37,859 bases of DNA, from IMG/VR virus record IMGVR_UViG_3300027714_000048, positions 1-37,859 of that record. One strand, written 5' to 3'. The notes beneath the pieces are model-generated. The model had not been told where the DNA came from. It was given only the letters and a program-made list of their open reading frames with translations, and did not search any database. The translations under genes and the position numbers were made by a program. This DNA is from a virus. Shown here piece after piece: positions 1-37,859 of the stretch (within the stretch, counting starts at the first letter, position 1; each line of letters begins with the position of its first letter).

Positions 1-1246
1 CTAAACGCTGTAGTCGTTTACAGTATTCGTTAAAGCGATGTTCCTGTATAAGTGCAGTACCAACTCGTCCATCGCTGTATGGTTGAGCACTGTCATCTGG
101 ACCTGTGGGCAAATAGCTACTAGGGATTCGTAATCCTCTATATAATTTATTAGTGAAGTATTTTAAGTCATCAATCTCACCAAGGTTAGTTCCGCCTGGC
201 AATGTCTCAACCTTAGATCCTCTTCCTTCTGCTGTTTGTGGAAAGAAGTAATCTTCATTAGTGCTTAGTGGATTATATGTAGTATCCATAATGCTTGATC
301 CGCCGCCAGTTTGGCTTGGGATACGTCTCTGATGTATTTCGTTCTTAACACGCTCAACAAATGCCATAGCCATGTGTGCCGGCATGTTACCAACGTCTAC
401 ATAGAACACACGGCGTTCTGGCGCACGTTGGATACGATAGATAATAATAGCGTCTTCAAGTAATTCTTTTTGCTTGAAAACTTTAAATATGTTTTCAAGA
501 ATACTGTTACCAAATGGCCAGTTAGCATCAAGACCTTCTGTTAGACTGCAATGCACAACGTGATTAGCGTCAACGGCTGTTTCGTTAATGCTTCTATCAA
601 ATCTACCTGTACTTGAACTTTGACTGCCGTAAGCGGTAGTTGACTGTATCTGTCCATTCTGTTTGTGATTTCCGTTTCTGTGATAATCATCACCAGATGT
701 TAATTGGGTAGCTGTTAAATTTTCAAAATTAGGATTAATGTTCTTAATAACGTATTGCTCAGGTTTCTTGCCTTCGCTCTCATTAACAATAACCTTGTTG
801 ACATCAGTCATCTCAACCCAGGACCATTGGAATGTCTCTGGATCACGAATAAAAACTTGATCGCCGTATTTTAGTGTATTACGAAAGATTTTAAAAACAC
901 GTTTGTTAAATTCGTTTAAATTATTCCAATTAAGTAACTGTTTCTTAATGGTGTCAATTTCACTGTCGCTGGGTGCGTCACTCCATTGAATATCAAATGC
1001 TGTGCCGTTCTCTACGTTAACTTGTGTGCAGAACTCTGACAGGATATCTAATGCACTGTTGACTTCACTGTCAACATCCATGTTTTCATATTGGCTGTAG
1101 CGTTCAATACGGTTTGTGTGTCCAACGTAAACCTCTGGTAAGTGACTAGCATAGTTGCTATACTTTGCAGAAGCATCGGACGAGTTTGAGCCAGCATTAG
1201 TTAGCGGACTTAAATTTACTGTTTTAAAATGTTTTTTCCAGGACAT
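1..1246 (-). CDS. gp20: Portal vertex protein gp20 (partial, 3' end beyond window)
   Basis: This is the dodecameric portal through which DNA enters the T4-type head; it also nucleates prohead assembly. Translating the minus strand from the ATG at 1246-1244 gives an uninterrupted frame of 415 codons that runs off the left edge. Strong gp20 signatures are visible: a VFYVDVGNMP segment, then a FFPQTAEGRGSKVETLPGG stretch and NLGEIDDLKYFTNKLYRGL, the conserved core of T4-family portals. The reading frame begins MSWKKHFKTVNLSPL. A ribosome-binding stretch AAAGGTG lies about 13 nt before the ATG, and a late-promoter-like TTAAATAA lies just upstream (1269-1276). The tape-measure-like gene sits directly upstream on the same strand, 41 nt away. 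T4 gp20 is 524 residues, so roughly the last fifth is missing. The identity is secure from the motifs; only the C-terminus is unseen. Confidence 0.95.
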   Translation of the reverse strand, partial: MSWKKHFKTVNLSPLTNAGSNSSDASAKYSNYASHLPEVYVGHTNRIERYSQYENMDVDSEVNSALDILSEFCTQVNVENGTAFDIQWSDAPSDSEIDTIKKQLLNWNNLNEFNKRVFKIFRNTLKYGDQVFIRDPETFQWSWVEMTDVNKVIVNESEGKKPEQYVIKNINPNFENLTATQLTSGDDYHRNGNHKQNGQIQSTTAYGSQSSSTGRFDRSINETAVDANHVVHCSLTEGLDANWPFGNSILENIFKVFKQKELLEDAIIIYRIQRAPERRVFYVDVGNMPAHMAMAFVERVKNEIHQRRIPSQTGGGSSIMDTTYNPLSTNEDYFFPQTAEGRGSKVETLPGGTNLGEIDDLKYFTNKLYRGLRIPSSYLPTGPDDSAQPYSDGRVGTALIQEHRFNEYCKRLQRL

Positions 1247-1268
1247 GACTTATTATAGCACCTTTATG

Positions 1269-1276
1269 TTATTTAA
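1269..1276 (-). promoter_or_regulatory. Possible late promoter of gp20
   Basis: On the minus strand the sequence reads TTAAATAA, one to two changes from the T4 late element TATAAATA. It lies about 23 nt before the gp20 ATG, with a ribosome-binding stretch AAAGGTG in between. The region is AT-rich, so a chance match is possible. Confidence 0.35.
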
Positions 1277-1287
1277 CCTAATTTAAT

Positions 1288-3243
1288 TTAACTATATGCA
1301 ATAGCATTTGACACTGTTCTCGCATTGTCCTCGCTCGAACGTCTAACTTGTTCAGTTAACTTCTGAAGTAACATATTATTAGTTTGCATCTCTACAGCAA
1401 CATCAATCTTAGCGACCGTGAGCCTGTCATTACCGGCACCACCAGCAAGTGTATCGTCCCCAGAGCCGCCTGATATTTGTGATGTATCAGTGGATTGAAC
1501 CGTTGTTGGGCGGACGGGTACTGTTAGTAATGGAGTATTTGGGGTTCCTACCGGATCTCCGTTAAACGGGGTGAGCTTTTTCAGTTCTAACAAGATTTTA
1601 TCAAAGAAACTTTTCCCGAGCTCGCCCATCAGTTCAACCCCAAACTTTGCCATTGCAGCGGCTTCATCCCCGGGTCCTTTGATAACAAGGTTATCAAGTC
1701 TGCTAATTATACCATCTGGACCTTTCACTGCTGTGTCTATTCCTTTGCCGAAATCAACAAGTTTGCCTAAGACTGTATTAACTACCTTGGATTGCAATAT
1801 TGTACTTGTTAATTTTTCTATATCAATCGCAAATGTATTGATTCCCGTTGCAATTTCGTTTATGTTCCTATCTAGATCAGTCATGCCTTTTTCATTTACG
1901 ACAAGGCCAGCATCTGATCGAGCATTCTTAATAACTTCACCTCGCTGTTTTCTAAGGGTTTCTTCTAAGCCTACAGAGGCTCCTGCTATAGCGTCGAATG
2001 CGCCTAAAGAGGCACCTTGATTAAGATTTTGTTGATTCGCCAATTTTTTCGCCGCGGTTACTTGCTCTTGAGTTATAGTACTATAGGCTTGATCAAGTCT
2101 TCTGGCTACATCTCCTTTCTGCAAGGTGCCTGCCGCAACATCTCTTTGCATCCCTTTTATTTCTTCAAATAAGCCAGGAAGAGCAGAAGCCAACGCACCC
2201 ATTTCTGCTGATATAGTACCTGCACCGCCTGTCGCGAAGATTTCCTGCATCATTTGCTCAGCCCCGGGGATTGCCAGTTTAAGATTTCCAAAAAGCTGTT
2301 CTGCTACAAGACGTGAGTCATAGCTCAAATCATTAAACGAACCTTGCAGCTTGATGTCAGCTTTTGCTGCTTTTATAGCTTCTCGTTGTTGCTCAATAGT
2401 TATGCCGTTATACTGCGACATTATTTTTTGTTGGGTTGTTAGTTCTAGGAAAGATTTTTGCAAATCTTTTGTGCTAAATTTGCTTATATCCGCACCGCCT
2501 CTAGCAAGGTCCCCCATAAATTCTGCTAGATATTGTCCTTGATCTTGGAAACTTATTCCCATCCGTAGAAGTTGTGCGCCAGCTTCTGCTCTAATCTCTT
2601 TGTTAGCTGCGGCAAATTGCTTGGCACCTTTGAGCGTGGTTCCTCCGAACATTGACAGAGCCCCGCCTGCTTTTTGTACAATGCCAGCCAACATTCCTAG
2701 TGTTAATCCAGAGCCGTGTGCGATATCTTGCATAGCTGAAAGACTATAACCAAAACTGCCACCTGACGCTAAAAGTTTCTCGTATGACTCGACATTTTTT
2801 GTCAATACTCCAGTTAAAACTCCGGCTGCACCTCCAAGTAATGCGCCTATACCAGGTAGCATACCAAGAACTTTTGAAGCTCCACCACCAAGACTAGCGA
2901 TCATACCACTTGCAGTATTACTTTGACTTGCTAGCATCCCAAGACTAGAGAACACTGTTCCGGATGCACTAGCAAAATTTTCTCCTGCTTGTCTAGCTTT
3001 ATCGCCTGCCTTACTAAAAGAATCAGCTGTTTGACTGGAAGATCTGCCTAATATTCCAATCCCGCTAGCAGTTTTAGTAGCGGAGGTGTTAACAGCATTT
3101 AACCCACTGGTGCCACCCCCACCGCCGCTACTGGCTTTTGATTGAGCTTGAATTGCTCCGAGGATTGCATTCAAGGTCGAGTCTTGAGCTGCATTTTCTG
3201 CGTTTACTACTCCAATTCCAGGTATGTCAACTGTAACTGCCAA
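1288..3243 (-). CDS. Tape-measure-like tail protein with RTX-type nonapeptides near the C-terminus
   Basis: Probably the tail tape measure (gp29 role) or a related internal tail protein; assigned by composition and position, not by a unique motif. The protein has 651 residues from the TTG at 3243, close to T4 gp29 (590). I chose this TTG because the protein then begins (M)AVTVDIPGIG, which looks like a natural N-terminus, and GGGGA lies 8 nt upstream. An ATG at 3279 would add 12 residues but has no ribosome-binding site. The body has a Gly/Ser/Ala-rich N-terminal third with hydrophobic glycine-rich stretches (around GMLPGIGALLGGAAGVLTG), then long Lys/Gln/Glu-rich helical segments. Residues 592-608 read GGSGDDTLAGGAGNDRL, two RTX-type nonapeptides. 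A coiled-coil-like tail follows. It lies upstream of gp20 on the same strand and behind a minus-strand late motif at 3305-3312. Confidence 0.6.
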   Translation of the reverse strand: MAVTVDIPGIGVVNAENAAQDSTLNAILGAIQAQSKASSGGGGGTSGLNAVNTSATKTASGIGILGRSSSQTADSFSKAGDKARQAGENFASASGTVFSSLGMLASQSNTASGMIASLGGGASKVLGMLPGIGALLGGAAGVLTGVLTKNVESYEKLLASGGSFGYSLSAMQDIAHGSGLTLGMLAGIVQKAGGALSMFGGTTLKGAKQFAAANKEIRAEAGAQLLRMGISFQDQGQYLAEFMGDLARGGADISKFSTKDLQKSFLELTTQQKIMSQYNGITIEQQREAIKAAKADIKLQGSFNDLSYDSRLVAEQLFGNLKLAIPGAEQMMQEIFATGGAGTISAEMGALASALPGLFEEIKGMQRDVAAGTLQKGDVARRLDQAYSTITQEQVTAAKKLANQQNLNQGASLGAFDAIAGASVGLEETLRKQRGEVIKNARSDAGLVVNEKGMTDLDRNINEIATGINTFAIDIEKLTSTILQSKVVNTVLGKLVDFGKGIDTAVKGPDGIISRLDNLVIKGPGDEAAAMAKFGVELMGELGKSFFDKILLELKKLTPFNGDPVGTPNTPLLTVPVRPTTVQSTDTSQISGGSGDDTLAGGAGNDRLTVAKIDVAVEMQTNNMLLQKLTEQVRRSSEDNARTVSNAIAYS

Positions 3244-3268
3244 ATCTCTGATCCCCAATATGTACGCA

Positions 3269-3276
3269 TATAAATA
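3269..3276 (+). promoter_or_regulatory. Late promoter of the gp26 operon
   Basis: The plus strand reads TATAAATA followed by C, an exact match to the T4 late promoter element recognised by the gp55 sigma factor. By T4 geometry transcription would start near 3282, giving a leader of about 48 nt to the TTG start at 3330. It faces the minus-strand late motif at 3305-3312. Confidence 0.75.
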
Positions 3277-3304
3277 CATGTGTACAGAAAATTATCTTGT
3301 ACTG

Positions 3305-3312
3305 TATTTACC
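3305..3312 (-). promoter_or_regulatory. Late promoter of the tape-measure/gp20 operon
   Basis: The minus strand reads GGTAAATA followed by C, sharing the TAAATA core of T4-type late promoters. The expected start is near 3299, giving a leader of about 55 nt to the TTG start at 3243. It points towards the plus-strand promoter at 3269-3276, so the first bases of the two transcripts would overlap. Confidence 0.5.
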
Positions 3313-3329
3313 CTAGGAGATTACTCAAA

Positions 3330-4238
3330 TTGAGCAAAGAAAACACAAATTTACCTGATATGCAAGATTTTCTATCGCAAACTCAGCAAGCACAACCAGA
3401 AAGCAATCCTCTAAGCAGTTATATGCGCACTCCGCAGATTTATTTTTCATTACCAAGCAAGGGAAAATACTACAGTGCTGGCGCTATTGATATGCCTATT
3501 AATGGTGAACTTCCAGTTTTAAGCATGAGCACCAAGGATGAACTTATTTTAAAATCACCAGACGCACTAATGAACGGACAGGCAGTTGTTGATGTTATAG
3601 AGCATTGTATTCCGAATATTAAGAATGCTTGGGAGATGCCTATTGTTGATTTAGACACTGCATTAATTAGTATTAGGATTGCTAGTTATGGCGAGCAAAT
3701 GGGCTACTCAAGCACTTGCCCAGAATGCAATGAATTTAGTGAATATGAAATTGACCTTAGAAATTTCTTAGATGCTGAAATTAATTTAAACAAATACGAA
3801 GAAACTATTGGATTTAAAGATCTTAAGATTAAATTAAAACCGCAGTCTTTTAAAAGTTCAAACTCTACTAATTTAGAGGTGTTCGAACAACAACGTTTAA
3901 TTAGTCTTGTTAATGATGAAAGCTTAAATTCTGAACAAAAACAGGATAAGTTTAACGAGATCTTTCAAAAGATGACTAGCCTAACTGTTAGGAATGTTAT
4001 TGGCAGTATCGAATACGTATTATTGCCAGACGGCACACGAGTATCTGAGACTGGGTTTATTGATGACTTTATTACTAATAGTGACCGTGGAGTGTTCGCA
4101 CAAATCGAAAAGCATCAAGCAATGATTAACGAGATGATGCCTAATAAAACAGTAAAGACTTCTTGTCCAGATTGCAATAAAGAATACGATACCCCATTTA
4201 CGTTTGACCAATCAAATTTTTTCGCATTAGCCTCTTGA
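3330..4238 (+). CDS. gp26: Baseplate hub protein, gp26-like (T4 base plate protein family), with two CxxC pairs
   Basis: Likely the gp26-type baseplate protein needed for hub assembly. The 302-residue frame starts at TTG 3330, preceded by AGGAGA with 9-10 nt spacing. The leader TAGGAGATTA is also found before the ATG of the fibre gene at 36926, which supports this choice over the unsupported TTG at 3297. Family-like features are an N-terminal MQDFL, then YMRTPQIYFSLPSKGKYY, then TKDELILKSPDALMNGQAVVDV and IPNIKNAW. Two Cys pairs, CPECNEF near residue 130 and CPDCNKEY near residue 284, could form one zinc site. The protein is longer than T4 gp26 (208 residues). It is transcribed divergently from the tape-measure gene, behind a consensus late promoter, and its stop overlaps the next start (TTGA). 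Confidence 0.75.
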   Translation: MSKENTNLPDMQDFLSQTQQAQPESNPLSSYMRTPQIYFSLPSKGKYYSAGAIDMPINGELPVLSMSTKDELILKSPDALMNGQAVVDVIEHCIPNIKNAWEMPIVDLDTALISIRIASYGEQMGYSSTCPECNEFSEYEIDLRNFLDAEINLNKYEETIGFKDLKIKLKPQSFKSSNSTNLEVFEQQRLISLVNDESLNSEQKQDKFNEIFQKMTSLTVRNVIGSIEYVLLPDGTRVSETGFIDDFITNSDRGVFAQIEKHQAMINEMMPNKTVKTSCPDCNKEYDTPFTFDQSNFFALAS

Positions 4239-4453
4239 CCTTGGCAAATGCCGAAATTATTAAAAAACTAGAAGGCATGGATCAAGAGGCCAAGACAATT
4301 AAGAAAAGACTATTTGAGTTATGCTGGTACATGCGTGGAGGAATATCGTTTACAGAGATCATGCAGATGGGTGTATCGGACATACCATTAATGAACGATG
4401 TAATTGAAAGTAATCTTGAAACTACAAAAAAGACAGGAATGCCGTTCTTTTAA
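4235..4453 (+). CDS. Small protein coupled to gp26 (gp51-position candidate)
   Basis: A 72-residue frame starts at TTG 4235, whose TTGA overlaps the TGA stop of the gp26-like gene, so translation is probably coupled. A second TTG (4241) and the first internal ATG (GMDQEAK) are alternatives. The protein is helical, with Lys/Glu-rich residues 10-25, then FELCWYMRGGISFTEIMQMG, and an end rich in Lys/Thr that closes with MPFF. In T4 the gene after 26 is 51, a hub assembly factor, so the position suggests a baseplate assembly role. It is far shorter than T4 gp51 (249 residues), and I see no diagnostic gp51 motif. Its stop codon overlaps the stop of the opposing gene at 4450. Confidence 0.6.
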   Translation: MTLANAEIIKKLEGMDQEAKTIKKRLFELCWYMRGGISFTEIMQMGVSDIPLMNDVIESNLETTKKTGMPFF

Positions 4454-4641
4454 GTGGGAGTGTCTGTGGGTATAAACTCACGTGGATCTAAACTAATGTT
4501 GTTAGTAACAACATGAGCTGAATCATTTTTATGATGACATGTTAATTTACTATCATACGTAAAATCAAAACCCATGTCAGATGCTACATTGCAAAATGCT
4601 AAAAAAGCACTTTCCAGTTCTACTCGTTTTCTTTTATCCAT
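4450..4641 (-). CDS. Small hypothetical early protein (63 aa)
   Basis: I do not recognise this protein. It starts at the ATG at 4641-4639, which overlaps the TAA stop of the upstream small gene as TAATG; this coupling is the main reason to accept it as real. The N-terminus is basic (MDKRKRVELESAF), followed by a helical segment (LAFCNVASDMGF) and a C-terminal part with one CHH cluster (TCHHKNDSAH) and a Pro/Thr-rich end. There are only two cysteines, so a zinc site would need the histidines. It probably shares the strong sigma70 promoter at 4880-4907 with its upstream partner. Small early T4-type genes often encode host-takeover factors, but nothing here shows a specific function. Confidence 0.6.
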   Translation of the reverse strand: MDKRKRVELESAFLAFCNVASDMGFDFTYDSKLTCHHKNDSAHVVTNNISLDPREFIPTDTPT

Positions 4642-4820
4642 TAGTGTAAGTCCGGATCTCTGCCTAGTCTCTTGGTTCTAGGGGGATGCACTTCTAATAC
4701 ACAGTATTTTTCTTCTGGATCAGAATCTTTTAGCATCATTACTATTTCATTAGCTTCAGAATCAGAGCTAGCGTGTAACAATTCTTTTTCTTTAGCTACT
4801 ACATAAGTTGTTGTCGTCAT
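4641..4820 (-). CDS. Small hypothetical early protein (59 aa), first gene after a strong promoter
   Basis: The minus strand from ATG 4820-4818 encodes 59 residues: it begins MTTTTYVVAKEKELLHASS, continues with an acidic segment (DSDPEEKYCVLEVHPP) and ends basic (RTKRLGRDPDLH). A strong ribosome-binding site GGGAGG lies 11 nt before the ATG, and a consensus sigma70 promoter lies about 60 nt upstream, so expression should be high and early. The stop overlaps the ATG of the next gene (TAATG). I recognise no family. The beta-alpha-beta-like pattern and the size suit a small single-domain protein, but the function is unknown. Confidence 0.7.
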   Translation of the reverse strand: MTTTTYVVAKEKELLHASSDSEANEIVMMLKDSDPEEKYCVLEVHPPRTKRLGRDPDLH

Positions 4821-4838
4821 TAATTAATTACCTCCCAC

Positions 4839-4858
4839 ACTTGAAAAGTTGGTCAAGT
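4839..4858 (-). other. Leader hairpin before the small early genes
   Basis: A perfect 6-bp inverted repeat (ACTTGA / TCAAGT, 8-nt loop) lies in the expected 5' leader, between the promoter at 4880-4907 and the GGGAGG ribosome-binding site. It could stabilise the mRNA or tune translation. The stem is short, so it could also be chance. Confidence 0.35.
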
Positions 4859-4879
4859 ATTTAAAACGTATCATAGACC

Positions 4880-4907
4880 ATTATAGTACGTTTAATTTAT
4901 TTGTCAA
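4880..4907 (-). promoter_or_regulatory. Strong sigma70-type early promoter
   Basis: On the minus strand, TTGACA (4907-4902) and TATAAT (4885-4880) are separated by exactly 16 bp; both hexamers match the bacterial consensus perfectly. Transcription would start near 4873 and run into the two small genes at 4820 and 4641. A perfect pair of hexamers at near-ideal spacing just ahead of a strong ribosome-binding site is unlikely to be chance. Confidence 0.85.
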
Positions 4908-5087
4908 CCAGAACTAAGAGATGAACTACGTTCATCCAACACTCACTGGCGTTCGTGTTGAATTTTATTTGATATTATATATTACATTAACCGGAAGTTT
5001 TCAGTCAGACGGAACCAACTTCATGGTTCCATCTTTTGAATTACATTAACCCTCGTTAACAGCCTTCATGGAAGTAGGTATTTTACA
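4908..5087. other. Structured non-coding stretch with hairpins and a repeated 12-mer
   Basis: No convincing gene lies here. It holds several perfect inverted repeats: GATGAAC/GTTCATC (4920-4936, 3-nt loop), CAACAC/GTGTTG (4937-4960) followed on the plus strand by a T-rich run, and GGAACCA/TGGTTCC (5011-5030, 6-nt loop). The 12-mer ATTACATTAACC occurs twice (4981-4992 and 5040-5051), and each copy is followed on the plus strand by CTTCATGG (near 5019 and 5064). On the minus strand two seven-codon mini-frames, MKAVNEG and MKLVPSD, each start in a CCATGAAG context. It lies between the end of the gp55-gp46 operon and the strong promoter at 4880-4907. Confidence 0.6.
4937..4970 (+). terminator. 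Possible terminator for plus-strand late read-through
   Basis: A CAACAC...GTGTTG stem (12-nt loop) is followed by AATTTTATTT, a T-rich tail in the plus orientation. It lies about 480 bp past the end of the gp26 operon, so it would stop late transcripts before they run antisense into the early operon. The stem is only 6 bp with an imperfect T tract, so support is weak. Confidence 0.3.
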
Positions 5088-5282
5088 CTACTCATTGGGC
5101 TCTGATCTTTCCCAACCTACATCGACATTGCTTTTTACAGCTATCCCTCGCTTCGTTCCTGTTGCTAAAGGGTTTTCATGAGTAATATGTGTTGTTTGAA
5201 TGTCAGCAGAGCATTCTACGTCGAACCCAGGGTTCACAGAAACAACGTGTACGTGTGCAGGGAGCGCCTGCGTTTTCCACAA
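5088..5282 (-). CDS. Doubtful small ORF (64 aa), possibly a gene remnant
   Basis: The minus strand is open from TTG 5282 to TAG 5088. The product reads (M)WKTQALPAHVHVVSVNPGF, then FDVECSADIQTTHITHENP, and ends VGWERSEPNE. No ribosome-binding site precedes the TTG, and the frame is open for only seven more codons upstream before a TGA. The balanced amino-acid composition and higher GC than the surroundings hint at coding, or at DNA of other origin, but I recognise no family. About 60 bp separate it from the end of the nuclease gene at 5343; that spacer holds nothing I can name. Treat it as a candidate or a decayed gene. Confidence 0.25.
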   Translation of the reverse strand: MWKTQALPAHVHVVSVNPGFDVECSADIQTTHITHENPLATGTKRGIAVKSNVDVGWERSEPNE

Positions 5283-5342
5283 TCCAAAGTAACCGATGGA
5301 TCAATCTTATGTGCTGATGGTGAGGGTTCTGTGTGAGCCTGT

Positions 5343-5798
5343 TTAGTCTTGATTTGATTCGTTAATGACGTGCTGGCTTTGGTGGACTCTAACTCTTATT
5401 TGTCCATTGTACCATTCGTCGGATTCTAATACTTTGTGCCTAAACTGTTCTCTTGCTTCTACGTAACTACACTCTGCCTTGCTGTAACAATAGTAGAGTA
5501 TTTCACGGGTAAAGCAGCTTTTGCCGAGTGCTTCGATGTCTGCCGTTAATTCGTTTGATGATCCATAATATGTTAACCAATCTGAATCTATTTTCTCTTT
5601 TATTTTTTTTCTTTTCTTTGTGCCATTCTTTAACTTAACTATACGATACTTGGTTTTTGCAAATTTTGCAAGTTTTTTTCCAATATATCTTTTGCCTGAT
5701 TCTGTATTAGTAACGAGATACACAAACCCCACGCAATCTTTAGGAAGTTCTGCGATTTCGTTTAATGTTACGCCGTCAGACTTTATCCAATTTGTCAT
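5343..5798 (-). CDS. SegE-like GIY-YIG endonuclease (free-standing)
   Basis: The 151-residue protein has the layout of the phage SegE-type GIY-YIG family. A degenerate first motif (VGFVYLVTN, residues 23-31) is followed by RYIGKK (residues 37-42), a Lys/Arg-rich insertion (near 50-70), SDWLTYYGSS (near 75), FTREILYYC (near 95) and SYVEAREQF (near 110), whose Glu would be the metal-binding residue. Such enzymes cut DNA near their own gene and act as free-standing homing endonucleases in T4-like phages, though some members are domesticated. AAAGGA sits only about 2 nt before the ATG, which is tight. It is the last confident gene of the gp55 operon, 46 nt after the radical SAM gene and next to the hairpin-rich spacer. 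Confidence 0.8.
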   Translation of the reverse strand: MTNWIKSDGVTLNEIAELPKDCVGFVYLVTNTESGKRYIGKKLAKFAKTKYRIVKLKNGTKKRKKIKEKIDSDWLTYYGSSNELTADIEALGKSCFTREILYYCYSKAECSYVEAREQFRHKVLESDEWYNGQIRVRVHQSQHVINESNQD

Positions 5799-5844
5799 CG
5801 TCCTTTATATATCTTAGATGACTTTATAATTGTAGGTTTCTGAA

Positions 5845-6711
5845 TCATTTGAGTTCTATTTCTTTTCTCCACTGATCTTTAAATCTACTAACAGATTTAT
5901 TAGTAGAACATGCTGATTTACAAGTAGGGTTAGGAGTATCTGTGTCCCATGTTTTAGCTAATTCATTAATATCTGTAATAAAATTATGTCGTCTATCGCC
6001 TATCCAACAGCACGGACTTTGTCTTCCTTGAGCATCAATGTATGCGCTCTGTTCATGCAATACATGGCATTCAATTGGTCCATCGTCTAAAAGTGGCTCT
6101 TTCCAATCTGTAGGTTGTTGCAACCCTGGAACTGGAGTACGTTTTGATACTTTAGCACGAAACCAAGAAAACCCCATATCTCTGGCTATTTTCTCAACGG
6201 CATTAACCTGGTGTTGATTGTGGCGGTAGATTAACATATCCCAGTGTGCGCTGCCTCCAGCATTGATATATGCCTTGGCGTTGTTTATTAATTTTTCCCA
6301 GATAACATTAACACGGTATATAGAATTTGTATCTTCTAAGCCGTCAATACTAAACACTACGTAATCATTAGGGTTATTAAATAGTTTCCCTAACTTGCTC
6401 CACCAAGGAGTAGATTGCAATGCTCCATTAGTGTTCATGCCAAGTGTTATACTAGGATTAATATTACGAAAATAATTTAAAATATCCAGCGTATTTTTGC
6501 CAGCGGCTGGATCTCCGTAATTCCCACACATAAAAACCTTGTCTAAGTTAGCAATAGCATCATTATTAAAATGCTGTAATATCTGATCAATGTGTAAATG
6601 ATTTTTTATGTCTTTATTAAAATCTGGATTAGTTTCTCGAGAACATAATGGGCATGCTGCTTGACAGACGTCAGTACTTTCTAAATGCAATACTTTTATT
6701 TCTCTGCTCAT
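5845..6711 (-). CDS. Radical SAM protein with SPASM-like C-terminal cysteines
   Basis: The 288-residue protein carries the radical SAM cluster motif CQAACPLC (Cys16, Cys20, Cys23; CX3CX2C), which binds a 4Fe-4S cluster and S-adenosylmethionine. Further fold marks are FMCGNYGDPAAGKNTL (the GGE-like SAM-contacting region), LGMNTNGAL and VVFSIDGLEDTNSIYRV, typical of the SPASM/twitch branch. The C-terminal part has Cys near 215, 234, 235, 264 and 268 (including SPCCWIGDRR and CKSACSTN), suiting an auxiliary cluster. Its ATG overlaps the gp46 stop (ATGA), so it is translationally coupled to the recombination genes. The substrate is unknown: peptide modification is the commonest job of this branch, and RNA modification is an alternative. 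No obvious small precursor peptide lies next to it. Confidence 0.9.
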   Translation of the reverse strand: MSREIKVLHLESTDVCQAACPLCSRETNPDFNKDIKNHLHIDQILQHFNNDAIANLDKVFMCGNYGDPAAGKNTLDILNYFRNINPSITLGMNTNGALQSTPWWSKLGKLFNNPNDYVVFSIDGLEDTNSIYRVNVIWEKLINNAKAYINAGGSAHWDMLIYRHNQHQVNAVEKIARDMGFSWFRAKVSKRTPVPGLQQPTDWKEPLLDDGPIECHVLHEQSAYIDAQGRQSPCCWIGDRRHNFITDINELAKTWDTDTPNPTCKSACSTNKSVSRFKDQWRKEIELK

Positions 6712-8477
6712 ACCATCTCTACGTCAGTGTCGTAGCTAGTGAATCCATTTTCTTTAATAACCTTCATCAAGTTATTAACACGCCCAGCCAGTTCATCCTT
6801 GTGACTAACTAGCCATACACTCTTGTTTCTATCTCTTGCCATCTTTTTCAGTACTGCAAGGGCACTTTCTACTCCGCTTGCGTCCATTCCGCTGTCAACA
6901 ACTTCGTCAATAAACAGTAAGTTGATAGGATGGTATAAACTTTCCCAAACATCCCTGAATGCCCAGCTCAAACTTAAAATTAAACGATTGCGTTCACCAC
7001 GTGATAGGTTGTCAAAGTCCAAGTCTCTGCCTAACTCCTGTATTTCTACAGTTAAATCATTCATAAACTTAACACTGTGTGGTAATCCCATTTTGTTCAA
7101 GTAATAAGTGAGTCTAGTATTTAAGAACGCTAAGTTCTGATCAATAATACGTTTACGTATAAAGCTATCTTTATTTGTCAAGAGTTTCAATAAAAACTCC
7201 TGGTGATCCTGCATACTAGTTAAATCATTAATAGTATCCCAGGACACAACTTCAACGCCAGTATCTGACATCTCTTGAATTTGCTCATCGTATGGATCTT
7301 CTTGATTCTCACGTTGCTCTAGCTCTTTTTTAAGTGCGTCTAAACTAGTACGATGATTGTAAGCATCCTGTAATGTATCATAAAACACCACAGGCGCACT
7401 TCCAATTAATCCAATCTCTTGAATTACTGCAATATATTCTTGACGCTTTGTGTCATTGTCAACAACATGTGCTTCGGCATCTTGTTTCTGAGATATTTTG
7501 CTCTCGATAATGATCTGTTGTTTGTTATCATGGATATCTTGTCCACAAGTAAAGCATTTATGATCTTCAAGAAGTTGTAGCTCTTTATCTAACTTGGAAA
7601 CTAATTTTTGCTGTTTGGAATCATCCATGTCCAAACTAGTAATCCAACGCTCTGCCTCTTGTAATGATTTTTGTTTAGTGTAAAATTCTTCTAATAACCC
7701 ATGATTAGCTAGTTCAGACTCAATATCAACATGTCCAAGATCTTCAATGCCTGTCTTTAAGTTAGTAACATCTTCTTGACGCTTTAGCAGCCATAGTCGT
7801 TGTCTCTTCTTAGCACTCTCAATCTGCTCTTGAATCCTGATATTTGCGTCTTCAACTGCTTTAATACGAAACTCTTCTTGAGTAATAACGTCTTTAGTCT
7901 GTTTAGCAAGATCTTTAAGAGCATCTGCTTTCTCACTAAGCAAAGTAATACCTAACAACTGCTCTATAATAGCACGTTGATCGTTTGCTCCTAAACTTAG
8001 GAAAGGCTGGGTGTATGTGTTTAGAGCGACAAGGTGTTTAAACATATCATGGCTCATGCCAAGCATACGTTCAATCTCTTTCTGTGTTTCTCTACTGTCG
8101 CCCTGTTGGGACTCAGCACCTTCCTGTTCGTGATTAGCAATAAAGTATTTTAGGACGTTAGGTTTGCGCCCACGTTCAAGCCTATAACTAATACCACTAA
8201 CTTCAAAATCAACAGTAACCATCATGCCTTTGCCGTTGGTTTTGTTAATTAAGTTATCTTTCTTAATGTTAGTTAAGGCTTGACCGTAAAGAGCATAACT
8301 GAGTGCGTTGATGATTGTGGTTTTACCCGTGCCATTTCTAGCGCCAGAGTCATCACCTCCTTGATCATAGTTAGCACCAAGCACTAACGTCAAGTCTTTA
8401 CGGTCAAAGTCTACAGCCTGGGTCTGATTGCCCACGCTCATGAAGTTCTTTACTGATAATGCGTTTATTTTAAACAT
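6708..8477 (-). CDS. gp46: Recombination endonuclease subunit gp46 (Rad50/SbcC-like ATPase)
   Basis: The large ATPase subunit of the T4 gp46/gp47 complex resects DNA ends for recombination-dependent replication and host DNA breakdown. The 589-residue length is close to T4 gp46 (560). The N-terminal ATPase half has Walker A GARNGTGKTT (residues 45-54). Coiled-coil segments flank a zinc hook, CFTCGQ, near residue 308. The C-terminal half has the ABC signature LSRGERNRL (near 488), Walker B INLLFIDEVVDSGMD (near 515) and a SHKDEL switch. The start ATG is 11 nt after the gp47 stop, with AGGAA inside the end of gp47 as a distant ribosome-binding site. Its stop overlaps the radical SAM start. All catalytic elements are intact. 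Confidence 0.96.
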   Translation of the reverse strand: MFKINALSVKNFMSVGNQTQAVDFDRKDLTLVLGANYDQGGDDSGARNGTGKTTIINALSYALYGQALTNIKKDNLINKTNGKGMMVTVDFEVSGISYRLERGRKPNVLKYFIANHEQEGAESQQGDSRETQKEIERMLGMSHDMFKHLVALNTYTQPFLSLGANDQRAIIEQLLGITLLSEKADALKDLAKQTKDVITQEEFRIKAVEDANIRIQEQIESAKKRQRLWLLKRQEDVTNLKTGIEDLGHVDIESELANHGLLEEFYTKQKSLQEAERWITSLDMDDSKQQKLVSKLDKELQLLEDHKCFTCGQDIHDNKQQIIIESKISQKQDAEAHVVDNDTKRQEYIAVIQEIGLIGSAPVVFYDTLQDAYNHRTSLDALKKELEQRENQEDPYDEQIQEMSDTGVEVVSWDTINDLTSMQDHQEFLLKLLTNKDSFIRKRIIDQNLAFLNTRLTYYLNKMGLPHSVKFMNDLTVEIQELGRDLDFDNLSRGERNRLILSLSWAFRDVWESLYHPINLLFIDEVVDSGMDASGVESALAVLKKMARDRNKSVWLVSHKDELAGRVNNLMKVIKENGFTSYDTDVEMV

Positions 8478-8488
8478 ATTTTATTGTA

Positions 8489-9499
8489 TTATAAATTCCT
8501 GTAAATGTCTAACATTAACTGTCTGTCATATTGAGCAGTTTCAAGTTGAGTTAAGTGGCTAGTTACTATGCTATCAACACTTTCAAAGTTTACTTCGCCA
8601 TCAAACGATTGTGCATGTTCTTCAAGATCAGTCTTCTGAATTAAACTAAGCTCACGCAAGTTATACTGTGGGACGAACTGCTCTTTAATAAATGTTGCTT
8701 CTTCGTAACTAATGTCAACATCAATTTCAACACGACAATACATGTTAGATAGCAGTAAACGGTCTGTATCTTCAAGTATCTCACTGAGACGAAACTTTCT
8801 ATACTTAGGAGCGTCCGGCCAGGGAATATAAACTGGATCCTTTCCCCAATCCAATATCATACACCCACGGTCATCATCGCCAACATCAGCATAGTTGTGC
8901 GGGAAAGCATTGCCAATGTATGTAATGTTCTTACTAGTTTGCCGTTTATGGAAATGACCAGTAAACACTGTCTCACATTTAAGATCATCACGCCGCAAAT
9001 CACCAACATCAGGCATTTGCACCATAGCATTCATATAAAAACTAGGGAGTTCAAAGTGCCCAAACATATATTTGGCTTCGATCTTCTTAATCTGTTTATG
9101 CTCGTCACCAACTAGCCAGGGTGTAATGCAAACATCATCAACAGTTGTAATCTCATCAAACAGCCTAACGTTTTCATACTTCTTTGCCCAAACAACACTG
9201 TTCATCTCTCGAGTGTCACGGTAATGCTCGTCGTGGTTACCGGGTATAAAAATGATTTGGTCAAATGCCGCACTGAGTTTATCAATAGCTTGTACACTAT
9301 AGTTTAGTGTTCCAATCTGAAGGCTAGCACGATTATTATGCCAATCACCCAAAAACACACAAGTTTCACAGTTTTGCTCTTTGCCAGTTTTAATAACAAA
9401 TTCTACAAAATCTAAACAATCTTGGTTGTGTGTGCGGCTATTTGATTTTAATCCAAAGTGAATATCAGTAAAGAATATCGCTTTTTTAAATAGGTTCAT
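8489..9499 (-). CDS. gp47: Recombination endonuclease subunit gp47 (Mre11/SbcD-like nuclease)
   Basis: The metallophosphoesterase partner of gp46. The 336-residue protein (T4 gp47 is 339) shows the motif series in order: FFTDIHFG (Asp12, His14), FLGDWHNN (Asp52, His54), IPGNHDEHY (Asn88, His89), FGHFELPS (near 146) and FTGHFHKRQ (near 184). These residues bind the two manganese ions used for exo- and endonuclease activity. The C-terminal third would carry the Rad50-binding region. The ATG overlaps the stop of gp55 (ATGA), and only a weak ribosome-binding stretch is present, so translation probably depends on coupling to gp55. Order gp55-gp47-gp46 is shared with many T4-like phages. Confidence 0.96.
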   Translation of the reverse strand: MNLFKKAIFFTDIHFGLKSNSRTHNQDCLDFVEFVIKTGKEQNCETCVFLGDWHNNRASLQIGTLNYSVQAIDKLSAAFDQIIFIPGNHDEHYRDTREMNSVVWAKKYENVRLFDEITTVDDVCITPWLVGDEHKQIKKIEAKYMFGHFELPSFYMNAMVQMPDVGDLRRDDLKCETVFTGHFHKRQTSKNITYIGNAFPHNYADVGDDDRGCMILDWGKDPVYIPWPDAPKYRKFRLSEILEDTDRLLLSNMYCRVEIDVDISYEEATFIKEQFVPQYNLRELSLIQKTDLEEHAQSFDGEVNFESVDSIVTSHLTQLETAQYDRQLMLDIYRNL

Positions 9500-10362
9500 T
9501 TTTTCTGTTTTACTTCTATTGTAGTTACTTTAGGAGGAGTTAATTTATCTAAATCTGCTAGAGCTTTCATCTTATCTTGATTTTCGCTCTGTCTAGTGTA
9601 ACTTGGATTTAATCCATTGTGTTCTAGAATATCATCACGAATACGCTGGCCCTTTTTCTCAAGGTTTAATACTCGAGTAAAACTATTAGTCACAGCCGCA
9701 GTATAGTAAGCAAACGGGTTGTCACTCTTGCTTTCGTCAAACTGTAACCCAATGCGGCTTAACTGAAGTAATCCTGCTCCCTGCATTTCGTCGTTATAAG
9801 TGTATCCACGCCAGTTACTTCTGCTTGCATAACGTTCAACTAGTTTTATAAACATCATAGCAAGTTTATCTGTCATCCCGCCATGTGTTTTACTAAAGTT
9901 CCCGTTTTGCAATCCACCTTCCCAGTGACTCTTGCCTACACAAATTAATTCATTGTTCTCGTCAAACTTCCAGTGTTGGAACGGAGGAAAATTGCATTGT
10001 GTGTGATGATCAGCAACTGTCTTAGGTGTTTTCTTTCTACCTGGTTGCAACGGAACGTGATCAAACGTCATAATCCTAAAGATTAAGTCTGTCTTTGGAA
10101 CTTTCTTCCAATCAATTAAAAATTCAGCTTGTTTCACTGACGTATTGCCGCTCATATAAGTTTCCTCATAATTGTTTCTAGCAACACGGTCTGCACGATT
10201 TCGTTTAGCCTGTGCGACAGTTCTAATATTAATGCGTTCAATATTGGGCAAAATAAGGTCAAATTGGTTGTGACTTTCATCAAGGTAACTACAATATTTT
10301 GTTTTGCTCTTGTGAATCTCTGATAGTATGTCTCGATTACTAAGATATTTACGCTTTCTCAT
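9496..10362 (-). CDS. gp55: Late-transcription sigma factor gp55, enlarged
   Basis: This is the phage sigma factor that directs host RNA polymerase to late promoters with the sliding clamp. I place the start at ATG 10362, giving 288 residues: AAAGGAG lies 6 nt upstream, and the protein begins MRKRKYLSNRDILSEIHKSK. A longer open frame to 10530 has no such signal and would cross the promoters and the divergent gp48 gene. The sigma region-2-like core is at about residues 185-255: YTYNDEMQGAGLLQLSRIGL, then FDESKSDNPFAYYTAAVTNSF, then LEKKGQRIRDDIL. This matches the NPFAYFT region of T4 gp55. The protein is about 100 residues longer than T4 gp55 (185); the extra part includes a His-rich segment (VADHHTQCNFPPFQHW, SHWEGGLQNG). 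A sigma70-type promoter lies directly upstream, as expected for an early gene. Confidence 0.88.
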   Translation of the reverse strand: MRKRKYLSNRDILSEIHKSKTKYCSYLDESHNQFDLILPNIERINIRTVAQAKRNRADRVARNNYEETYMSGNTSVKQAEFLIDWKKVPKTDLIFRIMTFDHVPLQPGRKKTPKTVADHHTQCNFPPFQHWKFDENNELICVGKSHWEGGLQNGNFSKTHGGMTDKLAMMFIKLVERYASRSNWRGYTYNDEMQGAGLLQLSRIGLQFDESKSDNPFAYYTAAVTNSFTRVLNLEKKGQRIRDDILEHNGLNPSYTRQSENQDKMKALADLDKLTPPKVTTIEVKQKK

Positions 10363-10387
10363 ACTGACTCCTTTAATATATGCTACT

Positions 10388-10416
10388 ATTATATAGCCAA
10401 TAAATACAAATAGCAA
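10388..10416 (-). promoter_or_regulatory. Sigma70-type early promoter of the gp55-gp47-gp46 operon
   Basis: On the minus strand, TTGCTA (10416-10411) and TATAAT (10393-10388) are separated by 17 bp. The start would be near 10381, giving a leader of about 20 nt to the gp55 ATG with its AAAGGAG. The spacer contains the plus-strand late motif of the gp48 operon (10399-10406). Confidence 0.75.
10399..10406 (+). promoter_or_regulatory. Late promoter of the gp48-gp53-hub-gp5-gp25 operon
   Basis: The plus strand reads AATAAATA followed by C, one change from the T4 late element. The same octamer precedes gp6 (16946) and the fibre gene (34246). The start would be near 10412, about 20 nt before the gp48 ATG. 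It lies within the spacer of the opposing sigma70 promoter. Confidence 0.7.
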
Positions 10417-10432
10417 TCTAGGAATGTAAGAT

Positions 10433-11314
10433 ATGGCTTTTAATTTTAATAATGTTATTAAAGCAGTCACTACTAATGTAACAGGCTCGAACTTTGGTGT
10501 GGGCAATATAGTTGAGCAAGGGCTTAACAAAGCTATTCCTGGCGACGGCGCAGTATCTAAAATAGCAAAAAGTTTTCTTGGTGCGCAAGCTAACCGTTTA
10601 ATTAATAGTCACTTAAATCCTGGAGGCGAAAATAGTAGGAATACTGATGGTATAATTGCGGCTTCAAGATTTGGCAGTAACAATGATACTCGCGCACGAC
10701 TAGCATTAAGTCCAGCAAGCGGGCCTATTTTATACAGAGATCCATCAAATAGTTTGTTGAGCCCTCTTGTTGAAACTGATGGTATAGTGTGGCCTTATAC
10801 TCCCAACATAAACGTTTCATACAGCGCCGCATATACAGGGAACCAAACAGTTCATAATAACTATCAAAGTCAAAGCTATGGCCAAAGCACTGTAGAACAG
10901 ATAACCTGTGTTGGCCAATTTACTGCCAATACTCAGCGTGAAGCTGCTTACTTACTAAGCGTGTTACATTTCTTAAAAAGTGCTACCAAGAGTTTCTTTG
11001 GGCAAGACACAAATCGCGGAACCCCACCGCCTGTACTTAGATTTAGCGCACATGGTCCTCATATGTTTAACAGTGTTCCGGTAGTAATTGCGAATACTAG
11101 TCAAGATTTTGAAGGACAGATTGATTACATTAATGCTCGTGTTGCAGTTGGCGACGGCGGTATTGATGCAACAACTAGAGTCCCTAGCTTAATTAACATA
11201 AACGTTACCTTGTTGCCAGTTGTCAGCAGAACTGCACAAACTAGATTTAGCCTCGAAAAATACGCTAGGGGTGGATTAATTGGCAAGGCGAGTGGCGAAG
11301 GAGGTATGCCATAA
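10433..11314 (+). CDS. gp48: Baseplate tail-tube cap protein, gp48-like (gp54 alternative)
   Basis: The 293-residue protein fits the gp48/gp54 group that sits on the hub and starts tail-tube assembly. Supporting segments are VWPYTPNINVSYSAAYTGN (near 122), an HNNYQSQSYGQS stretch, CVGQFTANTQREAAYLLSVL (near 160) and HFLKSATKSFFGQDTNRGTP, then PVLRFSAHGPHMFNSVPVVI. These tube-like beta-sandwich features recur in T4-like gp48/gp54 proteins. The N-terminal 70 residues are small and helical, and the C-terminus is Gly-rich (RGGLIGKASGEGG). The start has TAGGAA about 10 nt upstream and a late promoter just ahead. Its TAA overlaps the next ATG (TAATG). I cannot fully separate gp48 from gp54 by eye. 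Confidence 0.75.
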   Translation: MAFNFNNVIKAVTTNVTGSNFGVGNIVEQGLNKAIPGDGAVSKIAKSFLGAQANRLINSHLNPGGENSRNTDGIIAASRFGSNNDTRARLALSPASGPILYRDPSNSLLSPLVETDGIVWPYTPNINVSYSAAYTGNQTVHNNYQSQSYGQSTVEQITCVGQFTANTQREAAYLLSVLHFLKSATKSFFGQDTNRGTPPPVLRFSAHGPHMFNSVPVVIANTSQDFEGQIDYINARVAVGDGGIDATTRVPSLININVTLLPVVSRTAQTRFSLEKYARGGLIGKASGEGGMP

Positions 11315-11616
11315 TGGCTGTAGAATACAGACAAGATAGTCCATATGCACAGACAAGAATGCAAGGAACATTTTTAGACATTTATGAACCCAGACCTATT
11401 CCAAGTTATGCTGATGATGTTTTGTTTACTATTAATACAACATACCAGTATAGACCTGATCTTCTTGCATATGACTTGTACAAAAATGAAGGTCTGTGGT
11501 GGGTTTTTGCAGTTAGAAATCCTAATTCAATTGAAGATTCAATCTGGGATTTTCAGATAGGTAAGAAGATTTATATACCTAAACAGGATACTTTAACTAC
11601 AGTACTGGGAATTTAA
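11314..11616 (+). CDS. gp53: Baseplate wedge protein gp53
   Basis: The 100-residue protein matches the core of T4 gp53, which clamps wedges together in the inner baseplate ring. Characteristic segments are TTYQYRPDLLAYDLYKNEG, LWWVFAVRNPNSIEDSIWDF and GKKIYIPKQDTL. The Trp-Trp and the terminal IYIP resemble the LysM-like fold described for gp53. It is about half the length of T4 gp53 (196), as in other compact marine T4-like versions. Its ATG overlaps the gp48 stop, and only 1 nt separates its stop from the next ATG, so it is embedded in the late baseplate operon. Confidence 0.85.
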   Translation: MAVEYRQDSPYAQTRMQGTFLDIYEPRPIPSYADDVLFTINTTYQYRPDLLAYDLYKNEGLWWVFAVRNPNSIEDSIWDFQIGKKIYIPKQDTLTTVLGI

Positions 11617-11617
11617 C

Positions 11618-14323
11618 ATGGCTCTTAGTGTCACATCTGTTAAAGACCTAGGATTTACTAGACAGTTTAAACTTTCTGATGGCAGAGTAGTACGAGAATC
11701 AGAACTAGCTGGGCTCGGGTTGGCTACACCACCAGCCCCTGCGCCTCTAGATGCTGATGTTTTTATCGAGCCCCCAATCGGCAGTTCAACGGCTACTAAT
11801 TTTATATTATCTGCTGAAGAACTTAAAAGAAAGGTTAATGCTGCAAATAAAAACCAACCAAATTCTCAATCAAACATTGGGCAAACCAGCGAGACCTCTG
11901 GGCAAAATTCTCAACAGCCAGAGCCTGCAGCATCTGCTCAAAATTCTAGATTAACTAATCCTGCAAGTAATTTTCAAGAACCAGGAGCAACACCAGAAAA
12001 TGTTCTAGGTTCTGGAGTTGCTGTTGCAACGATGAAAGCTGGTCAAAATGTTATAACTGCTAACGGAACAGCTAGAAATTCTAAATCTAGGAATGGCGGC
12101 GGGTTAAGTCCAAATTTTGAATCGATTAGTATTGATCCGCGACCAAACCAACTTAGTGAGTATGCCTCTCATACATACAATATTGCGCTTTATATGATGC
12201 AACCTGCTAATTATGTAAAGTTACTAAAAAACCCCAGCAGTGTAGCTCAGATTCCCAAACAACTAATTATGCGAAGTGGCGGAGTTGGTTTTGACGGTGG
12301 TGATAATTTTGATGTAGATTTTTTTATTGATAATCTACAAATGACTAACCTGGGGATTAGCCCCAACACTAGAACTACGAACACAAATGCTGTTAAAATT
12401 AGCTTTGAAATTACTGAACCAATGGGTGTAACACTTATTGAACGGTTAAAAAATGAAGCAAAAAATTCTCTCGGAGAAGGTGAAAACTATACAAATACTC
12501 CGTACTTGTTAGAGATTACCTTTAAAGGGTACAACGACTCGGGTGAAGAAATAATCGGAGCAATTAAGCCTAAGTACATTCCTATTAAACTAACGAACAT
12601 AAATTTTAGAGTTGAATCTACTGGCACAGTATACAAAGTTAGGGCAATTCCTTTTCATCAAGACGTGCTTGGTTCGATATTCAGCACTATTCCTATTAAT
12701 ATACAAGTCAGTGCAGGTACAGTGAATGATATTTTTGGAGGAACTGCCCAACAATTTAAATATGAAACAGAGATTCTTGGCGATGAGTTTGGCTCAGCTG
12801 AATTTCAAGGCATAAAAACCCCGTTAGGAGACCCCAGTGCTGATTTATCTAAAGCAATTAACGATTACTTTGAATCACAAACAAGAGAAACTACTGACAA
12901 AGATGGCAAGAAAATAGCATCTAGTACCGATATTGCTGATAAGTGGAGTTTTGAAATTGCTCCAGAAATTAAGAACGCTAAGTTAGTTGGTTCAAAATTT
13001 GATGCTCTCAATACTCCACAAAAGAATAACGAGGTATACAAACAAGCTGCATCAAAGCTCAGAGGGCAAGTTAATCTAGATCCAACGACTAACTTATTTA
13101 GAATTAATGGTGCGACGGACGTAGTGGCATTAATAAATTATATTGTTGTAGCAAGTGATTACGTTGACGAAAATATCGACGCGGCTAACGGCATTGCTAA
13201 TAATTCCCAACAGTCTTCAAGTAACGTGGCTATTAAATGGTTTAAAATTATACCACAGATTCAGGAATCTCTTGGCTGGGACCATAAAGCAGGAAGATAT
13301 AAATTTCATATTAAATGGACTATAGCAGTTCACGGAATGTATTACAGTGATTTTCCCTGGGCTCCGAAGACTACGCCTAAAGGGCAAGGGGTACATAAAA
13401 TATATGATTACATCTTTAGTGGTTTAAATACAGAGATTACTGATTTAATACTGCAATTTGATAATGCTTTTTATAACGCAAATACTATTGGCACTGGTAT
13501 TCCTGCAGACAATCCAAAAGATAAATCTACCTGGGCACCTAAGACTAAATTTATAAACCAAAGCAAGCAGGGCCAAGGGATAATTAATGACACAACTGTT
13601 ACGAAGAAACGAAGTAAAGATTTAATGTCTAACTTAATGTATGATGGTTATGATTTGATACAGCTTGATGTAGCTATCCTAGGAGATCCTGCTTTCTTAC
13701 CAATTGGTGATGCATTTTTCCAACCACAGGGGAATCGTGATGCTATTTTTGTAGAACCTTTTTTACCAGACGATACTATTAACTATGACTTAACTCCGCC
13801 TTATGTCCAGATAAATTTAAAAACGCCATCAGACTATGATGAACTTACTGGACTTGTTGACCTTTCTGGTCAAGGAAAGTATACTACTAGTGAGTTTAGT
13901 GGTGTTTACCGGCTTACGTCATCTGAATCGACTTTTAGTGGAGGTATGTTTACTCAACGACTATATGGTTTTAGAGAAAAAATGCAACCTATTAATGGAA
14001 GAATAGGCAGAAGCTTAGAAAGCATCGAGCTTATAGACAGTAGAGATAATCAAGTTGGTGATTTAGCTGAAACATTGTTTAGTCTGCTGTTTGGCAAAGA
14101 TCCAATAGGTACATTAATTAGCAAAGGATCTGCTGTATTATCTACAATAGGCGAAAGCGCAGTTACTGGATTTCAGGCTAATAGGATACAAAGATTGGCT
14201 GACGAAGCTGACCAAGGACAGTTTGCGGAAGGAATAGGCGATGAAGATGATACATTTAGCCAAATTCAAGACAACGGCAGAATTATCGATATCAGTGAAG
14301 TATCGACTATATTTGAGGAATAG
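11618..14323 (+). CDS. Large baseplate hub structural protein (gp27-like candidate)
   Basis: A 901-residue virion protein between gp53 and gp5, which is where a gp27-type hub partner of gp5 would be expected. The first 30 residues (ALSVTSVKDLGFTRQFKLSD) are followed by a Gln/Asn/Pro/Ser-rich flexible stretch to about 165. Two hub-like parts follow: SEYASHTYNIALYMMQPANY (near 180) to EPMGVTLIERLKNEAKNSLG and YLLEITFKGYNDSGEE (near 300), and a C-terminal part with KYTTSEFSGVYRLTSSESTF and FSGGMFTQRLYGFREK (near 770-790). The latter resembles the closing strand of tail-hub proteins that mate with spike proteins. It is more than twice the length of T4 gp27 (391). No enzyme motif is visible. GAGGAATAG at its end supplies the ribosome-binding site for gp5. 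Confidence 0.55.
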   Translation: MALSVTSVKDLGFTRQFKLSDGRVVRESELAGLGLATPPAPAPLDADVFIEPPIGSSTATNFILSAEELKRKVNAANKNQPNSQSNIGQTSETSGQNSQQPEPAASAQNSRLTNPASNFQEPGATPENVLGSGVAVATMKAGQNVITANGTARNSKSRNGGGLSPNFESISIDPRPNQLSEYASHTYNIALYMMQPANYVKLLKNPSSVAQIPKQLIMRSGGVGFDGGDNFDVDFFIDNLQMTNLGISPNTRTTNTNAVKISFEITEPMGVTLIERLKNEAKNSLGEGENYTNTPYLLEITFKGYNDSGEEIIGAIKPKYIPIKLTNINFRVESTGTVYKVRAIPFHQDVLGSIFSTIPINIQVSAGTVNDIFGGTAQQFKYETEILGDEFGSAEFQGIKTPLGDPSADLSKAINDYFESQTRETTDKDGKKIASSTDIADKWSFEIAPEIKNAKLVGSKFDALNTPQKNNEVYKQAASKLRGQVNLDPTTNLFRINGATDVVALINYIVVASDYVDENIDAANGIANNSQQSSSNVAIKWFKIIPQIQESLGWDHKAGRYKFHIKWTIAVHGMYYSDFPWAPKTTPKGQGVHKIYDYIFSGLNTEITDLILQFDNAFYNANTIGTGIPADNPKDKSTWAPKTKFINQSKQGQGIINDTTVTKKRSKDLMSNLMYDGYDLIQLDVAILGDPAFLPIGDAFFQPQGNRDAIFVEPFLPDDTINYDLTPPYVQINLKTPSDYDELTGLVDLSGQGKYTTSEFSGVYRLTSSESTFSGGMFTQRLYGFREKMQPINGRIGRSLESIELIDSRDNQVGDLAETLFSLLFGKDPIGTLISKGSAVLSTIGESAVTGFQANRIQRLADEADQGQFAEGIGDEDDTFSQIQDNGRIIDISEVSTIFEE

Positions 14324-14325
14324 TA

Positions 14326-16533
14326 ATGGCAAGAAGTAGAGATTTTGCAAGTTCAGCTAAAGGTGGCGATGCCGACTTTAAAACTGAAGATATCCCCGGT
14401 ATCAGGGAAGAAAAAGGCATTGTTATTGGTGTAGTTAAGGTTAATGCTCACCCTGCGAGCATGGGCAACCTAAGTGTATTCATTCCTACCTTTGCCGATG
14501 CAGGAATTGACAATGTTAAGTCGCAATGGCGCCAAGTTAGATATTGTACCCCTTTCTACAGCAGGACAGAAGTGCTAGGTTCTGGTGATAATACTATTGT
14601 AACAAAGAACACTGCTGGTATGGTTTATCCATGTCCAGATATTGGAACTAAAGTTTTATGCTTCTTTCCAGAAGGCAGAAACCAAGATGGATTTTGGTTT
14701 GCTTGTGCCCCTGACACTTATATGATGCAAAGTTTGCCTGAGCCTGCGCTTACGTCTAATATTACTACAGAGCCAGGACAGATTAGAGGAACTAAAGCAC
14801 CAGGCGGCGAGTTTAACGACAACGATAACCGAACTGACGAGATAAAGAATTATTTAACTCCTAAAAGAGCCTTTGACTTTTATACACACAGTATACTAAA
14901 AACCCAGGGAATAGATCAAGACGAAATTCGCGGACTAACTAGCAGTAACTATATGCGAGAAACACCAAGTGAACTGTTTGGTATTACAACCAAAGGCCGT
15001 CGTGTTGCCCCTAACGGTGTTGATATTGCAGACAATACGGCTATTATTGGCAAGTTAAAAAGCAATACTGACTTAACTAAATCTGAGGCCGCAGCGGTTG
15101 AAGGCAAGTTTGCAAGAAAACATGGCCACAGTCTTGTAATGGACGACGGTGATATTGAGGGCAACAACAACTTAATACGATTTAAAACTGCTGGTGGTCA
15201 TCAAATTTTAATGCATGACACGGAAGATATAATTTATATTGGAAACAGCAAGGGAACATCTTGGATTCAAATGGATGCAGAAGGTCAGCTTGACGTTTAT
15301 AGTAGATCTAACATTAACCTGAGAAGTAGAAATATCAATATGCATGCTGATTCTAGTATTAAGATGTTTGCTGGAAACAATATTCAAATAGTAGCTGGGA
15401 ATACCTTGCAATTAGAAGGCGGTAATCTAGCTCATATGTACAGTGACGGACAGGCACAAATGTACGGAGCCAAGAGCATTGACATTAAGAGTGGATCTGG
15501 TTTAAATATAGAAGGATCTAAGGTAGGAATTAAAGCTGGTGGAAACATGGACCTGGAAGCTGCTTGTTTAGCACTTAATGGCAAGGCTAGCGGCGCAAGA
15601 AACCAAAAAGCCGCAATTAAAAGTACTAAACCAGAAACTGTCCGTAACGGAAAGGGATTTTGGGAAGCTACTGAAACACTTAAAACTACTGTAGACAGAG
15701 TTCCTACTCACGAGCCATATTCTGAACATAAAACTACTACACAGGAATCATTATTGCGCTCTATTCAAATTGGCAATGTACCCACAAGTGGAACTGTTTT
15801 GCTTACAGCATTAAATCAAGCAGTTAAAACAGATGGCCCTGGGCTTAGCCTAATTAAATTATTACCAAACAGTGAAAATATTTTAGCATCAACTATTTTA
15901 AAACAAGCCGATATCAATGTTAATGTTGGAGACTTATCTAGTGATATAATTAAAAACCTAGCCGCCGCCACTGTAGAAAAAGCAGGCAGCGGAGGATTAT
16001 TATCGTTTATTGATCCGATAACCAAGGCAGTTGGAAAATATGGCGCAGATGCAGTATCTCTAATTAATAATGGATTTGTTAGACCAGAAACGTTCTTTAA
16101 CGGCGAGCTTGAAAATCCAAGAATGTGGACTAACAAATTAGGAATTGATGGGTTACAGTCTTTCCTTGGTGCTGGCAATATTCAAGAAGATTTGTTTTTA
16201 ACAGATGTGGTTGACGATTATCAAAACGCAATATTTACTGGTGCTATTCAAGATGATGATGACGAAAGCACTATTGCTGGAATGGTTATGGTTGCCCGAG
16301 CTGCTAACGCAACAGTTGCAAGCGACTTTCGAGAAGGAAGAGTTATTGACCCCAAACCAATTATTGGAACAGTAAATATAACTAGTGCTGATGGTATGGT
16401 TAAAGAATTAGCATCATGGTTCCAAAAAGGAGTAGCTGCTGTTAGTATGGTAGGCACTACGGATAATTTGGGATATACAGATAAGTGGTATGACGATACT
16501 AGTAAAGATGACCTAGCACAGACTTGGTCTTAA
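14326..16533 (+). CDS. gp5: Baseplate hub spike gp5 with a C-terminal lysozyme-like domain
   Basis: The 735-residue central spike protein. Residues about 25-145 form an OB-fold-like domain (GIVIGVVKVNAHPASMGNLS; GMVYPCPDIGTKVLCFFPEG; DGFWFACAPDTYM). From about 265 (HGHSLVMDDGDIEG) to 415 there is a repetitive beta-strand region (GTSWIQMDAEGQLDVYSRSN, INLRSRNINMHADSSIKMFA, GGNMDLEAAC), the gp5C/VgrG-type beta-helix needle. T4 gp5 has its lysozyme between these parts; here none is inserted there. Residues about 555-700 (GKYGADAVSLINNGFV; KLGIDGLQSFLGAGNIQEDL; STIAGMVMVARAANATVASD) instead resemble the helical lysozyme-like domain of some phage tail lysins, without the usual ESGG-type catalytic stretch. 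The start has GAGG 9 nt upstream; AAAGGAGG for gp25 lies just after the stop. Confidence 0.85.
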   Translation: MARSRDFASSAKGGDADFKTEDIPGIREEKGIVIGVVKVNAHPASMGNLSVFIPTFADAGIDNVKSQWRQVRYCTPFYSRTEVLGSGDNTIVTKNTAGMVYPCPDIGTKVLCFFPEGRNQDGFWFACAPDTYMMQSLPEPALTSNITTEPGQIRGTKAPGGEFNDNDNRTDEIKNYLTPKRAFDFYTHSILKTQGIDQDEIRGLTSSNYMRETPSELFGITTKGRRVAPNGVDIADNTAIIGKLKSNTDLTKSEAAAVEGKFARKHGHSLVMDDGDIEGNNNLIRFKTAGGHQILMHDTEDIIYIGNSKGTSWIQMDAEGQLDVYSRSNINLRSRNINMHADSSIKMFAGNNIQIVAGNTLQLEGGNLAHMYSDGQAQMYGAKSIDIKSGSGLNIEGSKVGIKAGGNMDLEAACLALNGKASGARNQKAAIKSTKPETVRNGKGFWEATETLKTTVDRVPTHEPYSEHKTTTQESLLRSIQIGNVPTSGTVLLTALNQAVKTDGPGLSLIKLLPNSENILASTILKQADINVNVGDLSSDIIKNLAAATVEKAGSGGLLSFIDPITKAVGKYGADAVSLINNGFVRPETFFNGELENPRMWTNKLGIDGLQSFLGAGNIQEDLFLTDVVDDYQNAIFTGAIQDDDDESTIAGMVMVARAANATVASDFREGRVIDPKPIIGTVNITSADGMVKELASWFQKGVAAVSMVGTTDNLGYTDKWYDDTSKDDLAQTWS

Positions 16534-16546
16534 AGGAGGAACAGCA

Positions 16547-16918
16547 ATGGCGATGTACAGAGGGTTTAGTACCCTACAAGGAAACTTTTCATCTACTAAA
16601 GTAGTAGACACAGAGTTAGTTAAACGTGATTTGTTAAATTCCTTTGCTATACGCAAAGGCGAAAAAGTTGGAGTACCAGGATATGGTAGTGGGGTATTAG
16701 ATTTAGTTATGGAACCACTAACAGAAGAGGTAAAAAACTTACTTCTTGAGGAAGTTACATCAACTATTGCACAAGATCCCCGTGTTGCTTTACAACAACT
16801 CGTTATTGAAGAGTATGAAAACGGATTACAAGCACAAATAAACTTATTATACGTACAATCTAACGAGAGCGAGAGCCTAATTATTAATTTTGACAGACAA
16901 GACGGCACAGTAAGCTAG
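16547..16918 (+). CDS. gp25: Baseplate wedge protein gp25
   Basis: The 123-residue protein is the conserved wedge protein shared by T4 baseplates, other contractile tails and type VI secretion (TssE). It shows AMYRGFSTLQG at the start, RDLLNSFAIRKGEKVGVPGYG, then GVLDLVMEPLTEEVKNLLLEE and SAIAQDPR-type sequence (TIAQDPRVALQQL); the family motif EPR appears as DPR. The length is close to T4 gp25 (132). AAAGGAGG lies 7 nt before ATG 16547, the strongest ribosome-binding site in this block. It follows gp5 by 13 nt and is followed by a 56-nt spacer with a late promoter, so it is the last gene of the upstream late operon. Confidence 0.93.
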   Translation: MAMYRGFSTLQGNFSSTKVVDTELVKRDLLNSFAIRKGEKVGVPGYGSGVLDLVMEPLTEEVKNLLLEEVTSTIAQDPRVALQQLVIEEYENGLQAQINLLYVQSNESESLIINFDRQDGTVS

Positions 16919-16945
16919 CCTTTAATAGTAGTAGTTTATCACAGC

Positions 16946-16953
16946 AATAAATA
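16946..16953 (+). promoter_or_regulatory. Late promoter of gp6
   Basis: AATAAATA followed by C is identical to the gp48 promoter element and one change from the T4 late element. It is the only notable feature of the 56-nt gp25-gp6 spacer. The start near 16959 would give a leader of about 16 nt that contains AGGAAGG. Confidence 0.7.
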
Positions 16954-16974
16954 CGATTATAGGAAGGTGAATCT

Positions 16975-19900
16975 ATGGCTAACACAACACGATCAAGCAA
17001 TCTCTTTGCTACTGAAGACTGGACAAAAGTTTACGAATCATTCAAGGAAATTGACTTCCAGAGTTATGATTTCCAGACCATTCGTAAGAGCATGGTTGAC
17101 TATCTGCGCAACTACTACCCAGAAGATTTTAATGATTATATTGAGTCTAGTGAGTATGTAGCACTTATTGATATGATTGCGTATGTAGCACAGAGTTTAA
17201 GTTTTAGAACAGACTTAAACGCCAGAGAAAACTTCCTTGAAACAGCAGAGCGTAGAGATAGTATTCTCCGCCTTGCTAAAATGCTTAACTACTTTCCTAA
17301 ACGTAGTCAGATTTCACGAGGACTGCTTAAAATTGATAGTGTGTCTACAACTGAGATTATCCTAGATAGTAACAGTAATAACCTTGAAAATACAGAGATT
17401 TTTTGGGGCGATGAAACAAATCCAGACTTCCTAGAACAGTTTACTACTATTATGAACGCTAGCATGGTCAAGACACAGAGATTTGGCAATCCTTCTCTTA
17501 AAACTACAGTGGGCGGGATACAAATACAAGAATATAATATTAGTACAGTTCCTAACTCTATTCCAATTTACGATTTTAGAAACGATGTAAGTGGACAAGA
17601 GTTTTCTTTTGAAGTTGTTAACGGAACTTTCAGTGGAACAGATTATCTGTATGAAGTTGCTCCTAAACCGGGTAGCACTATTAATACAATCTATAGAAAC
17701 GACACCCGCGGGTTTAACAGTATTAATACTGGATTCTTCTTTTACTTTAAACAAGGAACGTTGCAGACACTGGATTTTAATGTTGATGAAGCATTGCCAA
17801 ACCGTGTTGTTGAAATTGACGTTAACGGAATTGATAATAACGATGTATGGTTGTATGAATTAGACAGCAATGGCAAAGAGGAAACCCTTTGGGCTAAAAT
17901 TCCTGCTATTACTGGAAACAATGCTATCTTTAACAGTCTTAACAAAGACACTAAGACATTGTTTAGTGTACAGAGTCGCAGTGCAGATAGAATTAGCCTT
18001 GTATTTGGCGACGGAGTATTTTCAAATATCCCTAAAGGAAACTTTAGAGTTTACTTCCGTGTAGGCAACGGGTTTACATATAAAATTAGTCCACAGGACA
18101 TGAATGCTGTTACATTAACTATTCCATACATAAGCCACAGTTCTCAAGTTGAAACACTTACGGTTAGCATGAGTTTAAAACAAACTGTAGCAAACTCTAG
18201 TGCAAGAGAAAACTTAAACGATGTTAAGGCCAGAGCACAACAACAATACTACACACAGGATCGTATGATTACTGGCGAAGACTATCAGATTTATCCTTTT
18301 ACAAGTTTTAACAACATTATTAAAAGTAAAGCTGTTAACAGAACTAGTAGTGGAGTTAGCCGTTACTTGGATGTTAGAGATACGACTGGAAAGTATAGTT
18401 CAACTAACATCTTTGCAGAGGACGGCATCTTCTACAAAGAAGACACATTACCAACATTTAGTTTTACTTTTATTACCGACAGTGATATCAGCAACACGTT
18501 AGCAACACAAGTTGAGAGTGTGATTCAAGCAAACCCAATGTATCACTACTTCCTAAAAAATTACGGAAGGCTTGATATAACCAATCTAAGTATTACTTGG
18601 AATCAAACAACTATTGGCACAGGAGTTTGCACTGGATTTCTTAAAAATGCTACTCTAAATCCACAATCAATAGCAGGTTTTACCAGTAGTAACTTAAAAT
18701 TCTTTAAAGAAGGAACTCTTGCTAAGTTTTCTGCTCCGGCAGGATATGTTTTTGATGTAAACAATAATTTAGTACTAGGCACAGTTGGTTCGCTTAACAC
18801 TAAAAGTTATATTTGGGCTGGTTGCAGTAACGTTGTTGAAGACGGAGCTAACCTTGGTGCAGGAAATTTAGAAAGCGGAGTTGGGCCTGTAACGCTAAGT
18901 GAAGTTATTCCAAATACTGCTAAGTTAGATGAGATTATCTATCCTTGGAATACTAGTTTTACAAGTACTATCAGGCAGGCAATCATTGATAACATCAGTA
19001 ACTATAAAACATTTGGCATTAGATACGATACAGACACACAAGAATGGGTTGTTATTTCAGGTGTTAATCTTAATCAAACAACTACATTTAACTTGCAACA
19101 TGCTGGTGATTCGACCGGAACCAACCAAGACGCTAGTTGGTTGTTCTTGTTTACTAACGATGGCGAAACAACTACAGTTAAGCACAGAAGTTTAGAGTAT
19201 ATATTTGAAAGTTTCCTTGAAACACGTTTTTACTTTGACAAAGACTTAAAAATCTTTGATCCAAGATCAGGCAAAACTATTAAAGATAAAATCGTCATGC
19301 TTAAAGTTAACAGCCTGCCTGATTCCAATACAGCATTTGGTCAAGATTATATTATGAATGTTGATAGCACTGTAATTGAAGACGATGGATATATTTTAAC
19401 AGAGCGTATTAAAGTAACGTTCCCAGATCAAGACAGTGACGGAGTTATTGATGACCCTGATGTGTTTAATGTGGTAGTAGCACCTGATACCTCAGAAAAA
19501 GTTGTTTTTTATAAGACATATTTAGATAACAGCGGATATACTAGATTTGAGCCAGTAGAAAGCACTAAAGTTGAAAGTGGATATACATCCTTAACTGATA
19601 TTACCGCAGTTCAGAACACTTATGCTAGCGGACAGATATTTTATGCGTCTACTACTGGTAGTTTTTATATCTTGTCAATTAATAATGTTAACGTAAAAAC
19701 GCTAACACAGACAACAGATTATATAACTAAGATCGGCAGAGATAACCTGTTGTTCCAGTATACACACAATAGTCCCAATGACAGGCGTATTGACCCGAGT
19801 CCAAGCAATATCATTGACTTGTTCTTGTTAACAAAAGTTTATGATGCTGACTTTAGAAACTGGATCACGGACTTAACAGGCTCAGTATCTAAGCCAGCTA

Positions 19901-20589
19901 AACCAAGCACCAGCGAATTAAGAGATGCTTACGGCGATCTAGAAAACTTTAAGAGTGTTAGTGACGCTATTGTATTCAATAGTATTAAATATCGACCATT
20001 ATTTGGTGATAAGGCGGACACAGAATTGCAAGCAACGTTTAAGGTAGTAAAAAATACCGCAACACTAGTAAGTGACAATGAAATTAAAGCACGTATTGTT
20101 GAAGAAGTTAATAACTACTTTGCAATATCAAACTGGGACTTTGGCGACACGTTCTACTTTAGTGAACTTGGTGCTTATTTGCATAATGCATTAACTCCTA
20201 ACGTTCTTAGTGTGATTATTGTTCCTAAGTCTAGCACCAGCGGATTTGGTAGTTTGTATCAAATCGCTAGTAACAGGAATGAGATTTTTATTAGTGCAGC
20301 AACAGTTAACGATATTGATATAATTGATGTTATTACTTCCGCTCAGTTACAAGCATCTGGAAATGTTGTAAATACTACTAGTGGCATTACAACCATTGAA
20401 AGTGTTAGTAGCACTGGTAGTTCTACAGCACTAGAGACAACGACAAATACTACAGGTACTACAACTGCATCAACAAGCAGTGCAAGTAGTTCAAGTAGCT
20501 CAAGTAGTGCGAGCAGTTCAAGTAGCTCAAGTAGCTCAAGCTCGTCTAGCAGTTCAAGTAGTTCAAGTTCCGGAGGCTATGGTTACTAA
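16975..20589 (+). CDS. gp6: Baseplate wedge protein gp6, enlarged, with a poly-serine C-terminus
   Basis: Gp6 dimers form the inner ring of the T4 baseplate and link the wedges. The N-terminus is diagnostic: DWTKVYESFKEIDFQSYDFQ, TIRKSMVDYLRNYYPEDFND, YVALIDMIAYVAQSLSFRTD, LNARENFLETAERRDSILRL and AKMLNYFPKRSQ. The central part also follows gp6/gpJ-like proteins (RAQQQYYTQDRMITGEDYQI; PFTSFNNIIKSKAVNRTSSG). The length is 1204 residues against 660 in T4. Extra material includes a Ca-loop-like DQDSDGVIDDPD (residues 818-829) and a Thr/Ser-rich end with a near-continuous serine run at about 1168-1199, closing SGGYGY. The start has AGGAAGG about 7 nt upstream behind its own late promoter. The TAA overlaps the next ATG (TAATG). 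Confidence 0.93.
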   Translation: MANTTRSSNLFATEDWTKVYESFKEIDFQSYDFQTIRKSMVDYLRNYYPEDFNDYIESSEYVALIDMIAYVAQSLSFRTDLNARENFLETAERRDSILRLAKMLNYFPKRSQISRGLLKIDSVSTTEIILDSNSNNLENTEIFWGDETNPDFLEQFTTIMNASMVKTQRFGNPSLKTTVGGIQIQEYNISTVPNSIPIYDFRNDVSGQEFSFEVVNGTFSGTDYLYEVAPKPGSTINTIYRNDTRGFNSINTGFFFYFKQGTLQTLDFNVDEALPNRVVEIDVNGIDNNDVWLYELDSNGKEETLWAKIPAITGNNAIFNSLNKDTKTLFSVQSRSADRISLVFGDGVFSNIPKGNFRVYFRVGNGFTYKISPQDMNAVTLTIPYISHSSQVETLTVSMSLKQTVANSSARENLNDVKARAQQQYYTQDRMITGEDYQIYPFTSFNNIIKSKAVNRTSSGVSRYLDVRDTTGKYSSTNIFAEDGIFYKEDTLPTFSFTFITDSDISNTLATQVESVIQANPMYHYFLKNYGRLDITNLSITWNQTTIGTGVCTGFLKNATLNPQSIAGFTSSNLKFFKEGTLAKFSAPAGYVFDVNNNLVLGTVGSLNTKSYIWAGCSNVVEDGANLGAGNLESGVGPVTLSEVIPNTAKLDEIIYPWNTSFTSTIRQAIIDNISNYKTFGIRYDTDTQEWVVISGVNLNQTTTFNLQHAGDSTGTNQDASWLFLFTNDGETTTVKHRSLEYIFESFLETRFYFDKDLKIFDPRSGKTIKDKIVMLKVNSLPDSNTAFGQDYIMNVDSTVIEDDGYILTERIKVTFPDQDSDGVIDDPDVFNVVVAPDTSEKVVFYKTYLDNSGYTRFEPVESTKVESGYTSLTDITAVQNTYASGQIFYASTTGSFYILSINNVNVKTLTQTTDYITKIGRDNLLFQYTHNSPNDRRIDPSPSNIIDLFLLTKVYDADFRNWITDLTGSVSKPAKPSTSELRDAYGDLENFKSVSDAIVFNSIKYRPLFGDKADTELQATFKVVKNTATLVSDNEIKARIVEEVNNYFAISNWDFGDTFYFSELGAYLHNALTPNVLSVIIVPKSSTSGFGSLYQIASNRNEIFISAATVNDIDIIDVITSAQLQASGNVVNTTSGITTIESVSSTGSSTALETTTNTTGTTTASTSSASSSSSSSSASSSSSSSSSSSSSSSSSSSSGGYGY
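20476..20571 (+). repeat. Low-complexity AGT/TCA/AGC repeat coding the serine tract of gp6
   Basis: About 96 bp of tandem, imperfect AGTAGCTCA / AGTTCAAGT units encode 32 residues, all serine except two alanines. Mixed serine codons (AGT, AGC, TCA, TCG, TCT, TCC) show it is not a pure trinucleotide array, but 6- and 9-bp periods are clear. Length variation by slippage or unequal exchange is plausible. Confidence 0.9.
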
Positions 20590-23500
20590 TGGCAATAAGA
20601 AAAACACAACAGCTATTACCTGAAGTATTTCGCACTAGTAAAAACAAGAAATTTCTAAATGCTACCCTTGACCAATTAATTAGTGAAGACAACAAAATAA
20701 AAGTTAATGGATTTATTGGCAGAAAGAGTGCTGCAAATTTTCAGAAGGGAGACAACTATCTAGTTGAAACTTCAGCTTTTAGACAAAACTATCAACTTGA
20801 GCCTGGGGTAATTTACGAAGATGCGTCTGGTACAGTCCAGAGTGTTAGTAGTATTAACGATGCTTTAAGTACTATAAGGTATAACAACGGATCCACAGCA
20901 AACCAAGACACTCTTTATAGACAACAGTATTACAACTGGAGTGGATATGTTGACTTAGATAAGTTAATTAACTATGGTGAATATTTTTGGTTGCCAGGTG
21001 GACCGGACAGTGTGCAAGTTTTTGCAGATACTATTGATACAACTCAAGACTTTACTGTACTTAGAGAAGGAACAACATATGCACAAATTGAATACGACAC
21101 TGTTGGTTATGACGAAGGTCCATTTGATGAAAGAACTTTATCAGTTGATACTGGAGGATTAAACTATAGGTTTGATGATTCTACTACTACCCCTAACCCA
21201 GTAATATATCTAGCTCGTGGCGGTGAATATACTTTTAAAGTCGATCAAGACGGCGTTCCTTTTTGGATACAGACAGAAATAGGAACATCTGGAGTAAGCA
21301 AAACACAGAAGAATATTAGTACCAGGGATATTTTTGGCACAGTTAACAACGGCGAAGATGATGGAATTATTACTTGGCGTGTCCCTCACACAGATGCCCA
21401 AGATAGATTTACAAGTATGACTGTTGACGCAGATGTTGATGTTGCGACAGACTTAGTATACACTAAAATACACAATCAATCACTAAGTGTTTTCCTAGCA
21501 GCCTACCCAACCGGTATTGACGGGTTAACTGAAATTAATGGAAAGACACTAGTGTTTGCTAACCAAAGTCTAGATGAAACAGATTGGGCAGGACTATCAG
21601 TTGCTGAGAGATACAGTGTTTTTAATATCACAGTTAGCAGCATCAATGATGTTGATACTATTGTTTTATCGTATCTTAAAGATATTACCTCTGGCAACAA
21701 AGTAAGAGTTAAGCAAGGCAACGTTTATGCTAACAAGCAATTATGGAAAAATGCATCTGGGCAACTTGAGTTAATTCCGCCTATTACTGCTAGCCAAACT
21801 GAATTCTTTTATCAAGACGGAAAAGATGCAAATAGATTTGGTAAAATTGTCCTTGTTGATCAAGGCGATAGTGCAGTTATTGATATTAATCAGGACGTTA
21901 TCGGCAGGGAAACATACACTAGTCCTAACGGCGTAGCATTTACAAATGGCCTTAAAGTTGAATTTGATAACAGTGTTACCCCAGATACTTTTCAAAATAC
22001 CGTTTTTTACGTAGAAGGTGTTGGTACTAGTATTAAATTAGTTTCTGAGACATCGTTGTCTACACCAGAAACATATGCTGTAACTGAAAATGAACCTTAC
22101 GACTCTGAAAACTTTGATGTTGGTGGATTTGAAGCTTCATTAAACAGTCCTACGTTACAAGATTATATTGTTATTAACCGCGCAAGTTTGGATAACAATG
22201 CTTGGAGCCGCGGAAACAGGTGGTTCCACCGCTCTGTGCTTGCTGATACAGCAATTTATAATAAATTTACTTTAGTAATTAACGATACTGCTAGAGCAAA
22301 GCGTCCTATTATTGAATTTGATGCTGGCTTGCAACTCTTTAACACAGGAACCACTAGCCAAACTCCTGTTAGCGTAGTCGACACAGAAGAAACAGATGCG
22401 TTTAGTAATGTTAATGGAAAAACTGGATATTTTGCAGATGGTATTAATTTAACTCCGGGGGTAACTGTGTGTTTCAGTGCTGATCCAGATGTTAAGCAGA
22501 ACATTTACCAAGTTAGCCTTATCGATCAAGATAGTAATTTAGCAACTGATCCAATTATTAACCTAACACAAATTGGCACAATTAAAGACGGTGACTGTTT
22601 GCTTAGTAATACGGGAACAACAAATCAAGGAAATTTGTTTTACTACACTAGCTTAACAGATACATGGACACTTGGACAACAAAAAACAAAAATTAACCAA
22701 GAGCCGTTGTTTGACGTATTTGATCCTCAATATGTTAGTTTTAGTGACACAACAAAATATCCAAGCTCAGGATTTATCGGAAGTAAATTATTCAGTTACA
22801 AGAGAAATACTAACAGTGGCGCAGACATAATTTTAGGCTTCGGGTTAAGTTATAGAAATATCAATAACGTTGGCGACATACTTTTTGAAAACAATTATGT
22901 TAACGACAAGTTTACATATACAAAAGCTAATGTCGGTGCTGTTGATGTCATCGTTAGAAGCGGGCACGTACACAAAAACAGTGAGCTTGCTGATTTAGTT
23001 ACCAGAGAATTAAAGAATGGTTGGACAAAAGTATTAAGCGAAAGCAGACAATGGCAACAAGTTCAGTACACTGTTGATGCTGAGTTATTTAGTTTTGAGA
23101 TTGGAGCCTATCCTAAAGTAGATAATGATCAAGTAACACTACAGGTATTTGTTAACGGAGACTTCCAACCTGCTAGCAATTATGTGCAACTAATAACCAA
23201 TGAAAAATATTATGTTAGTTTTGTAACAGCGTTAGCACAAGAAGACGTTGTCCTTATTAGAGCTTACAGCGAAACAGTAAACCCATTAGGGTTTTATGAA
23301 ACTCCTTCTAATCTTGAAAATAATGCTAACAATGACGACTTTAAAGAGTTAACTCTAGGACAGTTACGAAATCACTTTGTTCAACTTACTAGAGAGATAC
23401 CAACATTAACTGGAACCAGTCTTGGCACAAGCAATGCAAGAGACCTAGACTATAAAAAGTATCCAGGAAAGATCCAACAGCATAGTGCTGGAGTAACACT

Positions 23501-26500
23501 TCCGCACTACCTTCTTGCTCAAGAAAATAATAGTTTAATTGAATCGTTACGATTTGGTATGGAAGAATATACTAGATTTAAAAATAGATTAATTGACAAT
23601 ATTAACCGACTTGACATTGACCTAAGAAGCCCAGCTACTGCACTAGACAACATCTTAGCATTTATGACTGGTGTAAAAACCAGCGATTTCCCATTTTACT
23701 ATTCCGATATGTTACCCTGGGGAAGTCAAACAACTACAACAACGATTACACTTGATCAGACTACAGAGAAAGTATTTGAATTTACTACTCAGTTTGATTT
23801 AACAGAAATTAGTAATCGTGGCGTTCTTGTTTACATTACAAAAGACACTAATGTTAAAACTCAGCTTATACAAGGGCTTGATTATACGTTTGATTCTATC
23901 GAACCAGCAATTACTTTAAATTCATTAGTTGCTTTAGCAGTTGGTGATATTATTGAAATAGTTGAATACTCAAATACAGACGGTAGTTTTATCCCGCCTA
24001 CCCCAACTAAGATGGGATTATATCCTAAGTTTAGACCTGCTATTACTCTTGATGACACTTACCAAACTGGAACTAGTACTGGGACTGGTCCGTTTAAAAT
24101 TTATGCAACAGCAGACTCAAGATATTCACAAAGAGCACAAGGGGTTAGCGGATGGTTCTATCCATTGTACACAACAAACGCCGCGGCACAGGCGGCCGAT
24201 GTAGGTAACGCAGCGCATGCTCATAGATTCGTAGGCAGTGACAGACTGTTCTATATGCCAAATTCTGCAGCGAACCACGGTGCTGTAAACACAGACGGTT
24301 ATACAGAATATGAAAACTATACTCCGGTTATTCAAGGTCACGACGGTAGCCGCTGGGTTGCATACAAGGATCGTAGAGACGACATTATACTTGAATTTGA
24401 AAAACGTGTATACAATAATATAAAAACTCAATATGATGCACAAACCTTTGATATTGCTGAAGTAACTCCAGGGTACTTTAGAAGTTCATTTACGGACCTA
24501 GAACAGACCACGCAGATTCATACGCAATACATATCGAGTTGGGCAAACAAAAATGCATTAGATATTTCTACAAATACTGTGCATGATGCAAATAACTCTT
24601 TTACTTGGAATTATAGCGATGCTGTAGTTGCTGGTACTACCACTAGACTGCCTGGATTTTGGAGAGGGATTTATCATTGGATATACGATACAGAAACTCC
24701 ACACTTAACTCCCTGGGAAATGCTTGGTATTTACGAGAAACCAGACTGGTGGGATGCAAGATACGGAGTCGCTCCTTATACTCGCGGTAACCGTGTTTTG
24801 TGGGAAGACTTAGAAGCAGGTAAAATTTACAATGGATCAGGAAGAGATGCAACGCATACTATCAATCTACTTCGCGTCCGCACTGGCTTAACAAATATGA
24901 TCCCAACTAACGACCAGGGACAACTGCTTGCCCCTAATCAATACCTAACTCAAGGAGCAATTTCTACTAATACAGAAAGAAGCTGGAGAATTGGCGATTA
25001 TGCTCCGGTAGAAGCTGCTTGGAGACGTAGCAGTGAAATGCCTTTTGCAATGCAAATTATTTCAGCATTAAAACGTCCAGCAAAGTACATGACACTGTTA
25101 TGGGATACAAACCTAGTTGAGTACAACAAAGATTATGACCAAATACTTCAGCGTTACAAGAGTTACAGAGCTAGTATTGCAGCCTTTAGAGTCAACGGAG
25201 TAGTACAGACAAACTCTACTGTAGTTGATAGAGTGGAAGGTTACAATCAGTTTATTTCTAATTTCTTCCAATACACTAGTTTAAATCTTGTTGCATTAAG
25301 ATCAACAATTCAAAATTTAAAACTTAAACTAATATATGCAGTAGGCGGATTTACAGACTTAACGTTGTCTAAGATGCTCATAGAGTCTTCTAGTCCTAGC
25401 AGTACTGGAAGCAATATCTTTATTCCAGACGAAAACATGAGCGTTTATCTTAATAAGAGTACACCGTTAGAAAGAGTATTCTACAGTGGTGTTAGCATTA
25501 TTAAACGAGCCAATGGTTACGAGATTCGTGGATATGATACAAAAAATCCATTTTTTAAGATTGTTCCTAGTATCCGCAGCGACAAGAAAAGCATTATAAC
25601 TGTTGGTAGTGCCAGCGCAGTAATCTACAGTGATAGCCTGAACTATATTACTAGTGTTCCTTACGGTACTGTAATTGCAAGTGTTCAACAAGTTTGCGAT
25701 TTCCTAATTGCGTATGCAAGGTACTTAAAAGTAAAAGGCTTTACCTTTGACACTGTTAACAGTGACGGCAAAACTGTTGATTTTGAAAATACAGTTTCTG
25801 AATTCTTATTCTGGACACAACAAGGCTGGGGAAATAACTCAGTATTCGGCGCAAGTCCTGCATACAAAACTTTAGTAATTGACCGAGAGCTAACAACTCT
25901 AGATGATTTAAGTAAAACTGGATCACTTAAAAATACTGATAGCAAAGCAATCCGTCCTACACAGTATAACGTAGAAAGAATTGATAATAGAACTACTATT
26001 ACTGTTGATGACAGCAAAGACTATTTGTATGCTGCTCAAGTTGATCCAATTCAATACGAGCATTATATTGTATTGGACAATACAACTATATTTAATGACA
26101 TCATTTACCAGCCTGAACTAGGAAATAGACAGGCACGAGTAAAGTTCGTTGGATATAAATCAGGAAGTTGGAACGGTACGTTGCATGCTCCAGGATTTAT
26201 TATTAACAAGAATGAGTTTAATGTTTGGACACAGAACACAGATTACAAAAAAGCAGACATAGTAACTCACAATAAAAAACTCTTTGTTGCTACAGATAAC
26301 CACGAAGGTCAGTCTAAGTTTGATTTTAATAACTGGCGCCCAGTAGATAATATGAAAACTGGAATGTTGCCTAACATAACACAAAAAGTTGATAGATTTA
26401 ATAAGTTTTATGACTTTAATGAAACTAACTTAGAAAATACTCTTGACCAAGCCGCTAAAGGACAGATTGGATTTAGAAAAAGAGATTATTTAGACCAACT

Positions 26501-29500
26501 TGGGTTAGATGATGTTAGCCAAGTTAAGTTTTATCAGGGAATGATTAAAACTAAAGGAACGCCCAACGTTATTGATAAGTTAATTGGTGCTAATTTAACT
26601 AACACGGTCTCCGGCACCAAAAGTCTAGATCAAGAAATTACCTTCTATGAAGAGTGGGGATTCCGGGTTGGCGAATACGGTAGTATTGACAGTAATCAAG
26701 TTATTGACCTTGTTATTGACGAAGCCCGTGTCCAAGAAAACCAAACAGTGGTTCAACTATTAGATAGCGGCGACACAGCAGACTCAGACTACTACACGTT
26801 TAAAAAGAAGGATATTTACAAGTTACCTAATAATTTTAGCAAAAATATTTTCTTTACTAGAGATGCAAATGTTAAGAAAACTGATATTGTTGGTGCTGGA
26901 CATCCAAGACTAGATGACGTAAGTTATACACTGTTTGATCTAAACAACATTGCAGAACTTAACATTGACATTGATAAGATTGGACGCGGCACAACTATTT
27001 GGACAGCTAAAAACGACTTTGATTGGAACGTATACAGGGTTACAGAAGTAGGGGTAGAGATCAGTGAGGTGGCACAGGGCGCCAACGGATTTATTACGTT
27101 AACTGCTACAGCAAATCACGGCCTTGTTAAAAACGATATTGTCCTAATTAAGACAAACAATGAAGTTGTTAAGGGTTTTAAAACTGTTAGTAGCATTGAC
27201 TCGCCGCGCACGTTTAATGTTAGCATTGGTAATGATGTTGAAATTGATGACATTACTAACCTAAGATTACCAATCTTTAAACTAGTAAGTTCACGTTTTC
27301 AAACCATAGCAAGCATTGCAGATACCACTCCACTTTTTGGATGGGACGAGGACGAAGTTGTATGGATTGACTATGATGAAAATCAACTTTGGGCAGCATT
27401 TAAAAAGCAAGAGCCGTGGGATTTTAACAAGTTAATTTTTAACATTGATAGTTCCGGCAGTGCTAATAACGGATCTAGTCTAGCAATATCAGACGACTCA
27501 CTAAATGTTTTCTCTGGTGCTCCAAACCAAAATAATGGGGTTGTTCATCCATACCTTAGCGATGATGTAGGCATTTACAATCCTGGGTCTACATTAGCGC
27601 CAGCTACGATTGGAAATGATATATCTGGATTTGGCACAGCCAGTGTAGCAGGTAAGACGTGGGCAGCTTTTGGTGCTCCAAATAGCGTTAGTAGCGACGG
27701 ACTTGTGATAGTATATCAAAGAGCATCTAATGGAATTTACGATTCAAAACAATGTTTAGGTATTGGGCCACACAGTAATAATTCACCTAAGTTTGGATTT
27801 AATTTAGCTATGAGCAAGGATGACAGATACTTGTTTGTCTCAGCACCTGGCGAAAATACTGTTTATTGCTATGCACAGAAAGTTATTGCTACAGTTGATG
27901 AAGAGGTACAAACTGTAACTGGAACTGCCAGTTCAACAACAGCCTTTACACTAACGTGGACACCAAGTAGTGTATACAGTCTTCATATTCTTGATGAAAA
28001 TTCTAAAGAATATGTGCCATACAAAGATTACAATATTAATGGTGCAGTGCTAACATTTACTACTGCTCCTGCCAATGGACTAAAAGTTGTTGTAAGAGAA
28101 GGCACTCATTACGTGTTAGTAGATACTATTACTGGCAGTAGTTCAGCAACAGGTGATCAGTTTGGATTTAGCATTGATTGTGATACTGCTGGCGATACGC
28201 TGGTTGTTGGCGCACCGTATGCAGAAGTAACAAACTCAAGTTCAGCAAGTATTACTGATGCAGGTGAGGCTTATTTGTTCCACCACATTGCAGAAAAGTT
28301 TACTGCCAATGGAACAGTGTTTGCGTTCACCACAACAAATACACTACCTGAACAGTTTTATGTTGAAGTTGACGGGGTATTACAAACGCTTACTGATGGC
28401 GGCGATGTTGGCGGACTTGATACTGACAGTAGTACAAACCGCTACTCGGTTAGTAATAAAACAATAACATTTAGATATATTCCAGCAAGCGGTAGTATAG
28501 TTAAAGTATACACTGGCGTCTTTGCTGAGATACAACTACTAAATCAACTTAGTACTAGCAACGAACCAACAGACAGCGAAAACTTTGGTTTTGATGTAAG
28601 TATTGATGCATACGGTGCTATTGTTGCTGTTGGCGGACCAGGCGAAGATGAACTTAATCCTAATACAGGCTCGACAAGTATCTTTATTGACGAAGGGCTA
28701 CGTTTTGGTAGTGTTACCACACAGAACTTAAACGTTGGTACGTTTGCCGTGCAAAACGACTCTGTGTTTATTGATGATTTTGAAGTAAGAATTACTTTAA
28801 ACACTAGTGCTGATTCAACTGGATTAGTAGATGACATTAATAATTTAAATCTTACTACTATAGTTGCCGAAACAATTGGCACAACTAATTTGTTAATTAC
28901 TGGCAGTGCTGGAGTTGCTAACAAAAAACTTAAAGTACGTCCTGGCACTGGAGATACGTTCCGGGCACGAGCAGAAGTAGAGCCATTTAAGTTTACACAA
29001 AAACTAAACCATCCACTGCTTGCAGAGAACGAAAACTTTGGTAGAGTGCTTGAATTTGACAAATATATTCCACTTGATTCTGTTAACGAGCAAAGATTAG
29101 TAATTAGTAGTGACCGTGCTAGTACACAACTACGTATGGGACTAGACCGCGACACAGATACAAATAGTGCAACACATGACGAGTTTACAACTACATTTGA
29201 TGCTGATAGTACCAAATATATTGATAAAGTGTCACAAAGTGGGGCTGCTTACATATACGATTTGTTGGATAGCAGTGTAACTCCTGGGCTAGTACAAAGC
29301 ATATCTAATCCACCTAAGTTTGCATTTGGACAACAGATGCAAAACACAAAGATTAATGAACTAGATCAGTTTGGAGGAAGTTTAGCAATTAATCGCGAAA
29401 AGTTATTTGTTGGTAGTCCTGCAGACAACGAGTGGCTAACAAACGCAGGTAGTTTTTACTACTTCCAAAACGCTACAGATACAAGTACATGGGAAAAGAC

Positions 29501-32500
29501 CCGGGTGCAGACTCCTAAAGTAGATCCTGACGTTATTAACCGTATTGTGACATACGACAAAACTAATAACCAGATCATTGATTTTGTCGACACAGTTGAT
29601 ATATTTAAAAATAAACTGCCTGGCCTTGCTCAGCAAGAACTTGATTATATTCTACCAATTGACCCAGCGACATACAATATTAGCACAACTCGAAATAGTG
29701 TTACGTTCTCTGAAACAGGCGGATGGAACAATGAGAAACTTGGCAGAGTTTGGTGGGACTTATCTACTTGTAGAGTTATTGAATACGAACAAGGCGACAT
29801 TGATTATCGCGTCCAACATTGGAACCAGTTCTTCCCAGGATCTAGTATTAACATTTACGAATGGGTAGAATCTGATGTATTGCCAAGTGAACACGTTAGT
29901 AGTGGATTATTAGGAACACCTAAGTTTCAAGACGATAGTAACTATTGTACTGCTCCGTATTATAATAGTATTACAAACTCAACTACAATACGGTATTATT
30001 ACTGGGTAACTGATATTAACACGTTCCCGAGCGATGAGCGTAGACAACTTAGTACTGAGGGAGTTCGACAGCTTATTGAAAATCCTATTTCAACAGGAAG
30101 TAAGTACCTGAGTGTTGTAGCACCAAATACTGTTGTCCTTAATAACCTAACAAATAGTTTTTCAGATAAAAATACTGTACTTAGTATTAACTATGACGTT
30201 GTTAAAAACGAAGGAATAGTGCATTCAGAGTTTGACTTAGTCAGTGAAGGTGATCCTGGCCAAGTAATTCCTGCTAGAATACAAAGCAAGATTATTGACA
30301 GTTTAGCTGGTTCAGACGCAACTGGCGCTGTTGTTCCAGATCCAATCCTAAGTGTGGGCGATAAGTATGGCATCAGTATCCGTCCACGCCAGTCGTTGTT
30401 TACAGACAGACAACAAGCACTAAAGACATTTATTGATTACTGTAATAAAGTTTTCAAAACAACCCCTATTGCAAGACAGTATACCTTAGATACACTATTC
30501 CTAAGCGACCCTATACCAACAAAAGCTAGCGGTGCGTGGGATAAAAAGGTAGCAGACATAACTACAAGGGATTATTTAAACCTAGCAACTTTTAATATTG
30601 GATATAAAGTTTTAGTTGAATCTGATAGCACAGTTGCTGACGACTGGACTATTTACGAACTTAGAGAAACCAGCACTAGTATTAGATATTGGTTCCTACT
30701 TCGTGTACAGGCTTACAATACCGCCAAGTTTTGGGATTATATAACTTGGTATGCTACTGATTTTGATAGCACTACTATCCCAACTTACACAGTAGCAACT
30801 GAGACAGACTTATTGACGCTTATTGCTGCGGTGTCAGGAGAGACTGCCAAGGTGCGTAGTAATGATGACGGTAACTTTAGCTTCTTTAAACTAGGGGATA
30901 CCGGCACTTGGCAAGAAGTTATTATTGAGAAAGGAACTGTTGAACTAAAGAGTACATTGTATGACTTTGCCAATGCAGCAAATGGTAGTTATATTGGATT
31001 TGACAGCGGTGTTTATGACTTTGAAAAGTTTGACAGAGTTCCACACCAGGAAGTTAGAAATATTGCAACAGCAATCTTTACTGACATCTTTAAAAATGAA
31101 CTAGCAATTAAGCGTAACGATCTATTCTTTAGAATGACCGAGTTTGCAATGCAAGAGTTGCATGAAAGCAGCACAGACTGGATTGTAAAAACTAGTTTCT
31201 TAAAAGTGTTACATAAAGTTAGAAATTTAAACCAGTATCCAACCTACCAACTTGATAATTCAACATTTATTGAAGAGTATATTAATGAAGTAAAACCTTA
31301 CCATACCACTATACGTGAGACGGTTGCAAAGTATGATGGTGATGATAAGTTCCAAGGCGATGTAACTGATTTTGACTTACATGCATTTTATGACAGTACT
31401 AATGGACATTTTAGGAAATACAGCGGTGACTACCAGGGAGACGATGTTTCTAGAAGTATCAGTGGCACAGTTGATTCCCCATGGTCAGACAACTATAGTT
31501 ACTACTTAGATAGTGTTGTGTTACACAACGGAGGAACAGGATACACTGATAATCCAGTTATTACAGTTAGTGCCCCTGATCTAACAACAGGAACTCAAGC
31601 AGTTGTAACAGCGGTTACCAATGGTTCTACTATTATTCGTGTTACTGTTACTAATAAAGGCAGTGGATACACTAAAACTCCGACTATTACCAGTTCAGTT
31701 GACAGCAATGGCACTGGATTAGTATTGTTACCAAGGATTAAAAACGATCAAATTAGAGAGTTTGACACAACCATTAAATTTGATAGAATTTCATATAGCT
31801 CAACCGTTAAAGACTGGGCTGCATCTACAACGTATTCTCACTTAGATCTGATCTCTTACTATAATGCAAATACTAAAAAGCAAGACGTATATCAAGTTGA
31901 TGTGACAGGCGGATTTACTAGTGGCACAACATTCACTGTTGAAGATACTACAGGCGCAGTTGCTCTTGTGGTATATGCTGACGCTAGTCTAGCAAGCTCA
32001 GCAGACAGAATTGCGGCATACTATGCTCCAACAGAAGGCATGGTTGGCGACGATTTATCTTTACTCCAATCAGGCACAGGATACGAAAGCAATAAAGTAT
32101 CTGGAATAGGATTTGACAGAGAGCCAGGATTTGACGATGCAAGTTTTGATAATGTAGGGTTTGATGACTTTGAAATTGATATAAACGGACTAACAGTGTT
32201 AGGCGGTTCCAATGCACTTGACACTACTATCTCTAGCGTGTTTACAGATGCTGCACTTGGTACACGGCCAGAAGATATTAATATAGATGGCGGCGGCTTT
32301 GTTGACATATATGCAAGTCATGCTCCTGAAGAAGTAGTTCCTGGTATTGTATTTGATAATTTAGACATGGAAGTATACACTGATCCAAGTGATGATTTTG
32401 CTGGTGACGGAAATAGCTTTACTACAGTTTCTAGATCTTATACTGCTGACGGCATAGAAAAACAATTCTCATATGCTGGAACATCTCAGCGGGAACAAGT

Positions 32501-34241
32501 TGACTTCTTGATAGTATACGTTGGCGCGACTAGATCATATAACTTTACTGCTGATTTCGAACATAGGACAATAACGCTTAATACAGTTCCAACAGCTAAC
32601 ACCAATATCTACATTTATGGTTATGGAGTCACTGGTGAAAAAATTGTTTACGAAAAATCATTTATCGGAGATGGTAGCACTCTTGCATTTACTTTGGGTC
32701 TTAACTTTGACAGATTTAAACAAAGTTTGGTACTTAGAGATGGTGTAAATATTGAACACACTATTACTGAAGGATCAATTGGTAGATCTATACTTACAAC
32801 TTCCGATGTTAGTAGTGACGGATCACTAATACATGTTATTATTAGTAGTAGGGATACAGACAAATCAGCGTTTACATTTGGAGAATCACAAGAGATTACG
32901 CTAGATGGCAGTTCTTTAGTTTATAGTTTAACAGACTCATTTGATCCAGGGTTTAGCAACGCAATAACTGGCAATGTAATTGTTGAACTAAACGGTCATA
33001 GATTGCGACCTGCTAATGCAGCACATTATATACTAGATGGGTCAACTACAGCATTTAGAACACCAGTAACTGCTGGAGAGACTGTAACAAACGTATCTAC
33101 AGGAGATATTGCAGTTTCAAGGATTGATGCGGCAACAAATACTACATTTAATTTGCTTAATACCCAGGACTATACTATAACTAGTCAAGAAGATACTGAC
33201 AGTACTCTGTTTTACAGAGTCAACTTATTAGATCCTCATAGTTTTTCAAATGATACACTAGTAGTGTCAGTTCGCAATGCTAACGAATACTTTATTGATA
33301 GTACTGCAAACACAATTAGACTAGATAGTAGTGTAAGTTTTAGTGCTAATGATAAACTTCGTGTTACTAGCTTTAATAACTATGATCCTCTCCGTATACA
33401 AACTAAAGTATACATTGGAAAAGGTTCAGAAGTTACACAAAGCATTGATCAGTTTGATCAAGTAGCATTCGATAGTGCCTCTTTTGACAGACTAGCAATA
33501 GGCGGCAATGCGGTAAGTAAATATGGAATGGATCGTGTTCCAACAGATACTGATAACTTGTGGATTACTTTAGATGGAGTAAGACTACATGCTGGCGAGT
33601 ACGCCGTTAGTAATACTGGGAAGATTGACTTACTAAACCAAACAGTAGGCGCCGCAAGTGAAATTATTGTAACACACTTCAGTGAAAAAACTATTGAGCC
33701 TACTATTGGCTACAGAATGGTTAACAATATGTTAGGCAACTACGAGTACTTTAGGATATCAACAGATGGTGCTACTAAATTAACAACAGATGTTCTTCCA
33801 ACAGATACTAAGATATATCTTAAAGATGCTAGTAAACTTCCTCAGCCAAGTACTGATTCTAAAATTCCAGGTGTAGTATATGTTGGTAATGAAAGAATTA
33901 CATACTGGCAGATTAGTTACGAAGAAAACTATATTACTCAGGTTAGACGTGCTACAAATGGAACACGATTTGCTGGTATCCATAGGGCTGGAACAGAGGT
34001 ATACGATACCACTAATGCACAGAAGTTGCCACAATCAAATACACATACACAGACATGGTATACAGTTGGCGCATCAACTGCCGCAAACGGATCTGGATTA
34101 CAAAGCTCGTTGAGTTCAAATGCTAAGTTCCTTAAAGCTTCTGAAACGTTTGTTCCTAACTACCTGCAGGAATTAGAGAATCCAAAGTATTTGATAGATG
34201 GATATGTAGCAGAGTTTTATGTTGCAGATTTAGAATTATAG
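20589..34241 (+). CDS. Giant virion structural protein (4550 aa) with an FG-GAP-like beta-propeller
   Basis: One uninterrupted 4550-residue frame, probably a baseplate or tail-periphery protein given its late operon with gp6 and position before the fibres. The N-terminus reads AIRKTQQLLPEVFRTSKNKK. Visible parts: an aromatic-rich region at about 1355-1475 (GFWRGIYHWIYDTETPHLTP; EKPDWWDARYG); about seven FG-GAP-like repeats at 2295-2960 (e.g. FGFSIDCDTAGDTLVVGAP, FGFDVSIDAYGAIVAVGGPG, FGGSLAINREKLFVGSPAD); two GSGYT-type beta repeats near 3650-3715 (GGTGYTDNPVITV; GSGYTKTPTITS); recurring FD-x3-FD segments; and a C-terminal domain from about 4360 (EPTIGYRMVNNMLGNYEY; RRATNGTRFAGIHRAGT). Its ATG overlaps the gp6 stop; GGAGG encoding the end of gp6 lies 12 nt upstream. 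It occupies the place of gp7/gp8-type wedge genes, but I see no motif proving homology. Confidence 0.85.
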   Translation: MAIRKTQQLLPEVFRTSKNKKFLNATLDQLISEDNKIKVNGFIGRKSAANFQKGDNYLVETSAFRQNYQLEPGVIYEDASGTVQSVSSINDALSTIRYNNGSTANQDTLYRQQYYNWSGYVDLDKLINYGEYFWLPGGPDSVQVFADTIDTTQDFTVLREGTTYAQIEYDTVGYDEGPFDERTLSVDTGGLNYRFDDSTTTPNPVIYLARGGEYTFKVDQDGVPFWIQTEIGTSGVSKTQKNISTRDIFGTVNNGEDDGIITWRVPHTDAQDRFTSMTVDADVDVATDLVYTKIHNQSLSVFLAAYPTGIDGLTEINGKTLVFANQSLDETDWAGLSVAERYSVFNITVSSINDVDTIVLSYLKDITSGNKVRVKQGNVYANKQLWKNASGQLELIPPITASQTEFFYQDGKDANRFGKIVLVDQGDSAVIDINQDVIGRETYTSPNGVAFTNGLKVEFDNSVTPDTFQNTVFYVEGVGTSIKLVSETSLSTPETYAVTENEPYDSENFDVGGFEASLNSPTLQDYIVINRASLDNNAWSRGNRWFHRSVLADTAIYNKFTLVINDTARAKRPIIEFDAGLQLFNTGTTSQTPVSVVDTEETDAFSNVNGKTGYFADGINLTPGVTVCFSADPDVKQNIYQVSLIDQDSNLATDPIINLTQIGTIKDGDCLLSNTGTTNQGNLFYYTSLTDTWTLGQQKTKINQEPLFDVFDPQYVSFSDTTKYPSSGFIGSKLFSYKRNTNSGADIILGFGLSYRNINNVGDILFENNYVNDKFTYTKANVGAVDVIVRSGHVHKNSELADLVTRELKNGWTKVLSESRQWQQVQYTVDAELFSFEIGAYPKVDNDQVTLQVFVNGDFQPASNYVQLITNEKYYVSFVTALAQEDVVLIRAYSETVNPLGFYETPSNLENNANNDDFKELTLGQLRNHFVQLTREIPTLTGTSLGTSNARDLDYKKYPGKIQQHSAGVTLPHYLLAQENNSLIESLRFGMEEYTRFKNRLIDNINRLDIDLRSPATALDNILAFMTGVKTSDFPFYYSDMLPWGSQTTTTTITLDQTTEKVFEFTTQFDLTEISNRGVLVYITKDTNVKTQLIQGLDYTFDSIEPAITLNSLVALAVGDIIEIVEYSNTDGSFIPPTPTKMGLYPKFRPAITLDDTYQTGTSTGTGPFKIYATADSRYSQRAQGVSGWFYPLYTTNAAAQAADVGNAAHAHRFVGSDRLFYMPNSAANHGAVNTDGYTEYENYTPVIQGHDGSRWVAYKDRRDDIILEFEKRVYNNIKTQYDAQTFDIAEVTPGYFRSSFTDLEQTTQIHTQYISSWANKNALDISTNTVHDANNSFTWNYSDAVVAGTTTRLPGFWRGIYHWIYDTETPHLTPWEMLGIYEKPDWWDARYGVAPYTRGNRVLWEDLEAGKIYNGSGRDATHTINLLRVRTGLTNMIPTNDQGQLLAPNQYLTQGAISTNTERSWRIGDYAPVEAAWRRSSEMPFAMQIISALKRPAKYMTLLWDTNLVEYNKDYDQILQRYKSYRASIAAFRVNGVVQTNSTVVDRVEGYNQFISNFFQYTSLNLVALRSTIQNLKLKLIYAVGGFTDLTLSKMLIESSSPSSTGSNIFIPDENMSVYLNKSTPLERVFYSGVSIIKRANGYEIRGYDTKNPFFKIVPSIRSDKKSIITVGSASAVIYSDSLNYITSVPYGTVIASVQQVCDFLIAYARYLKVKGFTFDTVNSDGKTVDFENTVSEFLFWTQQGWGNNSVFGASPAYKTLVIDRELTTLDDLSKTGSLKNTDSKAIRPTQYNVERIDNRTTITVDDSKDYLYAAQVDPIQYEHYIVLDNTTIFNDIIYQPELGNRQARVKFVGYKSGSWNGTLHAPGFIINKNEFNVWTQNTDYKKADIVTHNKKLFVATDNHEGQSKFDFNNWRPVDNMKTGMLPNITQKVDRFNKFYDFNETNLENTLDQAAKGQIGFRKRDYLDQLGLDDVSQVKFYQGMIKTKGTPNVIDKLIGANLTNTVSGTKSLDQEITFYEEWGFRVGEYGSIDSNQVIDLVIDEARVQENQTVVQLLDSGDTADSDYYTFKKKDIYKLPNNFSKNIFFTRDANVKKTDIVGAGHPRLDDVSYTLFDLNNIAELNIDIDKIGRGTTIWTAKNDFDWNVYRVTEVGVEISEVAQGANGFITLTATANHGLVKNDIVLIKTNNEVVKGFKTVSSIDSPRTFNVSIGNDVEIDDITNLRLPIFKLVSSRFQTIASIADTTPLFGWDEDEVVWIDYDENQLWAAFKKQEPWDFNKLIFNIDSSGSANNGSSLAISDDSLNVFSGAPNQNNGVVHPYLSDDVGIYNPGSTLAPATIGNDISGFGTASVAGKTWAAFGAPNSVSSDGLVIVYQRASNGIYDSKQCLGIGPHSNNSPKFGFNLAMSKDDRYLFVSAPGENTVYCYAQKVIATVDEEVQTVTGTASSTTAFTLTWTPSSVYSLHILDENSKEYVPYKDYNINGAVLTFTTAPANGLKVVVREGTHYVLVDTITGSSSATGDQFGFSIDCDTAGDTLVVGAPYAEVTNSSSASITDAGEAYLFHHIAEKFTANGTVFAFTTTNTLPEQFYVEVDGVLQTLTDGGDVGGLDTDSSTNRYSVSNKTITFRYIPASGSIVKVYTGVFAEIQLLNQLSTSNEPTDSENFGFDVSIDAYGAIVAVGGPGEDELNPNTGSTSIFIDEGLRFGSVTTQNLNVGTFAVQNDSVFIDDFEVRITLNTSADSTGLVDDINNLNLTTIVAETIGTTNLLITGSAGVANKKLKVRPGTGDTFRARAEVEPFKFTQKLNHPLLAENENFGRVLEFDKYIPLDSVNEQRLVISSDRASTQLRMGLDRDTDTNSATHDEFTTTFDADSTKYIDKVSQSGAAYIYDLLDSSVTPGLVQSISNPPKFAFGQQMQNTKINELDQFGGSLAINREKLFVGSPADNEWLTNAGSFYYFQNATDTSTWEKTRVQTPKVDPDVINRIVTYDKTNNQIIDFVDTVDIFKNKLPGLAQQELDYILPIDPATYNISTTRNSVTFSETGGWNNEKLGRVWWDLSTCRVIEYEQGDIDYRVQHWNQFFPGSSINIYEWVESDVLPSEHVSSGLLGTPKFQDDSNYCTAPYYNSITNSTTIRYYYWVTDINTFPSDERRQLSTEGVRQLIENPISTGSKYLSVVAPNTVVLNNLTNSFSDKNTVLSINYDVVKNEGIVHSEFDLVSEGDPGQVIPARIQSKIIDSLAGSDATGAVVPDPILSVGDKYGISIRPRQSLFTDRQQALKTFIDYCNKVFKTTPIARQYTLDTLFLSDPIPTKASGAWDKKVADITTRDYLNLATFNIGYKVLVESDSTVADDWTIYELRETSTSIRYWFLLRVQAYNTAKFWDYITWYATDFDSTTIPTYTVATETDLLTLIAAVSGETAKVRSNDDGNFSFFKLGDTGTWQEVIIEKGTVELKSTLYDFANAANGSYIGFDSGVYDFEKFDRVPHQEVRNIATAIFTDIFKNELAIKRNDLFFRMTEFAMQELHESSTDWIVKTSFLKVLHKVRNLNQYPTYQLDNSTFIEEYINEVKPYHTTIRETVAKYDGDDKFQGDVTDFDLHAFYDSTNGHFRKYSGDYQGDDVSRSISGTVDSPWSDNYSYYLDSVVLHNGGTGYTDNPVITVSAPDLTTGTQAVVTAVTNGSTIIRVTVTNKGSGYTKTPTITSSVDSNGTGLVLLPRIKNDQIREFDTTIKFDRISYSSTVKDWAASTTYSHLDLISYYNANTKKQDVYQVDVTGGFTSGTTFTVEDTTGAVALVVYADASLASSADRIAAYYAPTEGMVGDDLSLLQSGTGYESNKVSGIGFDREPGFDDASFDNVGFDDFEIDINGLTVLGGSNALDTTISSVFTDAALGTRPEDINIDGGGFVDIYASHAPEEVVPGIVFDNLDMEVYTDPSDDFAGDGNSFTTVSRSYTADGIEKQFSYAGTSQREQVDFLIVYVGATRSYNFTADFEHRTITLNTVPTANTNIYIYGYGVTGEKIVYEKSFIGDGSTLAFTLGLNFDRFKQSLVLRDGVNIEHTITEGSIGRSILTTSDVSSDGSLIHVIISSRDTDKSAFTFGESQEITLDGSSLVYSLTDSFDPGFSNAITGNVIVELNGHRLRPANAAHYILDGSTTAFRTPVTAGETVTNVSTGDIAVSRIDAATNTTFNLLNTQDYTITSQEDTDSTLFYRVNLLDPHSFSNDTLVVSVRNANEYFIDSTANTIRLDSSVSFSANDKLRVTSFNNYDPLRIQTKVYIGKGSEVTQSIDQFDQVAFDSASFDRLAIGGNAVSKYGMDRVPTDTDNLWITLDGVRLHAGEYAVSNTGKIDLLNQTVGAASEIIVTHFSEKTIEPTIGYRMVNNMLGNYEYFRISTDGATKLTTDVLPTDTKIYLKDASKLPQPSTDSKIPGVVYVGNERITYWQISYEENYITQVRRATNGTRFAGIHRAGTEVYDTTNAQKLPQSNTHTQTWYTVGASTAANGSGLQSSLSSNAKFLKASETFVPNYLQELENPKYLIDGYVAEFYVADLEL
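27475..29470 (+). other. FG-GAP-like repeat region (putative seven-bladed beta-propeller) within the giant protein
   Basis: About seven repeats follow the pattern FG-x-S/N-hydrophobic ... D-x-L-V-V-G-A-P ... G-x-hydrophobic-Y-x-F/Y. Starting positions are about 27475 (SLAISDDSLNVFSGAP), 27631 (FGTASVAGKTWAAFGAP), 27793 (FGFNLAMSKDDRYLFVSAPG), 28161 (FGFSIDCDTAGDTLVVGAP), 28585 (FGFDVSIDAYGAIVAVGGPG), 29037 (FGRVLEF...RLVISSD) and 29371 (FGGSLAINREKLFVGSPAD). This is the signature of integrin-alpha-type propellers. Between blades there are insertions of 50-150 residues, including fibre-like strands. The classical DxDxDG calcium loops are not evident. Confidence 0.7.
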
Positions 34242-34245
34242 AATG

Positions 34246-34253
34246 AATAAATA
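34246..34253 (+). promoter_or_regulatory. Late promoter of the first tail-fibre gene
   Basis: AATAAATA, the same octamer as before gp48 and gp6, lies in the 34-nt gap between the giant gene and the fibre gene. The start near 34259 would give a 16-nt leader. Confidence 0.65.
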
Positions 34254-34275
34254 TAGTTAATAAGATGGAAAAATA

Positions 34276-36861
34276 ATGGCAATCGTATTAAGAAGCAACC
34301 TAAGTGTTCCCCTAACCCACGCAGAATTGGACGGGAACTTTACTGACCTAAACAGTAGAACTACTGCGATAGAGGCAAACTACGTTAAAACCATCAACGG
34401 CGTAGCGGCTACTAGCAATGCAACTACACTTACTACAGTAAATATTACAGAAAATTCTGCAAATTTATACTATACAGATGCTAGAGCAAGAGCTGCACTT
34501 AGTGTAACAGGAGGCAACTTAGAATATAACAGTAGTACAGGCCTTATTACATTAACTGACCTTGAAATCCGAGATCAACTTAGCGCAACTACAGCAACAG
34601 GTGTTACTTATAATAGCTCTACAGGTGTTACTGCACTAGCAAGTATTCCCAATAGTAGTTTAGCTAAGAGTACTATTATATCTAAAGGCGACAGTGGGCA
34701 GACGGCAATTGATCTAGGAGATACATTAACATTTACAGGCGGTGAAGGAATTGATACCGCACAAAGCGGAGATACTTTAACTATTAGTGCAGAAAACGCT
34801 ACAGCAAGCAATAAAGGTATTGCTAGTTTTAGTTCAAACCATTTTGGAGTTAGCAGTGGCGCAGTAACTATTAAAGCAGATGGTATTGACGACACACTTA
34901 TTGATTTTGGTACAGGTACCAATCAAGTTAGTACAGCAGACGTTCCAGAACAAACAAATTTATATTATACAGATGCCCGTGTTTTAACTAAAATTAAAGC
35001 AACTAGCATTAATGAGCTCAGCGATGTTACACTAGGAACAACATCAAACAGTTTTGTATTAACCTTTGATGCATCTGTATCCAAGTTCATTGCGGCGGCA
35101 AACCCTGGTGCAGCCAGTGGTAACATTAACACAATAACAAACTTAGGTAGTGGAAAAAAAGTCTTCTCAAATGCTGTTAGTCTCGATCTAAGATTAAGAA
35201 CCTTAACCGAAGGCAATGCTGTTACATTAACAGAAAACACCAATGACATCAATATTGCGGTTAGTGAAACTCCAACATTTACTAGTGTTGCTACTGCCGG
35301 AATTAATATTAATGGCAATGAAATTTTAACAACAAGATCTAACGAAAATTTAGAACTAAATCCAAGTGGCACTGGGGTAGTTCAAGTATTAAGTGCTATG
35401 ACTGTTTCAGGAGCAATTACTGGTAATCTTACTGGTGATGTTACTACGACCGGTATTAATATTACTGCTAATAATATTACTACTACACGCACCAATGACA
35501 ACTTAGTATTAATTACTAGTGGAACAGGTGTAGTTGAAGTCGATAGCAATATCGATATGAACAGTAATAAAATTGTTAATGTTACTGATCCAACCAGTTC
35601 TCAAGAGGCGGCTACTAAAGCATATGTAGATTCAGTAGCCTCTGCAATTAGTACAACATCAATTCAAGCTGGAAACAGTAATGTTGCAGTAGTAGATTCA
35701 GGCACTGGCAACGTAACCATCGAGGTTGATGGCACAGACAGAATTACAACTATCGCCGCAAGTACAACTACTGCAACTGGACATGGGTTAATTATTGGCG
35801 CCGCAAGTACTAGTGCCGCTGGTACAATTAAGTTTTTAGAGGGAACAAATAACGGAACAAACGGAGTAACGTTACAAGGTCCTGCAAGTACAGCAGATGT
35901 AACAGTTTTACTTCCGGCCGCAGCGGATACACTAGTTGGTAAAGCGACAACAGATACATTTACAAACAAGACGTTTGATCTTGGTGGAACAGGAAATAGT
36001 TTAACCGGGTCTTTAGCAGAGTTTAATTCAGCACTGCAAAGTGAAAGTTTTGTTTCTTTAACAGGGTCTGAGACCCTCACTAATAAGACTCTAACTACTC
36101 CTGTGCTTACAACCCCAATCGCAAATGCAGGTATACAACTTAAGAACGGCGCAACAAGTGCAGGATTTATTGAGTTTTTTGAAGACAGCGACAATGGAAC
36201 TAACAAGGCTACGTTGATAGGTCCTGCTAGTACAGCAGATGTTACTATTACTTTACCAGCAACAACTGACACATTGGTTGCTCGTACAACTACAGACGTA
36301 CTTACTAATAAAACACTTACAACTCCTGCGCTTACTACACCAACTGCAAACAATGGTATACTCCTTAAAAATGGATCCACAAGTGCTGGTTTCTTGAAGT
36401 TTTTTGAGGACTCAGATAATGGAACAAACGGTGTTACACTAATTGGACCTGCTTCAACTGCTGACGTTACTGTAACATTGCCAGCAGCAGCAGGTACTTT
36501 GCTTGGTACTGGTAACGCAGATGTAGGAGCATCAACTACCGCTGGCGGTGACGCAGACTTTGTCTTAATTGATGATGGCGGTGTTCTTAAGAGGATTTCA
36601 CCTGAGAACTTGGGTATTGCAGGTAGTAGTCTTGGATTTGTACTTAGTTCATTTACTACTACTCCAGGATCAGAAGGAAACTTTGATTTAGCAAAAATAC
36701 AAGCACAAACAGGCAGTGCTGAGACTGGGTTAACAGCAAGCGGTCTTGATGCATTTGGGGTTCAAACAGGTGCCAGTTCGGCTGTGTATGATCTAATGGA
36801 TCCTAAATTCTCAGACAAGACAACAGATTACGGTTCAGGCGAATCACATGCAGGTGCATAA
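34276..36861 (+). CDS. Tail fibre protein (861 aa) with repeated modules
   Basis: A late structural protein likely to contact the host. The N-terminus (AIVLRSNLSVPLTHAELDGN, then FTDLNSRTTAIEANY) is the usual attachment-end sequence of many marine phage fibres. NLYYTDAR occurs twice (near 64 and 230). A middle part has GTGVVQVLSAMTVSGAITGN and the AATKAYVDS motif typical of trimeric fibre shafts. The last third contains repeated modules of about 74 residues: NKTLTTPVLTTPIANAG, LKNGATSAGFIEFFEDSDNG, TLIGPASTADVTITLPA. The C-terminus (YDLMDPKFSDKTTDYGSGES) has no recognisable peptidase or chaperone. The ribosome-binding stretch is weak (GGAAAAATA). The next gene carries a closely similar module. 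Confidence 0.85.
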   Translation: MAIVLRSNLSVPLTHAELDGNFTDLNSRTTAIEANYVKTINGVAATSNATTLTTVNITENSANLYYTDARARAALSVTGGNLEYNSSTGLITLTDLEIRDQLSATTATGVTYNSSTGVTALASIPNSSLAKSTIISKGDSGQTAIDLGDTLTFTGGEGIDTAQSGDTLTISAENATASNKGIASFSSNHFGVSSGAVTIKADGIDDTLIDFGTGTNQVSTADVPEQTNLYYTDARVLTKIKATSINELSDVTLGTTSNSFVLTFDASVSKFIAAANPGAASGNINTITNLGSGKKVFSNAVSLDLRLRTLTEGNAVTLTENTNDINIAVSETPTFTSVATAGININGNEILTTRSNENLELNPSGTGVVQVLSAMTVSGAITGNLTGDVTTTGINITANNITTTRTNDNLVLITSGTGVVEVDSNIDMNSNKIVNVTDPTSSQEAATKAYVDSVASAISTTSIQAGNSNVAVVDSGTGNVTIEVDGTDRITTIAASTTTATGHGLIIGAASTSAAGTIKFLEGTNNGTNGVTLQGPASTADVTVLLPAAADTLVGKATTDTFTNKTFDLGGTGNSLTGSLAEFNSALQSESFVSLTGSETLTNKTLTTPVLTTPIANAGIQLKNGATSAGFIEFFEDSDNGTNKATLIGPASTADVTITLPATTDTLVARTTTDVLTNKTLTTPALTTPTANNGILLKNGSTSAGFLKFFEDSDNGTNGVTLIGPASTADVTVTLPAAAGTLLGTGNADVGASTTAGGDADFVLIDDGGVLKRISPENLGIAGSSLGFVLSSFTTTPGSEGNFDLAKIQAQTGSAETGLTASGLDAFGVQTGASSAVYDLMDPKFSDKTTDYGSGESHAGA
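36079..36510 (+). repeat. Two tandem fibre modules of about 222 bp, with a diverged copy upstream and another in the next gene
   Basis: Module copies begin near 36079 and 36301 (222 bp apart) and encode TNKTLTTP...TP.AN.GI.LKNG followed by FFEDSDNGTN and IGPASTADVT.TLPA. A more diverged copy occurs at about 35815-35930 (IKFLEGTNNGTNGVTLQGPA). A close copy lies in the following gene at 37091-37300. Several stretches agree at DNA level, for example caacttaagaacgg.gcaac at 36136 and 37150. Confidence 0.85.
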
Positions 36862-36880
36862 AGAGTGCCGAATGGTAGAG

Positions 36881-36888
36881 CATAAATA
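36881..36888 (+). promoter_or_regulatory. Late promoter of the second tail-fibre gene
   Basis: CATAAATA is one change from the T4 late element TATAAATA, in the 64-nt gap between the two fibre genes. The start near 36894 gives a leader of about 32 nt that includes TAGGAG. Confidence 0.6.
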
Positions 36889-36925
36889 GTGTATAGGTAT
36901 ACAAGGTATATAGGAGATTAATTAA

Positions 36926-37859
36926 ATGCCAACAGTATTACAATTTAGAAGAGGCACGACGAGTCAGAACAACTCGTTCACAGGAACGCTTAGTGAGATA
37001 TCCGTTGATACAACGTTAGATACACTACGTCTCCATGACGGTAGTACTGCCGGCGGATTTGAGATGGTGCAGAAGGCCGCAACCCAAACATTAACAAACA
37101 AAACACTTACAACACCAGTGTTAACAACCCCAATTGCAAATGCAGGGGTACAACTTAAGAACGGGGCAACAAGTGCAGGGTTCTTACAATTTTTTGAAGA
37201 TAGCGACAACGGAACAAACAAAGCTACACTAATTGGACCAGCATCAACTGCTGACGTTACTATTACACTTCCAGCTGTCGCTGGCACAGTTGCACTTGTT
37301 GGTTCATCTCTTCAACTCGCAGGCGGCACTATGTCAGGCGCCATTGCAATGGGAACAAGTAAGATAACAGGTGCAGGTGATCCTACATCGGCCCAAGACG
37401 TGGCCACTAAAGCATATGTAGACTCTGAAGTTACCGCAGTTACCCCGGTTATTTCCGCAGGTAACAGTAATGTTACAGTTACAGACAGTGGAACTGGACA
37501 GGTTGTAACAACAGTCGATGGTGTTGCTGAGGTAACGACAGTAGCTGCAAGCACAACATTTGGTGGTAACTTGGTTATTCCAAACGGTGGTACTATTGGT
37601 ACTGCAAGTGATGCTGATTCTATTACTATTGCAGCCGCAGGCGCGGTTACAGTTAGTCAAGCATTAATAGTAACAGGCAACTTAACAGTTAACGGCACGA
37701 CGACTACCCTTAATACTGCTGAAATGAAAGTTGAAGATATTAATATCGTACTAGCAGACGGTGCGGCAAACAGTGCCGCAGCAGACGGCGCTGGAATAAC
37801 AATCGATGGTGCAGATGCTACCTTACTGTATGCACACTCAGGAACGAAGTTTGTAATGA
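36926..37859 (+). CDS. Tail fibre / receptor-binding-type protein (partial, 3' end beyond window)
   Basis: The frame is open for 311 codons from ATG 36926 to the right edge; AGGAG lies 9 nt upstream. The N-terminus MPTVLQFRRGTTSQNNSFTG, then LSEISVDTTLDTLRLHDGS, resembles the Mtd_N-type attachment domain found at the start of many phage fibres and tropism proteins. Next comes one copy of the shared module (TNKTLTTPVLTTPIANAGVQ, LKNGATSAGFLQFFEDSDNG, TLIGPASTADVTITLPA), nearly identical to the copy in the previous gene. Then follow an AGGTMSGAIAMG...ATKAYVDSEV shaft motif and, near the edge, LIVTGNLTVNGTTTTLNT and VEDINIVLADGAANSAAADG, a fibre domain that usually precedes a variable tip. The tip is not in the window. 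Confidence 0.85.
   Translation, partial: MPTVLQFRRGTTSQNNSFTGTLSEISVDTTLDTLRLHDGSTAGGFEMVQKAATQTLTNKTLTTPVLTTPIANAGVQLKNGATSAGFLQFFEDSDNGTNKATLIGPASTADVTITLPAVAGTVALVGSSLQLAGGTMSGAIAMGTSKITGAGDPTSAQDVATKAYVDSEVTAVTPVISAGNSNVTVTDSGTGQVVTTVDGVAEVTTVAASTTFGGNLVIPNGGTIGTASDADSITIAAAGAVTVSQALIVTGNLTVNGTTTTLNTAEMKVEDINIVLADGAANSAAADGAGITIDGADATLLYAHSGTKFVM

Follow-up and report, generated by a model that had tools for sequence, protein, structure and literature searches.

What would an integrin-like beta-propeller be doing in the middle of a giant phage protein? Animal integrins use a seven-bladed ring domain for adhesion, and a domain of this kind was predicted, from sequence alone, within a very long open reading frame of the virus record IMGVR_UViG_3300027714_000048 from IMG/VR. 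The window, by which we mean the whole stretch of DNA that was analysed, is 37,859 nucleotides long and represents a 37.9-kb fragment of the phage genome. The original prediction placed about seven FG-GAP repeats at 27475-29470, proposed that they close into a seven-bladed, integrin-like ring, and assigned the whole to a giant tail or baseplate protein of the virion, suggesting a large adhesin.

The giant open reading frame and its neighbours

The open frame in question (20589-34241, plus strand) encodes 4550 amino acids and comes directly after a gp6-like gene. Four further IMG/VR contigs carry it without truncation, and it matches phrog_10938, annotated "virion structural protein", in five stretches with a score of 1098 bits. 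Immediately upstream lie genes for a gp25-like baseplate wedge protein (16547-16918, plus strand; phrog_261 and phrog_43, baseplate wedge subunit) and a gp6-like one (16975-20589, plus strand; phrog_10646, baseplate wedge subunit, 981 bits), which are themselves preceded by a gene like that for the baseplate hub and tail lysozyme. The gp6-like and giant frames overlap by one base, the last base of the former being the start of the latter, and the order of gp25- and gp6-like genes followed by the giant-protein gene is common to phages PA5oct, GAP32, Atu_ph07, Phosso and Vibrio 2.275. In the PA5oct record, the homologue EST35_0128 is annotated as detected by ESI-MS/MS, and on the strength of that mass spectrometry and of the gene context the 4550-residue product very probably forms part of the baseplate of the virion. 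The predicted location in a giant tail or baseplate protein is thus borne out by the phrog_10938 match and the wedge genes, with virion status assigned by homology.

Several other features of the window deserve mention. A serine-rich tandem repeat with a 9/36-base period occupies the 3' end of the gp6-like gene (20474-20568), just before the giant frame. Beyond that frame lie adjoining fibre-like open reading frames (34276-36861 and 36926-37858) that have repeated modules of the TNKTLTTPVLTTP and FFEDSDNGTNKATLIGPASTADVT type in common. On the minus strand, a 663-residue product encoded beside the portal gene (1288-3279) carries an RTX-like GGSGDDTLAGGAGNDRL stretch near its C-terminus and has no match among the PHROG profiles, and a 288-residue product (5845-6711) adjoining an SbcC-like gene resembles a radical SAM enzyme on inspection by eye, with cysteines clustered towards its start; in Phosso, too, an annotated radical SAM gene lies close to the tail genes. 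A search for the host through genome contigs gave two distant MAG contigs, too little to name a host.

Seven FG-GAP repeats and a predicted propeller

The Pfam family FG-GAP_2 (PF14312) matches the whole protein with 41 bits, well over the curated cut-off of 23 (E 2.2e-10), and the 777-residue segment taken alone with 51 bits (E 1.2e-13), its matches falling at three places within the predicted block. A repeat model located seven FG-GAP units at residues 2293-2959 (27465-29468), so that the predicted number and position of the repeats both stand. All are on the plus strand. Repeats 1 (residues about 2293-2322; 27465-27557), 2 (about 2348-2376; 27627-27719) and 3 (about 2401-2428; 27789-27875) were found by the repeat models; repeat 4 (about 2524-2564; 28158-28286) coincides with the best FG-GAP_2 match (28119-28280); and repeats 5 (about 2665-2699; 28581-28688) and 7 (about 2927-2959; 29367-29468) were found by the repeat models and by Pfam. 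Repeat 6 (about 2816-2846; 29034-29135) is degenerate, being located by the first repeat model and missed by a stricter HMM. When the repeat HMM was rebuilt from more distant relatives, it recovered six of the seven repeats in the block and zero further FG-GAP repeats in the remainder of the 4550-residue protein, and with shuffled versions of the segment it gave a single match in 8 of 500 and more than one in none of the 500. Because the window's own repeats seeded the HMM from which the rebuilt one derives, it is the Pfam match that constitutes the independent test.

AlphaFold2 modelling of residues 2198-2974, with an 82-row alignment of relatives that are 19-69% identical to the window, gave a mean pLDDT of 90.4 and a pTM of 0.91. 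The structures listed by a Foldseek comparison of this model with the PDB are almost wholly integrin alpha headpieces, and VIA-align 2 superimposed the model (its residues 78-773, corresponding to 2275-2970 of the giant protein) on integrin alphaM with a Z score of 39.0 and an rmsd of 2.7 A over 359 aligned residues. When the PDB was searched by sequence, neither the whole protein nor the alignments A1, A2 and A3 (A1 and A3 being the conserved blocks described below) gave anything credible, and the integrin connection therefore rests on Pfam and on fold. The domain, which with its extra small domains extends over residues about 2275-2971 (27411-29501, plus strand), is thus strongly predicted to be the closed, seven-bladed, integrin-type propeller that had been proposed. 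That the repeats should instead form a linear beta-solenoid or a set of unrelated modules is very improbable, for although AlphaFold2 supplied with five close relatives only gave a pLDDT of 34 and no usable model, the confident model from the deep alignment and its likeness to integrin alpha propellers, as well as the FG-GAP_2 match, argue against it.

Three segments enlarge the propeller between its blades. The small domains inserted between repeats 3 and 4 (27888-28124, plus strand) and between repeats 4 and 5 (28284-28544, plus strand) are related to each other (hhalign probability 78%, E 1.8e-5); for the insert between repeats 5 and 6 (28689-28988, plus strand) hhalign detected no kinship to these two. 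A possible weak recurrence of the inter-repeat domains was seen near the C-terminus of the giant protein, at residues 4018-4075 (hhalign probability 15-34%). There are no DxDxDG calcium loops in the window's propeller and no RGD motifs in its insert, and a DxDxDG match anywhere in the insert occurs in only 5 of 96 propeller-bearing relatives. Since calcium loops of this type are missing, we do not call the domain an integrin; it is an integrin-head fold without its metal sites.

A slot with alternative occupants

Cultured relatives of the giant protein align with it on either side of the propeller, which they themselves do not match. The flanking regions are conserved block A1, upstream (residues 1240-2190; 24306-27158, plus strand), which is 26-31% identical to its counterparts in cultured jumbo phages, and block A3, downstream (residues 2965-3640; 29481-31508, plus strand), which likewise aligns with the cultured homologues. 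Profiles of both blocks were run on IMG/VR relatives and yielded 111 non-redundant proteins with both flanks, in which the slot measured between fixed profile ends ranges from 110 to 1598 residues, with a commonest length of about 770. By the repeat model, FG-GAP blades are present in the slots of 96 of the 111, at four to eight units each, a proportion that does not represent a frequency in nature because the relatives were picked for resembling the window or some other member. Pfam FG-GAP_2, which is independent of the repeat model, is matched by 50 of the 57 inserts scanned. In four relatives, 221 to 357 kb in size, such FG-GAP matches as were found all lie inside the single homologous open frame. 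A DNA-level search of phage records with the block gave no match, and tblastn of the propeller alone against cultured phages gave weak matches only (best E 0.03).

The other 15 slots hold a linker or insert of at most 399 residues (six), a GDSL-lipase-type domain (six), a YHYH domain (one) or modules totalling about 1280 residues (two). This last content, in Atu_ph07 and Phosso, consists of modules common to other virion and baseplate proteins. In a different part of the Phosso record (PV764938.1, about 48-69 kb), far from the baseplate gene, giant frames of 3702 and 3182 residues hold most of its 42 FG-GAP_2 matches. The GDSL-type occupants (L239, L243, L255, L259, L263 and L264; e.g., L239:12557-14551) keep an HGxxDA-like stretch, and four of the six have a DGIHP signature; no GDS nucleophile motif was recognised in any of them, and they may therefore bind rather than cut, as far as their sequences indicate. 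YHYH and FG-GAP occur together in two slots (L088:12905-16441 and L094:12932-16462), and YHYH occurs without FG-GAP in a third (L209:2981-4246); the YHYH domain has been described as a predicted tail-associated metal hydrolase (PMC7824862). The propeller thus fills a slot whose place between blocks A1 and A3 is fixed and in which relatives carry alternative domains, an arrangement that is new here and that the original prediction had no means of seeing.

Inheritance and conservation of the propeller

A tree of the upstream block calls for three changes in the FG-GAP state; on it, GDSL and YHYH forms are nested within the FG-GAP group, and a linker form is sister to an FG-GAP form. The tree was built with FastTree and has some long branches, and we have used only its coarse pattern. 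Within the window's own clade of 25 relatives, the insert has a mean identity of 48%, as compared to 57% and 58% for the flanks, and is the least conserved of the three parts in 98% of pairs, while its divergence tracks that of the flank (rho 0.79). On these sequence comparisons the propeller is old and inherited with its gene, only occasionally replaced, and diverging somewhat faster than the regions around it. Frequent swapping of modules at the slot was also considered and is rejected, since the insert follows the phylogeny of its host gene. Within the propeller, conservation across the clade of 25 is highest in the loop of repeat 5, PGEDELNPNTGS (28638-28673, plus strand), and residues 2686-2700 have a mean majority-residue frequency of 0.85.

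Possible functions

The best explanation for a slot with such different contents, from a propeller or some other domain down to a bare linker, is that it lies at the baseplate surface. Among the tasks that a propeller might perform there, host adhesion seems the most likely by analogy with two precedents at baseplates, namely the five-bladed propeller of the phi11 receptor-binding protein Gp45 and the seven-bladed propeller of phiKZ gp131C at the baseplate edge (PMC4901313). The repeats, the gene context, the conserved slot and its alternative occupants are observed; from the mass spectrometry of a homologue we infer a virion location, and we further infer exposure of the slot and host binding. 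The explanation that we favour, with middling confidence, is as follows. The 4550-residue protein would be a very large part of the contractile-tail baseplate of a jumbo-type phage, belonging to the wedge or to the periphery, and the slot between its two conserved blocks would display one domain on the baseplate exterior. In the window's phage and most relatives that domain would be a propeller enlarged by small beta domains, which would touch a glycan or protein of the host envelope as the baseplate lands; adhesion would thus be part of the baseplate itself, in addition to separate fibres. The lower conservation of the insert relative to both flanks also speaks for this explanation. Some of the evidence counts against the adhesive part of this explanation. 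The propeller is stably inherited, unlike host-range domains, which are frequently shuffled; there may be a fixed partner within the virion for the conserved PGED loop; and the GDSL-fold occupants, having no GDS motif, do not amount to proof of a host-facing enzyme.

Beta-propellers are common protein-interaction scaffolds, and because this one is inherited rather than swapped, a serious rival, to which we would give perhaps one chance in three, is that it makes no contact with the host and is instead a docking platform for tail fibres, receptor-binding proteins or neighbouring wedges. Docking fits almost as well as adhesion, given that inheritance is vertical and stable and that one loop of repeat 5 is close to fixed, but it would be odd for an essential joint that some relatives manage with a linker of 110-200 residues in the slot, or with a domain unrelated to the propeller. 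It is rather improbable that the propeller is a passive element contributing size or stability, with no specific partner: conservation below that of the flanks and replacement in relatives fit such a role, but 96 of the 111 non-redundant relatives have kept the domain despite being deeply diverged, and some of its loops are strongly conserved.

To return to host adhesion, a broader and distinctly speculative extension would be that a whole group of jumbo phages, widespread and mostly uncultured, has an integrin-type propeller as a host-contact head built into the wedge, in a payload slot that holds a GDSL-fold or a YHYH domain in relatives, at about six copies per baseplate (a figure taken by analogy from the sixfold T4 wedges), and that contact could report landing and help to trigger contraction. 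The slot, with its exchangeable occupants, is in any event a concrete place to seek host-contact functions in jumbo phages whose receptor is unknown, and the propeller's borders are sharp enough for expression and testing of the domain.

Comparison with known systems

Like T4 gene 7, the giant gene directly follows gp6. The product is not, however, detectably gp7: hhalign, which compares sequence profiles only, gave A1 and A3 a probability of at most 0.3% against T4 gp7, and the same held for the core blocks against VrlC of Syn33, VrlC being the proposed gp7 substitute in cyano- and pelagimyophages, i.e., marine myophages (PMC7029224). No relation was detected between the core blocks and T4 gp8, T4 gp10 or the giant protein that follows gp6 in Syn33. 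By sequence, then, the protein holds the gene position of T4 gp7, yet is recognisable neither as gp7 nor as VrlC. Among known systems, those closest to it include the phrog_10938 proteins of jumbo phages like Rak2, GAP32, PA5oct and Atu_ph07, which belong to the same family and have the same conserved blocks flanking the slot and the same place after gp6. Unlike the window's protein, the six cultured members that were checked have no FG-GAP match in their slots, which hold linkers of 110-202 residues, 399 residues in SCTP-2, and about 1280 residues in Atu_ph07 and Phosso.

FG-GAP repeats or predicted propellers of like shape are found in proteins of uncultured Caudovirales (A0A6J5L8L4 and A0A6J5S3H5), S-TIM5 (H6WG31) and Atu_ph07 (A0A2L0UZX4), and in the prasinovirus MntV1 (PMC11467894). 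Likeness of fold to these other viral proteins does not by itself show shared origin. With the integrin alpha propellers (alphaM, alpha4 and alphaV) the phage domain has in common seven FG-GAP blades, and superimposes on them with Z scores of 36-39 and 2.6-3.0 A over about 350-378 residues at 14-17% identity. It differs from them in having no DxDxDG calcium loops and no known beta subunit, in the additional small domains that follow repeats 3, 4 and 5, and in sitting inside a 4550-residue protein.

The propellers of phi11 Gp45 and phiKZ gp131C resemble the one described here in being at the baseplate, and that of phiKZ also in its seven blades; the FG-GAP label was not found for either in the accessible part of PMC4901313, and both belong to separate receptor-binding candidates, whereas here the propeller is an internal domain of a giant protein at the wedge position. 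In literature whose coverage omits most subscription journals, we found no paper joining FG-GAP with the phage baseplate, and the matches for FG-GAP with phage tails were unrelated, as judged by title and abstract. Baseplate propellers have so far been few in number and parts of separate receptor-binding proteins; to these can now be added an integrin-type propeller that is predicted to lie, as a conserved domain, within a giant protein in baseplate position across a large group of environmental phages.
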